Origin: a virus | IMG/VR virus record: IMGVR_UViG_3300027782_000027 | Location: 124,001-188,000 of that record | Reading direction: 5' to 3' (one strand) | DNA length: 64,000 bases | In this document: in pieces, positions 1-64,000 of the stretch | Layout: each line of letters starts with the position of its first letter | Numbering within the stretch: position 1 is the stretch's first letter | Notes under the pieces: model-generated | The model's input: only the letters and a program-made list of their open reading frames with translations | What the model was told of the DNA's origin: nothing | Databases searched by the model: none | Position numbers and translations under genes: made by a program

Positions 1-1
1 A

Positions 2-1543
2 CCACCTATTTTAGTGTTAAGAATTGGTGATTTTTATAATTGTAAAATCGTACCTGAAACTTTAGGTTTTACATACGAAGCATTAGATTTTAATCCTGAA
101 GGTATTGGTGTTCAACCAATGATTGTTACTGCAAAATTAGGTTTTAAAATGATTGGTGGACATGGTTTAAAAGAACCGATTGAAAGATTACAAAACGCTC
201 TTTCATTTAATTATTATGCTAATACTGAAATGTATGATGAAAGGTCAATTCCTACTGATACAACTAAATTAACAGCAGTTTTAAATGGTGATACCGGTTT
301 AAGTTCAAATCTAAGAACTTTACAAAACTTAGCTAATCAAACTAATAACCAAAACTTGGCTAGTAATCAGGCGACAAATCAAAACCCAACCGATGGGGGT
401 AATTTTATTGGAAATGTGTCTGAGTCAACAAACACAAATGGTGTGTTAACAGGAACTATACAATATAAGAATTTAGTTGACTCAACTGTTGATAACAGTC
501 AAAATTACATGAATTTAGTTGAAAGTTTTATTACAAGTGTAACTAAAGAATATAATTATGGTGTTTTAACTCAGATATATAATGAAAGACTATTTAACAA
601 TGGAACTTTCAATTCCTTACAAGGACCTGTCTCAGACGTAAAAATTTTGGGTAAATTTAATAATTACTCAAATTATATTACAAGTGTAATGTCAGCATTA
701 ATTACTGAGATTGATAATGGTACAGATATATTAACTGTTTATTTGTTATCTAAGAATGTTCCGCAAAATGAAATTAGAATAGTTCAATCAAATTTTAAAG
801 CAGCTTGTCAAAATAGAAAGAATACAATATTACAAGGTATTGGTAGTAAAATACAATCAATAACTAATCAACAGTCTGAGATATATCAAATTTTTAGAAG
901 AATGGATTTAGTTTGTGATTCTACAGATGGTAAGTTAAATTCAAATGGTTCTATATTTGCATTAACTAATACTGGTGAACCTTACGGAACATCGGATACC
1001 TTAACGGATATTAGAACTGATTATACACAAATAGCTAATGATTTCAAAAGTTATTACTCTTTATTGTTATCTAATAATATAATTATTGAACCAGCGGTTT
1101 CAACATTGTATTTCACACCTTTCACTAGTTATAGTTCAACAGGTGGATTAAATTTATTCTTCACATTATTCTCAAACGATTTTACAGATAATCAATCTAT
1201 TGAAAATTTAAAGAATTTTTTAACACAAAACTATACACCTGTAAATGAAAACACAAAAACAAAAGTTTTAACATATTTGAGTTCTATTTCACAATCAATT
1301 ATTGATGAGAAAAACGCTCAAACAACATATGTAAATAATTTCTTTACAGGTCAAAGTTATTTGATTTATAAAAATTATAATCCACAAGTTGATGGTGTTA
1401 GTGTGAAAGGAAGGGATAGAGATTTTACATTTACTTCAGCAGGTTCAACATCAAATCAACAAACTAATGTTTCCAACATTTATAAAAATGTTAATATTGA
1501 TAATAATCAATCAACATACAACGGAAAAAAATATTTTAACTAA
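2..1543 (+). CDS. Tail/baseplate structural protein, 5' end missing
   Basis: The reading frame is already open at base 2, so the gene starts upstream of the window; the GTG at 14 is probably internal. About 513 codons are visible. The first 80 residues read like a conserved segment of phage tail or baseplate proteins: a PPILVLRIGDFY start, then alternating hydrophobic strands and a GFKMIGGHGLKEPI stretch. The rest is Asn/Thr/Ser-rich and low in charge, typical of virion proteins. The stop overlaps the next start by one base (TAATG), so it is translationally coupled to the gp53-like gene and very probably acts in the same baseplate. The exact role is not recognised; a tail-tube-proximal or hub-linking protein is an inference from position. 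Confidence 0.6.
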   Translation, partial: PPILVLRIGDFYNCKIVPETLGFTYEALDFNPEGIGVQPMIVTAKLGFKMIGGHGLKEPIERLQNALSFNYYANTEMYDERSIPTDTTKLTAVLNGDTGLSSNLRTLQNLANQTNNQNLASNQATNQNPTDGGNFIGNVSESTNTNGVLTGTIQYKNLVDSTVDNSQNYMNLVESFITSVTKEYNYGVLTQIYNERLFNNGTFNSLQGPVSDVKILGKFNNYSNYITSVMSALITEIDNGTDILTVYLLSKNVPQNEIRIVQSNFKAACQNRKNTILQGIGSKIQSITNQQSEIYQIFRRMDLVCDSTDGKLNSNGSIFALTNTGEPYGTSDTLTDIRTDYTQIANDFKSYYSLLLSNNIIIEPAVSTLYFTPFTSYSSTGGLNLFFTLFSNDFTDNQSIENLKNFLTQNYTPVNENTKTKVLTYLSSISQSIIDEKNAQTTYVNNFFTGQSYLIYKNYNPQVDGVSVKGRDRDFTFTSAGSTSNQQTNVSNIYKNVNIDNNQSTYNGKKYFN

Positions 1544-1869
1544 TGGCTAACGAATATTTAAATAGATACCAATTCTTTACGGCAAACGACCAACAAAATA
1601 CTATTCCGTATATTAATATTCCTTTGAAAAATTCCGATAAAAAATACATTTATAAACTTGGAGTTTCTCGTTTAGATAAAATATCCCAACTGTATTATGA
1701 CACGCCTTATTTTGGTTGGCTTATTTTACAATCAAACTCACAGTATGGTGGTTCAGAATTAAACATTCCTGACAATGCCGTTCTTAACATACCCTTCCCT
1801 TTAACATCTTCTTTATTAGATTATAAATCAGCTTTAGAGCGTTATTTCTATTATTATGGCGAACAATAA
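1543..1869 (+). CDS. 53: Baseplate wedge protein, T4 gp53-like
   Basis: This 108-residue protein has the small LysM-like plan of T4 gp53: an N-terminal RYQFF stretch, then a core with DKISQLYYDTPYFGWLI followed by a polar turn and a PDNAVLNIPFP segment. In T4, gp53 clamps neighbouring wedges of the baseplate together. It is shorter than T4 gp53 and keeps mainly the LysM-like part. It overlaps the preceding stop by one base and the next gene by 14 bases, which fits tightly coupled expression of baseplate parts. The family call is made from sequence pattern and context, without an alignment. Confidence 0.72.
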   Translation: MANEYLNRYQFFTANDQQNTIPYINIPLKNSDKKYIYKLGVSRLDKISQLYYDTPYFGWLILQSNSQYGGSELNIPDNAVLNIPFPLTSSLLDYKSALERYFYYYGEQ

Positions 1870-4800
1870 TATTTTTATTGAAAAAGATGTAAATAATATC
1901 TTCATAGTTAATCCTAATAAAGTTACCAACCAATTTGGTAACGCTGAAGATAGGAATGTTCCTATGGAAGATTTGGTTTATTATGTCAATTTAGACTGTG
2001 ACATTAAACCAAGAAGTAGATTAATTGGTGGAGTAAAAGGGAATGATAAAACAACTCAAACTACAACTCAAACTACAACTCAAATTGCTTACGGTAAAAT
2101 TAATTTTTTAAAACCTAACGACCAAGATTATTTAACAACAAAATGGACTCAATTACAAACTGATGTAAATGACCCTAATACTATTAATGGTGAATTATTA
2201 GGGTTAAAAACCGTAACATATAAAGTTAATGCATCCTTTGTCCCAACGATAACGATAACTTTAGAAGATTCAAAAGGTAGAGCTTTAATGGAGAGTGGAG
2301 ACAACTCTCTTTATTCGGCATTTTTTAATTTACCATACCCAACTTTTCATTTAACTATTAAAGGTTATTATGGTAAGGCAATTAGATACCCTATAATACT
2401 ACAAAAATTTAATTCATCATTTAACTCAACTACTGGTAATTTTGAGTTGACGTTAAATTTTATTGCGTATCAATTCAATGTGTTAACCGATATTACAATG
2501 GCGTCTCTTTTTGCGGTGCCTCAGATGTATTTGAAAAGAACAACAACAAATATTCCTTTACAAGCGTCAAACGGTCAAACTGCGGCTAAAGAACAATTAT
2601 CACCACAAACACAGACTACTAATGAATACATCCAACAGAAAGGGATGGATAAATTAAAGGAAGTTTATAAAAAATATAAAACAAGAAATTTAATTGACCA
2701 AAATGTTCCTGAATTAACAATACAAGAACTTATAACAAAATTAGATAATTTTATTAATTATAGTTTAGAACAATTTGGTCAAGTTTCATTATCAGCGTTA
2801 AATGATGTTAAAGAATATTCCGATATAATAACGGACTATAGAAAGGCAATTTACACTGGTAGGGGAACATCATGGTTTGACGTTTACTTATCAAGAACAA
2901 AATTTTTTATTAAAAATGGTGATGTAAATGAGAACCAACAGATAGAGCCTAATGAAATAAAGTTTTATACATTTTCAGATACTAAAGGTTCATCTGAAAT
3001 TTTAACAGATAATGATACTGTTAATACTAGAAAAATTGATGGATTTAAGGAATTAGGGCCATTAATTGAAAGTTTTAATGAAAAATTATTAAACAACGCA
3101 ACTTTTGGTAAAAACGGAAAATATCCAATAACTGTAAATATAAAATTAGAAAATGTTGCAATTACATTACCAAATTCACCTAATTACAAAAAAACTTATA
3201 AATTAAGAAATCCTACTGTTAATGATGTTACTGACGAAAACATAAAATCAATTGAAAACGAAATAGAGAGATTACACAGTATAAATGACCCATTGAGTAG
3301 TGCTGAATTAAAATATTATTATTTTGATTTTGATTCACCAAATCAATTTAATGACCTATTAAATAAAATACAAGATAGTTTACAAGACGCTTCACAAAAA
3401 ATTGAAAAAGAGTTAACTGATGAATTATCTAAATTTATTGCATCTGCGACTGGTTTAGGATTTGTTCCGTCTTTAAAAAATATTATGGGGGTTATTTTAG
3501 CGTCAGCTGAAGCGTTTTTACTTTTAATGGATGATGTTCATGTTGCAGCATACCAAGTTAGAAATAATAAAAAGAAACAAACATCTGTTGGGAATGTTGA
3601 CATTAAAGGACTCCCTGATTCACCAGTTTATCCATGGCCATTATATACCAGAGTAAAAGAGTGTAATAAATATGAGATTAAGTATCCTGGGGATAATGAT
3701 GTAATTAATGATACAAGAGCATATGATTATGAAATATGGCCTGAAGTAGAATTTGTTGAAGAGTTTTTAAAGGGTTACATGCAAAGACAAACACCACCAT
3801 CTCCAGTTAGTCCTTTAGAACCAACAAGTGAGGTTAAAAGAATAATGGTCTCAGCTTTTGATACGATACCTACAAATATACCATACTCAAATTTAGAAGA
3901 GGTTAGTTTCTTTTATGAATTTTATGAAAGATTAATATCATTAGTTGAATACAACGGATTTTTAAGAAAAAAATTAGCAGACTCTGAATATAGCCAACAA
4001 CTTATTAATTATTTGTCAGATTCCGAAGGAACAAATATTGTTAATTCTATATTAACTTCTTCACCAAGTTTAGTTTCTAAATTTACAAATACACCATTTA
4101 CGGATAATGGAACATTTCAGGTGTATTTAAAATCAATATCTAATAATGGTACTGGTTTATTTTGGAATAATAAAGAAGCTGGTATTTTTAATACAACGTA
4201 TTTAAAAGAAAAAATAATAGACACACCAAGTGAGATTTTAATTTCAGATTTACCGTCTATTAAAATAACTTTAACAAAGACAGAGCCTGATATGACAAAA
4301 TATATGTCAAGTTCTGTCCATGACTCCAAAAACATATTTGATTTATTACCGTATAGTAATGAAAATTGGAGAGTAAGCAATCTATCTAATGGTGAATCTG
4401 AATTTTCTTTTGAAAATTCTTATAACAAAACTAAAGAGTCGTTATTTTACAATACATATACAAAAAAAATTAGTAATTACCTAACTCCACTTGGATACGG
4501 AACAAATAATGAAAAAAATCTTATCAAACCTTTTACCAACTTTAAACCATTTTATAATACAATTACACCACCCATTGATTTAACTTCATTTTATAATGAT
4601 AGAAAACCAAAAGATTATATTTTAACTGAAGGTAGAACAAAGTATTCGACAAATGAAGAAACTACCTCAATAATGAATACACCATATTTCATTAATGCTG
4701 TTCAACAAGGAATTAATAATTTAAGAAATAATACTCCTTATCCATTTAAAGCTGCCGCATATTTGTTTTTAAATAGTTTACCATTATCAACATTAAGAGA

Positions 4801-7800
4801 AAAATATTTATCTTTTGAAAATAATGAAAATGTTCATTTAAATTTTATTTCAGCATCTTTAAATAAATTTTCAGGAGTTCATTCATTACCAAAAATATGG
4901 GTATGTAAAATTGGTTCTATTTGGCATAGATATAAAAATTATATTTTAAATGATTCAGATATATTAACATCTATATGGACTAATTTTGATGTTTTAAATA
5001 ATTATTACCCGACATCTAATCCTACTTTAGATTATCTTTATTATTTATCGGGACAAACAGTTGATGGTAATAACTATGAATACAAAATTAAATGTTCGGG
5101 TTCTACAGGAACATCTTCGGGTACTTTAAATGAAATAAATTTAGGATTTTACCCAAAAATTATTAATGATTTTTATTACTTGATTTACAATCAAAATTTA
5201 TTTTTATCATCTGATACTATAACACAGATAACTGAAAAAATTAACACTCAAATTAAATTAGGAAATTTAATATTATTATCACCATCAGACTCGTCCTTTC
5301 AAACAGTTAAAACATGGTCAGTTCTAATAAAAAATCCGTTTTTTAAAAATTATTATGTTTTACCTTCTTTTGGATTGGGTAAAAACCAATTACAAAATTT
5401 ATATTCAAACAATATATCTGCAATAAATACGGACGGGAATTTATTTAATGGGTCAGTTAGATTACTATGGGGAGCACCAAACTACGGTTATTTTAATAAT
5501 ACAAATATAGTTAAACCAACTGTAAGACAACATCTAAAAAAAGTTTATAATGATTTAATAGAACAAGAAAGTTTTGAACTAAGAACTGACAGTGACTATT
5601 CTTCGATTGAAGAAATTTTTGGAGTTTTTACAAAAACTGAGTTAGACTTATTTGAATCTGAATTTTTAAGATTTTCCGAAAAGAAAGAAGCCGAATTAAG
5701 TCCTATAAACTTTCAAAAGATTTTATTAAATATTACTTCAAACAATTACATTGTATCAGGTTCAAGTGAGAATGATTTAGTTGAGGGAATTCAAAAACTA
5801 CAATTAAATTCTTTAAATACTCTTTTACCGCCATTAATGACTAATAATACATTATTCAAAAAAGGTAATACAACAGGATTTGATTTACCGACATTTAATT
5901 ATTTTAGTAATAGTCCAAGTAATCCGAAAATAAATGTTGATTTAGGATACACTGGAAATTTACCACCAGGATTTACTGGTTCAACAATAACTTTACAACA
6001 ATCACAAGAGCAAAATCCTAAATCGTGGGAGGAGTTACAATTACAAGTTGGGTTCTCAACAATTAATGGGGTTAGTTATACTGACGAAGGTTCTGCTTTA
6101 ACTGATTTTTTTATTGATTTTAACATTCCTTTTAATGTTGAAAATATACAAAGGTTTACAACCATCATAAAAATGTATGCAAGTTATAAACATACCACAA
6201 CAATTCAAAATGTTAGTGATTTATTTAAGGGTAAGATTTCAGATGTTTTATTAAATAATGATAATTTATACATCAAATTATTTGAGGGTGTAACTAGTTA
6301 TGTTAAAAAAAATCTACCTCAAACTGATACAACACAAGTACAGGAAATTGATAGTGTTATACAAGGATTTCAAAGTAAGATTGAACTTTACGACATGTTT
6401 AAGGCGGTTAATGATAAATGGGTCTCGGCAAATGACTATAATGAAAAAACTTTATTTGAAGATTTTTTATTTTTAGATAGAGCAAACAGAGACATTGGTG
6501 GGGAAATATATTTAGATATTAATTCAATTACTAAGTTTTTAAAAAACACATCACCAAAAACAAATGTGTTTACAATATTAGATTCTATCTTTAAAACACA
6601 TAATTTCATAACATTCTCAATGCCATCTTATATTAATTTTTATAACAATTACATTCCTTCTAAAAATTCGGAAAACAAACAGGAAGACCCTGATAGTTTT
6701 TCTAACAGTTTATTTGGGATTTTTAAAAGTGTTGATTATCAAAAAACCGCAGCTAAATTAGTAAGTATATATACTGAAAAACCTTCAACACAATTAAACA
6801 ACAAAAGTAAAAATAACGGATATAAAGATGATGGATTAAATATCATGAATGATGGTGACACATTGAGAGAATGTGACACAAGTAAAGTTCAGGATTTTGC
6901 GAAGTCTAATAAAGTTGTTGGTTTTGCGGTTGATTTTAATTTACAAAACCAAAGTGTATTTGAAACCATTAACGTGAGTCAAGATTTAGGTAAAGCCACT
7001 TCAGAATCTTTAACTGCGGAATTTAATTTGGCAAACGGAACCGCTGGGACTAACTCATCAACTCAGAATGTTAGTTTGTATAACATATATAAAGACAGAA
7101 GTTATTCATGTTCTGTTGATGGTTTTGGTAATGCTATGATACAACCAACCATGTATTTTGTTTTAAGAAATGTTCCATTATTTGCGGGTTCATATTATAT
7201 AACTGAAGTTACTCATACTATTAGCACAGAAAGTTTTAAAACTTCTTTTACGGGTACAAGACAAAATAAATATACTTTACCTAAAGTTGAGAATACGTTC
7301 CAAACATTAAAAACTGAATTATTAAAAACTTTAAATAAAAATTACAATAACAAAATTGCTAGTAACGCTTCATTATCACAAAATAAAAATAACATAAGTG
7401 CTCAAATAACTAATGGTATTAAAAATAATGATAAAGTTGCTAATGTTGGTACCTGTTCCTCGATGTTATTTGCGGATTATCAAACATATGTTTCATTAAA
7501 TACTCCAATAATTGCACATAACCCTGATGATGTTATTGGTGGGGTTCTTGATTCAACAACAACAACAACTGAATTCTTTACAACTTATTTTATATTTAAA
7601 ATTGCTTCATATGTTAAAGATGAATCAAATAATTCTTCGTTTAACGCAACCTCATTTAATTTTGCGGATATTACTTTAGATATACCATATAAGGGAGATT
7701 TATCTACTTTATTTTTACCAAACTTTGTTTGTGTTGCCCAAAGTGATAAAACAACAAAACCATATGCAGTTTTTAATAATATTTTTGATTGTATTACATT

Positions 7801-8053
7801 AGTTAAATTAAGATATACGGAATATTTTAAAGAAATATTTGATGATAGTATAACAATTAATCAAACTATTACTGATTTTAATCAAAAAAACGATATCCAA
7901 AAATTAGAGTTCAAAGAACAATTCGCAAAGATTTGGATAGAATATTTTCCTTACAATAAAGTAAAAGAATATCCTAGTATTTTTAAAGATTATAAAGAAA
8001 ATAACCCAACTGAGTATAAAGAATTATTAGATAAAATCGAGTTTCAGCTTTAA
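1856..8053 (+). CDS. Giant baseplate hub-like structural protein (2065 aa)
   Basis: A very long virion protein starting with an ATG inside the end of the gp53-like gene. Residues about 125-225 contain a conserved-looking block with PYPTFHLTIKGYYGKAIRY and a following TGNFELTLNFIAY. Residues about 1655-1805 look like the C-terminal part of tail-hub proteins (gp27 / late control protein D type): a short Cys-containing strand, GNAMIQPTMYFVL, then VPLFAGSYYITEVTHTI and a FTGTRQ motif. I infer that it forms or caps the baseplate hub. It may combine functions that T4 splits among gp27, gp5 and neighbours, but no lysozyme or spike domain was recognised. The middle 1400 residues are Asn/Ser/Tyr-rich and unassigned. 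A membrane-like LGFVPSLKNIMGVILASAEAF stretch near residue 530-555 is only weakly hydrophobic. Confidence 0.6.
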   Translation: MANNNIFIEKDVNNIFIVNPNKVTNQFGNAEDRNVPMEDLVYYVNLDCDIKPRSRLIGGVKGNDKTTQTTTQTTTQIAYGKINFLKPNDQDYLTTKWTQLQTDVNDPNTINGELLGLKTVTYKVNASFVPTITITLEDSKGRALMESGDNSLYSAFFNLPYPTFHLTIKGYYGKAIRYPIILQKFNSSFNSTTGNFELTLNFIAYQFNVLTDITMASLFAVPQMYLKRTTTNIPLQASNGQTAAKEQLSPQTQTTNEYIQQKGMDKLKEVYKKYKTRNLIDQNVPELTIQELITKLDNFINYSLEQFGQVSLSALNDVKEYSDIITDYRKAIYTGRGTSWFDVYLSRTKFFIKNGDVNENQQIEPNEIKFYTFSDTKGSSEILTDNDTVNTRKIDGFKELGPLIESFNEKLLNNATFGKNGKYPITVNIKLENVAITLPNSPNYKKTYKLRNPTVNDVTDENIKSIENEIERLHSINDPLSSAELKYYYFDFDSPNQFNDLLNKIQDSLQDASQKIEKELTDELSKFIASATGLGFVPSLKNIMGVILASAEAFLLLMDDVHVAAYQVRNNKKKQTSVGNVDIKGLPDSPVYPWPLYTRVKECNKYEIKYPGDNDVINDTRAYDYEIWPEVEFVEEFLKGYMQRQTPPSPVSPLEPTSEVKRIMVSAFDTIPTNIPYSNLEEVSFFYEFYERLISLVEYNGFLRKKLADSEYSQQLINYLSDSEGTNIVNSILTSSPSLVSKFTNTPFTDNGTFQVYLKSISNNGTGLFWNNKEAGIFNTTYLKEKIIDTPSEILISDLPSIKITLTKTEPDMTKYMSSSVHDSKNIFDLLPYSNENWRVSNLSNGESEFSFENSYNKTKESLFYNTYTKKISNYLTPLGYGTNNEKNLIKPFTNFKPFYNTITPPIDLTSFYNDRKPKDYILTEGRTKYSTNEETTSIMNTPYFINAVQQGINNLRNNTPYPFKAAAYLFLNSLPLSTLREKYLSFENNENVHLNFISASLNKFSGVHSLPKIWVCKIGSIWHRYKNYILNDSDILTSIWTNFDVLNNYYPTSNPTLDYLYYLSGQTVDGNNYEYKIKCSGSTGTSSGTLNEINLGFYPKIINDFYYLIYNQNLFLSSDTITQITEKINTQIKLGNLILLSPSDSSFQTVKTWSVLIKNPFFKNYYVLPSFGLGKNQLQNLYSNNISAINTDGNLFNGSVRLLWGAPNYGYFNNTNIVKPTVRQHLKKVYNDLIEQESFELRTDSDYSSIEEIFGVFTKTELDLFESEFLRFSEKKEAELSPINFQKILLNITSNNYIVSGSSENDLVEGIQKLQLNSLNTLLPPLMTNNTLFKKGNTTGFDLPTFNYFSNSPSNPKINVDLGYTGNLPPGFTGSTITLQQSQEQNPKSWEELQLQVGFSTINGVSYTDEGSALTDFFIDFNIPFNVENIQRFTTIIKMYASYKHTTTIQNVSDLFKGKISDVLLNNDNLYIKLFEGVTSYVKKNLPQTDTTQVQEIDSVIQGFQSKIELYDMFKAVNDKWVSANDYNEKTLFEDFLFLDRANRDIGGEIYLDINSITKFLKNTSPKTNVFTILDSIFKTHNFITFSMPSYINFYNNYIPSKNSENKQEDPDSFSNSLFGIFKSVDYQKTAAKLVSIYTEKPSTQLNNKSKNNGYKDDGLNIMNDGDTLRECDTSKVQDFAKSNKVVGFAVDFNLQNQSVFETINVSQDLGKATSESLTAEFNLANGTAGTNSSTQNVSLYNIYKDRSYSCSVDGFGNAMIQPTMYFVLRNVPLFAGSYYITEVTHTISTESFKTSFTGTRQNKYTLPKVENTFQTLKTELLKTLNKNYNNKIASNASLSQNKNNISAQITNGIKNNDKVANVGTCSSMLFADYQTYVSLNTPIIAHNPDDVIGGVLDSTTTTTEFFTTYFIFKIASYVKDESNNSSFNATSFNFADITLDIPYKGDLSTLFLPNFVCVAQSDKTTKPYAVFNNIFDCITLVKLRYTEYFKEIFDDSITINQTITDFNQKNDIQKLEFKEQFAKIWIEYFPYNKVKEYPSIFKDYKENNPTEYKELLDKIEFQL

Positions 8054-8057
8054 CATA

Positions 8058-8065
8058 TATTTATA
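8058..8065 (+). promoter_or_regulatory. TATTTATA motif before the 8079 gene
   Basis: An exact TATTTATA lies in the 25-base gap between the hub-like gene and the next ATG, ending 13 bases before it. It is one of ten TATTTAT motifs at gene junctions in this window. A phage promoter role is inferred. Confidence 0.4.
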
Positions 8066-8078
8066 ATAAAAAACTACT

Positions 8079-8303
8079 ATGGACACAAAAAAAGTTTTAG
8101 ATAATTATTTAGGTAAAAACACACGTATTACCGAAAAAGAAATTGGTAATGGATTTAAAGAAGTCTGCGATTTAGACACTGGAGATTGTTATTCAATTAG
8201 AATGAAAGATGGTTTAATTGAAAGAGTCGATAACACTTTAAGAACAAACAGAAAAATAAACGTTGAAACAATACAAGGTTTCAAGCAACTATTAAACGGT
8301 TAA
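8079..8303 (+). CDS. Small hypothetical protein (74 aa)
   Basis: A 74-residue, mildly basic protein with no recognised domain. It has a central CDLDTGDCYSIRMKDGLIERV segment that looks like a small beta hairpin with two cysteines five residues apart. The ATG follows a TATTTATA motif, and only four bases separate its stop from the next gene. Its place between the hub-like gene and a coiled-coil protein suggests a virion or assembly role, but nothing in the sequence proves this. Confidence 0.6.
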   Translation: MDTKKVLDNYLGKNTRITEKEIGNGFKEVCDLDTGDCYSIRMKDGLIERVDNTLRTNRKINVETIQGFKQLLNG

Positions 8304-8307
8304 AAAA

Positions 8308-8952
8308 ATGTCAGGAATAGATAAAACAATTTTAGAGGAAATATCAAGATATAAGAATATAAATAATTATATCTTTGAACAAGATGCTACGGCTCCAGCA
8401 CCTGAAGGTGATGTTCCTCCAGCACCTGACGCAGGAGCTTTACCTCCATCACCCGATGCTGGTATGGCGACAACACCACCGCCAACTGCAGAACCTATTG
8501 ATGTAGCATCAGACCCTGATGTTGAAAAGGTAGGTGAAGAAGAAAATGAGTCTGAAGAACTTGAAATTACTGATTTGGTAAATTCTCAAAAAAATATTGA
8601 AACAAAACAAGAAGAGTATTTTAATAATCTTTTTAATCAGTTAAATGGTTTAGAAAGTAAATTGAAAGACATGGAAGGTATTTTTACAAAGTTAAACGAC
8701 ATTGAAGCTAAGATTGAAAAATACAGAGAAAAAACTCCACAAGAAAAACTTGAATTAAGAAGTTTAGACTCAGGACCGTTCAATCAAAAACTATCTGATT
8801 TCTTTGTAGATAAAGAACAAGAAATGGAAAAATCAGGAAAAAATGAATATATTTTAACTACTGATGAAGTTGAAAGTTTTACACCTTCAGAAATTAAAAC
8901 GACATTTAACGATTTTGGAGACGAAACACAAAACAAACCTTTGAAATTCTAA
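8308..8952 (+). CDS. Proline/alanine-rich coiled-coil protein, function unknown
   Basis: This 214-residue acidic protein starts with a short helix (about residues 1-25). A Pro/Ala/Asp-rich disordered segment follows (about 27-70), then a Glu-rich linker and a heptad-like coiled coil around residues 95-145 with the pattern LFNQLNGLESKLKDMEGI. The C-terminal part is polar. This resembles scaffold or virion linker proteins, but I do not recognise a family. It is four bases downstream of the 74-residue gene and ends the first structural block; a promoter for the replication genes follows in the next gap. Confidence 0.6.
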   Translation: MSGIDKTILEEISRYKNINNYIFEQDATAPAPEGDVPPAPDAGALPPSPDAGMATTPPPTAEPIDVASDPDVEKVGEEENESEELEITDLVNSQKNIETKQEEYFNNLFNQLNGLESKLKDMEGIFTKLNDIEAKIEKYREKTPQEKLELRSLDSGPFNQKLSDFFVDKEQEMEKSGKNEYILTTDEVESFTPSEIKTTFNDFGDETQNKPLKF

Positions 8953-8960
8953 ATTTCGAA

Positions 8961-8992
8961 TTTGACTATCACGGCTGACACACTTATACTTG
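8961..8992 (+). promoter_or_regulatory. Bacteroidota-type promoter before the gp32-like gene
   Basis: TTTG at 8961-8964 and TATACTTG at 8985-8992 are separated by 20 bases. The primary-sigma promoter described for Bacteroidota is TTTG at -33 and TAnnTTTG at -7 with about 19-21 bases between. This is one mismatch from that consensus and sits 29 bases before the ATG at 9022. Start of transcription near 8999 is an inference. Confidence 0.5.
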
Positions 8993-9021
8993 AATATTAA
9001 CTAATAAATTATACACACAAA

Positions 9022-9861
9022 ATGGCGACAAATTCCCTAGACGCTGTACTCGCACAGTATGAAAAAGCGAAAAGTGGAGGTAACTCTGCAAACAAAATGT
9101 CTCAAGAAGACAGAATGAAAAAATATTTTGCAGCAATCTTGATGCAAAATGAGAACTCAGGACAGAAACGTCTTCGTATTCTACCTACACCTGACGGGTC
9201 ATCACCCTTCAAAGAAGTATGGTATCACGAAGTACAAGTTGAGGGTAAATGGAATAAAATCTATGACCCAGGAAAGAACGACAACGAGCGTTCACCTTTG
9301 ACTGAAATTCATGACGAATTAATGTCAACAGGAAAAGAATCTGATAAAGAACTTGCAAAGGCGTATAAGCCACGTAAATTCTATATCGTTAAAGTAGTTG
9401 ACCGTGATAACGAAGCGGACGGAGTTAAGTTCTGGCGTTTTAAACACAATTACAAAAACGAAGGTATCCTTGACAAAATCATTCCGATTTGGAAAGCTAA
9501 AGGTGATATCACTGACCCTGTTAATGGTCGTGACCTTATCATAGAATTGACAAAGGCTAAGACACCAAAAGGTGCTACTTACACAGTTATTCAGACTGTT
9601 ATGCATGACGACCCAACACCTGTTCACGCAGATGCTGAGACGGCTAAGGCTTGGACTGAAGACCCACTTACGTGGATGGATGTTTACTCTAAGAAACCTG
9701 TTGAGTATTTGGAAGCAATTGCTCGTGGAGAAACACCAAGATGGTCATCTGATTTAGGTAAATACGTTTATGGTGATAGTTCATCTGACGAAGGCACTAT
9801 CGGTGGTTCATATGTTGACCCACAGGCTGAAGCAGAGCCAGATGGTGATTTACCATTCTAA
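9022..9861 (+). CDS. 32: Single-stranded DNA-binding protein, T4 gp32-like
   Basis: Coats single-stranded DNA during replication and recombination and recruits the replisome. The 279 residues follow the gp32 plan. There is a short basic N-terminal part. The core holds QKRLRILPTPDG, FYIVKVVDRDNEADGVKFW and a TPKGATYTVIQ strand. A WTEDPLTWMDVYSKKPVEYL segment and an acidic tail ending DGDLPF follow. T4 gp32 binds zinc through one His and three Cys; this protein has no cysteine, so it cannot hold zinc in that way. The tip resembles the DDDLPF/DDDIPF end of bacterial SSB. It stands alone between a promoter and a terminator, as expected for a highly expressed product, and the recombinase UvsX follows. 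Confidence 0.88.
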   Translation: MATNSLDAVLAQYEKAKSGGNSANKMSQEDRMKKYFAAILMQNENSGQKRLRILPTPDGSSPFKEVWYHEVQVEGKWNKIYDPGKNDNERSPLTEIHDELMSTGKESDKELAKAYKPRKFYIVKVVDRDNEADGVKFWRFKHNYKNEGILDKIIPIWKAKGDITDPVNGRDLIIELTKAKTPKGATYTVIQTVMHDDPTPVHADAETAKAWTEDPLTWMDVYSKKPVEYLEAIARGETPRWSSDLGKYVYGDSSSDEGTIGGSYVDPQAEAEPDGDLPF

Positions 9862-9867
9862 TTCATA

Positions 9868-9915
9868 AAAGGGTAGGTACAAGTATATACAAAGTGCCTA
9901 CCCTTTGTTATTTTT
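9868..9915 (+). terminator. Rho-independent terminator after the gp32-like gene
   Basis: AAAGGGTAGGTAC (9868-9880) pairs with GTGCCTACCCTTT (9894-9906), with one G-T pair, around a 13-base loop. The stem is followed by a T-rich run (GTTATTTTT). It begins seven bases after the stop codon of the gp32-like gene and would set this transcript apart from the uvsX operon. Confidence 0.8.
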
Positions 9916-9945
9916 AAACACAAACAAATTAAATCATAGACATTT

Positions 9946-10938
9946 ATGGCAATAAAGAAAAAAGAATTCTCATTAGATGCAATCAAAGACAAATATTCCA
10001 CCAAGACAAAATATAAAGAAACAGACTTTTATGAGGTCGGTGAAGCTTTCCATAATAGTTGCGGTTTACCTGGTCCTGCTTTGGGTAACATCAACATGTT
10101 CTTGGGTCACTCAAACTCTTCAAAAACGACCGCGCTTGTCAAAGCCGCTGTGTCTGTACAGAAGAAGGGGCATTTGCCTGTTTTTATTATCACCGAGAAA
10201 AAATGGAGTTGGGACCACGCAGTAGAACTTGGTCTTGAAGCTAAAATGGTTGATGGTGAATGGGATGGTCAGTTTATCTTTAATGATAACTTTGACTATA
10301 TTGAACAAGTTACCGATTACATTAACGAACTATTAGACGAACAAGAAAAAGGTAATATTCCTTATTCTCTTTGTTTCCTTTGGGATTCAGTTGGTTCAGT
10401 TCCTTGTAAGATGACCTTTGACGGTAAGGGTGGAAAACAACATAACGCATCTGTATTGGCGGATAAGATTGGTATGGGTATTCAAGCTCGTATTACCAAA
10501 TCTCGTAAAGAAGATTTCCCATATACAAACACGATGGTAGTAGTTAATCAACCTTGGGTTGAATTACCTGATAATCCATTTGGACAACCAACAATTAAAG
10601 CAAAAGGTGGTGAAGCTCTTTGGTTGGCATCAGCTCTTGTATTTTTGTTTGGTAATCAGAAAAACGCTGGTATTAACCACATTACAGCAACTAAAAATGG
10701 TAGAACGGTATCTTACGCTATCAGAACAAAAATATCTGTCCTAAAGAATCATATCAATGGATTAGGATATAAAGATGGTAAGATTATCGCAACTGCTCAA
10801 GGATATATTGCTGACGATAAAGACGCTCTTGAAACATACAAAAAAGAGTATTCACAATATTGGAATGCAATACTTACAGGGACCGGTGAAATAACTCTTG
10901 ACGAGACTGAAGAAACTTTTACAAACGAACAATTTTAA
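9946..10938 (+). CDS. uvsX: UvsX-like RecA/Rad51 family recombinase
   Basis: An ATP-dependent strand-exchange protein for recombination-dependent replication and repair. Walker A is GHSNSSKTT at residues 54-62. The Ser-Lys form in place of Gly-Lys also occurs in T4 UvsX, so the site is probably active. Walker B is the LCFLWDSVGSVP strand. Later come MVVVNQPWVELP and a KAKGGEALWLASALVFLF segment typical of the UvsX core, then an acidic C-terminal tail. At 330 residues it is slightly shorter than T4 UvsX. It follows the gp32-like gene after a terminator and is nine bases before the nuclease gene; UvsX and gp32 are known partners in T4. Confidence 0.88.
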   Translation: MAIKKKEFSLDAIKDKYSTKTKYKETDFYEVGEAFHNSCGLPGPALGNINMFLGHSNSSKTTALVKAAVSVQKKGHLPVFIITEKKWSWDHAVELGLEAKMVDGEWDGQFIFNDNFDYIEQVTDYINELLDEQEKGNIPYSLCFLWDSVGSVPCKMTFDGKGGKQHNASVLADKIGMGIQARITKSRKEDFPYTNTMVVVNQPWVELPDNPFGQPTIKAKGGEALWLASALVFLFGNQKNAGINHITATKNGRTVSYAIRTKISVLKNHINGLGYKDGKIIATAQGYIADDKDALETYKKEYSQYWNAILTGTGEITLDETEETFTNEQF

Positions 10939-10947
10939 TTTTAGTTC

Positions 10948-11952
10948 GTGAAAAAAACACTACTTATTGACGGAAACAATCTGATGAAAATTGGGTTTCA
11001 TGGTGTGAAGGATTACTTCCACAATGGAGAACACATTGGGGCTTTGTATCATTTTATGAATACACTTCGTAAATTTATTAACGAACAAAACTTTGACAAG
11101 GTAGTAGTATTTTGGGATGGTGAAGATTCCACGAGTTTACGTGGAATTCTTTACCCCAAATACAAACAAAACCGACGATTGGTTATGGAGGACGCTATCT
11201 TTATGTCCTACCTAAAACAAAAAAATCGTATCAAACAATATTTGGAAGAAGTCTATATAAGACAATTAGAGATTAGTGGAAGAGAGGCCGATGATTTAAT
11301 TGCTTATTATTGTCAAGTATCTGAAAATGAAGATAAATTAATTTTTTCATCAGACAGAGACTTAACACAACTTATTTCCGAAAATGTATCCATATACTCA
11401 CCATCAGTTAAAGCTACGTTTAAACACGGGGATAAGATTAAATTTGATGATTTTGAGTTCCCACACTATAACGTAAAAACATTAAAGATATTGACTGGTG
11501 ATAAATCAGATAATATTGAAGGTATCTATCTTTTGGGTGAAAAAACTTTAGTTAAATTTTTTCCTGAGATACTTGAAAAAGAAGTTTCTTATAACGATAT
11601 TTTAACAAGAGCTGAAGATTTGTTAAAAGAACAAAAAGACAATCAAACTCTAAAGAATCTTTTAACAGGTAAAACAAAATCAGGTATCTTTGAACAAGAA
11701 TTTTTCCAAGTTAATGAACAGATTGTTGACTTATCTAATCCTTTATTGAGGGATGAAGACAAAGAAGAAATACAATCAATTGTTACTGAAAAATTAGATA
11801 TTGAAGGTAGAAGTTACAAAAACTTAATTAAGTATATGGTTGAGGATGGGTTATTCAAATACCTACCAAAAGGTGACGACTCATGGACATACTTCATCCA
11901 ACCGTTCATGAAGTTAACAAGAAAAGAAAAAACAAAAACAAACAAAAAATAA
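10948..11952 (+). CDS. rnh: 5'-3' exonuclease / RNase H of the FEN family
   Basis: Removes RNA primers and flaps from lagging strands. The FEN/T4 Rnh acidic motifs appear in order: LLIDGNN at the N-terminus, VVVFWDGEDS near residue 55, YKQNR, then EADDLIAYY, SSDRDLTQL and LTGDKSDNI in the second half of the catalytic core. The last includes the helix-hairpin-helix entry. At 334 residues it is close to the length of T4 Rnh (305). The start is GTG, chosen because KKTLLIDGNN must lie at the very N-terminus. The gene is nine bases after uvsX and eight before a small unknown gene, so it is in the same operon. The C-terminus is Lys/Thr-rich. Confidence 0.88.
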   Translation: MKKTLLIDGNNLMKIGFHGVKDYFHNGEHIGALYHFMNTLRKFINEQNFDKVVVFWDGEDSTSLRGILYPKYKQNRRLVMEDAIFMSYLKQKNRIKQYLEEVYIRQLEISGREADDLIAYYCQVSENEDKLIFSSDRDLTQLISENVSIYSPSVKATFKHGDKIKFDDFEFPHYNVKTLKILTGDKSDNIEGIYLLGEKTLVKFFPEILEKEVSYNDILTRAEDLLKEQKDNQTLKNLLTGKTKSGIFEQEFFQVNEQIVDLSNPLLRDEDKEEIQSIVTEKLDIEGRSYKNLIKYMVEDGLFKYLPKGDDSWTYFIQPFMKLTRKEKTKTNKK

Positions 11953-11960
11953 CATAAATT

Positions 11961-12413
11961 ATGAAAGAACAAGACATTACCAAACTGGAATTCTTGATGA
12001 CGGTAAATAACAATTTTATCGTACAACGTTTTTTTAACGTTAAAGGGTATAACCCAAAGGCTCACAACTCGGCTGAGTTGATTGATTTGATGGATGGTTT
12101 TATTTCAGAGTTGAAAGAAAATTTCAAAATGAAAACTGTAAACTATATGTTGGACAATCAATATCAGATTAGTGAAGACCCTGAGGTATTGAACACATCA
12201 TTCACTGATGGACCTGAGTCGTTTAACATCTATATCAAAAATGGTGATACGACAATGTGTCACTATACGTTTGATGCTAAACTTTATCCACCAAAGGTAA
12301 GATACACCGTAGACATACGCCCGTTCCTAAAAGGTATCCTTTTTGGTCTTACTGACGTGTTGTCATCTAGAAATTTAACACACGAATACATGGGTTATCA
12401 GCTGGCTCGTTGA
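11961..12413 (+). CDS. Hypothetical protein in the replication operon (150 aa)
   Basis: No recognised family. The protein begins with a helical region (EFLMTVNNNFIVQRFF), then helix-forming sequence (AELIDLMDGFISELKENF). The second half is rich in strands (FNIYIKNGDTTMCHYTF, YPPKVRYTVDI) and ends in a helix. It lies eight bases after the nuclease gene and just before the helicase gene. T4 has small accessory proteins around its replication genes (for example the gp59 helicase loader), but no sequence feature links this protein to them. A replication accessory role is inferred only from position. Confidence 0.65.
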   Translation: MKEQDITKLEFLMTVNNNFIVQRFFNVKGYNPKAHNSAELIDLMDGFISELKENFKMKTVNYMLDNQYQISEDPEVLNTSFTDGPESFNIYIKNGDTTMCHYTFDAKLYPPKVRYTVDIRPFLKGILFGLTDVLSSRNLTHEYMGYQLAR

Positions 12414-12420
12414 TATTTAT
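12414..12420 (+). promoter_or_regulatory. TATTTAT motif before the helicase gene
   Basis: TATTTAT begins directly after the stop codon of the 150-residue gene and ends 18 bases before the helicase ATG. It is the only motif of this set in front of a replication gene. Confidence 0.35.
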
Positions 12421-12438
12421 TCTAAAAACAAACATAAT

Positions 12439-13809
12439 ATGGCTGACAAAAATTTTGACTATTTGGGAGAGACCTTCCAATTACAACTTCTTAATCAAAT
12501 GATACTTGATAAGGATTTTTCACACTCAATTATTGAGGTGATGGAATCTACTTATTTTGAAAACAAATACTTTAGATTATTTGTTCAGATGGTAAAAGAA
12601 TACTATTCAAAGTTTGAACACAGTCCTAGTTTTGAGACAATTCAACAAAAAGCTAAGAGTGAAATTAGTCAGGAGTTATTATTAAAGATAACTCTTGACA
12701 CTATTTCTGATATACAGAATGTTACCGAAGAGGGTACTCAGTTTGTTCAGGAAAAGGCATTGAAGTTTTGTAAACAACAAGAACTTCAAAAAGTTATGGA
12801 TAAAGCTAAGAAAATCATTGACCACGGTGAGTTTGAAAACTATGACACCTTGGAAGAAATGGTTAGAGGAGCTTTACAGGTTGGAAACGTGGATAGAGGA
12901 ACGGGAGATGTGTTTCAAGACTTAGATGAGGTATTGGCGGATGATTATAGACATCCAATCCCTATGGGAATACCGGGTATTGACAATCTTTTGAAAGGTG
13001 GTTTGGCAAAAGGAGAAATTGGTGTTATATTAGCACCCACAGGTGTTGGTAAGTCAACACTGACAACAAAGATTGCTAATCACGCTTTTAATTTAGGGTT
13101 TAATGTATTACAAATCTTCTTTGAGGATAACTATAAGATTATTCAGAGAAAACATTTTACATGTTGGACGGGTATAGCACCTGACGAACTTGGTAATCAT
13201 AAAGAAAAGGTGATGGCTAAAATCGCGGAGATTAAAGAAACAATGCCAAACAAGTTGATTATGAAAAAGTTACCTTCAGACACATTAACTATGAATCAGA
13301 TTAAGAATCAGATTAGAAAGTTGATTGCCGATGGGACAAGGATTGATGTTGTTATTTTGGATTATATTGATTGTGTAACACCTGAAAAGATGATGGACGA
13401 TGAGTGGAAATCTGAGGGTTCAGTGATGAGAGCGTTTGAATCTATGTGTCATGAATTGGATATTGCAGGTTGGACGGCAACACAGGGTAATAGAAGTTCT
13501 ATTTCATCTGACGTAGTAACAACTGACCAAATGGGTGGTTCTATTAAGAAAGCTCAGGTAGGACACGTTATCATTACGGTGGCAAAATCATTACAACAAA
13601 AAGAATTAAATCTTGCAACTATTGCTATCACAAAGTCAAGAATTGGTAAAGACGGGGTAGTATTTGAAAACTGTAAATTTAATAACGAAATGTTAGAAAT
13701 TGATACAGAAAGTACCACAACATTCTTAGGACTTGAAGAACAGAAGGAAGAAAGAAATAGAAGTAGAATTAAAGAAATTATGGAGAAAAGAAAACAAACA
13801 ACAGTATAA
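12439..13809 (+). CDS. 41: Replicative DNA helicase, gp41/DnaB-like
   Basis: The hexameric 5'-3' helicase that opens the replication fork. The N-terminal 150 residues are helical, as in the primase-interacting domain of DnaB-type helicases. The RecA-like core starts with PMGIPGIDNLLKGGL. Walker A is APTGVGKST (residues 199-207) and Walker B is VVILDYIDCV. A conserved GWTATQGNRSS motif follows, then a DQMGGSIKKAQVGHVIITV segment. Length (456 residues) matches T4 gp41 (475). No separate primase gene is seen in the window. It ends 13 bases before nrdB. Confidence 0.9.
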   Translation: MADKNFDYLGETFQLQLLNQMILDKDFSHSIIEVMESTYFENKYFRLFVQMVKEYYSKFEHSPSFETIQQKAKSEISQELLLKITLDTISDIQNVTEEGTQFVQEKALKFCKQQELQKVMDKAKKIIDHGEFENYDTLEEMVRGALQVGNVDRGTGDVFQDLDEVLADDYRHPIPMGIPGIDNLLKGGLAKGEIGVILAPTGVGKSTLTTKIANHAFNLGFNVLQIFFEDNYKIIQRKHFTCWTGIAPDELGNHKEKVMAKIAEIKETMPNKLIMKKLPSDTLTMNQIKNQIRKLIADGTRIDVVILDYIDCVTPEKMMDDEWKSEGSVMRAFESMCHELDIAGWTATQGNRSSISSDVVTTDQMGGSIKKAQVGHVIITVAKSLQQKELNLATIAITKSRIGKDGVVFENCKFNNEMLEIDTESTTTFLGLEEQKEERNRSRIKEIMEKRKQTTV

Positions 13810-13822
13810 TTATTAAAACAAT

Positions 13823-14782
13823 ATGGAACAAAAAATGGAAAAAATTTTAACGGAAAATCCAAATCGTTTTGTGATATTCCCAATCAAGTACAACGATATT
13901 TGGGAATATTATAAGATGCATCAAGCTGCGTTTTGGACCGCAGAAGAAATAGATTTAAGCGGTGATTTACGTGATTGGGAAAACTTATCAGAGAATGAAC
14001 AGTATTTTGTAAAAAATATTTTATCGTTTTTTGCTGCGTCGGATGGTATCGTAAATGAAAACTTAGCTGAGAATTTCTACAGAGAAGTACAATACCCTGA
14101 GGCAAAATTCTTTTATGGAATTCAGTTGGCTATGGAAAACATTCATAGTCTAATGTACTCACTTCTTATTGATACTTACGTGTCAAATGAAGATGAGAAA
14201 AACAAGTGTTTTACCGCTTTAGATAACCTACCAGCAGTTCAAAAGAAAGCTAAATGGGCTTTGGATTGGATTGAAAACGCATCGTTCCAAGAAAGATTGG
14301 TAGCGTTTGCAGCAGTTGAGGGTATCTTCTTTTCAGGTTCATTCTGTTCTATTTTTTGGTTGAAATCAAGAGGTATTATGCAAGGATTGTGTAATGCTAA
14401 CGCATTGATTTTCAAGGATGAAAACTTACATTGTGACTTCGCAATTCATTTATTAAACAATCACGTTGAAAACAAACCAAGTGAAAAAAGAATTAAAGAA
14501 ATTCTACTTTCAGCTCTTGAAATTGAAAAAGAATTTATCACTGAATCACTACCAGTTTCACTTATTGGTATGAATTCAAATTTAATGAAACAATATCTTG
14601 AGTTTGTTGTTGATGGATTATTGTTAAAGTTTGGATGTAAAAAACAATTTAATGTTGAGCAACCGTTCAAATTCATGGAACAAATCGCAGTTGAAACAAA
14701 AGGTAACTTCTTTGAGTCAAGAACTGTTGAATACCAAAAGGCTAAATTAAATGAAACTTTGTCCTTTACAGACGATTTCTAA
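13823..14782 (+). CDS. nrdB: Class I ribonucleotide reductase, small (radical) subunit
   Basis: Holds the di-metal centre and tyrosyl radical used to reduce ribonucleotides. The expected ligands are present: Asp44 (EEIDLSGD), Glu105 and His108 (MENIH), Glu166 ([10 protein letters not shown]), Glu200 and His203 (DENLHCDF). The radical tyrosine is Tyr112, in the normal ExxHxxxY spacing. The pattern [18 protein letters not shown] and MYSLLIDTY is closer to the eukaryote-like branch of NrdB than to E. coli NrdB. The last residues, SFTDDF, match the F-x-x-D-x-F type of tail that docks the small subunit onto NrdA in eukaryotes. It is 20 bases upstream of nrdA and makes dNTPs for phage replication. 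Confidence 0.95.
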
Positions 14783-14802
14783 TTTATTACTTATATAGAA
14801 CT

Positions 14803-17235
14803 ATGATGTCACTTAAAATTAAAAAAAGAAGTGGAGATGATTCGTCATTTAATCCACAGAAAATTTATAACCGTATTAAAAGAGCTTCAAAGGGGTTGAG
14901 TGTCAACTCCGATGAAATCTTTATTAAGGTTATCACTTCAGTACCAACTGAAGGTATTATTACAACAAAAGAATTAGATAAGTTAATTTATGAAATTGCT
15001 GCGGCATTTACAGGTAGTCATCACGATTACTCAAGATTAGCTTCTTCAGTTGCTATTTCATCTTACCATAAGGAAACTGACCCAAGTTTTTCAAACACAA
15101 TGCATTTGTTACATGGTGAAGGGATTATCAATGAAAAATTAATGGAGACTATTGAAAAATACGGTTCTTCTAAAATTGATGAGGTTATTAATCACGATAA
15201 CGATTATAACTTTGATTACTTTGCTTGGAGGTCACTTGCTGAAATGTATCTTTTGAAGTTATCAGAAGGTAAAGTAGTTGAACGTCCACAACACATGTAT
15301 ATGAGAGTGGCTCTTTGGGTAACAAATACATTTGAGGAGGCGGTTGAATATTACCAAGCGTTATCAACACAAAGAATATCACCGGCAACACCAATTATGA
15401 TAAATGCCGGAACTAAAGTTCCGCAACTTGCTTCTTGTGTTCTTCATTACAATGATTCGGATTCTCGTGAAGGTTTGTTAAACACCATGAGAGATATCTC
15501 AACCTACTCATCTGATGCTGCGGGTATCGGACTATCAATGTCTAACATTCGTAGTAAGGAGAGTCGTATTTCATCTTCAGGTGGACATGCTGGTGGACTA
15601 TTAAAATATTTGAAGATTGTAAACGAGTCACTTCGTTTCTTTAACCAACAAGGACGTAGACCTGGTTCTGCGGCAATTTACTTGGAACCTTGGCATAAAG
15701 ATATCTTTGACCTATTGGAAATTAAAAAGAACACAGGTGCTGAGGAATTGAGGGCTCGTGATTTGTTCACAGCACTTTGGATTCCTGATAACTTTATGAA
15801 TGCGGTTAAGAATAACGACGATTGGTATTTGTTCTGTCCTAACGATATTATTAAATCGGGTATTAAACCATTACAAGAAAGTTACGGTGATGAATATGAA
15901 GAGAATTATAAATTAGCGGTAAGTATGGGTCTTGGTAAGAAAGTTAAGGCTCAAGAAATTTGGAATAAGATTATTGAATCACAAGTTGAAACAGGGGTTC
16001 CATACTTATGTTCTAAAGATAGTGCTAACAGAAAGACAAACCATCAGAACATTGGTGTAATCAAACAATCAAATCTTTGTAATGAAATTTATCAATACAC
16101 TGACGAGAATATAACTGCAATCTGTACTCTTTCATCTATGGTATTAAAGAACTATGTAAAAGATGGTGAGTTTGATTTTCAGGGGTTATATGAAGAAACA
16201 CGTAAGGTTGTAAGAGCGTTAAACAAAGTTGTTAACATCAACAACTACTCAACTGAAAAAGGACGTAAGGGTGGACTATACCAAAGAGCAATTGCTATTG
16301 GAACACAAGGACTTGCTGACGTATTTTATTTGATGGATTATATTTTCACATCTGATGAAGCTCGTAAATTGAATAAAGAGATTTTTGAAACAATTTATTT
16401 CGCAGCAATCACTGAAAGTAACAGATTGTGTATGGATGGTAAGTATGAACCGTATGCTTACTTTAAAGGGTCTCCAATGTCACAAGGAGTATTTCAATTT
16501 GATATGTGGGGATTAAACGAAGATGAGTTATCAAAAAGATGGCCTTGGGGGATTCTTAAACAGAATGTTAGTAAGTACGGAATTTGTAACTCATTATTCA
16601 CAGCTCAAATGCCTGTGGCATCTTCAGCTAAGATTACAGGTTCATATGAAATGACAGAACCCGCTCACTCAGCAATCTTTAATAGACGTGTAGTTGGTGG
16701 GGAGATTATGATTGTTAACAAGTATTTGATTAGTGATTTTGAAAAGATTGGGATTTGGTCTGAGGACTTAAAGAATGAAATTATCATGAACGAAGGGTCA
16801 ATTCAAAACATTAATTTCAATAACTACCTTGACCAAGAAGATAAGAGATATAACTTCAAAGTTAAAAGAACTGAACACTTAATTAAGAAATACAAAACAA
16901 TTTGGGAGATTTCACAAAGAGAATTGATTGAGATGGCCGCTGACAGAGCACCATTTATTGACCAATCACAATCAATGAATATCTACATGTCAAACCCAAC
17001 ATTGTCAAAAATTTCATCTTCACATTTCTACGGATGGGAAAAAGGATTGAAAACACTTTGTTATTACGTTAGAACAAGAGCAATCTCAACGGGAGCTAAA
17101 CACTTGGCTATGGACGTATCAAAAATTAACAAACCAAAACCAACACCTGAACCACCAAAGGTTGATTACAGTTATATGAATCTACCTGACAAACCTGAAA
17201 ATAGTGAATTTGATTGTTTTGGGTGTTCTTCTTAA
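14803..17235 (+). CDS. nrdA: Class I ribonucleotide reductase, large subunit
   Basis: Reduces ribonucleoside diphosphates, with the radical supplied by NrdB. An N-terminal ATP-cone-like regulatory domain (KIKKRSGDDSSFNPQKIYNR) occupies about residues 1-95. Catalytic residues are in place: Cys212 (LASCVL), Asn424/Cys426/Glu428 (NLCNE), Cys441 (AICTLSS) and the radical-transfer pair Tyr754-Tyr755 (CYYVRTR). The re-reduction pair at the C-terminus is Cys805/Cys808 (DCFGC). All parts needed for an active enzyme are visible. Two adjacent ATGs (14803, 14806) are possible starts. The gene ends the replication/metabolism block and is followed by a strong terminator. Confidence 0.96.
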   Translation: MMSLKIKKRSGDDSSFNPQKIYNRIKRASKGLSVNSDEIFIKVITSVPTEGIITTKELDKLIYEIAAAFTGSHHDYSRLASSVAISSYHKETDPSFSNTMHLLHGEGIINEKLMETIEKYGSSKIDEVINHDNDYNFDYFAWRSLAEMYLLKLSEGKVVERPQHMYMRVALWVTNTFEEAVEYYQALSTQRISPATPIMINAGTKVPQLASCVLHYNDSDSREGLLNTMRDISTYSSDAAGIGLSMSNIRSKESRISSSGGHAGGLLKYLKIVNESLRFFNQQGRRPGSAAIYLEPWHKDIFDLLEIKKNTGAEELRARDLFTALWIPDNFMNAVKNNDDWYLFCPNDIIKSGIKPLQESYGDEYEENYKLAVSMGLGKKVKAQEIWNKIIESQVETGVPYLCSKDSANRKTNHQNIGVIKQSNLCNEIYQYTDENITAICTLSSMVLKNYVKDGEFDFQGLYEETRKVVRALNKVVNINNYSTEKGRKGGLYQRAIAIGTQGLADVFYLMDYIFTSDEARKLNKEIFETIYFAAITESNRLCMDGKYEPYAYFKGSPMSQGVFQFDMWGLNEDELSKRWPWGILKQNVSKYGICNSLFTAQMPVASSAKITGSYEMTEPAHSAIFNRRVVGGEIMIVNKYLISDFEKIGIWSEDLKNEIIMNEGSIQNINFNNYLDQEDKRYNFKVKRTEHLIKKYKTIWEISQRELIEMAADRAPFIDQSQSMNIYMSNPTLSKISSSHFYGWEKGLKTLCYYVRTRAISTGAKHLAMDVSKINKPKPTPEPPKVDYSYMNLPDKPENSEFDCFGCSS

Positions 17236-17251
17236 AAAAATCCGATGTGTT

Positions 17252-17275
17252 ATCCCGAGCTAGGTCGGGATTTTT
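17252..17275 (+). terminator. Rho-independent terminator after nrdA
   Basis: ATCCCGA (17252-17258) pairs perfectly with TCGGGAT (17265-17271) around a six-base loop and is followed by a T run to 17275. It separates the nucleotide-metabolism genes from the second baseplate block. Confidence 0.85.
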
Positions 17276-17285
17276 AATTTCATAG

Positions 17286-17292
17286 TATTTAT
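17286..17292 (+). promoter_or_regulatory. TATTTAT motif before the gp25-like gene
   Basis: TATTTAT ends five bases before the ATG at 17298 and 10 bases after the nrdA terminator. Something must restart transcription here, which supports a promoter role; the short distance would give a nearly leaderless message. Confidence 0.45.
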
Positions 17293-17297
17293 GAAAT

Positions 17298-17756
17298 ATG
17301 GCTCAAGGTAAAACATACGGTATAACATTTCCATTTAGAGATTCTTTTGACGGTAAATATTTAGATTTAACTGACTTTGATGAAGATGAGGTTAAAACAG
17401 ATTTAGTTCATTTACTATTAACAAGAAAGGGAAGCAGATATTTTTTACCAAATTTTGGGACAAGATTATATGAATATATTTTTGAACCACTTGATGGTCC
17501 AACATTTAATGAGATTGAAACTGAAATAAAAGATTCTGTGACAGCGTATATTCCTAATCTTCAAATTACATCAGTTAAAGTTGAACCAATTATATCACCT
17601 GATGGACAATCGGATTTATCGACAACTTTTCCTGGAACAGGTGAAATAACTTTACCTGATTTAGCAATTAATGAACACACTGCAAAAGTGACAATAAATT
17701 ATAATATTACGAGTGGAGTATTTAATACTTCTGACTTTATAATTATTAATATATAA
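17298..17756 (+). CDS. 25: Baseplate wedge protein, gp25-like
   Basis: A 152-residue member of the GPW/gp25 family, which in contractile tails joins the wedge to the first sheath ring and starts sheath assembly. Recognisable features are an N-terminal ITFPFRDS, then TDLVHLLLTRKGSRYFLPNFGTRLYEYIFEP, and the paired strands ITSVKVEP and KVTINYNI. These are the usual family landmarks (R-G-x-R/x-x-P-x-F-G). The stop is one base before the gp6-like gene, as in the 25-6 pairing of many contractile phages. Confidence 0.9.
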   Translation: MAQGKTYGITFPFRDSFDGKYLDLTDFDEDEVKTDLVHLLLTRKGSRYFLPNFGTRLYEYIFEPLDGPTFNEIETEIKDSVTAYIPNLQITSVKVEPIISPDGQSDLSTTFPGTGEITLPDLAINEHTAKVTINYNITSGVFNTSDFIIINI

Positions 17757-17757
17757 C

Positions 17758-19593
17758 ATGGCTCAACAAATATCATATACCACAAGGGATTTCCAAGCAA
17801 TAAGATTAGAACTAATAAATTATGTTCAGACTTATTATCCTGATTTAATTCAAAATGTTAATGATGCTTCGGTATTTTCAGTATTCTTGGATTTAAACGC
17901 TGCGGTTACTGATAACTTAAATTTTAATATTGATAGAGCGTTACAAGAAACTGTTCTACAATACGCTCAAAAAGATATATCTGTTTATAACATTGCAAGA
18001 ACATACGGTTTGAAGATACCGGGATTAAGACCTTCGATTGCTCTTTGTGATTTTTCTATAATAGTTCCTGTTGATGGTGACTCTGAAAATTTACAATATT
18101 GTGGGGTTTTACGTAGAGGTAGTCAAGTATTGGGAGCGGGTCAAACTTTTGAAAGTTTATATGACATTGATTTTTCTTCAGAATATAATTCAGAAGGTTT
18201 TCCAAATAGATTAAAAATTCCAAATTTTAATGCTAACGGAAGTTTAGTGAATTATACTATTTTAAAAAGAGAACCTGTGGTAAACGGTGTAACTAGAGTA
18301 TTTAAAAAAGTTATATCACAAACAGACTCAAGACCATTTTTAGAAGTATTTTTACCTGAACAAAATGTCTTAGGTGTTACAAGTGTTCTTTTAAAGAACG
18401 GAAACAATTTTACAAATATTCCATCTGCTCAAGAATTTTTATCAACAGTTGATAGATGGTATGAAGTTCAAGCTTTAGCTGAGGATAGAATTTTTATACC
18501 TGACGTGACTAAAACATCAGATAATCCTGGTATTAAAGTTGGAAAATATTTACAAACAAATCAAAGATTTATTAGTGAATATACACCACAGGGGTTTCTT
18601 AAATTAACTTTTGGTGGTGGTAATCAATCTACCGATGAATTATTACGACAATATGCTTTAAATGGAATTACTTTAGATATCTCAAAATATCAAAATAATT
18701 TCTCTTTAGGTTCTACTTTAAAACCAACTACAACATTGTTTATTCAATATCGTGTTGGTGGTGGATTACAAAGTAATATAGGCGTAGGAGTTATGAATCA
18801 AATTGGAACAATTAATTTTTCTGTAAATGGACCTAACTCTCAACAGAATTTAAATACCATTAACTCTCTTCAGGTGAATAATGTTACTGCGGCAGTGGGA
18901 GGGGCGAATGCTCCAACAATCGAAGAAATTAGAAACTTAGTTGGATTTAACTTTGCTTCACAAAACAGAGCGGTAACTATTAATGATTACGAAGCAATTT
19001 TAAGAAAAATGCCTTCGATGTTCGGAGCTCCGGCAAAAGTTGCGATAACTGAAGAAGACAACAAAATCAAAATTAATATCTTATCTTACGACACCGAAGG
19101 TAATTTATCAAGTAATGTGTCAAATACATTACAAAGTAATATTGCTAATTACCTATCAAATTACAGAATGATAAATGATTACATTTTTGTAAATTCTGCT
19201 AATGTAATTGATTTGGCGTTTGATGTCTCAGTAGTATTAGATGCTAGTCAAAATCAGGGAACAGTTATTACAAACTTGGTTGAAAAGGTTCAAAACTATA
19301 TGAGTCCATTAACAAGAGAAATGGGTTCAAATGTCTACATATCAGAAATAAGAAGATTAGTACAAGAAGAAGTTGGTGTGATAACTGTGACAGATATTAA
19401 AGTTTATAATAAAGTAGGGGGGCAATATTCATCATCTCAAACTTCACAAAGATATTCAAATAGTGATACTAAACAAATTGAACTTATTGATGATACAATA
19501 TTTGCAGAACCGACACAAATTTATGATGTAAGATATCCTAATAAAGATATTCGAATCATAGTAAAGAACTTAACTGCTGTTAACTTTAGCTAA
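17758..19593 (+). CDS. 6: Baseplate wedge protein, gp6 / baseplate J-like
   Basis: The main wedge protein of contractile baseplates. Residues 1-85 hold the conserved start of this family: YTTRDFQAIRLELINYV, SVFLDLNAAVTDNLNFNID and a QKDISVYNIARTYG segment. The middle contains the long beta-rich part (RVGGGLQSNIGVG). From about residue 385 comes the IEEIRNLVGFNFASQNRAVT, NDYEAILRKMP stretch found in baseplate J-like proteins. At 611 residues it is close to T4 gp6 (660). It is one base after the gp25-like gene. Confidence 0.9.
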   Translation: MAQQISYTTRDFQAIRLELINYVQTYYPDLIQNVNDASVFSVFLDLNAAVTDNLNFNIDRALQETVLQYAQKDISVYNIARTYGLKIPGLRPSIALCDFSIIVPVDGDSENLQYCGVLRRGSQVLGAGQTFESLYDIDFSSEYNSEGFPNRLKIPNFNANGSLVNYTILKREPVVNGVTRVFKKVISQTDSRPFLEVFLPEQNVLGVTSVLLKNGNNFTNIPSAQEFLSTVDRWYEVQALAEDRIFIPDVTKTSDNPGIKVGKYLQTNQRFISEYTPQGFLKLTFGGGNQSTDELLRQYALNGITLDISKYQNNFSLGSTLKPTTTLFIQYRVGGGLQSNIGVGVMNQIGTINFSVNGPNSQQNLNTINSLQVNNVTAAVGGANAPTIEEIRNLVGFNFASQNRAVTINDYEAILRKMPSMFGAPAKVAITEEDNKIKINILSYDTEGNLSSNVSNTLQSNIANYLSNYRMINDYIFVNSANVIDLAFDVSVVLDASQNQGTVITNLVEKVQNYMSPLTREMGSNVYISEIRRLVQEEVGVITVTDIKVYNKVGGQYSSSQTSQRYSNSDTKQIELIDDTIFAEPTQIYDVRYPNKDIRIIVKNLTAVNFS

Positions 19594-19625
19594 CATCCTT
19601 TATTTTTATAAAAGTGTGTTTAAAA

Positions 19626-19632
19626 TATTTAT
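19626..19632 (+). promoter_or_regulatory. TATTTAT motif before the 1863-residue gene
   Basis: TATTTAT ends 12 bases before the ATG at 19645, inside a 51-base AT-rich gap that follows the gp6-like gene. Confidence 0.4.
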
Positions 19633-19644
19633 TTAAAAACACAC

Positions 19645-22600
19645 ATGCCGTCAACATATAGAATTAGAACAGAGTTAGGGGTAAACAAGACCATTCAGGT
19701 TAAGTTAGAACAAAATTACGACACTTTAGAGTTATTGTCTTTAACAATTTCGCCAAATAATTTATATACTCGTGCTTGTGCGAATTATGGTGTTGTTTGT
19801 GGTAGAGTTTTTTGTAATAATGGTTTTGGATTACCAAACGCAAGATTATCTATTTTCATACCTATTGATGAATTAGATATTACAAATCAAGATATTTCAG
19901 TTTTATATCCTTATCAGAGTATTAATGATATTAATGAGGATGGTTATAGATATAATTTATTACCTTATACACAATCTCATAGTGGACACGTTCCTGTTGG
20001 TACTTTCCCTGATAGGATTGACGCTCTAATTAACAAGACAGTAATTGAGGTTTATGATAAGTATTATCGATTCACAGTGAGTACAAACGACTCTGGTGAC
20101 TTTATGATACTTGGAGTCCCGACAGGTCAACAGACGTTGTTTATGCAAGTCGACCTTTCTGATATTGGTGAGTTCTCAATGACACCACAAGACCTGATAA
20201 GAATGGGTCTTGCTACTGAATCACAAGTTGACGGAACAAGATTTAAATTTTCAGAAAATTATAATGAGTTACCTCAAATTATTAGTATTTCAAAAACAAT
20301 ACAAGTCTCACCATTTTACGGTGAACCTGAGATATGTGATTATTCAATCCAACAGGTTGATTTTGATTTAACCTCTGAAAAAAATGTAACGATATCACCT
20401 ACTGCGGTTTTTATTGGTTCAATATTTTCAGCGAATGAAGGAACTAAAGTTACTAATACAAATAATAATGCTTGTAATGTTAAGAGGAACCTTGGTGAGA
20501 TGTGTGATTTAATTCCTGGTTCAGGTCAAATATTAGCATTAAGACAGACAATTCGCTTAGATAATTTAGGTCTCCCAATTATCGAACAATTTACATTAGA
20601 GAATGATGGTAAAATTATAGACCAAGACGGTACTTGGGTAACTGAGGTACCGATGAATTTAGATTATGTTTATACTGATGAGGAAGGTAATAGAAGAATA
20701 AGTGATAATCCTAATATCGGTATTCCTACCAAATCAAAATATCGATTTAAAATTAAATGGGACCAATCACCACAATTATCAGAATCAACTAAACGAGGAT
20801 ATTTTTTAGTTCCAAACATTAAAGAATATGGTTGGATTAACCCTACAAATGACCCGAATTTACAAGACTTAGTTGATAGTATTTTCACCATTGAAATTCC
20901 TGCGGGGACAACAGAATCATTTATTTATAATTTGATAAATGAAAATGAAGCCACCGCATATGTTTTTAGACTTAATGAAACGGTTAACGTTAATAATTTA
21001 AAAATAACTTATCCTGACGGAACGGTCTATAATAGTCAAAATTTTAGTAACAATTTTATAGGTGGTTTTCCAAACTTTAATTTATTTTGGGAATCACCTG
21101 ATTCCGAAACGGTAGCAACATTTATTTTTTACAAAATAAATTATACAAGATTTCAGTTAGAAGCGTCTTACGCTTTTAGTTTAGATTGGAATGATTACGC
21201 TAATGTCGATGATGCTTTGAGTTGTGAGGATACTTTTATGGAGTTGTATTTTAATAAGGTTTATACAATTAGTCAGATTATTGACAGGTACTCAACAGGA
21301 TTAAGACCTAGTAAAACTGTTCAAATTAAAAATATTCAAGACCCAAGTTGTGACGGTAGTATAAATAAATTTCCAATTAATGATGTTTTTTTAAGAATTA
21401 ATTTTAATTATATTTTTAATAATTTTTTACTTGATTTACTTAAATATATTTTAATTTCTTTAGTGCCGGCACTACATGTGTTAAGTTTTTTATGGTTAGT
21501 TTTAGCACCAATTATTGCGGTTATTCTATTAGTTGTTCAGTTAATAATTTTTATCATTTGTAATATAGTCAGAGGTATACAAAATATTTTTGGTAATTCT
21601 AATTTAGATTGTTCACCTCCTTCAGATTTCAGAAGTTTACTTCTTAATAATCCATTTAAAAATATAACATTATCTCTTTTACTTTATACCGAAGATGGTT
21701 GTGAAAGATGTAATTGTAAATCTGGTGAAATAACTGCTGATACTGATTTAATTGGTCAATTTACTCAGGTTCAAGAAGAGCAAGTTTCTATTTTAATGGA
21801 TACTACGGGATTCCAAACTTATACCAACAATTCAAACGATGTAATTTATGTGTCCAATTTGATTGCTGGAAATGCTGGTGAAGATGGTTTAAAAAGAAGA
21901 ACTCCCATAATTAAAGACAAATTAACATTAGTCACTGACCCTGATGCTGTAACTAGAACAATTGACATTGGATATTATTCACAATCTTTAACTTTTTCTG
22001 AAAGGTTAAATATGTTATCTTTTCCTGGTAGGTATTTTAAGGTTGGAGATAAACTAGACCCTTTGGGTATAAAAGTTTACATAGAACCAGAATTAAATAC
22101 TAGTATTGGTTCATTTCCAATATTCGACAGTACAACCCAAACCGTTCAACAACAAATCGTTGTTGGTACATCAAAGTTTCATTGGGATAACGCGATGATA
22201 ATCGCTTTGGACCCTGGAATTGATTTAACTGTTGGTGAAATCTTGAGTTTTCAAAACCCAAATCTTTCGAATGACCCAAACTATAAAAGAAACGAATCTT
22301 ATCCTGCGTCTTCAGGTCTTACCCAATCACCTCCAGTTTTTAATGGTGAAAGTATTGTTGGTGGTCAAATTACTGTTAATTGGACCCGAACGTATAATTT
22401 TACGACTTTAGCTAATGGTTATCAAAATCCGGCAGGACCAATTAATGGAGCAGCAGGCGGAGGAGTTGCGGAACAAACAACTTATAATGTTTCAGCAATA
22501 ACTGAAAACAATACTGTTACATCATTTGCTGCTGACATCGAATATTTTCAGGTGTTGAAAATTGGAAATTTAAACGATTTAAATCTAATTGCAGGTCTAA

Positions 22601-25236
22601 ATGGTATAAATGGTGTATTAAATCAAAATCAATATTACCGTAGTCAAGGAAGTGATGATGATGGTGAAGTCAATTGTTTTTATCTGAGGTTTAATTATTA
22701 TAATCCGACATTTGGTAGTGTTGGAGTTATATCAAATCCTGATAGTTATAAATACGCGATTTTAATGAGAGGTGTTGATGTCCATTCGCCAAGAGTTAAA
22801 CAAAAAATATGGTTAGGTAGTTTATTTTCTAATCAAGTCGATGAATCAAATATTCCCAACGATGTTAATGAATCGGATGTTTATGTTGAAGGTTATTTCA
22901 AACTGAATATCCCATACCAACCAAATACTTCAACTATTTTAAACGAAGAACAACAACAAGTTCAATGTCGACACAATCAGCTTCAAACTAATAATAGTGT
23001 TGACCAATTCGGTGGACGTATTTTCTACCCGAGTTATATGTTTCAGTATTACGACACTTCGTATATACCATTTCAAAGTGACCTACATTTATATTACTCT
23101 GCTTACGACGCTAGAAATTTCCCAGGAAATATTTTAAATGTTGTTCCTGAATATGATGAACTCTACCTTACTACTGGTACTCAAACAACAACAGATTCGG
23201 GGTTTCTTAGAGTTGATTTTAGCAATTTTTTTACAGGTTCTCTTTCTATCTTAAAAAATTGTGGTCAAAGTGCTGCTGGTGGTAATAATAACGATTGTGA
23301 TGATGATTTAGCACCTAATTTTCCACAAACACTCCAAAAAACATGGAATTTTTACGAGCAATTTGATAATTCCATATTTGGAGATTTTTTGGCGAATTAT
23401 AGAATAGGACAAGTTGTTGAGGGAGGTTCTATGTATGCGTATAAGAACGGGAGAAATTTCTATGACAGTCCATGTCAAGGTGATACTGACGACCAAGATA
23501 TGAAGATTCCGTCGAACATACCGACCATGAAATACCTTTCACCTTCATACCGAACAATAACATCACCTGGTACAACATATCCAACTGTAAACTTTAATAA
23601 TAGACAAAGAATTGTTGTTAGGTCAAATAGAATGCCAACCTCAACAAACGAACAAATTTCAGGACCAAATAGTTTCCAATTACATCAGAATTCAAGATTT
23701 GCTGTCTACAGATTATCAGATACTGGTGGTGTACAGGAATTAGAAAACATAACACAATACCCAACAAATTCGGATAATGAATCGGCTTCCGCATTTGTTC
23801 CATTTACGAATGTTTTAGAATCTGTAAATAATTGTGAAAAAGCGGTTATGCTAAATTGTTATGGTACTGATGAAAATGGTAGTCCTATTATTAAAGACGA
23901 CTGTCCGCAACTTATGGACCCTGACGGACCTAAAAAATTCTTTAACTATGGAACAGGATGTTATAATTTAATTTCGAGAGCTTTTGGTAGTTTACCAAAA
24001 GATTTGGAATTGATAAATGAATGGTCAAGTAGAAATAAAATTTCAAATGCAGTTTGTTTGGGGGTATTCTCACATAGTTTTTCCAACAATTGGATTAACG
24101 GAACTTTATTTGCCTATCCATTTGAAAATAAAAGATTTTTTGATTCTCAAAATCAACCTTATAGTATTTTTTGTAAAAGTTTAATTTATTTACATGAAAC
24201 ATCTCAGAATTTTTATTATAGAAGTTCTGCATGGGACGGGGATAGATTTTTAGGTAAACCATCGGTAGTTTATAATGAGAAACAAGTCGGTAACGAAAGG
24301 TATTTAGGAAGTCCGACAACTATTATGGATTTAGGGCCTAAAGATACCTTTATACAGGAATTAGTTAATACTGATGAATATGATGGGTATATTGTATCAA
24401 AAGTACCATCAACATCCTATAAAGATATTAGTGAAATATTTAATTTATTTGTTTTAAGTAGATTGGTAAATAATAGTTTTATTGAAAATTTATTAATTTC
24501 TCTTTTACCTGAAATTGTAATGGCGACGTTCTTTACAAATAAAAGATGGGGAGCGTTTAATGCTCTACCGGCATATGTTGATGGAGATTATTCACAGATG
24601 TTATCAATTAACTCTGAATTTGGAATAAGTGAATTTAACGTTTCAAATTACGCTCAACCATTAGACTCAGGATTTCAGTCGGTTTATTTTGGAGGGTCGG
24701 GAGCGTATCCTTTATTTGGAATATTCTTAACTGGTAACACACAAGATAGAGATTTTATCACACCGAGAAGAACTATATGGAATCCAAACGCCTCTATTAA
24801 CCAAAACCCTGATTATAACTTTAGTCAAATACCAGTGAAAACTCAAACAGTGCCATTTTATCAGTGGAAATTAGATAACCAAAACTACTCTAGTATTGGA
24901 CAGTATACAATTTTTGGTAATCAAAATAACAATTGGGTTACGGATTCACAAGTAACACCACCTAATTTCTTTTCTTATGGATATCAGAATATGGATAGAC
25001 TTAATCCAGCTTCAAATTATTTTCAACCTGACGGTAATAACTCTAATTATTTTAGAGCAACATTAATTAATTTCTCAAGTGGTATACCGACAATTGCTCT
25101 TCCACAGACATTTAGTAATAATACAAGTTTTGTTGTTGGAGCTCCACAACACTTTTATTTTGGTTTGGTAAAAGGAGGAAGTGCTATTGATAAGTTTAGA
25201 ATAAAATACGTTAATACAGAATTAATAATTGAATAA
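19645..25236 (+). CDS. Giant structural protein with an internal membrane-like segment (1863 aa)
   Basis: A very large virion protein of unknown exact role. Residues about 48-165 look like a carboxypeptidase-regulatory-like beta sandwich: GRVFCNNGFGLPNARLSIF, later TNDSGDFMILGVPTGQQTL and VDLSDIGEFSMTPQDLIRMG. Residues 594-644 form about 50 nearly uninterrupted hydrophobic residues with a central PALHVL and PIIAVILLVV, enough for two membrane helices. A Cys-rich DGCERCNCKSGE follows near residue 690. The rest is Asn/Tyr/Ser-rich and unassigned. The position after the gp25- and gp6-like genes suggests a baseplate protein. The hydrophobic stretch could be buried in the particle until DNA ejection and then enter the host membrane, which is inference. 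Confidence 0.6.
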   Translation: MPSTYRIRTELGVNKTIQVKLEQNYDTLELLSLTISPNNLYTRACANYGVVCGRVFCNNGFGLPNARLSIFIPIDELDITNQDISVLYPYQSINDINEDGYRYNLLPYTQSHSGHVPVGTFPDRIDALINKTVIEVYDKYYRFTVSTNDSGDFMILGVPTGQQTLFMQVDLSDIGEFSMTPQDLIRMGLATESQVDGTRFKFSENYNELPQIISISKTIQVSPFYGEPEICDYSIQQVDFDLTSEKNVTISPTAVFIGSIFSANEGTKVTNTNNNACNVKRNLGEMCDLIPGSGQILALRQTIRLDNLGLPIIEQFTLENDGKIIDQDGTWVTEVPMNLDYVYTDEEGNRRISDNPNIGIPTKSKYRFKIKWDQSPQLSESTKRGYFLVPNIKEYGWINPTNDPNLQDLVDSIFTIEIPAGTTESFIYNLINENEATAYVFRLNETVNVNNLKITYPDGTVYNSQNFSNNFIGGFPNFNLFWESPDSETVATFIFYKINYTRFQLEASYAFSLDWNDYANVDDALSCEDTFMELYFNKVYTISQIIDRYSTGLRPSKTVQIKNIQDPSCDGSINKFPINDVFLRINFNYIFNNFLLDLLKYILISLVPALHVLSFLWLVLAPIIAVILLVVQLIIFIICNIVRGIQNIFGNSNLDCSPPSDFRSLLLNNPFKNITLSLLLYTEDGCERCNCKSGEITADTDLIGQFTQVQEEQVSILMDTTGFQTYTNNSNDVIYVSNLIAGNAGEDGLKRRTPIIKDKLTLVTDPDAVTRTIDIGYYSQSLTFSERLNMLSFPGRYFKVGDKLDPLGIKVYIEPELNTSIGSFPIFDSTTQTVQQQIVVGTSKFHWDNAMIIALDPGIDLTVGEILSFQNPNLSNDPNYKRNESYPASSGLTQSPPVFNGESIVGGQITVNWTRTYNFTTLANGYQNPAGPINGAAGGGVAEQTTYNVSAITENNTVTSFAADIEYFQVLKIGNLNDLNLIAGLNGINGVLNQNQYYRSQGSDDDGEVNCFYLRFNYYNPTFGSVGVISNPDSYKYAILMRGVDVHSPRVKQKIWLGSLFSNQVDESNIPNDVNESDVYVEGYFKLNIPYQPNTSTILNEEQQQVQCRHNQLQTNNSVDQFGGRIFYPSYMFQYYDTSYIPFQSDLHLYYSAYDARNFPGNILNVVPEYDELYLTTGTQTTTDSGFLRVDFSNFFTGSLSILKNCGQSAAGGNNNDCDDDLAPNFPQTLQKTWNFYEQFDNSIFGDFLANYRIGQVVEGGSMYAYKNGRNFYDSPCQGDTDDQDMKIPSNIPTMKYLSPSYRTITSPGTTYPTVNFNNRQRIVVRSNRMPTSTNEQISGPNSFQLHQNSRFAVYRLSDTGGVQELENITQYPTNSDNESASAFVPFTNVLESVNNCEKAVMLNCYGTDENGSPIIKDDCPQLMDPDGPKKFFNYGTGCYNLISRAFGSLPKDLELINEWSSRNKISNAVCLGVFSHSFSNNWINGTLFAYPFENKRFFDSQNQPYSIFCKSLIYLHETSQNFYYRSSAWDGDRFLGKPSVVYNEKQVGNERYLGSPTTIMDLGPKDTFIQELVNTDEYDGYIVSKVPSTSYKDISEIFNLFVLSRLVNNSFIENLLISLLPEIVMATFFTNKRWGAFNALPAYVDGDYSQMLSINSEFGISEFNVSNYAQPLDSGFQSVYFGGSGAYPLFGIFLTGNTQDRDFITPRRTIWNPNASINQNPDYNFSQIPVKTQTVPFYQWKLDNQNYSSIGQYTIFGNQNNNWVTDSQVTPPNFFSYGYQNMDRLNPASNYFQPDGNNSNYFRATLINFSSGIPTIALPQTFSNNTSFVVGAPQHFYFGLVKGGSAIDKFRIKYVNTELIIE

Positions 25237-27013
25237 ATCTAACGAAATAACTATAGTAAAAGGTTCTGCAAGATATGCGGGAGCACCCGATATTGATTCT
25301 AAAATATCAGTTGAATTAAACTCAACATTAAAGGAGATGACTGAATATGACAGAAATCTACTTGTTGATTTAGAAAATTTATTTGATAGAGAAAGACAAG
25401 AGTGTGATACTTTTGTCCCGACATGTAAGTTTACATTTATATTTGAAAATTCATATAGTGGACTTACAGGGCCTAAAACTGGCCCTTACGACCCGATTAA
25501 CAGAAATCTTTATTATGTTAATCCTTTATACTATCGTCTTTTACAAAATGACCAACAAGACCCAAGTAATGAGATTGCGTGGGGAGGATTTCCACAATAT
25601 TATGAGTTTGATTTTATAAGAACAGATTCTAATGTGGTTGGATATACCCAACCACTTGTAGGTCAAACTCCTCAGTATCATATCTTATTTGACGCTAAAG
25701 AACAATCATACTATAATTGGTTTTTTCATTTAAGCTATCCGTCTGAAAAATATTTTAATCAATCGATGGAATATCAGTTTGAAGATGGTGAAATATTTAC
25801 ATGGACTGTTTCTCAGGGAATTCCTTTTGTCATTTCAAATGATAAATTTAATGGTCAGCCTGTTATTATCTTTAAATGTGCAATGGACCACGGATTAAGT
25901 GTTGGAGAAAGTGTTGAACTTTCTTTAAATTGTGATGGTGTTAATATTTTTGATGTTTATAGGTTAGGCGATGGATATACTAATTCTGAAACAAATGTTT
26001 TTATGATTTTTAATATTGGTTTCTTATGTGATATCTTTTTTGATGGACAAAAAGGAACTTTAAAAAGAATTACAAATAAAGAAAATTTAAATGAAAGTAA
26101 ATCAGAATATTATGTTAGAAGACATAAAATTATTACAAATTATACTGACGCTATCTTAACTAACACCGCTTTTGAAAATAACGCATTTAGAAAAACCACC
26201 AAATTTGAGACAAAGTCATTAACACCAAATTTAAGCGCTCGAACATCACTAAAAGAAGGAACACAAAGTTATAGTTTATCGTTTAAAAATACATTCTCAA
26301 TAGATGGATTAAAAGATAATTTAAATAGACCTCTAACTGAATTATATGTTACATCTGTTAATCGAGGAAGATTTGGATTTTTTAATCCATTAAAAAAAGG
26401 ATGGGGGTTTAATCTTGGTCCTGAATTAAATACATGGTGGGGTAATCCAAACAATGAAACAAATATAACTCAAACGAGTTTTAATAGACCTGGACCATTT
26501 ATTACAGATTCATTCGGAAATCCTGCTGGAACATTAATAACATTTTATTATAATAATCCATTAGAAGTTGATGATTTAATTGATGGGGATTTATGTGAAT
26601 GGAATGATACCACACAAGAAGAGCAAGTTTTAAGTTTACATTATCATAAAATAACATTTAATCCTAAAGTTTTTGATGTAAAACCAAATAGTTCTTTGGG
26701 CTATTATTATAATACACATTACAAGTTTCAGTTAAGAACATTTTCATCTTATATCGAAAATGTTGATAGAGATGTTTTGGTATATAATCTACCAAGTTAT
26801 AGTTATTACTCGGCCTATAACCAAAAGTTTTTTTGGAGAGATATTTACACGTATGGATATATTGATGTTGATGGTGTAGGTGTAGACAATCCATTTTTAA
26901 ATAATAAACACTATTTGTTTGAAGATTTTATTTTCAGATTGATACCTGAAGGAAGTAGTATCAATGAAAATTCAACATTAGTTAATGACCCATTAATCGA
27001 CGATTGTGAATAA
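25229..27013 (+). CDS. Structural protein, unknown (594 aa)
   Basis: Starts with TTG, overlapping the end of the preceding gene by eight bases; the first in-frame ATG would remove 36 residues including a conserved-looking GSARYAGAPDIDSK start. No family is recognised. The protein is rich in aromatic residues, Asn and Asp (NPLYYRLLQ, YYNWFFHLSYPSEKYF, FFWRDIYTYGYIDVDGV), typical of beta-rich virion proteins. It lies inside a run of tightly packed genes with one- to eight-base overlaps that includes wedge proteins, so a baseplate or tail role is likely. Confidence 0.65.
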   Translation: MNKSNEITIVKGSARYAGAPDIDSKISVELNSTLKEMTEYDRNLLVDLENLFDRERQECDTFVPTCKFTFIFENSYSGLTGPKTGPYDPINRNLYYVNPLYYRLLQNDQQDPSNEIAWGGFPQYYEFDFIRTDSNVVGYTQPLVGQTPQYHILFDAKEQSYYNWFFHLSYPSEKYFNQSMEYQFEDGEIFTWTVSQGIPFVISNDKFNGQPVIIFKCAMDHGLSVGESVELSLNCDGVNIFDVYRLGDGYTNSETNVFMIFNIGFLCDIFFDGQKGTLKRITNKENLNESKSEYYVRRHKIITNYTDAILTNTAFENNAFRKTTKFETKSLTPNLSARTSLKEGTQSYSLSFKNTFSIDGLKDNLNRPLTELYVTSVNRGRFGFFNPLKKGWGFNLGPELNTWWGNPNNETNITQTSFNRPGPFITDSFGNPAGTLITFYYNNPLEVDDLIDGDLCEWNDTTQEEQVLSLHYHKITFNPKVFDVKPNSSLGYYYNTHYKFQLRTFSSYIENVDRDVLVYNLPSYSYYSAYNQKFFWRDIYTYGYIDVDGVGVDNPFLNNKHYLFEDFIFRLIPEGSSINENSTLVNDPLIDDCE

Positions 27014-27779
27014 AATTAAATTAACAAATAAAGATATTAATAGAAATATTAATATCCCAATTAATATGAATTGGGATTTCTTGGATAGAGAAGATACTTT
27101 AATTAAGTATGAAGAAGAAGTTCTAAATAAAATTTTGGGATTTCCAAATGATTACGAGGTTAGAAGATTTGAAATGTTTCAAAATCCTAATAATGATATA
27201 ACCTCATCATTAACATATAATTTTAATTTTAAATCAACAACTAATGATGATTGGGTTTTAAATTATTCTGATTCAGGTCGATTTACTCAGAGAGAACTTT
27301 ATAATAACACAAAAATATACGACAAATCTTTTTTTAAATTAGATTTTTACGATACAACAAATCCTCAAACAAAAAAAAATTATTTAACAATAATTCTTAA
27401 TAAAAGACCAAATAAAACAACATATACTTTTCCAAATCAAATCACTCCTGTTGAAATTGATTTACCATCATTTACTTTAAATTACAATAAAAATCAAGAG
27501 GGATTTTTTATTTATTGGTTTGATGACCCATCAATCTTAAACATTAGTACTTTGTATATGACAGCAAAGTTCTTCGATGCGTCAAACGGACAATTTACTT
27601 CTTTTACAACAAAAAAACAAACAACATCAACAACACCATATCGTTTAGGAACTGATTTTTTTAATAGAAGAGTTAGTTTTAATTATGTTGATAGCACATA
27701 TAAAATAACACTTATGGACCAACCGGCAACACAAGAAAATGTTATCGAATGGTATGAGTATATAAACCCATCAATATAA
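27006..27779 (+). CDS. Structural protein, unknown (257 aa)
   Basis: A GTG start overlaps the preceding stop by eight bases. The start context (TGAATAA, protein starting MNK) mirrors that of the gene before it. The protein is beta-strand-rich with TNDDWVLNYSDSGRFT and a Thr-rich FTSFTTKKQTTSTTPYRLG segment, and has no recognised domain. The stop overlaps the next ATG by one base. It is part of the same translationally coupled structural run. Confidence 0.65.
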   Translation: MNKIKLTNKDINRNINIPINMNWDFLDREDTLIKYEEEVLNKILGFPNDYEVRRFEMFQNPNNDITSSLTYNFNFKSTTNDDWVLNYSDSGRFTQRELYNNTKIYDKSFFKLDFYDTTNPQTKKNYLTIILNKRPNKTTYTFPNQITPVEIDLPSFTLNYNKNQEGFFIYWFDDPSILNISTLYMTAKFFDASNGQFTSFTTKKQTTSTTPYRLGTDFFNRRVSFNYVDSTYKITLMDQPATQENVIEWYEYINPSI

Positions 27780-28861
27780 TGGAAATTTTTAAAGTTAAAA
27801 TATCACCTGAAGTTTTAAAAGACGATATTGTTTATGAAACATATAGTGGTTATACATTTGGTGTTTACAGTGGATTAACAAATATTCTTAAAGGAGGTCC
27901 TGATGGTTCTTCTTTATTGACAGGTCTTACCATACCAATTTTATTAAAACAAAAATATCAAGATATTGGATACTATGATGGTTTTGATGGTAAGATAAAA
28001 CAAGAAAATATGTCTGCAAATTTTTTGTTTTATTCTACAATAGAAAATCCATATACTTTTAAAATACTTAATACTTCAGATAATGAAAATGTTTATTTGT
28101 TTAACTCGACCTACCAAGTTGATTGGGGGGACGGAACAACACAAACAATTACCACATTTTATCCTGAGGAAATTACACATAACTATTCAGGACCTTTACC
28201 TGAACCGACAGGTTATACAATTACATTAACACAAACAAACTTATGGGGTGTAATTCAAGTCAAAAAGAATATTGTTGTTCCATACTCAGTCGCTCAAAAT
28301 ACTGACCAATATGGAACCGTAACATTTGCTAACACTAATGGAAGTTGGAGTGCAACTCCGTCATCATATAATTTTATTTTTACAGGAGATGCTTATAATC
28401 AGTTAGCATATCAAGTAAGTTCTTTCTATACTGAGGTTCCATTTTTCGTAACAGGATATACTACATCAAGATTAAATGATTTGGGAACTTATGGACCAAG
28501 TCAATTTGTTGTTGGACAAACAGTTCCATTACCACAAAGAGAATATGGTATGGTTGAATCCATGAGTAGTGCTTATACTGCGTATACTATAAACGGAACA
28601 ACCTACCAAGATTATCCTGACGGAACAACAATTTTTGTATTACCATCTTCAGGTATGACTTCAGATATGTTTTCAGTTAGTGCAATTACTAAAAATGAAG
28701 CGTTAATGAATGTTATTGACCAACCTCAGTTATATAATTCAATTTTTGTTGAACGTGGTAAAAATTCAGGGGTTGAAAACTTTTTGAGATTAGGTGAAGT
28801 TTCTAATTTAAGCGATTTGTTAAATTATGGATATAACTATTTCATTATAAAACAGGGATAA
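27779..28861 (+). CDS. Structural protein with a PKD-like domain (360 aa)
   Basis: Residues about 90-165 have the hallmark of a PKD (Ig-like) domain: YQVDWGDGTTQTITTF followed by a HNYSGPL segment and the closing strand GYTITLTQTNLWG. PKD domains usually mediate surface or carbohydrate contacts and are common in Bacteroidota surface proteins. The flanking parts are unassigned. The start overlaps the preceding stop by one base and a 51-base gap follows, so it ends this coupled run. Confidence 0.7.
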   Translation: MEIFKVKISPEVLKDDIVYETYSGYTFGVYSGLTNILKGGPDGSSLLTGLTIPILLKQKYQDIGYYDGFDGKIKQENMSANFLFYSTIENPYTFKILNTSDNENVYLFNSTYQVDWGDGTTQTITTFYPEEITHNYSGPLPEPTGYTITLTQTNLWGVIQVKKNIVVPYSVAQNTDQYGTVTFANTNGSWSATPSSYNFIFTGDAYNQLAYQVSSFYTEVPFFVTGYTTSRLNDLGTYGPSQFVVGQTVPLPQREYGMVESMSSAYTAYTINGTTYQDYPDGTTIFVLPSSGMTSDMFSVSAITKNEALMNVIDQPQLYNSIFVERGKNSGVENFLRLGEVSNLSDLLNYGYNYFIIKQG

Positions 28862-28877
28862 GAAATTTAAATTTAAC

Positions 28878-28885
28878 TATTTATA
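28878..28885 (+). promoter_or_regulatory. TATTTATA motif before the 301-residue gene
   Basis: An exact TATTTATA sits in the 51-base gap before the TTG start at 28913, ending 27 bases upstream of it. Confidence 0.4.
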
Positions 28886-28912
28886 AAAATAAACTACTAA
28901 AGCAATAAGAAC

Positions 28913-29818
28913 TTGGCAACTGGTAATTACGGAACTATAAGATTGGCAGACGTTAGTCCTGCTGATGTTGAAATAATATTAAATTATACACCATCAAGAG
29001 ATGACACCCAAGGGTTTGTTTTGAAAAAATTAAACTCACTTGAGTTATTGCGTCCTTACTTTAGTAATTCAAGTGTTGGTGGGACTACTACGGAGATATT
29101 AGGAGGATTGTATAATCTTACATTACCATCAACTGAGTTTAACAATTTGGGGATTTACACTTTGATGTTACGTCCATCTCAAATCAGAACATCAATTACT
29201 GATTGTGGAGTTTTATCTGCGTTACCAAATGTGAGAGGTATTATTATTGACTTAAATAATGTTCCATCAGAGTATCTAAACAAGTTTGTTAATCAAGGAT
29301 TAGTTGGATATAGGATTGAATACCTTAATAATGACGGTTCTAAAGTTACTAATTTTTTTAGAATAATAACTTCATCTTTTTATTGTGAGGCAATTTTAGC
29401 AAACACTAATAATACAAGTGATAAGGCGGTAAGATATAGATACACAGATAGTGAAACTAATCTAATGTTCTGCACAGTATCACCAAGTTCATCACCATCA
29501 AATAAACCAAACGTTACACCATTCATTGGTTCACCAGGACAAAATGTTATTATTACTAATACATTTTTTGACCCTACAGTAATTGAGGTTGAGATTGTAG
29601 AATATGACACATCAAGTTTAGCGATTGCTCTTTATGGTAATCAAACTAAATCTATTGAAGATGGTATATACACAATCTATGATAGTGATAATAACATTTA
29701 TAAGCAATATAACTTGTACGAAATTAGAGACCAATTTAATGAACTTCTATATGAAGTTAGACAAGATAGAAATAATAATATTGATTTCACTAAAAACTTT
29801 GACAATATCATTGCTTAA
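28913..29818 (+). CDS. Structural protein, unknown (301 aa)
   Basis: The TTG start is followed by GCA ACT (MAT), like the ATGGC starts of several neighbours, and no earlier start is available after the previous gene. The N-terminal third (GTIRLADVSPADVEIILNY) and the segment GIYTLMLRPSQIRTSITDCG look like an ordered beta domain. A Ser/Pro linker (SPSSSPSNKP) divides it from a C-terminal part ending in IYDSDNNIYKQYNLYEIRDQ. No family is recognised. The stop overlaps the next start by one base, coupling it to the 988-residue tail protein. Confidence 0.65.
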   Translation: MATGNYGTIRLADVSPADVEIILNYTPSRDDTQGFVLKKLNSLELLRPYFSNSSVGGTTTEILGGLYNLTLPSTEFNNLGIYTLMLRPSQIRTSITDCGVLSALPNVRGIIIDLNNVPSEYLNKFVNQGLVGYRIEYLNNDGSKVTNFFRIITSSFYCEAILANTNNTSDKAVRYRYTDSETNLMFCTVSPSSSPSNKPNVTPFIGSPGQNVIITNTFFDPTVIEVEIVEYDTSSLAIALYGNQTKSIEDGIYTIYDSDNNIYKQYNLYEIRDQFNELLYEVRQDRNNNIDFTKNFDNIIA

Positions 29819-32784
29819 TGGCTAATTACACTTGTCCACCGCAAAGACCATCAGGTTCGGGAACATTTTCGAATAACTTAGTCGGTTTACAAATAACCGA
29901 TGGTGGTGGACTAACGCAAGGTAATTTTACATTTACAAGTGTTATAACTGAAAAAACTAATAGGAACTTTTCGGTTGGGGTATTTTCAGAACCAATTTCA
30001 TTAGAAACTCTTGGGTTTGAAGATACGGTACAAGCAAGGTCAATATTTGATAATAATTTTAAATTATATCCAAACTTTGACGAAACAGATGTTACAAATT
30101 TTGTTGGTTATGGTTCATTATCAAAAAGGTTTGAGTCTGCGGTTACAAATATTATAAATTATTTTCCGGCGTCTATTGATGTGTCAAAATATCGACCAAA
30201 TTTTACAACAGGTGCTACGGCAACAGGTATAACATACAACGTTAATGAAAATGAAACAAAACTCATTATTCCGTTAGAAACAGTTAGAAATCCTTTTTCA
30301 GTAAATTATACAACAACTTCAACACAAACAATTAATAGTTTAGAATTTAGTGTTTCAAAGTATAGAGATATGTCTAAAACATTTTTAAGTTATGTTTTAG
30401 TTTTAAATTCAAATTATTATCCTCTTACATTTATGGACCCAAGTACTTCTATAAGTGCTGGTACATTAACAATTTATGTTCAGGGTAATCCTTTTTCGGG
30501 ATTGTCGACGTATAGTGAATTCTTTTTAATTAGACCAAACGATACAATTGTCAATGAAGTTTTTAATTTAGAATTAGGTGAAGTTGAAGAAATTTTATTG
30601 AATAGAATGGTTACACCTATCTATACTTATGTAGCGACAGTCCCATCAATTTCTGATTCTGGATTAATTTATAACGCAACACAAACAGTTACTTTTCCAT
30701 TAGACGGTCCTTGGAATTTAGATATTAGAACAAATGCATTTATTACTTATATTGAAAGTTTACAATCATTAGGTTTAGATTTTGATAACTACAGGACAAA
30801 TATCATATCTAGATTTTATACAACAAATGCGTTTAAAGATTTTGATACATCAGACCAAAAGGTTGACAAGGTATTAAAAATATTTGGAAGAAGTTTTGAT
30901 GAAACAAAAAAATATGCTGACGCTATTCAACATGTTACATCTGTAAATTACAATGTTGGTAATGATATTCATTCAGGACTTCTTACAAAATTTGCGGAAA
31001 CTTTAGGGTGGAAAACAAACATATCACCAATAGCTGATTCGGCTTTTTTGGAATCGGTTTATGGAACTACTGAAAATGCGTTTCCGGCTTATTCGACAAG
31101 TGAAACTAAATTAGATTTAAATTACCAATATTATAGAAATTTAATATTAAATTCGGCATATTTGTTTAAATCCAAAGGAACTAGAAAGGCGATAGAATTT
31201 CTTTTAAATTTTATCGGAACACCACAAGCGTTACTTGAATTTAATGAAAATGTTTATTTGGTTGATTCCAAAATAAACATGGATAGATTTAATCAATTAT
31301 ATCGAAGTATTTCAGGTGGAACTTACGCTCCACAATTTCCGGCTTTAGACTCAACGAATGTTTATGGGTTCTTAGGTAATACATACACTGGTTATACTAC
31401 ACAACAAGTTGTTGAAGAAGTAACTACATCTAGAAACGACTACCCTGTGGATAATGAAGGATATCCAGCCAAACCAACATATAGTAATGATTACTTTTTT
31501 CAAAAAGGGGAAGGTTGGATACAATCAACACCACAACATAGAAGCCCACAAATTGTTTCTATAAATACAAATACATTTACTGGGCAAAATCTTAGTATAC
31601 AAACAAGTTTAGAACCTTTTACTTATGGTGAAAAATATTTGGAAAGATTTAGAGATTTTCCATTTATGGAACTTGGGTTTTCAATTAAGAAAGAAAGTGA
31701 TAACAAAAAAAGTTGGTATGACCAAACAAGTGATTTACGAAAAAACACGGATAACTTATTTGACGCTTATTATACTGTTAGTGATGATAGATATGTTTTA
31801 AATGTTAAGAATACTGATATATTTTTAAATCCTGCACAAGCGTTGGCTTATGATGTTTGGTATATGTCTAACACACAAAATTACCCAATACCATTTACAG
31901 GGTTATCTTCACCATATCCACAAATAGGTGGTACGGACTGGACGTTTATTAATCCTCAACCACAAATAGAAAACTTCTTTGAGTTTTACAAGACGTTTTG
32001 GATGAACATGATTAATGTTAGAAATAGACAAATTTCATCTGACGGTAAAACAAGTGGATATCCAACTTTACAATCTTTATTTTGGAAATACTTAACGATG
32101 TATCAAGATGTTGGAATTCAAAACAATAATTTCACATACCAAAATATGATAAACTATATTAATGGTTTAGGTTCATTTTGGATTAATTTGATAGAACAAT
32201 TTGTCCCGGCTACTACAATATGGAACACAGGAACAAAATTTGAAAATTCTATTTTCCATAGACAAAAGTTTATTTATAGGATGCAAAAAGGATGTCAAAT
32301 TGTTTTACAGGAAATTGTTGGACCAGTATCAACAGGAACTATTAGCACTAACAATTGTAATAGTGTAACATTCCCACTTCCAATACCGACAATAAATGAT
32401 TTAGGTTCGGCACTTAGTAACGCTTCCGAAGATTTAGCAATTCAAGAAGGGTTTCAGGATGGTTATACAACGGTATCTGCTTTGTATGGTTTTGAATTTA
32501 CAATAAGTAATTTTAATGGGACAAACTCATATACGTTTACTTACAACGATTCCGCTTATTATTACACCCCTAATTTATTACCTACTAACGCACAATGGAC
32601 TAATATTATAAATCAAGGTATATTGTATTTTGCAAGTTCAGGACAACTAAATGACGCAGGAATTCAAATTATTCTTGATTCAAATGATAATGTTATTAAC
32701 ATAGTAACACTATCGTGTGAATTCAGTGATTGGGAAATATCTGATTTCTCGATATTAACACAAGTATCAATTCAAGGACCATAA
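29818..32784 (+). CDS. Baseplate wedge/tail protein with gpI/gp7-like region (988 aa)
   Basis: Residues about 345-475 contain a helical block ending in YRNLILNSAYLFKSKGTRKA and IEFLLNFIGTPQALLEF. The L-x-KSKGTRKAIEFLL-x-x-IG pattern is typical of P2 gpI-like tail proteins, a fold also shared by the T4 wedge protein gp7. Together with the gp53-, gp25- and gp6-like products this would complete a wedge set. Residues 1-340 are beta-rich. A later PFMELGFSIKKESDNKKSWYD and the C-terminal half are unassigned. It overlaps both neighbours by one base. The gp7 equivalence is an inference from size, position and this single motif. Confidence 0.65.
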   Translation: MANYTCPPQRPSGSGTFSNNLVGLQITDGGGLTQGNFTFTSVITEKTNRNFSVGVFSEPISLETLGFEDTVQARSIFDNNFKLYPNFDETDVTNFVGYGSLSKRFESAVTNIINYFPASIDVSKYRPNFTTGATATGITYNVNENETKLIIPLETVRNPFSVNYTTTSTQTINSLEFSVSKYRDMSKTFLSYVLVLNSNYYPLTFMDPSTSISAGTLTIYVQGNPFSGLSTYSEFFLIRPNDTIVNEVFNLELGEVEEILLNRMVTPIYTYVATVPSISDSGLIYNATQTVTFPLDGPWNLDIRTNAFITYIESLQSLGLDFDNYRTNIISRFYTTNAFKDFDTSDQKVDKVLKIFGRSFDETKKYADAIQHVTSVNYNVGNDIHSGLLTKFAETLGWKTNISPIADSAFLESVYGTTENAFPAYSTSETKLDLNYQYYRNLILNSAYLFKSKGTRKAIEFLLNFIGTPQALLEFNENVYLVDSKINMDRFNQLYRSISGGTYAPQFPALDSTNVYGFLGNTYTGYTTQQVVEEVTTSRNDYPVDNEGYPAKPTYSNDYFFQKGEGWIQSTPQHRSPQIVSINTNTFTGQNLSIQTSLEPFTYGEKYLERFRDFPFMELGFSIKKESDNKKSWYDQTSDLRKNTDNLFDAYYTVSDDRYVLNVKNTDIFLNPAQALAYDVWYMSNTQNYPIPFTGLSSPYPQIGGTDWTFINPQPQIENFFEFYKTFWMNMINVRNRQISSDGKTSGYPTLQSLFWKYLTMYQDVGIQNNNFTYQNMINYINGLGSFWINLIEQFVPATTIWNTGTKFENSIFHRQKFIYRMQKGCQIVLQEIVGPVSTGTISTNNCNSVTFPLPIPTINDLGSALSNASEDLAIQEGFQDGYTTVSALYGFEFTISNFNGTNSYTFTYNDSAYYYTPNLLPTNAQWTNIINQGILYFASSGQLNDAGIQIILDSNDNVINIVTLSCEFSDWEISDFSILTQVSIQGP

Positions 32785-34946
32785 TGAGTTATAGTATTAC
32801 ACTTACAGGAGATTGTTCAAATAACAATAATGGAGCGGTAAATATACAATTTTTTACCCCACCACCAACTATTATTAGTTGGACTGATAATAAATTACCT
32901 ACTCAGACATTTACGGGTAATAGTATTACGTATAGTGGATTAAGTGCTGACACATATTCTTTTTCATTTACATCTTCTACTGTTCCAGTAAATAATATTT
33001 ACGGACCAATAAGTTTTATAGTTCTTTCATCAACTACCGCTAATATTACCACAGGGTATCAATCAAGTTGTTCTCCAAGTAATGGTTATTTAACTGTTGA
33101 TGTTAACTTGGATATTTTTGATACTGAATTATATCCGACATCTGTTAATATTAATTTATATAAAGATTATCAATTTTACGAGACCATAATTGGTAGTGGT
33201 AGTCTAACGTCTTTCTTTAATTTAGGTGAAGGTATGTATTACGCATCTATTTCAGGAAATGGTTTTTGTAATTGTGAGACTGAATCAGTTGTTATACATC
33301 CAAATACGGAGTCTTTAGACTTTAATTTTTATGTTGTTAATAACCCTGCTTGTTCAGGTGTTGATGGTAAGATATATGTAACAGGTATAACTGGTACACC
33401 TCCATATACATACATTTGGTCTCAAAATATTGGATATACCGGAGCAACTACATTAGTTACAGGTGTAACTCAAGGAACGTATACTTTAACAATAATTGAC
33501 GGGGCAGGTTGTGAATTGTCAAAAACTGCAGCAGTTGGTTCAGCACCATTTATTGGGTTGATTAGTTATGAAGTTACACAACCAACTTGTTTTACTTCTG
33601 ATGGTGTTTTAGACATTTATTTGTCAGGTGGGACAGGACCTTATTTTTATTTATTAAGTAATGGTGATTCTGTTACCACGTATAGTTCTTCAGTTTCTTT
33701 CTCAGGGTTAAGTGCTGGTTTATATAGTCTGAGTGTTACCGATGTTGCTCTTTGTACTTTTACATCATTCTTTACGTTATCAACACCTAAAGTTTTCACA
33801 TTTATTTCTGCGGATGTTATTAATTCACAATGTCAATATAACGGTGGTTCAATTGATATTACTCTTTTAGGTGGAACTCCACCATATTATTACACTTTAG
33901 ATAATAATAGTGGAACAACTAATAATGTCTCAAGTTTAATTACAACAAATACTTTTTCAGATTTATCATCAGGAACCTATACTCTTACAATATCTGACTC
34001 AAGTAGTGCGTGTACTTACTCACAAAATTATAATGTTCTTAATGAAACCTCGTTTAATTTTTCATTAAGTGCTCGAAGTAATTATTGCACTTACAATAGT
34101 GGGGCAATTCAGGTTGATGTTACACCAAATACTACTGCAGATACATTCTATACTTATTCTATTTCAAGTGGGTTTAGTTCCGCTCCGACAACGGCAACAA
34201 CATATGTATTTAACAATTTACCACCTGATACATATGATATAACAATTTCAGATTCTACAGGATGTACTCAAAATAGTTCAGTGGTGGTTGATTATCTTGC
34301 TCCTTATAATTTGGTTCTTTACGGTACTGATTGTGGGACAGGTAGTGGGGGAACAATAAGCGCGATGATTAATGAAACGGATGGTCCATTTGATTTGACA
34401 TGGAGTGATAATGTTAATGGTCAGACAGGGGTTTATATTACAGGTTTAACTGCCGGGACTTATTCTTTGGCGGTTAGTGGAGTGAATAATTGTGAGACAA
34501 CAAAATACTTTACAATTAGTTGTAATCCTCCGAGAACGGCTAGTTCAACTTACTCCTATTCAATGGGAACTAAATCTTACATACCATCTTCATTCTTGAA
34601 TTTCTCAAATATGTTATCGAAAGGTTATTTGAGTTTAATCGACGGACATACAAGTTGTAAACTAAATTATGCTAGATTTTTCTGTGATGTTGAATTAAAC
34701 AACATAACTTATTCTGGTTCATTTTACACTTCTAAAACACTTACAAGTGTTCCCACATTAAGTGCGTTTACAAATGGTATAGGTTATTTATTTGACACAA
34801 TTCCTGATTTAAAATCATATGAGATTAACCTTGATACTAACACAATAAATGTTGAATCAGATGTTGTTGGTGGTGTTGAAGTTTATAAGGATGAAGTATT
34901 AACAATTACTGTAAGAATAGTTTATAAAATTTCATGTCTAACATAA
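32784..34946 (+). CDS. SprB-like repeat adhesin (720 aa)
   Basis: Contains about six or seven tandem Ig-like repeats of the SprB type. The clearest are at residues 189-245, 267-328, 346-412, 433-499 and 515-572. Each runs from a Cys and a G-x-I/L-x-V strand through GGT-x-PY (TGTPPYTYIW, GGTPPYYYTL) to G-L-S-A-G-T-Y-x-L-x-V-x-D-x-x-x-C. These repeats are named from the Flavobacterium gliding adhesin SprB and are common in Bacteroidota surface proteins. The last 130 residues form a different, unassigned domain that may attach it to the tail. The start overlaps the previous stop by one base. A fibre or receptor-contact role is inferred. Confidence 0.78.
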   Translation: MSYSITLTGDCSNNNNGAVNIQFFTPPPTIISWTDNKLPTQTFTGNSITYSGLSADTYSFSFTSSTVPVNNIYGPISFIVLSSTTANITTGYQSSCSPSNGYLTVDVNLDIFDTELYPTSVNINLYKDYQFYETIIGSGSLTSFFNLGEGMYYASISGNGFCNCETESVVIHPNTESLDFNFYVVNNPACSGVDGKIYVTGITGTPPYTYIWSQNIGYTGATTLVTGVTQGTYTLTIIDGAGCELSKTAAVGSAPFIGLISYEVTQPTCFTSDGVLDIYLSGGTGPYFYLLSNGDSVTTYSSSVSFSGLSAGLYSLSVTDVALCTFTSFFTLSTPKVFTFISADVINSQCQYNGGSIDITLLGGTPPYYYTLDNNSGTTNNVSSLITTNTFSDLSSGTYTLTISDSSSACTYSQNYNVLNETSFNFSLSARSNYCTYNSGAIQVDVTPNTTADTFYTYSISSGFSSAPTTATTYVFNNLPPDTYDITISDSTGCTQNSSVVVDYLAPYNLVLYGTDCGTGSGGTISAMINETDGPFDLTWSDNVNGQTGVYITGLTAGTYSLAVSGVNNCETTKYFTISCNPPRTASSTYSYSMGTKSYIPSSFLNFSNMLSKGYLSLIDGHTSCKLNYARFFCDVELNNITYSGSFYTSKTLTSVPTLSAFTNGIGYLFDTIPDLKSYEINLDTNTINVESDVVGGVEVYKDEVLTITVRIVYKISCLT

Positions 34947-34971
34947 TCTAACAAAAACTATTTATGTTAGA
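34937..34971 (+). promoter_or_regulatory. Perfect 10-bp inverted repeat over a stop/start junction
   Basis: TCTAACATAA (34937-34946) and TTATGTTAGA (34962-34971) are perfect inverted copies around a 15-base loop. The left arm carries the stop codon of the SprB-like gene and the right arm reaches the first base of the next ATG. In RNA it could hide the next start codon. No U run follows, so it is not a standard terminator. Confidence 0.45.
34959..34965 (+). promoter_or_regulatory. TATTTAT motif before the Thr-Pro-linker gene
   Basis: TATTTAT ends five bases before the ATG at 34971 and overlaps the right arm of the inverted repeat there. Confidence 0.35.
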
Positions 34972-35975
34972 TGAGTTTAGTAACAATTAGCAATTTATCG
35001 GGTATTCCTCCTTACCAAGTTTCTGTCTGTGATATCTTTCAGTTTTCTTGTGTTACGGTAACAACAATTTACGATTATATTCCTCCGGCATATTCTTTTT
35101 ATTTACCAAGTGGTTTTAATAATGCTCCGAAAGTATTAATTAAGATTGTCGATTCTACGGGGTGTATTTTTACAAGTGAGTATGAATGTTTAACACCAAC
35201 TCCAACACCGAGTATTACTCCGTCAATTACACCTACGATTTCACTTACACCTTCTAATACTCCGACACCAAGTATTACTCCATCAGTTACTCCAACATTA
35301 TCGATTACTCCGACAATTACTCCGACACCAAGTATTACTCCGTCGATTACACCTACTAATACTTTAACACCAACACCTACTGTGACACCTACTTTAACTC
35401 AAACTCCTGAAGTTGGAAGATATGCTTATTTATTTATTGAACCTTATTCTGGTTCGTCATCTATTGGAAGTTATATGAATTCTATAGGTTCATCATTCTA
35501 TGGATTTACAAATGCTACAAGACCAAGTACTTCGGCATCTACGTTCCAAACGGATATGCAAAACTATGTTAATTTCTCGGGATGGTCAACAGGTTTATTC
35601 CCACAAGTAATAAGACAAACGATACCTCAAACAACGGGAGGACTTGATAGTTATGGTAATCCAAGAATTGCATACAATTTCTTAACAACACTTGTTCCTG
35701 AAAATTATACCCAAAGTAAGGCTTGGTATACTTGGATAATACCAACTAATCTTACAAATAACAAATACCAAATGGAAATTGATTTGGGGATTGTTAATCC
35801 GAATGTGTTTACGAGTTATAAAATGGAACCAACCATTTATCAAAATACGTTTACATATGTTGGTCCAACCATTGCAAATACAACATATAGGGTTTATACA
35901 ACATACCCATCAACTTCGTTTGAGATAGATAATACTTACGACCTTTATTTTAGAGGAAGTAAGGTTGATATATAA
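34971..35975 (+). CDS. Modular fibre-region protein with Thr-Pro linker (334 aa)
   Basis: It has three parts. Residues 1-74 are a small head ([16 protein letters not shown], ending in a Cys-containing strand) that is related to the head of the 88-residue protein at 62418. Residues 75-146 are a Thr/Pro/Ser linker of repeated TPTPSITPS-like units. Residues 147-334 are a tail starting [13 protein letters not shown] and ending near LYFRGSKVD. This tail is related to the C-terminal domain of the protein at 43547 (YAYVFAEPQ, YYFKG). Such mucin-like linkers often separate domains on cell or virion surfaces and can be O-glycosylated. A fibre or attachment role is inferred from position. Confidence 0.75.
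35193..35408 (+). repeat. Thr-Pro-rich linker repeat
   Basis: 72 codons of TP-x-x units ([20 protein letters not shown]) inside the 334-residue protein. Related linkers occur at 43982-44116 and 62643-62681. Confidence 0.85.
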
Positions 35976-35984
35976 TTATAGTAA

Positions 35985-36974
35985 ATGAGTTTCCCATATA
36001 AAAATCCAATATCGTCTATCCAACTAAATGGGACACAAAGTGTACCAAGAAACAATACGTATGGCACTACTTTCAGTGTTAACAATACGGGTGGTTACAT
36101 GGAGGTTTTTAGTTTATCTGACCTTTATTATACAATACCAACAGGAACAACGGGAAGTATTGAATATTCGGGTAATACCATTCCTATTGAGTTTACAAAG
36201 GGAACGGGTGCCGCTTGGTCTCCTGATGTAATTACATTAGCTTCAGATAATATTTCATCAGGTAGAAGACGACTTGGTATGTTGGCTTATGTTTATGAGG
36301 TTGACCAAGTTTATCAATATCATATTAATAATTACGAGACGTTATTTAATGCTGCTACGGCTAGTACAGGATGTGCTCAGGTATCTGATTTTGGAACAAC
36401 GATAAATAATAAAACTGCTGCGGGTCAGTCGTTTATTAATTCTTGGACTGCAAATACTATTGAAGATGTAAGTGGTACGACATATAGCACTGCGGTATGG
36501 AGAAAGTTTCCAGCACGTACTGTTAGAGCTTGGGGTTCATTTATTTCTACCGTTAGTCAATACGTAACAAGTACAACGACCGCATATTCAATGAGTGCCG
36601 CAACACAAACATCAGGAAATGGTGTTAGCGTTTCCGCAAATACAAGATTTATTGTTGCAAGTGCGGGGACATACAATTTACAATTTTCTTCTCAATTAGA
36701 GTCAACAGGTGGAGGCGCTGCTCAAACTATGAACATATGGTTGGCAATAAATGGTTTTAATGTTGATAATTCAAACACAGCTATTGTTGGAAATTCTAAT
36801 AATGGAAGAAGTGTTGCGGCATGGAATTTTGTAGAACCATTAAACGCTGGTGATTACATGGAATTAAAGTTTTGGGTTAGTGATATCAGATTAGGATTTG
36901 CATATGATGTAGCACAATCTACTCCGACCAGACCGGCAATTCCATCAGTAATAGTAACGGTAACACAAGTGTAA
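35985..36974 (+). CDS. Tail fibre protein: shared anchor plus C1q/TNF-like tip (329 aa)
   Basis: Residues 1-180 match the N-terminus of the giant fibre at 44785 in order and spacing: FPYKNPISSIQL against IPYQNPISASQI, then SDNISSGRRRLGM against SDNFSSGRRRLGM, then VYQYHINNY against AYQYQIDNY. This is probably the domain that docks a fibre on the virion. Residues 185-329 resemble a C1q/TNF-like jelly roll found at phage fibre tips: SVSANTRFIVASAGTYNLQF, then MNIWLAINGFNV and LNAGDYMELKFWVSD. It would work as a short fibre carrying a receptor-binding tip on the same anchor used by the giant fibre. It starts nine bases after the previous stop. Confidence 0.75.
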   Translation: MSFPYKNPISSIQLNGTQSVPRNNTYGTTFSVNNTGGYMEVFSLSDLYYTIPTGTTGSIEYSGNTIPIEFTKGTGAAWSPDVITLASDNISSGRRRLGMLAYVYEVDQVYQYHINNYETLFNAATASTGCAQVSDFGTTINNKTAAGQSFINSWTANTIEDVSGTTYSTAVWRKFPARTVRAWGSFISTVSQYVTSTTTAYSMSAATQTSGNGVSVSANTRFIVASAGTYNLQFSSQLESTGGGAAQTMNIWLAINGFNVDNSNTAIVGNSNNGRSVAAWNFVEPLNAGDYMELKFWVSDIRLGFAYDVAQSTPTRPAIPSVIVTVTQV

Positions 36975-36979
36975 AGATA

Positions 36980-36987
36980 TATTTATA
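36980..36987 (+). promoter_or_regulatory. TATTTATA motif before the LamG-like gene
   Basis: An exact TATTTATA ends seven bases before the ATG at 36995, inside the 20-base gap. Confidence 0.4.
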
Positions 36988-36994
36988 ATATAAC

Positions 36995-38041
36995 ATGGCA
37001 ACATCAAGACCCTTCGCATATAACACAGGTTCAACAATTACAGGAACAGAACAACTTGGAAGTATTGCTATTGGTACGCCAACAAGTGGTTTCACATCCA
37101 CAGGTTTAAGATGGTGGAGTGGACCTGACGAAGATTTAGGTTATGTTATTGCCCATACAGTACCTTCAGGAACACAACCAAATCCTGTAGGAGTTCCGGC
37201 TTACATCGGTTTTTGGAGAACACCAAGTAAGACAGATAATAACTTTATTAGTTTATCACAGTATGTTTCAAGTTTTACAGGGACAGCGCAAACATTTGCA
37301 AGTACTTCAGCGGCTAAAACATGGTTAAACTCAGCTGGATATTGGACATCTTACTCATCTTCTATCGTTACCTCAGGACTCATATTAAACTATGATATTA
37401 GTAATACATCAAGTTATCCTGGAACAGGAACCACAATTACGGATTTAACAGGTAGTAGTAATGCGACACTATACAACTCTCCGACATACACATCATCAGG
37501 TGGAGGTTATCTAACCTTCAATGGTAGTAATCAATATATAGGAACTAATACCGCATTAGGTTCAAAATTAAACCCGGCTAACTCATCTACCGTTATCTCA
37601 ATCTTTGTATGGGTTTATCCTATGGATAATGGTGTTATTGTACAGGAAATTGGACAAACAACACCAAATACAGGATGGCATGATTCACAGATAGAAATGG
37701 TTGGGGGAACACTTAGGTTTTCTGTATGGCAGAACCAACCTGGTTTTGCGTCAACTATATCTACACCTTTAAACAATTGGTATTATGTTGGATTTACATA
37801 TAACGGAACAAATTTAATTGGTTATGTTAATGGAGTTTCTGCAGTAACTAGTGGGACCATATCAAGAGCCACACCAGGCGCTAATTTATATTATGCGATT
37901 GCACATGATGACGCAACAAATTTAGGTGACGGAACTTTTTCTAATATGAGATTTGGTGGAATGCAAATTTATAACACAGCATTGTCTAATGAAAATGTAT
38001 TAACAAATTATAATGCTCAAAAATCAAGATTTGGATTATAA
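36995..38041 (+). CDS. Tail protein with LamG/concanavalin-like lectin domain (348 aa)
   Basis: Residues 1-125 form an N-terminal region (RPFAYNTGSTITGTEQLGS, later YIGFWRTPSKTDNNF) of the kind found before lectin domains in phage tail proteins. Residues about 127-348 are a LamG/ConA-like jelly roll: GLILNYDISNTSSYPGTGT, YLTFNGSNQYI, STVISIFVWVYP, NWYYVGFTYNGTNLIGYVNG and a final FGGMQIYNTALSNENVLTNY. Proteins of this fold commonly bind glycans, so host-surface recognition is likely. It is the last gene before the glycosyltransferase cluster, separated from it by an 86-base AT-rich gap in which I see no clear site. Confidence 0.82.
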   Translation: MATSRPFAYNTGSTITGTEQLGSIAIGTPTSGFTSTGLRWWSGPDEDLGYVIAHTVPSGTQPNPVGVPAYIGFWRTPSKTDNNFISLSQYVSSFTGTAQTFASTSAAKTWLNSAGYWTSYSSSIVTSGLILNYDISNTSSYPGTGTTITDLTGSSNATLYNSPTYTSSGGGYLTFNGSNQYIGTNTALGSKLNPANSSTVISIFVWVYPMDNGVIVQEIGQTTPNTGWHDSQIEMVGGTLRFSVWQNQPGFASTISTPLNNWYYVGFTYNGTNLIGYVNGVSAVTSGTISRATPGANLYYAIAHDDATNLGDGTFSNMRFGGMQIYNTALSNENVLTNYNAQKSRFGL

Positions 38042-38127
38042 AATACAAAACGTATTATTATTTAAACTTATTAATTTATTTCTTTAATTTTTATTTAAAA
38101 TTAATACTTTTTGTGTAAAACATTTAC

Positions 38128-39372
38128 ATGAAAATTTTTATACAAGTTGCTTCTTACAGAGACCCCCAACTAATCCCAACTATACAGTCAGCATTAGAAA
38201 ATGCTAAACGACCTGAAAACTTAGTTTTCGGTATTGCTCGTCAGTATCATCCTGATGATAGTTTTGATAATTTGGACGAATACCGAAACGATGAAAGGTT
38301 TAGAATAATTGATATTCCTTATACAGAATCCAAAGGAGCTTGTTGGGCAAGAAATAAGATACAACAAGTATATCAAAAGGAGTCATATACTCTTCAAATT
38401 GACTCACATATGAGGTTTGCTCAAAATTGGGATGACGAGATGATTAAGATGATTAAACAACTTCAAAAGAAAGGATATAAGAAACCATTATTAACAGGTT
38501 ATGTTTCATCCTTTGACCCTGACAATGACCCTAACCTACGTGTGAACGAACCTTGGAGAATGGCGTTTGATAGATTTATTCCTGAAGGTGCGGTTTTCTT
38601 TTTACCTGAGACAATTCCTGGTTGGCAAAATTTAACTGAACCTGTTACCGCAAGGTTCTACTCGGCTCACTTTTGTTTTACTCTTGGTAAATTTGCTAAA
38701 GAAGTTCAACACGACCCTGAGTTCTATTTTCATGGTGAAGAGATTTCAATTGCTGCAAGAGCTTACACTCATGGATATGATTTATTTCACCCACATAAAG
38801 TTTTGATTTGGCATGAATATACAAGAAAGGGAAGAACCAAACAATGGGATGACGATAAAGAATGGGTTGATAAGAATAATTTTGCTCACAAAAAAAATCG
38901 TTCTCTATTCGGTATGGATGATGAGGAAGATATGAAACACGGAAAGTATGGTTTTGGTAAAGTTAGAAGTTTAAGAGACTATGAAAAATATTCAGGACTT
39001 TTATTTTCAAAGAGAGCTGTTCAACAATACACATTAGATAAGGGTTATCCACCAAATCCAAATAACTTCAATTCAGAAGAAGAATGGTTAAAATCATTTA
39101 CATCAGTATTCAAACATTGTATTGATATTGGGTTTACTCAAGTACCTGAAAAAGATTATGACTTTTGGGTTGTTGCATTCCATAATGAATTAGATGAAAC
39201 CATTTACAGACAAGATGCTGATAAAGGTGAAGTTGATAGAATGTTAAGAGACCCTGATGGTTATTGTAAAGTTTGGAGAGAGTTCTTAACTGATTCAAAA
39301 CCTAAATATTGGGTGGTTTGGCCTCACTCGGAATCTAAAGGATGGTGTGATAGAATAACAGGAAATTTATAA
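38128..39372 (+). CDS. GlcNAc-transferase-like glycosyltransferase
   Basis: The N-terminal pattern FIQVASYRDPQLIPTIQSAL, FGIARQYHPDD and the ESKGACWARNKIQ motif belongs to the Skp1-type GlcNAc transferase family (GT-A fold). Members of this family transfer N-acetylglucosamine from UDP-GlcNAc to hydroxyl groups of proteins. The metal-binding acidic motif is IDSHMRF with Asp92 and His94 (a DxH in place of DxD). Later conserved pieces are SAHFCFTLGKFAKEV and HGEEISIAARAYTHGYDLFHPH, including the HGEE motif and W-H-E at the end of the core. At 414 residues the catalytic core looks complete. It is the first of five closely spaced glycosyltransferase genes between fibre genes; fibre proteins are plausible substrates, which is inference. 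Confidence 0.82.
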   Translation: MKIFIQVASYRDPQLIPTIQSALENAKRPENLVFGIARQYHPDDSFDNLDEYRNDERFRIIDIPYTESKGACWARNKIQQVYQKESYTLQIDSHMRFAQNWDDEMIKMIKQLQKKGYKKPLLTGYVSSFDPDNDPNLRVNEPWRMAFDRFIPEGAVFFLPETIPGWQNLTEPVTARFYSAHFCFTLGKFAKEVQHDPEFYFHGEEISIAARAYTHGYDLFHPHKVLIWHEYTRKGRTKQWDDDKEWVDKNNFAHKKNRSLFGMDDEEDMKHGKYGFGKVRSLRDYEKYSGLLFSKRAVQQYTLDKGYPPNPNNFNSEEEWLKSFTSVFKHCIDIGFTQVPEKDYDFWVVAFHNELDETIYRQDADKGEVDRMLRDPDGYCKVWREFLTDSKPKYWVVWPHSESKGWCDRITGNL

Positions 39373-39375
39373 GAT

Positions 39376-40086
39376 ATGAAATTTACATTTACTACTTTTT
39401 GTTTTGGTGAAAGATATTATAACCAAGTTAATAGATTTATTGGTGATATCGTAGAATCAGATTATAAAACAAATTTGGTTGTCATTACCGATGACCCAAG
39501 TAAGATTAATAATCAAGAATTTGTTCACGCCTTCAACATTAATGATTTTAATCCAAATTATTTGGAGTATGCTAAAAACTACTATGACTTTGATTTTTCA
39601 GTTAAAAGATATTCGTTAAGAGCAGCTTTAAGTATTGGTTTTACTAAAATCATATTAGTTGATTGTGATATGAGAGTTAACCCATCTTTCTTTAATGAAG
39701 AAAAGATTTTGGGGGCGTTTGATGAGAATTGTTTATCAGGGCCAGTTACCTATAATTTTCACGAACAAGTTCATACTAATAGTGAATTAGGTAGACGATT
39801 ACTTGAGTATGAGAAATACTTTAATCATGAGGTTGATAAAGATAAGTTGGAGGTTATGCCTGAAGATTGTATTCAATACTTGAGTATTGATGAAGATAAG
39901 TTTAATGGTTTTTTAGATACTTGGGACAAGTGTATTGAATATAAAAAAGAAAAAGGTTTGAGAAACATACCCGCTGGTAACATAGATGAGATGTGTTTTT
40001 CAGCATTATTTAATGGAATTGAAATAAAAAATAACGCTTATAAAGCATCAAATATAATATACGCAGAACATGACAAATGGTACTAA
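39376..40086 (+). CDS. Glycosyltransferase-like protein with DxD motif
   Basis: This 236-residue protein has a nucleotide-sugar-binding type start (TFTTFCFGERYYNQVNRFI, NLVVITDDPS) and a GT-A-like metal motif IILVDCDMRV (Asp96-x-Asp98). A later IPAGNIDEMCFSALFNG resembles the acceptor-side region of such enzymes. It is shorter than many glycosyltransferases but has the main landmarks. It starts three bases after the GlcNAc-transferase-like gene and overlaps the next by 17 bases. Sugar and acceptor are unknown. Confidence 0.65.
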   Translation: MKFTFTTFCFGERYYNQVNRFIGDIVESDYKTNLVVITDDPSKINNQEFVHAFNINDFNPNYLEYAKNYYDFDFSVKRYSLRAALSIGFTKIILVDCDMRVNPSFFNEEKILGAFDENCLSGPVTYNFHEQVHTNSELGRRLLEYEKYFNHEVDKDKLEVMPEDCIQYLSIDEDKFNGFLDTWDKCIEYKKEKGLRNIPAGNIDEMCFSALFNGIEIKNNAYKASNIIYAEHDKWY

Positions 40087-40924
40087 AATAATTTCGGCAA
40101 TTTATGAATTAAAATATGTTGAAGGGATTAATAGTGAGAGATATAAAAATTTTCCATTATTGGTCGCGACGATTAAAAATATAATTTATCCTGAATATCG
40201 TTACGTAATTTATACTGACCAAAATTCATATGATAAATTTAATTTAAAGTATGAATTTAATTTTCCAAATGTTGAATTCAAGTTTAAAGAATTAAATACA
40301 TCTGAAACTTGTGAATTAATTGATAGAATTAGAACTCAAGAATTATCAGGTGGAATTAACTATGATAGAATTTATTGTGTAAACAATTATTTGGAAGTTG
40401 TTTTAAATAAACTTAAATTCTTAATTGATGAGTCACATGATTGTGATAATATCTTTTGGATTGATGCCGGATTGATTGGAACATCTTGTCACGATGGGTG
40501 GAGAGATTACATGGCTCCGTTAATTAATTCAAAAAACTTTTTGGATAAGGTGGTTGATAAGATAAACCAACATGGGTTTATTCATTTAAAAGGTAATTCA
40601 ATTGTTATGAATTATGAAACAGTTGCTAAGTTTAATGACCTATTTGGTGTTGAATTAAAGGTTGTTCCTGGATGTCTATTTGGTGGAACATCAGAAAAAG
40701 TTAGACATATTTTAGACGAATATTTAGACATTTTTAATCAATACTTAACTACACATAACCAACTTATTAGTGAACAAGAGGTTCTTACTGCTATTACAGG
40801 TAAACATTCTGATAAATGTTATGCTTTTGAGTTTGGAGATTGGTTAGACTTACAAAGAGCATTTTTAGACATTTTAGACATTTATGATGAAACAAAATAT
40901 GTAAGGGAGAAATGTTATGTTTAG
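40070..40924 (+). CDS. HtrL/YibB-like putative glycosyltransferase
   Basis: 284 residues with the signature FWIDAGL at residues 129-135, found in HtrL/YibB-like proteins and in one domain of the neighbour at 41477. Before it come YRYVIYTDQNSYDKF, a donor-side fold pattern, and a YLEVVLNKLKFL helix. After it comes PGCLFGGTSEKVRHILDEY, matching the GGxxGG-type segment of the neighbour. Family members are linked to surface-polysaccharide synthesis, mostly by annotation. It overlaps both neighbouring genes (17 and 8 bases), a compact cluster. Confidence 0.7.
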   Translation: MTNGTKIISAIYELKYVEGINSERYKNFPLLVATIKNIIYPEYRYVIYTDQNSYDKFNLKYEFNFPNVEFKFKELNTSETCELIDRIRTQELSGGINYDRIYCVNNYLEVVLNKLKFLIDESHDCDNIFWIDAGLIGTSCHDGWRDYMAPLINSKNFLDKVVDKINQHGFIHLKGNSIVMNYETVAKFNDLFGVELKVVPGCLFGGTSEKVRHILDEYLDIFNQYLTTHNQLISEQEVLTAITGKHSDKCYAFEFGDWLDLQRAFLDILDIYDETKYVREKCYV

Positions 40925-41480
40925 TCTTAATATTGTTTGTACTTCTATTGGAAGGGAAACCCTACCAAGATTGATTGAGTCATTCAAAGACCAATTAGAT
41001 ACAACTGATATTTTTACAATAATATCTGATATTAATCACGAATTTGTTTCAGAAGTATTATCAAGATATGAGTTTAAATTCAAAGTTAATCACATATTAA
41101 ATCAAGGCGAACAAAAGTGGAAATACGGACATCCATTAATTAATGAAAACATTAATTCATTAGAAGGTGATTTTATAATGTTTGCCGATGATGATGATAG
41201 ATACACTGAAGAAGCATTTAAAGTAATCAAAGAAACTATTAAAGATAAAAACAAATTATACATATTCAAACACAATTGGTTAGGTGATATTAATTGGAGA
41301 TTAAAAGATTTTACAAGAGGTAATGTAGGTAAATGTATGGGAGTGATTCCAAATACACATAATTTACCGATGTTCCAAGAAGATGTTTTTGGAGATGTTA
41401 TTTTTTATGAAGAGATAGGTAAAGTGTTTGAAAGTGAATTTGTTGATTACATAATCTATAAAGTTAGACATACGGAATGA
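40917..41480 (+). CDS. Small family-2-like glycosyltransferase
   Basis: A 187-residue GT-A-fold protein: N-terminal SLNIVCTSIGRETLPRLIES (the usual opening of family 2 enzymes) and the metal motif FADDDDRY at residues 90-96. A later KCMGVIPNTHNLPMF lies where acceptor contacts are expected. It is short, so it may be a minimal catalytic domain that works with a neighbour. It overlaps the preceding gene by eight bases and the next by four. Confidence 0.72.
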   Translation: MFSLNIVCTSIGRETLPRLIESFKDQLDTTDIFTIISDINHEFVSEVLSRYEFKFKVNHILNQGEQKWKYGHPLINENINSLEGDFIMFADDDDRYTEEAFKVIKETIKDKNKLYIFKHNWLGDINWRLKDFTRGNVGKCMGVIPNTHNLPMFQEDVFGDVIFYEEIGKVFESEFVDYIIYKVRHTE

Positions 41481-43147
41481 GTAATATTACATTAGTTACA
41501 GGATTGTGGAATATTGGAAGGGAAAATCTTGAAGAAGGTTGGTCTCGTTCTTTTTCACATTATTTAGAAAAATTTGAACAACTATTAAAAGTTGAAGAAA
41601 ACTTAATAATTTTTGGTGAAAAGGAATTGGAGGAATTTGTTTGGGAAAGAAGAGACCAAAGTAATACCCAATTTATTTTAAGAGATAAGAGTTGGTTTGT
41701 TGAAAATGACTTTTACAATAAAATACAAGAAATTAGAAATAATCCTGAATGGTATAATCAATCAGGGTGGTTAAAAGAATCAACACAAGGTAGATTGGAA
41801 ATATACAATCCACTTGTTATGTCAAAAATGTTTATATTAAATGATGCAAGGATTTTTGATAAGTTTAATTCAGAGTTTTTATTTTGGATTGACGCTGGAC
41901 TTACAAATACTGTTCATCCTGGATATTTTACACATGATAAGGTTTTAAATAATTTAAGTAAGTATATTGATAAGTTTACATTTGTTTGTTTTCCATACGA
42001 TGCAAGTAATGAGATACATGGATTTTCATACCCAAAGATTAATCAGTGGGCTGAAGATGATGTAAAGAAAGTTGCTCGTGGTGGGTTCTTTGGTGGGCCG
42101 AAAGAAACCATATCACAGATGAATGGTGAATACTATAACCTATTGAATGATACACTATCAAGTGGGTACATGGGAACGGAAGAGTCAATATTTTCAATAA
42201 TGGTTTATAAGTTAAGTGAATACATAAATTATTTTGAAATTGAATATAATGGTTTATTTGGGAAATTCTTTGAGGATTTAAAAGATGATGTTTTAGTTAA
42301 AAAGACAGAGTTTGTTAAAATTCAAAATGATTTAGATATAGATAAAGTTGCGTTGTATGTAATAACATTCAATTCACCAAAACAATTTGAAACATTAATT
42401 AAATCTATGATTGAATATGATAGGGATTTCTTGGACAAACCAAAGAAATTTTTATTGGATAACTCTACAGATTTATCAACAACTGAAGAATACTTAAGAC
42501 TTTGTAAAGAATATGACTTTGAACATATTAAAAAAGATAACATAGGCATTACAGGTGGAAGACAATGGACTGCTGAACACTTTGATGAAACAGGGTTGGA
42601 CTATATGTTATTCTTTGAAGATGATATGTTTTTTTATTCAAAAAAAAATGAAGTATGTAGAAATGGGTTCAACAGATATGTGAGTAATCTATATCAAAAA
42701 AGTTTAGAGATAGTTAACAAAGAAAACTTTGATTTTTTAAAATTAAATTTTTCAGAGTTTTATGGTGATAATAGTACTCAGTGGAGTTGGTATAATGTTC
42801 CACAAAATTTCAGAGAACAACATTGGCCAAAAAACCCAAGATTACCTCAACATGGTTTAGACCCGAACGCTCCAAAAACAAAATTTAACGAGATAAAAAC
42901 ACATAAGGGTTTACCATATGCTTCAGGTGAAATTTATTTGTGTAACTGGCCTATAATCCTTTCAAAAAGTGGGAGTTATAAATGTTATTTGGAGACAAAA
43001 TATCAACACCCATATGAGCAAACTTTAATGTCTCACAACTTCCAAAACACAATTAAAGGTAAGTTAAAACCAGGTATTTTATTACTCACTCCTACCGAAC
43101 ATGATAGATTTGAACATTATGATAGTAATTTAAGAAAAGAATGTTGA
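41477..43147 (+). CDS. Two-domain glycosyltransferase: HtrL-like plus GT-A-like
   Basis: Residues 1-270 resemble HtrL/YibB and WlaTC-type proteins: LVTGLWNIGRENLEEGWSRS, FWIDAGL at 136-142 and ARGGFFGGPKETI. Residues about 290-556 look like a separate GT-A domain: ALYVITFNSPKQFETLIKSM, GITGGRQWTAEHF and the acidic metal motif FFEDDMFF (Glu381-Asp382-Asp383), then ASGEIYLCNWPIILSK. A bifunctional enzyme adding two sugars in sequence is an attractive inference. It overlaps the previous gene by four bases and ends the cluster. Confidence 0.72.
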   Translation: MSNITLVTGLWNIGRENLEEGWSRSFSHYLEKFEQLLKVEENLIIFGEKELEEFVWERRDQSNTQFILRDKSWFVENDFYNKIQEIRNNPEWYNQSGWLKESTQGRLEIYNPLVMSKMFILNDARIFDKFNSEFLFWIDAGLTNTVHPGYFTHDKVLNNLSKYIDKFTFVCFPYDASNEIHGFSYPKINQWAEDDVKKVARGGFFGGPKETISQMNGEYYNLLNDTLSSGYMGTEESIFSIMVYKLSEYINYFEIEYNGLFGKFFEDLKDDVLVKKTEFVKIQNDLDIDKVALYVITFNSPKQFETLIKSMIEYDRDFLDKPKKFLLDNSTDLSTTEEYLRLCKEYDFEHIKKDNIGITGGRQWTAEHFDETGLDYMLFFEDDMFFYSKKNEVCRNGFNRYVSNLYQKSLEIVNKENFDFLKLNFSEFYGDNSTQWSWYNVPQNFREQHWPKNPRLPQHGLDPNAPKTKFNEIKTHKGLPYASGEIYLCNWPIILSKSGSYKCYLETKYQHPYEQTLMSHNFQNTIKGKLKPGILLLTPTEHDRFEHYDSNLRKEC

Positions 43148-43155
43148 TTTTTTGA

Positions 43156-43162
43156 TATTTAT
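43156..43162 (+). promoter_or_regulatory. TATTTAT motif after the glycosyltransferase cluster
   Basis: TATTTAT ends 14 bases before the ATG at 43177, in the 29-base gap between the cluster and the next structural genes. Confidence 0.4.
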
Positions 43163-43176
43163 TTAAAAAACTATTA

Positions 43177-43545
43177 ATGGAATTTTTTATTAACAAAGGT
43201 GCAACACTGCCTGTTCTTAAAATGCAAGTGGTTAAAGATGGTATTGCTGACATAACAGAGTTTATGTCACTGATAGAAACCTCGTTGATTTATTTTTCCA
43301 TGATAGATGTTAAAACGGGAGGTTACAAGATTCTGAATAAGAAAGGAGGGTTTGTTGAAAAGACATTTATTGACCCAAACGCTGAGACAGAATACTATGT
43401 TTATTATAAATTCACTTCAAGCGATACAAGTAGAGAGGGACTTTATGAAGGAGAGTTTGTTTTTATCACTGATACAGGAACTTATATTTTACCAATCAGA
43501 GAAAAACTTACGATAAAAATTGGTAATAGTTACGTATCTATTTAA
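43177..43545 (+). CDS. Small structural protein, paralogue of the next gene's head (122 aa)
   Basis: A 122-residue beta-rich protein starting MEFFINKGATLPVLKMQVVK. The next gene starts MEWFIKKNSTLPVFQVEISK and both continue with matched strands (YYVYYKFTSSDTSREGLYEG against YYVNYQFTSRETKNEGKFLV). The two are therefore tandem paralogues, one as a stand-alone protein and one fused to a linker and tail. The fold is not identified; it looks like a small immunoglobulin-like virion domain. One base separates the two genes. Confidence 0.72.
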   Translation: MEFFINKGATLPVLKMQVVKDGIADITEFMSLIETSLIYFSMIDVKTGGYKILNKKGGFVEKTFIDPNAETEYYVYYKFTSSDTSREGLYEGEFVFITDTGTYILPIREKLTIKIGNSYVSI

Positions 43546-43546
43546 T

Positions 43547-44755
43547 ATGGAATGGTTTATTAAGAAAAATTCAACGTTACCAGTTTTCCAAGTTGAGATA
43601 TCAAAAGACGGAAGAAGTGATTTTGGTTTAGATGAAAATATTTCGGGTAATACAATTTTAATTTCGGTATATGACGAAATTAATAAGAAATATGTTGTAG
43701 CGTCTAAAGAATGTTATATTACAACAAGTGCGTCTACTGTTAATCCTTTAGATATTACTTATTATGTAAACTATCAATTCACAAGTAGAGAAACAAAAAA
43801 TGAAGGTAAGTTTTTAGTTCAGTTTTTAAAACAATCATCTCAGGGTATTGTTATTATACCATTACCTCAAAAAATTTATGTAAGTGTTCTTAGTAGTTTT
43901 AGTTTAAACTCTTACTCTTATCCAACTAATAATCCTTACATTATTGATAGACCTTGTTGTAACGCACCTGCTCTACCTGCAACACCTACTCCGACTCCAA
44001 GTATTACTCCAAGTGTTACACCAACAATGTCTTTAACACCTACGAGAACCCCAACTCTCACCCCAACAACGACAACAACCCCAACATTTACTCCGACACC
44101 ATCTATAACAAAACCTTTGTACTACGCTTATGTATTCGCAGAACCACAAGATTCTTCGGCAAGTGGTTCGTTGTATGGATTAGGAAGTTATATGTATTAC
44201 TTGGCGGATGGTGTTACAGTTGATACTAATGTTAATTGGTACGGATGGGGTAATTCGGGAGCTCTTCCATTACCGACAAGTCCAAACTACAGTTATATGA
44301 TGAACAAATACTCATCATACTCAGGATTTACGGGTGGAACAGGAAACTTTGTTAAACCTACAGACTTAAAAGGTGTGTTAAACCAATTCTCAAATACTAT
44401 TAACGATAGTTTCGGATGTTTAATTAACCAATACACATTTGAGACAATTGAGGTTAATAATAGTGATATTAACACTAGCTTACAGTACATGTATACGATT
44501 TGGATACCACTTGCTGGTGTGGGGGGAAGTTTAAATAACATGACAGTAAATGTTGGTTATCAATCACAACCTTGTGACTTTGATATTTTAGCAACTCCTG
44601 ACCCTAAAATTTCGGTTGGGAATATTACAATAACTTCAGGTGGAGCGATACCTGCGGGGACTTATAGAGTATTATACTTGTCTAACGATGGATTGTTACC
44701 TCCAAAACTTCCTGATAAAAATAATTATTATTTCAAAGGGGTGTATAAAACCTAA
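43547..44755 (+). CDS. Modular fibre-region protein: Ig-like head, Thr-Pro linker, shared tail (402 aa)
   Basis: The start is the ATG at 43547, because its MEWFIKK matches the start of the upstream paralogue; an upstream TTG at 43520 would overlap that gene needlessly. Residues 1-140 are the paralogous head. Residues 146-190 are a TPTPSITPS-type linker. Residues about 192-402 are a tail beginning YAYVFAEPQDSSASGS and ending YYFKGVYKT, related to the tail of the 334-residue protein at 34971. A conserved YTIWIPLAG (YTWIIPTNL in the relative) is visible. It is followed 29 bases later by the giant fibre gene, so it may take part in the same appendage. Confidence 0.75.
   Translation: MEWFIKKNSTLPVFQVEISKDGRSDFGLDENISGNTILISVYDEINKKYVVASKECYITTSASTVNPLDITYYVNYQFTSRETKNEGKFLVQFLKQSSQGIVIIPLPQKIYVSVLSSFSLNSYSYPTNNPYIIDRPCCNAPALPATPTPTPSITPSVTPTMSLTPTRTPTLTPTTTTTPTFTPTPSITKPLYYAYVFAEPQDSSASGSLYGLGSYMYYLADGVTVDTNVNWYGWGNSGALPLPTSPNYSYMMNKYSSYSGFTGGTGNFVKPTDLKGVLNQFSNTINDSFGCLINQYTFETIEVNNSDINTSLQYMYTIWIPLAGVGGSLNNMTVNVGYQSQPCDFDILATPDPKISVGNITITSGGAIPAGTYRVLYLSNDGLLPPKLPDKNNYYFKGVYKT
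43982..44116 (+). repeat. Thr-Pro-rich linker repeat
   Basis: 45 codons of Thr/Pro/Ser repeats ([21 protein letters not shown]) inside the 402-residue protein, like those at 35193-35408. Confidence 0.85.
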
Positions 44756-44784
44756 AAAAAAGATAATTATTAGTAAGTAAAAAA

Positions 44785-47700
44785 ATGGCAATACCGTATC
44801 AAAATCCAATAAGTGCGTCCCAAATTACAGGACCTTTCAGTGTAGCGAGAACAAGCCCATACGGAACCAATTTTAATGTTTTAAATGTTGGTGGATGGCA
44901 AGAGGCGGCATACCTTACTAATTTAGGTTTAATATTTAGTGGGCAAGGACAACAACAATTAAGTGTTAATAATATACCTATTAATATTAACATTGGTAAC
45001 GGTACATTTTCTCCAACATATTTAACTTTAAATTCTGACAATTTCTCTTCGGGTAGAAGAAGATTGGGTATGATTGTTTGGGTTAATGAAACTGAAACAG
45101 CATATCAATATCAAATAGACAATTACAATGATTTATGGGATGCGGCGGTAAGTGCTAATTCTGTAACTCAATTATCTTACGAAACTATTGTAAAGAACAA
45201 TACACCTGAAGGTCAGGCATTTATTAATGCTTGGACAGGTTCAACTATTGAAGGTGTTAGTGGCGTAACAAGAGCAAATGCTCGTTGGAGAGTTTTTGCA
45301 CAAGGTACTGAATTAACGGGTGGTACTTATTTTTCAGGTACAAGTACATTAGAATTATATAATAGTGATGGAACTGTTATTTCTGTAACAGGTATTACGG
45401 CATCTGGTTCTAATGGTAGTTCTGGAACATCAGGTTCAAGTGGTTCATCAGGTAGTTCAGGTTCAAGTGGGTCTTCGGGAACTTCAGGTAGTAATGGTTC
45501 GTCAGGTAGTAGTGGAACAAGCGGAACAAGTGGAACATCGGGTAGTACAGGAACTAGTGGTTCATCAGGAAGTGTAGGTACAAGTGGTAGTTCGGGATTA
45601 AGTGGTGTTGACGGTACAAATGGTACTAGTGGTTCATCTGGAAGTGTAGGTACATCAGGAACTTCAGGGTCATCAGGAAGTTCAGGTACAGGTGGAACAT
45701 CAGGAACTTCAGGTACATCAGGAAGTACTGGAACTTCAGGTTCAAGTGGTAGTGTTGGGACTAGTGGTACATCAGGTTCAAGTGGTTCTTCAGGAAGTGT
45801 TGGTACGTCTGGTTCATCTGGAAGTGCAGGTACATCAGGAACTTCAGGGTCATCAGGAAGTTCAGGTACAAGCGGAACATCAGGAACTGGAGGAACTTCA
45901 GGTTCAAGTGGTAGTGTTGGGACTAGTGGTACATCAGGAACAAGTGGTTCTTCAGGTACATCAGGTAGTTCAGGTTCAAGTGGTTCATCGGGAAGTTCAG
46001 GTTCAAGTGGTTCATCGGGTACATCAGGTAGTACTGGTACTAGTGGTAGTAGTGGAACAAGCGGAACGTCGGGTTCATCAGGTTCTGCGGGAAGTAGTGG
46101 TTCATCAGGTAGTGTTGGAACATCTGGTTCAAGTGGTAGTTCAGGTAGTTCTGGTTCATCAGGTACATCTGGCTCAAGTGGTAGCTCTGGTTCAACAGGT
46201 TCGTCAGGTAGTAGTGGTATAACTGGGTCTTCAGGTACGAGTGGTAGTTCTGGCACATCAGGTTCATCTGGTAGTTCAGGTTCTTCAGGTTCATCTGGTA
46301 GTTCAGGTTCTTCAGGTAGTACTGGTTCATCAGGAACTAGCGGAACATCAGGAACATCAGGTACAAGTGGTAGTTCAGGTTCTACAGGAACATCGGGTTC
46401 TACAGGAACATCGGGTTCTACAGGAACATCGGGTTCATCAGGTAGTAGTGGCTCAAGTGGAAGTTCAGGATTGACAGGTTCATCAGGAACATCGGGTTCA
46501 TCAGGGACATCGGGTTCATCAGGTAGTTCTGGTTCAAGTGGTAGTAGCGGAAGTACAGGGTCTTCGGGCACAAGTGGTAGTTCTGGTACATCAGGTTCAT
46601 CAGGAAGTTCAGGTTCATCAGGTTCTAGCGGTAGTGTTGGAACTTCGGGAACAAGTGGTTCAAGTGGAAGTTCAGGTTCTTCAGGAAGTGTAGGAACATC
46701 AGGTACAAGTGGTAGTTCAGGTTCGTCTGGCTCAAGTGGAAATACAGGTTCAAGTGGAACGAGTGGTTCATCAGGTACATCTGGCTCAAGTGGTAGTTCA
46801 GGTTCGTCTGGCTCAAGTGGTTCAAGTGGAAGTTCAGGTTCTTCAGGAAGTGTAGGAACATCAGGTACAAGTGGTAGTTCAGGTTCTTCAGGTAGTTCAG
46901 GTGTTAATGGTTCTTCAGGGACTAGTGGTAGTTCGGGAACATCTGGTTCTTCAGGAAGTTCGGGTTCATCAGGTTCTAGTGGTAGTTCAGGAACATCTGG
47001 CTCAAGCGGGTCTTCTGGTTCAAGTGGAAGTACTGGTTCTTCAGGAAGTGCAGGTACATCGGGTAGTGTAGGAACTAGCGGTAGTTCTGGTTCATCTGGT
47101 TCTTCAGGTAGTACTGGCTCAAGTGGTACTTCAGGTTCATCAGGTAGTGTAGGTACTAGTGGTTCATCAGGTAGTGTAGGTACTAGTGGTTCATCAGGTA
47201 GCACTGGTTCAAGTGGTAGTAGCGGAAGTACAGGGTCTTCTGGTACAAGTGGGAGCTCAGGAACATCTGGTACTAGCGGTAGTTCTGGGTCATCTGGTTC
47301 AGTTGGTACAAGCGGTTCATCAGGTAGTGTTGGAACATCTGGTTCATCAGGTTCTGTTGGTACTTCAGGAACATCGGGTTCATCAGGTAGTACTGGTTCA
47401 AGTGGAAGTTCAGGAAGTAGTGGTAGTGTAGGAACAAGTGGTTCTTCAGGGACATCTGGCTCAACAGGTACTTCAGGAACATCAGGTTCAAGTGGGTCTT
47501 CAGGTAGTTCGGGTTCATCAGGAAGTTCAGGTACAAGCGGAACATCAGGTTCAGTAGGAACAAGTGGTTCATCGGGAAGTTCAGGGTCAACAGGAACTTC
47601 AGGTTCAAGTGGGTCTTCAGGTAGTTCAGGAAGTAGCGGAACATCTGGTTCTAGTGGAAGTGTTGGAACTTCTGGCACATCAGGAACAAGTGGTTCATCG

Positions 47701-50700
47701 GGAAGTTCTGGTTCTGCCGGTACAAGTGGAAGTGTAGGAACAAGTGGTACTTCAGGTTCATCTGGCTCAAGTGGAAGTTCAGGTTCAACAGGTAGTTCAG
47801 GTACTAGCGGAACATCTGGAACAAGTGGTTCATCAGGTTCTAGCGGTAGCGCTGGAAGCTCAGGAACGTCAGGTTCTAGCGGTAGCACAGGTTCAAGTGG
47901 TTCTACTGGCACGTCAGGTTCTTCAGGAACAAGTGGTTCTGTAGGTACAAGCGGAACATCTGGTTCCTCAGGAAGTGTAGGTACTTCAGGTACTAGTGGA
48001 AGCTCAGGAAGTGTAGGAACATCTGGTTCAAGTGGTACTACTGGTACCTCAGGAACATCAGGTAGTTCAGGTTCATCTGGTAGTGTTGGTACATCAGGAA
48101 CTTCGGGTACTAGCGGAACATCAGGTTCTAGCGGTTCGTCAGGAAATAGTGGAAGTTCAGGTACAAGTGGAACATCGGGTTCAACTGGGTCTTCAGGCTC
48201 AAGTGGTAGTTCGGGAAGTGTTGGTACATCAGGAAGTAGTGGTTCTTCAGGTTCTAGTGGTAGTACTGGAAGCTCAGGAAGTACAGGTACATCGGGTTCA
48301 AGTGGAACTTCAGGTTCTTCAGGTACTAGCGGAACATCGGGAACTAGTGGAAGTTCAGGAAGTGTAGGTACTTCAGGTACATCAGGAAGTTCTGGTTCAG
48401 TAGGAACATCGGGTACTAGTGGTAGTTCTGGTTCAGTAGGAACATCGGGAACTAGTGGTAGTTCTGGTTCGTCTGGTTCAGTTGGTACTAGCGGTTCTTC
48501 AGGAAGTGTTGGAACTAGTGGAACATCAGGTAGTTCAGGTTCAAGTGGTTCTAGCGGAGTATCAGGTTCATCGGGTTCTAGTGGTATTAGTGGAAGTTCA
48601 GGTACTTCAGGTACTAGTGGAACTTCAGGTTCAAGTGGTTCTACTGGTACGTCAGGTTCTAGCGGAAGTGCTGGAAGCTCAGGAAATAGTGGGACATCAG
48701 GTTCTTCAGGTAGTGTTGGAACATCTGGTACTAGCGGTTCGTCAGGTAGTGTAGGGACTAGCGGAACATCTGGTTCAAGTGGTAGTTCAGGAAATAGTGG
48801 AACATCAGGAACTAGTGGCTCATCGGGTAGTGTAGGAACATCAGGAACAAGTGGTACGTCAGGTAGTTCTGGTTCAAGTGGTAGTTCAGGAAGTGTAGGT
48901 ACTTCAGGTACTAGTGGTAGTTCAGGAAGTGTAGGAACATCTGGTTCAAGTGGCTCTACTGGTACGTCAGGTTCTAGCGGAAGTGCTGGAAGCTCAGGAA
49001 ATAGTGGAACATCTGGAACAAGTGGCAGTTCAGGTTCTTCTGGTTCAAGTGGTAGTACTGGTACGTCAGGTAGTTCGGGAAGTACAGGAACATCTGGCTC
49101 TTCAGGAAGTGTTGGTACATCAGGAACTAGTGGAACTAGTGGAACTTCAGGTAGTTCTGGTTCAGTAGGAACTTCAGGTACTAGTGGTAGCGTAGGAACA
49201 TCGGGTACATCAGGTAGTTCTGGTTCATCGGGAAGCAGTGGTTCTTCAGGTTCTAGCGGTAGTGCTGGAAGTTCAGGAACTAGTGGGTCTACAGGTTCAA
49301 GTGGAAGTAGTGGTTCTTCAGGAAGTGTTGGAACAAGTGGTTCTAGCGGAAGTACTGGTACATCAGGTAGTTCAGGAAGTGTTGGTACAAGTGGTTCTTC
49401 AGGAAGTACTGGAACATCAGGAACAAGTGGTAGTTCAGGTTCTGTGGGTACATCAGGTACTAGCGGTACGAGCGGAAGTTCTGGTTCAAGTGGAACTTCT
49501 GGTTCTTCGGGAAGTACTGGTACATCTGGTTCATCGGGTAGTGTAGGTACTTCAGGAACAAGTGGTTCATCTGGAAGTACGGGTACATCAGGTAGTGCTG
49601 GTTCTTCTGGCTCAAGTGGTAGTTCAGGTTCTTCAGGAAGTTCTGGAAGCGTTGGTACATCTGGAACTAGTGGTTCTTCAGGAAGTACAGGCACAAGTGG
49701 TACATCAGGTAGTTCAGGGTCAAGTGGAACTGGAGGTTCGTCAGGTTCAAGTGGAAGCACCGGAACCTCAGGAACATCAGGAAGTGTTGGAACATCAGGA
49801 ACGTCTGGTTCTTCAGGAAGTGTTGGTACGAGTGGAACATCGGGTTCATCAGGTAGTGTTGGAACATCTGGTTCTTCAGGTTCATCAGGAACAAGTGGAA
49901 CATCAGGTAGTTCTGGCTCTGTAGGTACTAGTGGTACATCAGGGTCTTCAGGAAGTGTGGGAACAAGTGGGACTAGCGGTACATCAGGAACTTCTGGTTC
50001 ATCAGGAAGTGTGGGAACTAGCGGTAGTTCGGGTAGTGTAGGTACTTCAGGAACTAGCGGTACATCAGGTTCTAGTGGAAGCGTTGGTACATCAGGTACG
50101 AGCGGTTCTTCAGGAAGTTATGGTTCAAGTGGTAGTTCAGGAAGCACAGGTACAAGTGGAACATCTGGTTCTTCAGGTACGACAGGTAGTTCGGGGAGTA
50201 GTGGTAGTTCAGGTTCTTCGGGTAGTGTTGGTACTTCAGGAAGTAGTGGTTCAAGTGGAACATCAGGGTATAGCGGAAGTAGTGGTAGTTCTGGCTCATC
50301 AGGAAGTGCTGGTACTTCAGGGGTTAACGGAAGTTCTGGAACATCAGGAAGTAGTGGTTCATCTGGGTCTTCAGGTTCTAGCGGTTCATCAGGAACGTCT
50401 GGCTCAAGCGGAAGTACTGGTTCATCTGGTTCATCTGGTTCATCTGGAAGTACGGGAACATCAGGGTCTAGCGGTTCAACAGGTACAAGTGGTACATCGG
50501 GTAGTGTAGGTACATCAGGTTCATCGGGAAGTTCTGGCTCATCAGGTTCTAGTGGAAGTGTTGGTACTTCTGGAACAAGTGGTTCTTCGGGAAGTACTGG
50601 TTCATCAGGTAGTTCAGGAACATCAGGAAGTACAGGTACATCAGGAACAAGTGGTAGTTCAGGTTCTGTGGGTACATCAGGTACCAGCGGTACGAGTGGA

Positions 50701-53700
50701 AGTTCTGGTTCTTCGGGAAGTAGTGGAACATCAGGAAGTTCTGGAAGCGTTGGTACATCAGGTACGAGCGGTTCTTCAGGAAGTTCTGGTTCATCAGGGA
50801 TATCTGGTTCAAGTGGTAGTTCAGGAAGCACAGGTACAAGTGGAACATCAGGTTCTTCAGGTAGTGTAGGAACTTCTGGTTCTTCAGGTAGTTCTGGTTC
50901 AGTAGGAACTTCAGGTACTAGTGGTACATCAGGAACATCGGGTTCATCGGGTAGCTCTGGCTCAACAGGCTCGTCAGGTAGTAGTGGAACTTCTGGTTCA
51001 TCAGGTTCAAGTGGTAGTGCTGGCTCATCTGGTAGTTCTGGAAGTACAGGAACATCAGGCACTAGCGGTAGTACTGGTTCAAGTGGTAGTAGTGGTACAT
51101 CAGGAAGTTCAGGTTCTTCGGGTTCTGTAGGTACATCAGGGACTGCGGGTACATCAGGAAGTACAGGTTCTAGTGGTAGTAGTGGTTCATCAGGTAGTGT
51201 GGGTACTTCAGGAACTAGTGGTTCGTCAGGTTCTAGCGGAAGCGCTGGAAGCTCAGGGACATCAGGTTCTTCAGGTACAAGTGGTACTTCGGGTTCTAGT
51301 GGTAGTACTGGAAGTTCAGGAACATCTGGCTCGTCAGGAAGTGTTGGTACATCAGGTTCTTCAGGAAGTACTGGAACTAGTGGCTCAAGTGGTAGTTCAG
51401 GAACCTCAGGTTCTTCTGGCTCAACAGGTTCAAGTGGTTCTTCAGGAAGTGCTGGTTCTAGTGGTAGTACAGGTTCATCAGGAACATCAGGGTCAAGTGG
51501 TTCGGTAGGTACTTCGGGGACTAGTGGAAGTTCAGGTAGTGTAGGAACATCTGGTTCAAGTGGGTCTTCAGGCTCTAGCGGAAGTGTTGGAACATCAGGT
51601 TCTAGCGGTTCTTCAGGAAGTTCTGGGTCATCAGGGTCTAGTGGAAGTGTTGGTACATCAGGTTCTTCGGGAAGTACTGGTACGTCAGGTTCAAGTGGTT
51701 CTACAGGAAGCTCTGGCTCAAGTGGTTCTACAGGAACTAGTGGAACTTCAGGTTCTTCAGGTAGTACAGGAACATCTGGTACGTCAGGTTCAAGCGGTAG
51801 TGTAGGTACATCAGGAACTAGTGGTAGTTCTGGTTCAGTTGGTACAAGTGGTACATCTGGCTCAAGTGGTAGTGTTGGTACATCTGGAACTTCGGGGTCA
51901 TCTGGAAGTGTTGGTACAAGCGGTTCTTCAGGAACTAGTGGGTCAAGTGGAAGTAGTGGTTCATCAGGTTCTACAGGAACTTCTGGTTCATCAGGAACAA
52001 GTGGTTCTTCAGGTAGTACAGGAACATCAGGTAGTGCTGGTTCTTCTGGCTCAAGTGGTAGTTCAGGTTCAAGTGGAAGTACTGGAACATCAGGTTCCTC
52101 AGGTTCAAGTGGTAGTACAGGTTCTTCAGGAAGTTCTGGAACGAGTGGTAGTTCAGGAACTAGTGGGTCTTCTGGTAATTCTGGTTCTTCAGGAACTAGC
52201 GGAACATCTGGAACAAGTGGTTCATCAGGTTCTAGCGGTAGCGCTGGAAGCTCAGGAACGTCAGGTTCTGTAGGTACGAGCGGAACATCAGGTTCTAGCG
52301 GTAGTACTGGTTCAAGTGGTTCGTCAGGTACTAGCGGAACTTCAGGTTCAAGTGGTTCATCTGGAAGTTCAGGGTCATCAGGAACATCTGGTTCTTCAGG
52401 TAGTACAGGTTCAAGTGGAACTAGTGGTTCTTCAGGAACATCTGGTACTAGCGGTAGTTCAGGAAGTTCTGGTTCATCGGGTAGTACAGGTACTTCAGGA
52501 AGCTCAGGCTCAAGCGGAACAAGTGGTTCTTCAGGGTCTAGCGGTTCATCGGGTTCTAGTGGAAGTTCAGGGTCATCTGGTAGTACAGGTTCAAGAGGGA
52601 CTAGCGGAACATCTGGAACAAGTGGTAGTTCAGGAACATCTGGTTCAAACGGTACATCAGGAAGTTCTGGTTCATCGGGTAGTAGTGGGAGTTCAGGTTC
52701 TGGTGGTACTTCAGGTTCATCAGGATTAAGTGGGGTTGATGGTACAAACGGTACTAGTGGTAGTTCAGGGACTAGTGGAACATCTGGTTCAAGTGGTTCA
52801 AGTGGTTCTTCAGGGTCTAGTGGTAGTGTAGGAACAAGCGGAACTTCTGGTTCTTCAGGAAGTAGTGGAAGTGCTGGGTCATCTGGTTCAAGTGGTTCGT
52901 CGGGTACATCAGGTGCTAATGGAAGCTCTGGTAGTTCAGGTTCAAGTGGTAGTTCAGGGACAAGTGGTTCGTCAGGTTCTAGCGGAAGTGCTGGAAGCTC
53001 AGGAAGTTCTGGTTCTGTTGGGACATCAGGTTCGTCAGGTACTTCAGGTTCAAGCGGTTCTTCAGGTAGTAGTGGCTCAAGTGGTAGTTCAGGAAGTTCT
53101 GGTTCTGCGGGTACTTCAGGTTCAAGTGGAAGTGCTGGAACTAGTGGTTCATCTGGTAGTTCAGGGTCTGCTGGTAGTTCAGGGTCAAGTGGAGTAACTG
53201 GTTCTTCAGGTACTAGCGGGTCTTCAGGAAGTTCTGGTAGTTCAGGTTCTAGTGGAAGTGTTGGAACTAGCGGTTCATCAGGTACAAGTGGTTCATCCGG
53301 CTCAAGTGGAAGTTCTGGTTCATCAGGAAGTTCTGGTTCAACAGGTTCATCAGGAAGTTCTGGTTCAACAGGTTCATCAGGAACAAGTGGTACGTCAGGT
53401 AGTAGCGGTTCTAGTGGTAGTACAGGGACTAGTGGTTCGTCAGGAAGTTCTGGCTCAGCTGGTACAAGCGGAAGTTCAGGTTCTACAGGTAGTAGTGGGT
53501 CTAGCGGAAGTGCGGGTTCTTCAGGAAGTGTAGGGACTAGTGGAACATCTGGTTCTAGTGGTAGTTCTGGTTCTAGTGGAAGTACGGGTAGTTCAGGTAC
53601 TAGCGGTAGTAGTGGTTCATCAGGAAGTTCTGGTTCCACAGGTTCTTCGGGAAGTAGTGGAACATCAGGTTCTGTAGGTTCATCAGGTACTAGTGGTTCT

Positions 53701-56700
53701 TCAGGTTCTAGTGGAAGTGCTGGAAGTTCAGGTTCAACTGGTACATCTGGTTCTTCAGGTTCAGTAGGAACAAGTGGAACTTCTGGTTCAAGTGGTAGTT
53801 CAGGTTCTTCAGGTTCAGTAGGAACAAGTGGAACTTCTGGTTCAAGTGGTAGTTCAGGTTCTTCTGGAACTAGTGGAAGTGTTGGTACAAGTGGTTCATC
53901 TGGAACATCAGGTTCTAGTGGTAGTTCAGGAAGTTCTGGTTCATCAGGAAGTTCGGGTTCCACAGGTTCTTCGGGAACATCAGGAAGTACTGGAAGTTCA
54001 GGGTCTAGTGGAAGTACTGGTAGTTCAGGGACTAGTGGTTCGTCAGGGTCTAGCGGAAGTTCAGGTACATCAGGTACTTCTGGTTCAAGTGGGTCTTCAG
54101 GTTCTAGTGGAAGTGTTGGAACATCAGGTACGAGCGGTTCGTCAGGTTCTAGTGGTAGCACTGGAAGCTCAGGAAGTGCGGGTACATCAGGTAGTTCAGG
54201 TTCTGTAGGTACAAGTGGTAGTTCTGGAAGCTCAGGAAGTTCTGGTTCATCAGGTTCTGCGGGAAGTGCTGGTACATCAGGAACATCAGGTTCATCGGGA
54301 AGTAGTGGTAGTTCAGGGTCATCTGGTTCAGCAGGTACATCAGGTGCTAATGGAAGTTCTGGTACTTCAGGAACATCTGGTTCTTCAGGTTCAAGTGGAA
54401 GTAGTGGTTCATCAGGAAGTGTGGGTACATCTGGTTCATCTGGTACATCTGGTACATCAGGAACATCTGGTTCAAGTGGCTCAGCAGGTTCTAGCGGAAG
54501 TGCTGGAAGCTCAGGAAGTAGCGGTTCATCTGGTACATCAGGAGCTAATGGAAGTAGTGGAACATCTGGTTCTTCAGGTTCAAGTGGTAGTAGTGGTAGT
54601 TCAGGTTCAGCTGGTTCTTCTGGAACATCAGGTTCTAGCGGAAGCTCAGGAAGTACTGGTTCATCTGGTTCTTCTGGTACTTCAGGAAGTAGTGGAAGTT
54701 CTGGAACATCAGGTTCAAGCGGTTCATCAGGTAGTTCAGGAAGTGTTGGAACAAGTGGAAGTTCTGGAACTTCAGGTTCAAGTGGTTCGTCAGGTTCTAG
54801 TGGTAGTGCTGGAAGCTCTGGTACGTCAGGTACTAGTGGTTCATCAGGAACTTCAGGTTCAAGTGGTTCGTCAGGTTCTAGTGGTAGTACTGGAAGCTCA
54901 GGAAGTACTGGTACAAGTGGAAGTTCTGGTTCATCAGGTAGTTCAGGAAGTGTTGGTACAAGTGGAAGTTCAGGTTCTGCCGGAACGTCTGGTTCATCAG
55001 GAAGTTCGGGTTCAAGCGGTAGTAGTGGAAGTTCAGGTTCTACTGGTTCAAGAGGAACATCAGGAACATCAGGTAGTAGTGGTACAAGTGGAACATCAGG
55101 TACTTCTGGTTCATCAGGTTCTAGCGGAAGTGCTGGTTCATCAGGTACATCGGGAGCTAACGGAAGTTCAGGTACAAGTGGTACTTCAGGAAGTAGTGGA
55201 AGTTCAGGGTCTAGCGGTAGTGCTGGAAGTTCAGGTTCTACTGGTACAAGTGGCTCTTCAGGAAGTTCTGGTACAAGTGGCTCTTCAGGAAGTTCTGGTT
55301 CATCGGGTAGTAGTGGAAGTGCGGGGTCATCTGGTTCATCAGGTACATCAGGTGCTAATGGAAGTTATGGTACTTCAGGTACTAGTGGAAGTTCAGGGTC
55401 TAGCGGTAGTGCTGGAAGTTCTGGTTCTGTAGGTACAAGTGGCTCATCAGGTTCTAGCGGAAGCGCTGGAAGTTCAGGAAGTACTGGCTCAAGTGGTAGT
55501 TCTGGTTCGTCAGGAACAAGTGGTGCTAATGGTAGTTCAGGAACGTCTGGTTCAAGTGGCTCATCTGGTTCTTCAGGAAGTAGTGGTAGTTCTGGTTCTG
55601 TTGGAACATCAGGTTCTAGCGGTTCATCAGGAAGTTCTGGTTCTTCAGGAAGTACAGGTTCAAGTGGAACATCAGGTACTTCTGGTTCGTCAGGTTCTAG
55701 CGGTTCATCAGGAAGTAGTGGTAGTGCAGGTTCTTCAGGAACATCAGGGGCTAACGGTTCTTCAGGTACAAGTGGTTCGTCAGGTTCTAGCGGTAGTACT
55801 GGAAGCTCAGGAAGTAGTGGTACATCGGGTGCTAATGGAAGCAGCGGAACATCAGGAAGTTCAGGGTCTAGTGGTTCTTCAGGAACTGCTGGCTCAAGTG
55901 GATTATCAGGAAACGACTCTTCTAACTCAGGTAGATGGAGATATAATGGAACAGGTACTACACCTGCAGCAACATTCTTTCAGACAGATAGTACAACAAT
56001 ATCTTCAATTACTAATGTCTATATAAACATTGATGATATAAATTCCACATCTTATGCTTCGTGGTTTTCTGGAATAGATACCATACAGGCTCTTGGTAAT
56101 ACTGTTTATTTACAAATCACACAAGTAGGTTCTAACAATATTATTGGTATATGGGATGTTGCAGGAATTACAGTAACCGGTAGTGTTTATAGATGGATAT
56201 TCAAAGGTAATATTGTTGCAAATGGAACTTTATCCAGTACAGAATATACAATATCATGGGTATTTAATGGTCTTAATGGTTCATCTGGTACGAGCGGAAG
56301 TTCTGGAACATCAGGTTCAAGCGGAAGTTCGGGCAGTTCAGGTTCGTCAGGTAATACTGGAAGTTCAGGAACATCAGGTTCATCAGGAACTAGCGGTTCA
56401 TCAGGTAGTGCTGGCTCAAGTGGAAGTTCAGGTAATACAGGTTCTTCGGGTACAAGTGGTAGTTCAGGGTCTTCAGGTAGTGTAGGTACATCTGGAACGA
56501 GTGGAACATCGGGTACTAGTGGAAGTTCAGGTTCATCAGGAAGTGCTGGTACGAGTGGAAGTTCAGGAACATCGGGTTCAAGTGGTAGTTCAGGTTCGTC
56601 AGGTAATACTGGAAGTTCAGGTTCTTCAGGAACATCAGGGTCCAGTGGTAGTTCAGGAAGTACAGGTTCTTCAGGTTCAAGTGGAACATCAGGAAGTTCA

Positions 56701-59085
56701 GGGTCTAGTGGTTCTTCAGGTTCTAGTGGTAGTGCTGGAAGTTCTGGTACATCAGGTGCTAATGGTAGTTCAGGAACATCTGGCTCAAGCGGTTCATCTG
56801 GCTCAAGTGGAAGTAGTGGTAGTTCTGGTTCAGTTGGAACATCAGGTTCTAGTGGAAGTAGTGGTAGTTCAGGGTCTTCAGGAAGTACTGGTTCAAGAGG
56901 AACAAGCGGTTCTTCAGGAACATCGGGAAGCTCAGGTTCAAGTGGTTCATCAGGTACTTCAGGTTCTAACGGAAGTTCAGGAACATCAGGAAGTGCTGGT
57001 TCAAGTGGTAGTTCAGGTTCATCAGGTTCAAGTGGAACATCAGGTTCTAATGGTAGCTCTGGTACATCAGGTAGTTCTGGTTCAAGTGGTAGTAGTGGTT
57101 CTAGCGGTAGTGCTGGTACTTCAGGTTCAGTAGGGACAAGTGGCTCTTCAGGAAGTGCGGGTAGTTCAGGGTCAAGTGGAAATACAGGCTCTTCGGGTAC
57201 TAGCGGTTCATCAGGAACATCAGGTTCTTCTGGCTCAAGTGGCTCGTCAGGGTCTGGTGGAAGCTCAGGTACATCGGGTAGTAGTGGAACATCAGGGTCT
57301 TCAGGCTCAAGTGGAAGTTCAGGTAGTACAGGTTCATCGGGTTCATCTGGTATTACAGGTTCTTCAGGAACTAGTGGTAGTTCAGGTACATCAGGAAGTT
57401 CGGGTTCATCAGGTAGTAGTGGAAGCACTGGCTCAAGTGGTACTGGAGGTTCTTCAGGAACATCAGGTTCTTCTGGTTCAAGTGGAAGCTCAGGTTCTTC
57501 GGGTAATAGCGGTTCATCGGGAACTTCTGGGTCAAGTGGAACATCAGGTTCTTCTGGCTCTTCAGGTAGTTCTGGGTCTAGCGGAAGTGCTGGCTCAAGT
57601 GGTAGTTCAGGTTCATCGGGTATTACTGGAAGTAGTGGAACAAGTGGTTCTTCTGGCTCAAGCGGAAGTTCAGGAACATCGGGTTCTTCGGGTACTTCAG
57701 GGTCAAGTGGTTCTTCAGGAAGTAGCGGAAGTTCGGGTAATACAGGTTCTTCTGGAACTAGCGGTTCATCAGGTAGTGCTGGTTCAAGCGGAAGTTCGGG
57801 TAATACAGGTTCTTCTGGAACTAGCGGTTCATCAGGTAGTGCTGGTTCAAGCGGAAGTTCGGGTAATACAGGTTCTTCGGGTACAAGTGGTAGTTCTGGA
57901 ACATCGGGGTCAACAGGTTCTTCAGGAAGTTCTGGGATTACTGGTTCCTCAGGTACTTCTGGTTCAGGTTCTGCTGGTTCATCAGGTTCTAGCGGAAGTG
58001 GGTCATCAGGAACAAGTGGATTAGATGGTATAAGTGGAACATCTGGCTCAAGTGGTATTACTGGTTCATCAGGTACTTCAGGTTCTGGCTCATCAGGAAG
58101 TTCAGGGTCTAGTGGAAGTACGGGTTCGTCAGGAACATCAGGTTCGTCAGGAACATCAGGAAGTTCAGGTTCTAGTGGTAGTTCTGGTTCAAGTGGGAGT
58201 ACTGGTTCAAGAGGAACTTCTGGAAGTCAAGGTAACAAAGGAGGTCTTCAGTATATCTATGGTAATGGAGCCGGTACAGCACCTTCTTCAGGTCAATTTA
58301 GTTATAATGGTGCAGGTTCTTCAGTTTATGATTTGAAATTTAATGTAACAACCGCGGATTCTGCAAATATTAGTGATTATTTTTTCAATTTAGTTGGAAA
58401 AAGTGGGATTGTATATTTGATTTTCAATTTAAATGGTTCAAACAAAATTGATATTTATAGCTTTAATAACGTTTCGGTAAGTGGTAGTGATTATCTTTTT
58501 ACAGGAGCTTTAGATACAAATGCTGGAGATACAACACTTACAACTAGTGATTTATGTGCAATTACCATAATTGTTAATGGAGCATCAGGTGCTAATGGTA
58601 GTTCAGGAACTTCAGGTTCAAGTGGTAGTAGTGGAAGTACTGGTTCAAGAGGAACATCGGGTTCTTCAGGTTCAAGCGGAAGTTCTGGTTCATCAGGGAC
58701 TAGCGGTTCATCAGGAACTTCAGGTTCTAGTGGAAGTTCAGGTTCTAGTGGAAGTTCTGGTTCAAGTGGTTCTTCAGGAACTTCAGGTTCAAGTGGAAGT
58801 ACAGGTTCAAGAGGAACATCTGGAAGCTCAGGAACTAGTGGTACTTCAGGTTCATCGGGTTCTTCGGGTACTTCAGGTTCAAATGGTTCATCTGGTACAA
58901 GTGGTAGTTCAGGTTCATCGGGTAGTTCAGGTTCATCAGGGACTAGCGGTTCATCAGGAAGTTCTGGAATTACTGGCTCTTCAGGAACATCAGGTTCAGG
59001 TTCATCAGGAACTAGTGGAGCTGCGGGCGGAACATTCACATTAGGAATTGTTTACACAACCGCAAACAATTTTAACTTTATATAA
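44785..59085 (+). CDS. Giant collagen-like Gly-X-Y fibre protein (4766 aa)
   Basis: A single intact frame of 14.3 kb. Residues 1-180 are an anchor domain shared with the short fibre at 35985 (IPYQNPISASQI, SGRRRLGM). A short linker follows, then 1167 consecutive Gly-X-Y triplets at residues 208-3708. A 120-residue globular insert comes next, then about 220 triplets, a second related insert of 113 residues, about 50 more triplets, and a short hydrophobic end (GTFTLGIVYTTANNFNF). X and Y are nearly always Ser or Thr, with some Val, Ala, Asn and Ile; no proline and hardly any charge is seen in the repeats. A collagen-like triple helix of the first block would be about 1 micrometre long (3501 residues at 0.286 nm each). 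This is a virion fibre or adhesive appendage by position. The repeat could instead adopt a polyglycine-II-like or disordered, glycosylated form. Confidence 0.85.
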   Translation: MAIPYQNPISASQITGPFSVARTSPYGTNFNVLNVGGWQEAAYLTNLGLIFSGQGQQQLSVNNIPININIGNGTFSPTYLTLNSDNFSSGRRRLGMIVWVNETETAYQYQIDNYNDLWDAAVSANSVTQLSYETIVKNNTPEGQAFINAWTGSTIEGVSGVTRANARWRVFAQGTELTGGTYFSGTSTLELYNSDGTVISVTGITASGSNGSSGTSGSSGSSGSSGSSGSSGTSGSNGSSGSSGTSGTSGTSGSTGTSGSSGSVGTSGSSGLSGVDGTNGTSGSSGSVGTSGTSGSSGSSGTGGTSGTSGTSGSTGTSGSSGSVGTSGTSGSSGSSGSVGTSGSSGSAGTSGTSGSSGSSGTSGTSGTGGTSGSSGSVGTSGTSGTSGSSGTSGSSGSSGSSGSSGSSGSSGTSGSTGTSGSSGTSGTSGSSGSAGSSGSSGSVGTSGSSGSSGSSGSSGTSGSSGSSGSTGSSGSSGITGSSGTSGSSGTSGSSGSSGSSGSSGSSGSSGSTGSSGTSGTSGTSGTSGSSGSTGTSGSTGTSGSTGTSGSSGSSGSSGSSGLTGSSGTSGSSGTSGSSGSSGSSGSSGSTGSSGTSGSSGTSGSSGSSGSSGSSGSVGTSGTSGSSGSSGSSGSVGTSGTSGSSGSSGSSGNTGSSGTSGSSGTSGSSGSSGSSGSSGSSGSSGSSGSVGTSGTSGSSGSSGSSGVNGSSGTSGSSGTSGSSGSSGSSGSSGSSGTSGSSGSSGSSGSTGSSGSAGTSGSVGTSGSSGSSGSSGSTGSSGTSGSSGSVGTSGSSGSVGTSGSSGSTGSSGSSGSTGSSGTSGSSGTSGTSGSSGSSGSVGTSGSSGSVGTSGSSGSVGTSGTSGSSGSTGSSGSSGSSGSVGTSGSSGTSGSTGTSGTSGSSGSSGSSGSSGSSGTSGTSGSVGTSGSSGSSGSTGTSGSSGSSGSSGSSGTSGSSGSVGTSGTSGTSGSSGSSGSAGTSGSVGTSGTSGSSGSSGSSGSTGSSGTSGTSGTSGSSGSSGSAGSSGTSGSSGSTGSSGSTGTSGSSGTSGSVGTSGTSGSSGSVGTSGTSGSSGSVGTSGSSGTTGTSGTSGSSGSSGSVGTSGTSGTSGTSGSSGSSGNSGSSGTSGTSGSTGSSGSSGSSGSVGTSGSSGSSGSSGSTGSSGSTGTSGSSGTSGSSGTSGTSGTSGSSGSVGTSGTSGSSGSVGTSGTSGSSGSVGTSGTSGSSGSSGSVGTSGSSGSVGTSGTSGSSGSSGSSGVSGSSGSSGISGSSGTSGTSGTSGSSGSTGTSGSSGSAGSSGNSGTSGSSGSVGTSGTSGSSGSVGTSGTSGSSGSSGNSGTSGTSGSSGSVGTSGTSGTSGSSGSSGSSGSVGTSGTSGSSGSVGTSGSSGSTGTSGSSGSAGSSGNSGTSGTSGSSGSSGSSGSTGTSGSSGSTGTSGSSGSVGTSGTSGTSGTSGSSGSVGTSGTSGSVGTSGTSGSSGSSGSSGSSGSSGSAGSSGTSGSTGSSGSSGSSGSVGTSGSSGSTGTSGSSGSVGTSGSSGSTGTSGTSGSSGSVGTSGTSGTSGSSGSSGTSGSSGSTGTSGSSGSVGTSGTSGSSGSTGTSGSAGSSGSSGSSGSSGSSGSVGTSGTSGSSGSTGTSGTSGSSGSSGTGGSSGSSGSTGTSGTSGSVGTSGTSGSSGSVGTSGTSGSSGSVGTSGSSGSSGTSGTSGSSGSVGTSGTSGSSGSVGTSGTSGTSGTSGSSGSVGTSGSSGSVGTSGTSGTSGSSGSVGTSGTSGSSGSYGSSGSSGSTGTSGTSGSSGTTGSSGSSGSSGSSGSVGTSGSSGSSGTSGYSGSSGSSGSSGSAGTSGVNGSSGTSGSSGSSGSSGSSGSSGTSGSSGSTGSSGSSGSSGSTGTSGSSGSTGTSGTSGSVGTSGSSGSSGSSGSSGSVGTSGTSGSSGSTGSSGSSGTSGSTGTSGTSGSSGSVGTSGTSGTSGSSGSSGSSGTSGSSGSVGTSGTSGSSGSSGSSGISGSSGSSGSTGTSGTSGSSGSVGTSGSSGSSGSVGTSGTSGTSGTSGSSGSSGSTGSSGSSGTSGSSGSSGSAGSSGSSGSTGTSGTSGSTGSSGSSGTSGSSGSSGSVGTSGTAGTSGSTGSSGSSGSSGSVGTSGTSGSSGSSGSAGSSGTSGSSGTSGTSGSSGSTGSSGTSGSSGSVGTSGSSGSTGTSGSSGSSGTSGSSGSTGSSGSSGSAGSSGSTGSSGTSGSSGSVGTSGTSGSSGSVGTSGSSGSSGSSGSVGTSGSSGSSGSSGSSGSSGSVGTSGSSGSTGTSGSSGSTGSSGSSGSTGTSGTSGSSGSTGTSGTSGSSGSVGTSGTSGSSGSVGTSGTSGSSGSVGTSGTSGSSGSVGTSGSSGTSGSSGSSGSSGSTGTSGSSGTSGSSGSTGTSGSAGSSGSSGSSGSSGSTGTSGSSGSSGSTGSSGSSGTSGSSGTSGSSGNSGSSGTSGTSGTSGSSGSSGSAGSSGTSGSVGTSGTSGSSGSTGSSGSSGTSGTSGSSGSSGSSGSSGTSGSSGSTGSSGTSGSSGTSGTSGSSGSSGSSGSTGTSGSSGSSGTSGSSGSSGSSGSSGSSGSSGSTGSRGTSGTSGTSGSSGTSGSNGTSGSSGSSGSSGSSGSGGTSGSSGLSGVDGTNGTSGSSGTSGTSGSSGSSGSSGSSGSVGTSGTSGSSGSSGSAGSSGSSGSSGTSGANGSSGSSGSSGSSGTSGSSGSSGSAGSSGSSGSVGTSGSSGTSGSSGSSGSSGSSGSSGSSGSAGTSGSSGSAGTSGSSGSSGSAGSSGSSGVTGSSGTSGSSGSSGSSGSSGSVGTSGSSGTSGSSGSSGSSGSSGSSGSTGSSGSSGSTGSSGTSGTSGSSGSSGSTGTSGSSGSSGSAGTSGSSGSTGSSGSSGSAGSSGSVGTSGTSGSSGSSGSSGSTGSSGTSGSSGSSGSSGSTGSSGSSGTSGSVGSSGTSGSSGSSGSAGSSGSTGTSGSSGSVGTSGTSGSSGSSGSSGSVGTSGTSGSSGSSGSSGTSGSVGTSGSSGTSGSSGSSGSSGSSGSSGSTGSSGTSGSTGSSGSSGSTGSSGTSGSSGSSGSSGTSGTSGSSGSSGSSGSVGTSGTSGSSGSSGSTGSSGSAGTSGSSGSVGTSGSSGSSGSSGSSGSAGSAGTSGTSGSSGSSGSSGSSGSAGTSGANGSSGTSGTSGSSGSSGSSGSSGSVGTSGSSGTSGTSGTSGSSGSAGSSGSAGSSGSSGSSGTSGANGSSGTSGSSGSSGSSGSSGSAGSSGTSGSSGSSGSTGSSGSSGTSGSSGSSGTSGSSGSSGSSGSVGTSGSSGTSGSSGSSGSSGSAGSSGTSGTSGSSGTSGSSGSSGSSGSTGSSGSTGTSGSSGSSGSSGSVGTSGSSGSAGTSGSSGSSGSSGSSGSSGSTGSRGTSGTSGSSGTSGTSGTSGSSGSSGSAGSSGTSGANGSSGTSGTSGSSGSSGSSGSAGSSGSTGTSGSSGSSGTSGSSGSSGSSGSSGSAGSSGSSGTSGANGSYGTSGTSGSSGSSGSAGSSGSVGTSGSSGSSGSAGSSGSTGSSGSSGSSGTSGANGSSGTSGSSGSSGSSGSSGSSGSVGTSGSSGSSGSSGSSGSTGSSGTSGTSGSSGSSGSSGSSGSAGSSGTSGANGSSGTSGSSGSSGSTGSSGSSGTSGANGSSGTSGSSGSSGSSGTAGSSGLSGNDSSNSGRWRYNGTGTTPAATFFQTDSTTISSITNVYINIDDINSTSYASWFSGIDTIQALGNTVYLQITQVGSNNIIGIWDVAGITVTGSVYRWIFKGNIVANGTLSSTEYTISWVFNGLNGSSGTSGSSGTSGSSGSSGSSGSSGNTGSSGTSGSSGTSGSSGSAGSSGSSGNTGSSGTSGSSGSSGSVGTSGTSGTSGTSGSSGSSGSAGTSGSSGTSGSSGSSGSSGNTGSSGSSGTSGSSGSSGSTGSSGSSGTSGSSGSSGSSGSSGSAGSSGTSGANGSSGTSGSSGSSGSSGSSGSSGSVGTSGSSGSSGSSGSSGSTGSRGTSGSSGTSGSSGSSGSSGTSGSNGSSGTSGSAGSSGSSGSSGSSGTSGSNGSSGTSGSSGSSGSSGSSGSAGTSGSVGTSGSSGSAGSSGSSGNTGSSGTSGSSGTSGSSGSSGSSGSGGSSGTSGSSGTSGSSGSSGSSGSTGSSGSSGITGSSGTSGSSGTSGSSGSSGSSGSTGSSGTGGSSGTSGSSGSSGSSGSSGNSGSSGTSGSSGTSGSSGSSGSSGSSGSAGSSGSSGSSGITGSSGTSGSSGSSGSSGTSGSSGTSGSSGSSGSSGSSGNTGSSGTSGSSGSAGSSGSSGNTGSSGTSGSSGSAGSSGSSGNTGSSGTSGSSGTSGSTGSSGSSGITGSSGTSGSGSAGSSGSSGSGSSGTSGLDGISGTSGSSGITGSSGTSGSGSSGSSGSSGSTGSSGTSGSSGTSGSSGSSGSSGSSGSTGSRGTSGSQGNKGGLQYIYGNGAGTAPSSGQFSYNGAGSSVYDLKFNVTTADSANISDYFFNLVGKSGIVYLIFNLNGSNKIDIYSFNNVSVSGSDYLFTGALDTNAGDTTLTTSDLCAITIIVNGASGANGSSGTSGSSGSSGSTGSRGTSGSSGSSGSSGSSGTSGSSGTSGSSGSSGSSGSSGSSGSSGTSGSSGSTGSRGTSGSSGTSGTSGSSGSSGTSGSNGSSGTSGSSGSSGSSGSSGTSGSSGSSGITGSSGTSGSGSSGTSGAAGGTFTLGIVYTTANNFNFI
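46381..46434 (+). repeat. 18-bp perfect tandem repeat, three copies
   Basis: TCTACAGGAACATCGGGT occurs three times in a row, equal to two triplet units each. Confidence 0.9.
47803..47877 (+). repeat. 75-bp exact dispersed repeat, copy 1
   Basis: Identical over 75 bases to 52195-52269. The two copies are 4392 bases apart, an exact multiple of nine, so exchange between them keeps the Gly-X-Y phase. Confidence 0.92.
52195..52269 (+). repeat. 75-bp exact dispersed repeat, copy 2
   Basis: Identical over 75 bases to 47803-47877, while surrounding sequence encodes similar protein with different codons. Confidence 0.92.
53749..53864 (+). repeat. 54-bp tandem duplication
   Basis: Two adjacent copies with a 54-base period (six triplet units). 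The repeat carries TCAGTAGGAACAAGTGGAAC in both copies, at 53761 and 53815. Confidence 0.88.
55909..56268 (+). other. Globular insert 1 of the giant fibre
   Basis: 120 residues without Gly-X-Y: RWRYNGTGTTPAATFFQTD, later TVYLQITQVGSNNIIGIW, then TGSVYRWIFKGNIV and YTISWVFNG. The order of strands parallels insert 2 at 58240-58578 (YNGAGSSVYDLKF, IVYLIFNLNGSNKIDIY, SGSDYLFTGALD, ITIIVNG). These look like two copies of one beta-rich domain, which may bind ligands or act as a trimerisation point. Confidence 0.75.
56269..58239 (+). repeat. Gly-X-Y block 2, about 220 units
   Basis: Same GSS/GTS-type triplets as block 1, ending in GSQ-GNK next to insert 2. Near 57955-58095 three Gly-Ser-Gly steps lack one residue each, the only visible breaks of the triplet phase in this block. 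Confidence 0.92.
57725..57878 (+). repeat. 63-bp tandem repeat, about 2.4 copies
   Basis: Two full identical 63-base copies (57725-57787 and 57788-57850) and 28 bases of a third. The period is seven triplet units. This is a very recent expansion. Confidence 0.93.
58240..58578 (+). other. Globular insert 2 of the giant fibre
   Basis: 113 residues starting GGLQYIYGNGAGTAPSSGQF, then a strand-rich domain with IVYLIFNLNGSNKIDIY and YLFTGALDTNAGD. It is related to insert 1 by order of strands and by the shared GSN-x-I and SG-S-x-Y-x-F elements. Confidence 0.75.
58579..59028 (+). repeat. Gly-X-Y block 3, about 50 units
   Basis: The last block of GSS/GTS-type triplets, with GSR-GTS units and one Gly-Ser-Gly break near its end, followed by the C-terminal hydrophobic segment. 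Confidence 0.9.
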
Positions 59086-59093
59086 TATTTATA
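59086..59093 (+). promoter_or_regulatory. TATTTATA motif after the giant fibre gene
   Basis: An exact TATTTATA begins right after the giant gene's stop and ends 28 bases before the ATG at 59122. Confidence 0.4.
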
Positions 59094-59121
59094 ATAAACT
59101 AAATTAAACTAATATAATAAT

Positions 59122-59541
59122 ATGCCAGCGAATACAGCTCCAATCTTTACACTATTACCTGAGATTATGTGGGATAATACTATCACAACTGCTAATAATA
59201 CTGGTGATTTAACTTCAGGTACAGTTTATCCTGTATTTACCGCAGGTACCAATGGTAGTTATGTGCAAAAAATAAGATTTAGACATACAGGTGCCAATTC
59301 GGCGGCAACTGTTGCTCGTGTTTGGATTAATAATGGTTCTGCGACTACTAGTGCAATTAATAACACTTTATTTGATGAAATAACAATTGCTGCAAACGCC
59401 ACATTTACAACGAATGCCGCCTCAACCAACTATGAATTACCACTTATGTTTGGTTTACCTCCTAATTATAGACTTTATGTAACAATCGGTGCGGCTGCTG
59501 CAGGTGGTATTGATGCAACGGTTATAGGAGGAGACTACTAA
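59122..59541 (+). CDS. Small beta-rich tail protein, unknown (139 aa)
   Basis: 139 residues rich in Ala, Thr and Asn with a jelly-roll-like strand pattern (YVQKIRFRHTGANSAATVAR, VWINNG, FDEITIAANATF, YRLYVTIGAAAAGGID). Similar compact beta proteins are common among phage fibre or decoration proteins, but no family is assigned. It overlaps the next start by one base. It opens the last transcription-unit-like run of the window. Confidence 0.65.
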   Translation: MPANTAPIFTLLPEIMWDNTITTANNTGDLTSGTVYPVFTAGTNGSYVQKIRFRHTGANSAATVARVWINNGSATTSAINNTLFDEITIAANATFTTNAASTNYELPLMFGLPPNYRLYVTIGAAAAGGIDATVIGGDY

Positions 59542-59726
59542 TGTTAATATACCAATTAATACAATTTGACTATGGTTCGCCAGTATCTATGGGATATATG
59601 GAAATAGATTGGATGGCAGGACAATGTTTAAGATTAACCGATTTAGACGGTAATACTTTAGATTTGACAATAAATTTCGGATACCGAGTTGTTGATTCAA
59701 ACCCTCCAAGACCATCATGGGCTTAA
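59541..59726 (+). CDS. Small hypothetical protein (61 aa)
   Basis: 61 residues starting at an ATG that overlaps the previous stop (TAATG). The protein contains MEIDWMAGQCLRLTDLDGNT and ends with a Pro-rich SNPPRPSWA. No family is recognised. The overlap and the six-base gap to the next gene support a real gene in a structural operon. Confidence 0.6.
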   Translation: MLIYQLIQFDYGSPVSMGYMEIDWMAGQCLRLTDLDGNTLDLTINFGYRVVDSNPPRPSWA

Positions 59727-59732
59727 AAAATT

Positions 59733-60629
59733 ATGATTGACTATTACAATTTAGCTGACAATCAATATAAAAATCAAGTATATACCGGGTCTATAGGTAC
59801 TAATACTACTTTCATGGTTTATTATTGGATTAAACCAAGAGGTGTTACTATGGTACATATTACTGCTATTGGTGCTGGAGGTGGTGGAGGTGGTGGTAAT
59901 TCTTCTGCGAGTACTGCGGCTTCAGGTGGTTCTGGTGGTGGTTCAGGAGCTATTACAAGATTAACAATCCCCGCTATTTTTTTACCCGACCAACTTAGAA
60001 TAATTGTTGCCGCTGGTGGTTCTGGAGGAACTACAGGTGGAGGTAATACTGCAGCTAATACTTTTGTTGAAGTTGCTAGAGGTTCTGCGGTTGCGGCTAC
60101 CTATGTGTTACAAGCTAACGGTGGTGGTGGAGGTAACGTAGGTGCTGCGGGAGCAGCTTCTGCGGGTGGTGGAGCCGGAGCTATAGGTGTTCAAACTAAT
60201 GCAGTATATCAGGCTTTAGGTACGTTTTCAGTTATTGCAGGTCAAGCGGGTGCTGCAGGTGCAAATGGTGCCGTAGGGGGTACAATAACAATTAACGGTA
60301 ATGCTACAACAGTATCAGGAGGTGCCGCTGGAGGTGGGAAAAGTGCAGCTAATACCTCATTTGGTGGTGGTAATATCAATCCTATTGGGCAAATACCTAC
60401 AGGTAATGGAGGAAGCGCGGGTGGAACTAATAATGGTGATACAGGAACTTATACGTTTAATGGATTTTATAGTGCAGGAGGTGCTGGTGGAGGTGCTTTT
60501 GCAACAGGTACTGCGGGCAGAGGAGGTGATGGTGGACCTGGCAGCGGTGGAGGTGGTGGTGGTTCAGGAGTAACTGGAGGTAATGGAGGTAATGGTGGAC
60601 CCGGTATGGTAATAATAACATGTTGGTAA
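59733..60629 (+). CDS. Glycine-rich adhesin-like protein, first of three (298 aa)
   Basis: It begins with a short strand region (YYNLADNQYKNQVYTG), then a hinge GVTMVHITAIGAGGG and a long Gly/Ala/Asn-rich body with several poly-Gly runs. It ends NGGPGMVIITCW. This is the pattern of glycine-rich domains in phage tail proteins. In T-even phages such as S16 the gp38 fibre-tip adhesins carry poly-glycine-II helices, so a receptor-binding tip is a reasonable inference. Two paralogues follow directly at 60642 and 61530. Confidence 0.72.
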   Translation: MIDYYNLADNQYKNQVYTGSIGTNTTFMVYYWIKPRGVTMVHITAIGAGGGGGGGNSSASTAASGGSGGGSGAITRLTIPAIFLPDQLRIIVAAGGSGGTTGGGNTAANTFVEVARGSAVAATYVLQANGGGGGNVGAAGAASAGGGAGAIGVQTNAVYQALGTFSVIAGQAGAAGANGAVGGTITINGNATTVSGGAAGGGKSAANTSFGGGNINPIGQIPTGNGGSAGGTNNGDTGTYTFNGFYSAGGAGGGAFATGTAGRGGDGGPGSGGGGGGSGVTGGNGGNGGPGMVIITCW

Positions 60630-60641
60630 TAAGTATAAAAT

Positions 60642-61520
60642 ATGAGTTTTGTATATGATTTAGCGGACACAAGTTATAAGACCGCAGTGTTTTATCAGTC
60701 AGGTAGTTGGATAAAACCACAAGGTATAACCATGATATCTATCACGGCTATTGGTGCTGGTGGTGGAGGTAGTGGAGGGGCTACTAATACATCTGCTAAC
60801 GCAAGGTCAGGAGGTGGTGGAGGTGGTTCAGGTAGTATTACAAGATTGACTATTCCTGAAATGTTTATAACTGATTCATTAATTATAAATATTGGTACGG
60901 GTGGTAACGGAGGTGCTGCTGGTTTAGGAAATGGAGGTAGTGGAGGGTCAACAATTGTTGACATGCCTGTTCCGGGTAATGGTGACATATATACAAGAGT
61001 AATAGTTGCTACTGGAGGGTCAGGAGCAGTTGGTGCTACAGGAGGAGTGGCCGCAGGTGCAACTGACGTAGCCGCGGCATTATATTCGACATTAGGTATT
61101 TGGATGGCTATTGGAGGACAAGGAGGTGGTAACGGATTAACTGCCGCAGGTACTTCGGTAACATATGGAGCGACTATTGGACTACCAATTACCTCAGGTG
61201 CGGGAGGTGGTGGTATGGCCGCGGCAGGTACCACACCAACAAATGGTGGAGAAATTACAGGCGCAGGGTTTGTGTCTACAAACCCTGGTGGTATTTCAGG
61301 AGCTACAGGGAATAGAGGGGTTTATTCATTAACACCTTTTTATTCTACAGGAGGAAGTGGAGGTGGAGGTGGAGGGACAACTCCAGTTTCAGGTGGTGCA
61401 GGAGGTGATGGAAATATTGGATGTGGTGGTGGCGGTGGTGGAGGTGGTACTTCACCCACAGGTGTTGGTGGCATTGGAGGAAAAGGTGGAGACGGTTTAG
61501 TAATAATACAATGTTGGTAA
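60642..61520 (+). CDS. Glycine-rich adhesin-like protein, second of three (292 aa)
   Basis: Same plan as its neighbours: YDLADTSYKTAVFYQ start, GITMISITAIGAGGGGSGG, a TRLTIPEMFITDSLIIN strand, Gly-rich body, and LVIIQCW end. The middle loops differ most from the paralogues, which is where binding specificity would be expected to vary. It starts 12 bases after the first copy. Confidence 0.72.
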   Translation: MSFVYDLADTSYKTAVFYQSGSWIKPQGITMISITAIGAGGGGSGGATNTSANARSGGGGGGSGSITRLTIPEMFITDSLIINIGTGGNGGAAGLGNGGSGGSTIVDMPVPGNGDIYTRVIVATGGSGAVGATGGVAAGATDVAAALYSTLGIWMAIGGQGGGNGLTAAGTSVTYGATIGLPITSGAGGGGMAAAGTTPTNGGEITGAGFVSTNPGGISGATGNRGVYSLTPFYSTGGSGGGGGGTTPVSGGAGGDGNIGCGGGGGGGGTSPTGVGGIGGKGGDGLVIIQCW

Positions 61521-61529
61521 TATAATAAT

Positions 61530-62408
61530 ATGGATTTTCAATATAATTTAACAAACAACTCTCATAAGGTTTTCATTTACAACAGTGATGGTACTCACAC
61601 ATGTCAATTACCTAAAGGTGTGTCTATGGTATATGTTATTACAATAAGTGCTGGTGGAGGTGGTGGTGGAGGATTTACATCCGCCAGTGGAGCCGCTGGA
61701 GGAGGAGGTGGTGGAGGTACAGGAGCAGTCAACCGTATCATCATTCCAAAAATATTTTTGACAGATAGTTTAACAGTTGTAGTTGGTGCCGGAGGTGCCG
61801 GAGGTGCTGCAAATACTATTGGTTCTAACGGAGGGGCAACATCTGTAGGATTAAATGTGACAACTGGTGGAGGTGCTCAATCATTTTTATTAAGTATTAC
61901 TGCTGGTGGTGGAGGAGGAAACCCCGGAACTGTGGGGGCTGGTGGTACGGGAGGTGCTGCTGGAGCTACGTCATCGGTAAACAATATGGCTATGACAGCT
62001 TTAGGTGAGTTTGTATTAAGAGCTGGTATTGCGGGTGGTGATGGTAATGCGACTGGAGCTCCATTGGCTGGTATATACGGGTCAGGTATTGTTCCTTTAT
62101 CCGCTGGTAGAGGTGGTGCGGGTCGTACAGCAGGTAACGTTCCAGCCGCTGGTGGTTCTATTTCAGGTAGAGGATTTGTACAAGATGTTCCAGGAGGTAC
62201 TTCAGGTGGTGGTACAGGTGTTGATGGTATGTTTATGCGGAAACCTTTTGTATCACTCGGTGGTACAGGTGGTGGTTCATCAACAGGTGTGGGTGGTAAC
62301 GGTGGTAATGGAGGACCTGGTAGCGGTGGAGGCGGTGGTGGTGCTGGAACAACAGGAGGAACAGGAGGACGTGGTGGTAATGGCTTAGTAATTATAACTT
62401 GTTGGTAA
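61530..62408 (+). CDS. Glycine-rich adhesin-like protein, third of three (292 aa)
   Basis: YNLTNNSHKVFIYN start, GVSMVYVITISAGGGGGGG, a NRIIIPKIFLTDSLTVVVG strand, Gly-rich body, and LVIITCW end. It is the most diverged N-terminus of the three. It lies nine bases after the second copy. The tandem set indicates repeated gene duplication, and the three may offer alternative receptor-binding tips or form one mixed structure. Confidence 0.72.
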   Translation: MDFQYNLTNNSHKVFIYNSDGTHTCQLPKGVSMVYVITISAGGGGGGGFTSASGAAGGGGGGGTGAVNRIIIPKIFLTDSLTVVVGAGGAGGAANTIGSNGGATSVGLNVTTGGGAQSFLLSITAGGGGGNPGTVGAGGTGGAAGATSSVNNMAMTALGEFVLRAGIAGGDGNATGAPLAGIYGSGIVPLSAGRGGAGRTAGNVPAAGGSISGRGFVQDVPGGTSGGGTGVDGMFMRKPFVSLGGTGGGSSTGVGGNGGNGGPGSGGGGGGAGTTGGTGGRGGNGLVIITCW

Positions 62409-62417
62409 TTATATAAT

Positions 62418-62684
62418 ATGACATACGTTGAAATATCAAATATAAACGGAACACCACCTTTTCAAATTTACTTATGTGATTTTGCGGGTAATAATTGTTC
62501 TTTGGTTCAAACTGAATACGACCCCGTTTATTGGCCAGTTATTGTTTATCTTCCATCGTCTTTGATTGGGTCAAGTCAGGTGATGTGTAAAGTTATTGAT
62601 GGAAATTCTTGTGAGACTTTTAATATTTTAGTTTGTCCAAGTCCTACACCAACACCGACACCTACCCCAACACCCACTCCTTAA
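62418..62684 (+). CDS. Short Thr-Pro-tailed protein, head-only paralogue (88 aa)
   Basis: Residues 1-74 are related to the head of the 334-residue protein at 34971: ISNINGTPPFQIYLCD against [16 protein letters not shown], with similar later strands ending in a Cys. The protein then ends after a short run of TPTP repeats. The tail domain present in the longer relatives is absent. It may be a trimmed remnant or a stand-alone plug. The clean stop and gene spacing make either possible. Confidence 0.68.
   Translation: MTYVEISNINGTPPFQIYLCDFAGNNCSLVQTEYDPVYWPVIVYLPSSLIGSSQVMCKVIDGNSCETFNILVCPSPTPTPTPTPTPTP
62643..62681 (+). repeat. Short Thr-Pro repeat at a C-terminus
   Basis: 13 codons of alternating Pro and Thr directly before the stop codon of the 88-residue protein. 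Confidence 0.85.
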
Positions 62685-62724
62685 TATATTTCATTTTTAA
62701 TATTCATAAAAATAAATTTCTTGT

Positions 62725-62732
62725 TATTTATA
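62725..62732 (+). promoter_or_regulatory. TATTTATA motif before the last gene
   Basis: An exact TATTTATA ends four bases before the ATG at 62737, in a 52-base AT-rich gap. Confidence 0.4.
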
Positions 62733-62736
62733 TGTA

Positions 62737-64000
62737 ATGGCACTTGGATTTCAAAATTGTTGTGATGTAGAAGATTATTTTTATGTAACTGGTATACCTG
62801 GTTCGGTTTCTGAATTTGAAATATATTATATTCAAACTGTTGAAGGTGAAAAACTATGTGGTACATATGTTGAATTACCTACATTAGATTATCAACCAAT
62901 TACCTATGATTTAATAGGTATGACAGCACAGACAAGTTGTACAAATTGTATTTTATTAAATCCTTGTCCAACAGGAATTACTATAGATTTCGGAACTCAA
63001 AGTACTGGAATTTTCACACCTGTTAATGAGTGTAATGTTAAAACTATCTTTCCTTTTGATGTTGAATGTAGAACTGTGGTACCTGTAATTGGTGAAGGTA
63101 ACGTAAACGGTTCGGTAAGTTTATTTGTTACAGGTGGTACTCCACCTTATAATTTTTATAGTGCGGGAACACAAACTCAAATAGGTGTGGGTATTTTACC
63201 GACTAATAATGAGTATTTGTTATATGAAAATGTCCCGGCAGGTGATTACTCAATTTTAGTTCATGACTTTTGGGGAGATAATGTTCAGGTTGTTACTTGT
63301 AATATACCTCTTGTTCCTGACCCGTTATATGTTGAATGTCAACCTAACTCACCTGAGTTTGGTTTACCATCAAGTGGTTCTTTAGATTTGTTAATAACAG
63401 GAGGGACTGAACCATATTCGATTTATTTGAGTGGTAATCCTGTTAGTTTACCTATATTTAATCTAACGGCAGGAACATATACATTAGTTATTGAGGATAA
63501 TGGTGTTGAAGATTATTTTCAAACTGAAACAATTACTTGTACTTTATTAAATCCTGAGGATTTAGTTTATCCTGATAAGTTATGTATGAACTTCCAATAC
63601 TGTGGGGTTAACTTCTATTTAGATTTTGTAAGTGCGTCAACACTTAATTCAAGACCTGTATATAACTTATCGACACCAAGTGAAATAAGTGTTACAGGAA
63701 TGACAATATATTATGATGAATATTGGTTAAGTTCAATTGAAACTCATAACTCTCCATTACCTATCCCAACAGATTGTGAACAATCAAATGTGGTATCGTT
63801 TAAAATTGGAAATACATTTTCAGACCAACCTAATGGTTCTAACTGGATTGGTGGTGGTACATTTGCAAATACTAATCCAATAGTTGTTACTTCAGGACAA
63901 TGTTCGCAGATAACACCAACAGTTATTACTAATGCTCAAGGAGGGTGTGGTTTAACAGATAATATTGGTAGTGTTATATTATTACCAAATCCATCGTCAG
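62737..64000 (+). CDS. SprB-like repeat protein, 3' end missing
   Basis: An open frame from the ATG at 62737 to the end of the window (421 codons), so the gene continues beyond it. It starts MALGFQNCCDVEDYFYVTG. Two SprB-like repeats are clear. One has NGSVSLFVTGGTPPYNFYS closing in VPAGDYSILVHD. The other has SGSLDLLITGGTEPYSIYLS closing in LTAGTYTLVIED, followed by a Cys. A different domain with paired cysteines follows (LCMNFQYCGVNFYLDFVS). It is similar in plan to the 720-residue protein at 32784 and probably another surface-contact protein. Confidence 0.75.
   Translation, partial: MALGFQNCCDVEDYFYVTGIPGSVSEFEIYYIQTVEGEKLCGTYVELPTLDYQPITYDLIGMTAQTSCTNCILLNPCPTGITIDFGTQSTGIFTPVNECNVKTIFPFDVECRTVVPVIGEGNVNGSVSLFVTGGTPPYNFYSAGTQTQIGVGILPTNNEYLLYENVPAGDYSILVHDFWGDNVQVVTCNIPLVPDPLYVECQPNSPEFGLPSSGSLDLLITGGTEPYSIYLSGNPVSLPIFNLTAGTYTLVIEDNGVEDYFQTETITCTLLNPEDLVYPDKLCMNFQYCGVNFYLDFVSASTLNSRPVYNLSTPSEISVTGMTIYYDEYWLSSIETHNSPLPIPTDCEQSNVVSFKIGNTFSDQPNGSNWIGGGTFANTNPIVVTSGQCSQITPTVITNAQGGCGLTDNIGSVILLPNPSS

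Follow-up and report, generated by a model that had tools for sequence, protein, structure and literature searches.

A seven-domain SprB-repeat protein as a probable tail component of a large phage with a likely Bacteroidota host

Introduction

SprB of Flavobacterium johnsoniae is a gliding adhesin, which is secreted to the cell surface by the T9SS and contains the repeat described by the Pfam family PF13573. The same repeat is present in the phage protein analyzed here, which is far smaller than SprB and, unlike SprB, possesses neither a sorting domain nor an evident signal peptide. Tandem arrays of a Bacteroidetes-associated domain were described in tail-associated proteins of Bacteroidetes phages as the crAssphage-type BACON arrays, and for one BACON lineage it was reported that the array was built by duplication and is distinct from the bacterial copies (PMC6949934). 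By analogy, these arrays can be regarded as the closest described case in kind. However, they consist of another domain family and belong to gut phages, while the array described here is encoded in a myovirus-type baseplate block and has a nearly constant number of seven domains. BACON was not among the Pfam matches of the phage protein up to an E-value of 10.

The best match among solved structures is GhpA of Aureispira (PDB 9flp, 9fly, 9flw; structure 3.7e-17, profile 4.4e-5), which is likewise composed of tandem Ig-like repeats but is a bacterial grappling-hook protein that has a far larger number of domains and a length of about 5,900 residues. The TM-scores to the GhpA pieces of 0.14-0.30, as low as expected for the whole chains of flexible proteins, indicate a match at the domain level, which does not define how the rod is shaped as a whole. 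The Ig domains of phage whisker and decoration proteins (9occ gp24, E 4.3e-4; 5lxk, E 0.013) share a similar GGTxPYTYxW motif; these matches are short and confined to single domains, and the proteins occupy other sites of the virion.

Relatives of the phage protein are already named 'SprB repeat' in the databases and are uncharacterised, and a literature search under the terms tried found no paper describing SprB-repeat phage proteins. The top match in BFVD is A0A6J5LD72 ('SprB repeat', uncultured Caudovirales phage; UniProt/BFVD), which has 714 aa and is 48% identical along its full length (E 1.6e-72). It belongs to the same family and length class, and the search yielded no more than its database name.

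SprB-type repeats and domain organization

The window, i.e., the whole stretch of 64,000 nucleotides that was analyzed, comprises bases 124001-188000 of a 240,759-base virus record (Table 1). In its 720-aa protein the first-pass annotation had recognized repeats of the SprB pattern, for which it had named a profile search as the check. The search with Pfam-A bears this reading out: PF13573 matches in four separate stretches with an E-value of 7e-11 and 42 bits, the curated cut-off being 28 bits. In a genome-wide scan the best SprB repeat of the whole virus record reached 5e-11 and the scan of 14 control genomes gave no match; 15 of 16 relatives pass the PF13573 cut-off. The annotation had put the number of clear repeats at five, with one or two weaker ones in addition. 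The repeat type is correct and the count too low, as a profile made from the protein's own repeats yields seven repeats of ~80 aa within residues 3-581 (approximately 3-78, 87-173, 178-253, 258-334, 338-420, 424-504, and 508-581), a number that leans on this self-built profile but is also obtained in most of the diverged orthologues of 28-33% identity.

Table 1. Features of the window that are discussed in the text.
Feature	Position	Strand	Basis
Baseplate wedge proteins, gp25-like and gp6-like	17298..19593	+	PHROGs 261 and 43; 219 and 6
Conserved tail block: 1863-, 594-, 257-, 360-, and 301-aa proteins	19645..29818	+	Present in 93/96 relative loci
988-aa conserved tail-module protein	29818..32784	+	Directly upstream of the SprB-repeat gene in 92/92 viral loci
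SprB-repeat protein, 720 aa, probable tail protein	32784..34946	+	Pfam PF13573, repeat profile, AlphaFold2 model, orthologues of same design
Seven SprB-type repeats, residues 1-584	32784..34535	+	Repeat-profile matches; all-beta domains in model
C-terminal alpha/beta domain, residues 604-720	34593..34943	+	Model pLDDT, helices and strands, invariant Cys625/Cys718
Fibre-like protein of 334 aa with a Thr-Pro linker, at the start of the variable fibre cassette	34971..35975	+	Sequence
Second SprB-repeat tail-region protein, 694 aa, two repeats	62737..64000, continues beyond window	+	Genome match 1.4e-5

The AlphaFold2 model, built with 48 orthologues (mean pLDDT 80, pTM 0.31), consists of all-beta domains in succession followed by a separate alpha/beta domain of residues 604-720 outside the repeat array, which contains helices 607-619 and 659-670 in addition to strands and is modelled with a pLDDT of about 81-92 from residue 611 onward. 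Aligned over the whole domain of ~80 aa, the phage repeats are homologous to bacterial SprB-type domains (hhalign 99.4%, E 2e-21), and the positions of the Cys, GGTxPYTY, and GTYxVxVTD motifs coincide; since the phage profile had served to collect the bacterial sequences, the independent test is the Pfam match. The cysteine noticed earlier in the repeats is present as one of a pair: thirteen cysteines are conserved without exception in all 48 orthologues (11, 96, 162, 190, 243, 269, 324, 350, 410, 435, 494, 625, 718), with one pair in each of the repeats 2 to 6 and one pair, Cys625 and Cys718, in the C-terminal domain, and repeat 7 has three further near-constant cysteines. The cysteine content of the protein is 2.6%, compared with 0.4-1.0% in four neighbour proteins. 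One disulphide is predicted in most of the domains.

Relatives and age of the seven-repeat array

Relatives of the SprB-repeat protein are encoded by 397 viral contigs, the best 80 of which were kept. Among 90 copies longer than 600 aa seven repeats were found in 84, eight in five, and six in one that is cut by a contig end; these locus counts include some from the same contig and are thus not all independent, with 60 non-identical full-length proteins underlying them. At 723-736 aa, the five copies scored with eight repeats are of ordinary length, and their higher count is therefore probably due to split matches. The near-constant number of seven, kept down to about 30% identity, suggests from the sequences a length-critical rod.

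In a tree of the single repeats of seven phages, the nearest neighbour of all 49 repeats is the repeat of the same position from another phage. Across the deepest split the next-nearest neighbour is also of the same position for repeats 1, 2, 3, 4, and 7 and barely for 5, not for 6, and the deep branching order of this tree stays loose. As the repeats group by position across phages, the seven-domain design probably predates the divergence of these phages, and a recent capture from the host is not favoured. Variability is not markedly higher in any one of the seven repeats than in the rest, so that no clear receptor-binding tip emerges.

The only match to the protein in the phage collection, in the 642-kb record LR756502.1, was rejected as an orthologue, since it is a secreted protein of T9SS type. 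This protein of 1,670 aa (L069:13924-18936; record labelled uncultured phage) matches SprB 13 times and has a sorting domain of T9SS type B. Either it is a secreted adhesin that the phage encodes, or the record includes bacterial DNA.

Tail module and neighbouring genes

The phage encodes proteins of the large-myovirus kind, including the gp25-/gp6-like baseplate wedge, SSB, a UvsX-like recombinase, a DnaB-like helicase, and ribonucleotide reductase. The gp6-like protein has its nearest named relatives in Flavobacterium phages immuto (26% identity), and a Microcystis phage matches as well. After the wedge genes follows a block of seven genes (1863, 594, 257, 360, 301, 988, and 720 aa), which recur in 93 to 95 of the 96 relative loci and of which the SprB-repeat gene is the last; wherever upstream DNA is available, it directly follows the gene of the 988-aa homologue (92/92 loci). 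The identity to far relatives amounts to 28-33% for the SprB-repeat protein, 46-54% for the 988-aa protein, and 70-72% for the 301-aa protein. Few proteins of the block have thus diverged as far as the SprB-repeat protein, a pattern that an exposed part would be expected to show. For the 988-aa protein a search of 50,697 phage records returned no homologue, a profile search of the 988-, 301-, 360-, and 594-aa proteins against solved structures yielded neither a convincing baseplate match nor a name, and the PHROGs search of the tail block did not usefully name these proteins.

The SprB-repeat gene forms the junction between the conserved tail block and a variable fibre cassette. In 50 non-identical loci with 2 kb of downstream DNA, a homologue of the 334-aa fibre-like protein is encoded within 2.5 kb of the SprB-repeat gene in 28 and a Thr-Pro-linker protein of any kind in 40. 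Six of the 60 full-length copies carry the Thr-Pro linker inside the same ORF as the SprB repeats, at the C-terminus in L132, L165, and L169 and at the N-terminus in L157, L138, and L143. In the window, two fibre-like proteins (34971-35975 and 43520-44755, +) have long Thr-Pro linkers in common, and the start of the first resembles by eye part of a SprB-type domain. The second SprB-repeat protein scores 24.2 bits in Pfam, below the cut-off of 28, and relatives encode similar proteins with two or three repeats.

Further genes of this region were observed. A run of glycosyltransferase-like genes lies within the fibre cassette (38128-43147, +), the first of which matches PF11397 (1.1e-68). A single ORF of 4,766 aa (44785-59085, +) consists nearly entirely of Gly-X-Y triplets with Ser and Thr (GSSGTSGSSG...), has a G+C content of up to 48% compared with about 30% around it, and may be described as a collagen-like or fibre giant. 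It is followed by three tandem Gly-rich paralogues of 292-298 aa (59733-62408, +), each with a terminal 'GLVII.CW'-like motif.

Host

The absence of a Shine-Dalgarno signal and the promoter pair TTTG-N17-20-TANNTTTG are traits of Bacteroidota. At the start codons no Shine-Dalgarno signal is present (0.5%, compared with 0.9% in shuffles), the promoter pair occurs five times upstream of genes with 0.6 expected, and the family alignment retrieved 30 bacterial loci, every one of them from Bacteroidota. The Bacteroidota host that the first-pass annotation had read from the repeats is supported by these signals and by the hhalign homology; it is likely from the sequence, with no genus named by any of the signals. 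The motif TATAAATA, a T4-like late-promoter motif, was found 10 times upstream of genes in the intergenic regions of the window and its flanks, with 3.1 expected; the phage thus has other promoter-like motifs as well.

Discussion

Taken together, the SprB-repeat protein is probably a structural part of the phage tail, a rod with a C-terminal domain. This reading is based on its position in a tail block after the gp25-/gp6-like wedge genes, directly 3' of the 988-aa gene, on the seven repeats with same-position neighbours across phages, on the missing T9SS sorting domain that the bacterial relatives possess, and on the resemblance of its domains to the tandem Ig-like repeats of GhpA and, more weakly, to neck whisker and decoration proteins. 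The rod would be formed by seven tandem SprB-type immunoglobulin-like domains ending in the alpha/beta domain, with the latter possibly docking or oligomerising at the baseplate periphery. In the virion, of which the protein is presumably a component, the rod would project outwards as a whisker or stalk and would space or carry the variable fibre proteins encoded beside it, a fibre role that is suggested by the adjoining and fused Thr-Pro linkers. It may also touch the Bacteroidota cell surface in weak first contacts. Such a tail part would probably be an ordinary though unstudied one that is widespread in phages of Bacteroidota.

Phage virion proteins often contain Ig-like domains, and the weak profile matches to decoration and whisker proteins with their similar GGTxPYTYxW motif would also fit a surface decoration with non-specific binding to mucus or environmental polysaccharide, comparable to the Ig-like capsid decorations and without a role in fibre attachment. 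We consider this unlikely, as the gene closes the tail block and is in some copies fused to fibre-type linkers.

The first-pass annotation had linked the repeats to the gliding machinery. SprB and RemA were reported as possible phage receptors and phage resistance was found to result from gliding mutations (PMC13288928, PMC7345892), so that, together with the full-domain homology to Bacteroidota surface repeats, the array might be a receptor-binding mimic whose repeats attach to the gliding adhesins of the host, to the tracks of these adhesins, or to their glycans. However, SprB repeats also occur outside gliding proteins. In three bacterial genomes, one of them a Bacteroidales MAG, many different ORFs match SprB, with totals of 75, at least 150, and 132 matches, and a secreted fucoidanase carries one SprB repeat (PMC7698502). 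The SprB repeat is therefore a generic extracellular module of Bacteroidota proteins that says little on gliding when it is present in a phage, and the gliding-specific reading is not favoured. The array is moreover old, fixed, and position-specific and no recent copy of a host protein; its conservation across phages argues for a structural role in the tail over the capture of a look-alike adhesin. The link to gliding is thus not supported, and the mimic is very unlikely.

It is extremely unlikely, and we reject it, that the protein is displayed on the infected host cell for superinfection exclusion or altered adhesion, as might be supposed from its bacterial relatives, which are secreted surface proteins with the T9SS sorting domain TIGR04183 in 4 of 4 checked: the linkage of the gene to tail genes is strict, NCBIfam gave no match of the phage protein to TIGR04183/TIGR04131 at E-values up to 10, and no signal peptide is evident by eye, the N-terminus MSYSITLTGDCSNNNNG being devoid of a hydrophobic segment.

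With regard to the origin of the tail rod, a host adhesin domain could have been taken up long ago by large Bacteroidota phages and duplicated to exactly seven, giving an obligatory, disulphide-stabilised baseplate rod under length selection that still recognises the surface sugars of the host adhesin. This elaboration is distinctly unlikely; if it were true, the repeats on the host surface and the phage rods would compete for ligands. More generally, a repeat of Bacteroidota adhesins, secreted enzymes, and predatory hooks is also a constant component of the tail gene module in a widespread group of large phages, and the name 'SprB repeat' in a phage should not be read as a link to gliding.

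Follow-up and report, generated by a model that had tools for sequence, protein, structure and literature searches.

A giant Gly-X-Y fibre gene in a large tailed phage, read as a probable tail fibre with a spacer of adjustable length

The stretch of viral DNA analysed here, referred to throughout as the window, is 64,000 nucleotides long and is taken from a virus record of 240,759 bases, in which it spans 124001-188000. It contains a gene for a protein of 4766 residues, most of which is a Gly-X-Y repeat, and the explanation that we prefer, and hold to be probable though well short of secure, is that this is a tail-fibre gene of a large aquatic tailed phage (240.8 kb record) in which the repeat is an adjustable spacer between an exchangeable anchor and an exchangeable tip. 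What is new is the record length, the missing proline and an alternation of codons along the repeat. The features concerned are listed below.

17298..19593, + strand: two baseplate wedge genes (17298-17756 and 17758-19593; PHROGs E 8e-19 and 4e-18)
34971..35975, + strand: partner gene before the first anchor, with a Pro-Thr-rich stretch seen in the sequence; conserved with the anchor in relatives
35985..36974, + strand: paralogous anchored protein of 329 aa, with the same anchor (46% anchor identity) and a short C-terminal domain
38128..39372, + strand: glycosyltransferase, GlcNAc family PF11397 (E 1e-68; 96-98% in the related contigs G003 and G004)
39376..43147, + strand: four glycosyltransferase-like ORFs (39376-40086, 40070-40924, 40917-41480 and 41477-43147; 95-99% in G003 and G004)
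43520..44755, + strand: partner gene immediately before the fibre gene, with a Pro-Thr-rich stretch (92-96% in G003 and G004; 31-56% in distant relatives)
44785..59085, + strand: fibre ORF, 4766 aa, a stop-free frame of equal length in two other assemblies
44785..45405, + strand: N-terminal anchor, aa 1-207 (paralogue, 367 candidate IMG/VR relatives, AlphaFold2 model)
45406..55917, + strand: Gly-X-Y block 1, 1168 unbroken triplets; Pfam Collagen PF01391 match
55918..56268, + strand: globular insert 1, about 117 aa; 25-44% identity to inserts in relatives, no Pfam match
56269..57969, + strand: Gly-X-Y block 2, 189 triplets (run count and Pfam Collagen)
58000..58248, + strand: short runs of 10 and 18 triplets, shifted in phase by single residues (run count)
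58249..58578, + strand: globular insert 2, 110 aa; 28% identity to insert 1, 79% in G003, no Pfam match
58579..59001, + strand: Gly-X-Y block 3, 47 triplets
59002..59082, + strand: short C-terminal end TFTLGIVYTTANNFNFI, kept in G003; a larger tip instead in G004
59122..59541, + strand: next gene downstream, encoding 139 aa, a candidate for the tip or for an assembly partner (90% in G003; missing in G004)
59733..62408, + strand: three Gly-rich proteins, candidate tip adhesins (59733-60629, 60642-61520 and 61530-62408; Gly_rich_2 PF21722; PHROGs tail-fibre assembly and minor tail protein)

An important consideration is whether a chimeric or artificially expanded repeat could have produced such a gene. 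Many relatives break off inside the fibre gene, and in one, L132, an apparent frame shift closes the frame, the fibre (L132:10001-13885) ending after an abrupt change of composition that probably reflects an indel or assembly error. Against an artefact, collapse of a repeat would yield a shorter gene and not a longer one, and no 99-mer occurs twice in the gene, the longest exact repeat being 92 bp. Two further IMG/VR records, 3300009159_000076 and 3300027759_000104, each carry a 4772-codon open frame with an anchor identical to that of the window, and over alignments that cover the whole gene they differ from it at 4 of 28,001 and 1 of 19,001 positions respectively, with no indels. Because two other assemblies give the full-length gene with point differences only, gross misassembly is unlikely and the gene is real and intact, although the agreeing contigs may stem from related samples; we regard an artefact as very improbable indeed.

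The sequence-only reading had described one unbroken frame, and there are no internal stops between 44785 and 59085. Its figure of about 1,430 triplets agrees with the 1432 counted, which fall into in-phase runs of 1168, 189, 10, 18 and 47; the run that it had put at 1167 triplets (45406-55908) is one longer. The description of a nearly two-letter fibre is borne out by the residues in X and Y, the commonest triplets being GSS (712), GTS (418), GST (88), GSV (87) and GSA (47). Pro, Glu, Lys, His and Cys are absent from block 1 (3504 residues), which has three Asp and two Arg. The DNA of block 1, with a GC content of 0.48 against 0.354 for the window, is not a simple repeat, 173 different 9-mers encoding the triplets of the fibre. 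Two long reverse-strand ORFs below the repeat (1477 and 1347 aa) were dismissed as side effects of the stop-poor GGN, TCN and AGY codons.

Glycine occupies all 1168 first positions of block 1 and only 4 of the 2336 X and Y positions, an arrangement for which the chance under random order is about 10^-968. As 678 of the X and Y serines have AGY codons, one transition away from Gly, the strictness of the phase points to structural selection rather than to a loose linker. There are also preferences of order, in that Thr is found 368 times in X and 85 times in Y, and Val in Y (84 cases, all GSV) is followed by Thr in the next X in 83. These speak for a structural or enzymatic constraint, or for an origin from a few units; in two other fibres (L144 and L185) Asp in Y always precedes one fixed residue. 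A flexible, disordered tether with no rod at all would fit the dominance of Gly and Ser, which recalls engineered linkers, and the low hydrophobicity of the fibre. However, a linker has no need of Gly at every third place over 1168 triplets, nor of its exclusion from 2332 of the 2336 other places, nor of fixed rules such as that for Val and Thr, and the tether is accordingly rated as quite improbable.

It had been remarked that Gly-X-Y stretches in phage collagen-like proteins are usually far shorter, and 1168 triplets does exceed every other run sampled as well as the published phage examples consulted; in E. coli prophage proteins the longest collagen domain is 322 aa, or about 107 triplets (PMC3368898). 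Among the matches listed, long Gly-X-Y contigs outside the anchor family have runs of 783 and 861 triplets, and several phage contigs that are unrelated to one another carry Ser/Thr fibres of 700-950 triplets. The figure of 1168 is the record among these matches, which does not in itself prove a global maximum. One contig, G064, has two adjoining giant Ser/Thr Gly-X-Y genes (L329/L330, bases about 60190-77350) whose products, 2553 aa long with a run of 783 triplets and 3122 aa long with 852, have N-termini that do not resemble the anchor of the window.

Length differs even between near-identical phages. G003 shares 96% identity with the window across the 6.7 kb that precede the fibre, and 97.6% within the opening 653 bases of the gene, but its fibre has 2435 aa against 4766, and block 1 is part colinear at 98-100% with the remainder in scattered patches; a near-identical flank joined to a fibre of half the length indicates that fibre length shifts quickly. 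In G004 the anchor is 93% identical, the fibre has 1998 aa and the C-terminus is different. Repeated 31-mers are in surplus in the fibre of the window (366, compared to 3.5 in codon shuffles), as expected of growth through segmental duplication.

The claim of a shared anchor also held, since the domain recurs at 46% identity in 35985-36974 and in hundreds of other phage contigs. Scanned with a profile, IMG/VR gave 367 confirmed candidate stretches, the best 80 of which were kept. In 76 of the 84 loci that were read, Gly-X-Y follows the anchor, nearly always proline-free and Ser/Thr-rich, and the closed fibres of the family among these loci range from 279 to 2796 aa, that of the window being the longest at 4766 aa. 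In 61 of the 84 no stop is reached before the locus ends, almost always because the contig breaks off inside the repeat. Since the assemblies of relatives often stop there, such fibre genes are probably under-counted and under-reported. The family is widespread in viromes. Searches with the anchor gave no match by tblastn among 50,697 phage genomes (nor did the 1863-aa neighbour protein in the same set), none for its profile patterns in GTDB genomes and none in Pfam. An AlphaFold2 model from a 53-sequence alignment reached pLDDT 72, with low confidence for aa 1-37 (a run with 14 sequences gave only 41), and it matched no solved structure in the PDB. Its only significant structural match was UniProt A0A6J5L6I5 from an uncultured Caudovirales phage (E 2.7e-18, 45% identity, 190 columns), an uncharacterised protein of 1293 aa.

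The position of the fibre on the virion has to be judged from gene order. The baseplate wedge genes upstream are of the gp25 and gp6 type, placing the fibre gene in a tail module, and docking of the anchor on the baseplate is the most plausible arrangement. A whisker on the capsid or neck is a rather improbable alternative; the PHROGs matches of the repeat, mostly to tail-fibre families and driven by composition, do include some head-class virion structural proteins, but the gene lies behind the wedge genes and beside those for Gly-rich minor tail proteins. Both anchor genes are preceded by a Pro-Thr-rich partner gene. The short fibre end and the 139-aa gene occur together in the window and G003, and neither occurs in G004, where the tip is fused (two cases against one). 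A tip of the type FDGTTLGITGD... was read after the same anchor in G004 and after a different N-terminus in G064, so that modules are exchanged between fibres. Another tail-module protein (32784-34946) contains SprB-type repeats (PF13573), a domain familiar from surface adhesins of Bacteroidota, and these give a hint of the phage host.

The fold of the repeat is more contentious. Chains that lack proline or charge are expected to form triple helices only weakly, and the proline-free, uncharged composition is a genuine objection to the assumption of a triple helix; proline or hydroxyproline in X and Y is usual in collagens, though not strictly defining, and block 1 has none in 3504 residues. 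Among solved structures the repeat finds its matches in collagens, collagen peptides and BclA. On the other hand, three 500-aa pieces of the repeat match Pfam Collagen PF01391 at E 5e-72 to 2e-74 (238-270 bits, above the curated cut-off of 27.2 bits). A PDB match labelled as a spindle or axial fibril was rejected as a candidate phage fibril, its sequence being an idealised proline-bearing GAPGSQGAPGLQ repeat. No trimerisation domain was recognised in the fibre.

The rod might be of a different kind, a bundle of polyproline-II- or polyglycine-II-type helices or a mucin-like rod dependent on O-glycans. The absence of proline and near absence of charge, the adjoining Gly-rich tail proteins and the adjoining glycosyltransferase cluster favour such a rod, as does the placement of Thr, which is mainly in X whereas bacterial collagens have it in Y (PMC8968730). 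Against it stand the three-residue Gly phase, the hallmark of the triple helix, and the strong Pfam match, although the latter arises from the Gly-X-Y pattern alone. We consider a non-collagen rod unlikely, yet the most serious competitor with regard to the fold. At a rise of 2.9 A per residue (PMC3368898), the earlier estimate of about 1 micrometre stands as arithmetic (1168 x 3 x 0.29 nm = 1016 nm) and is valid only for a triple helix.

The codons of adjacent triplets alternate. The DNA identity of consecutive triplets was 0.523, lower than the 0.579 of shuffles in which the protein and the per-position codon use were held constant (z -13), and this was more than neighbouring-codon context, since a first-order codon Markov model did not account for it (z -13.4). 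The lag-1 score was negative in 60 of 61 non-redundant Ser/Thr fibres, below -2 in 39 of them, giving a sign-test value of 5e-17 in which independence is overstated because ancestry is partly shared. In these fibres the effect was weaker at lag 2 (median z -1.0) and absent at lags 3-5, and other Gly-X-Y fibres alternated weakly (median z -0.7). Serine codons change over from one of the TCN and AGY boxes to the other (same box 0.376, expected 0.527), and within TCN the use of identical codons is likewise avoided; as both are present, tRNA boxes could not be isolated as the sole cause. The phage genome has no Ser, Gly or Thr tRNA genes that might supply translation of the fibre, only one tRNA-Arg (G000, 47205-47279) and a tmRNA-like match (G000, about 50464-50856; L335:10464-10856, minus strand) with an unusual tag peptide, which may be false. 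Most likely, the alternation arises because perfect 9-base tandem repeats are selected against or purged by mutation; a spreading of tRNA demand is a less likely alternative. Codon scrambling is the means by which engineers keep repeat genes stable, and the alternating codons look like its natural counterpart.

Between the two anchor genes lie five glycosyltransferase-like genes, 95-99% conserved in G003 and G004. Apart from the PF11397 gene, 41477-43147 matches HtrL_YibB PF09612, 40917-41480 has a weak GT2 match, and 39376-40086 and 40070-40924 have no family match and are glycosyltransferase-like by eye only. PF11397 occurs in 6 of 12 anchor-family records and in none of 37 other Gly-X-Y records (the anchor having been checked in part of the 37), with p 7e-5, or 0.001 when a close trio is merged, for groups unmatched in contig size. 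All six positives fall in the anchor family, so that PF11397 is not a general companion of Ser/Thr fibres and the association, confined to one lineage, is suggestive only. The neighbouring enzymes might glycosylate the fibre, and the cluster does directly adjoin it and is kept with it in G003 and G004. It is about as likely as not that they act instead on the host surface, the phage DNA or Pro-Thr-rich partners and are unconnected with the Gly-X-Y fibre. The glycosyltransferases of pelagimyophage host-recognition clusters have been taken as O-antigen modifiers (PMC7029224), and moraphages have four conserved glycosyltransferases of unproven target (PMC12619734). In several relatives the glycosyltransferases are not beside the fibre, and the PF11397 genes that come closest, those of XacN1 and RAS14, lie near Pro-Thr-rich proteins rather than Gly-X-Y. 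Pro-Thr-rich stretches (TPTPSITPS...), possible glycosyltransferase targets, are found at 34971-35975, 43520-44755, 62418-62684 and L332:3746-6196.

Comparison with known systems did not uphold the earlier suggestion of a new kind of appendage. Given the Ser/Thr fibres of 700-950 triplets elsewhere, the mainly tail-fibre PHROGs matches and the Pfam Collagen match, the fibre is an extreme variant of the phage collagen-like tail fibres (PF01391; phrog_6320, phrog_5073, phrog_1806), in which an N-terminal virion-type domain is likewise followed by Gly-X-Y and then by a distal end, and which lie in the tail module. It differs from them in its 1168-triplet run, its lack of proline and its two-letter X and Y, and it has no recognised anchor or trimerisation domain of the known families; the PF08400 phage fibre N domain, coiled coil and PfC that define the E. 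coli prophage EPcl proteins were not found, the anchor and inserts having no Pfam match. The bacterial collagen-like proteins BclA and Scl resemble it in having Gly-X-Y with polar residues but are bacterial surface proteins; the collagen-like region of BclA carries oligosaccharides according to a work cited in PMC9614988, and Scl examples have 50-79 triplets, where X holds Pro and Y holds Thr (PMC8968730). Pelagimyophage host-recognition clusters combine tail fibres, collagen repeats and glycosyltransferases in a variable structural region, as here, but the available text describing them mentions no giant Ser/Thr Gly-X-Y protein (PMC7029224). Moraphages, which are aquatic jumbo phages of Bacteroidota, have gp25/gp6 baseplate genes and several conserved glycosyltransferases like those of the window, and the word collagen is absent from the paper (PMC12619734).

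Taken as the tail fibre that we prefer, the protein would dock on the virion, most likely at the baseplate, by its 207-residue N-terminal domain, and the product of the second gene with this anchor would dock at the same place. The Gly-(Ser/Thr)-(Ser/Thr) repeat would form a thin rod of great length, probably a trimer of the collagen type or a related polyproline-II assembly, acting as a spacer that holds the distal end far from the particle. That end, comprising the short C-terminus with the separate Gly-rich proteins encoded downstream, or the fused tip of relatives, would be the first part to touch the host. The spacer could quickly grow or shrink through segmental recombination in the repeat, whilst selection may hold Gly in phase and adjacent triplets on unlike codons, reducing slippage. 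The glycosyltransferases encoded alongside may add sugars to the Ser/Thr rod, which would make it more stable or better hydrated. We infer the tail location most firmly, then the triple helix, then the function of the tip and lastly glycosylation. The most complete version, a proline-free Ser/Thr triple helix of about 1.0-1.25 micrometres, O-glycosylated by phage enzymes, tuned in length by recombination, protected from slippage by alternating codons and the longest single-protein viral appendage, is doubtful as a whole and is put forward tentatively.

Jumbo phage particles measure up to 0.45 micrometres (PMC12619734). If the fold is as supposed, the fibre would be more than twice the length of the largest phage particles and would give the phage a longer reach in probing for its host. 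It also makes testable the idea of a collagen-type rod without proline, in which glycans may serve as the substitute for proline.
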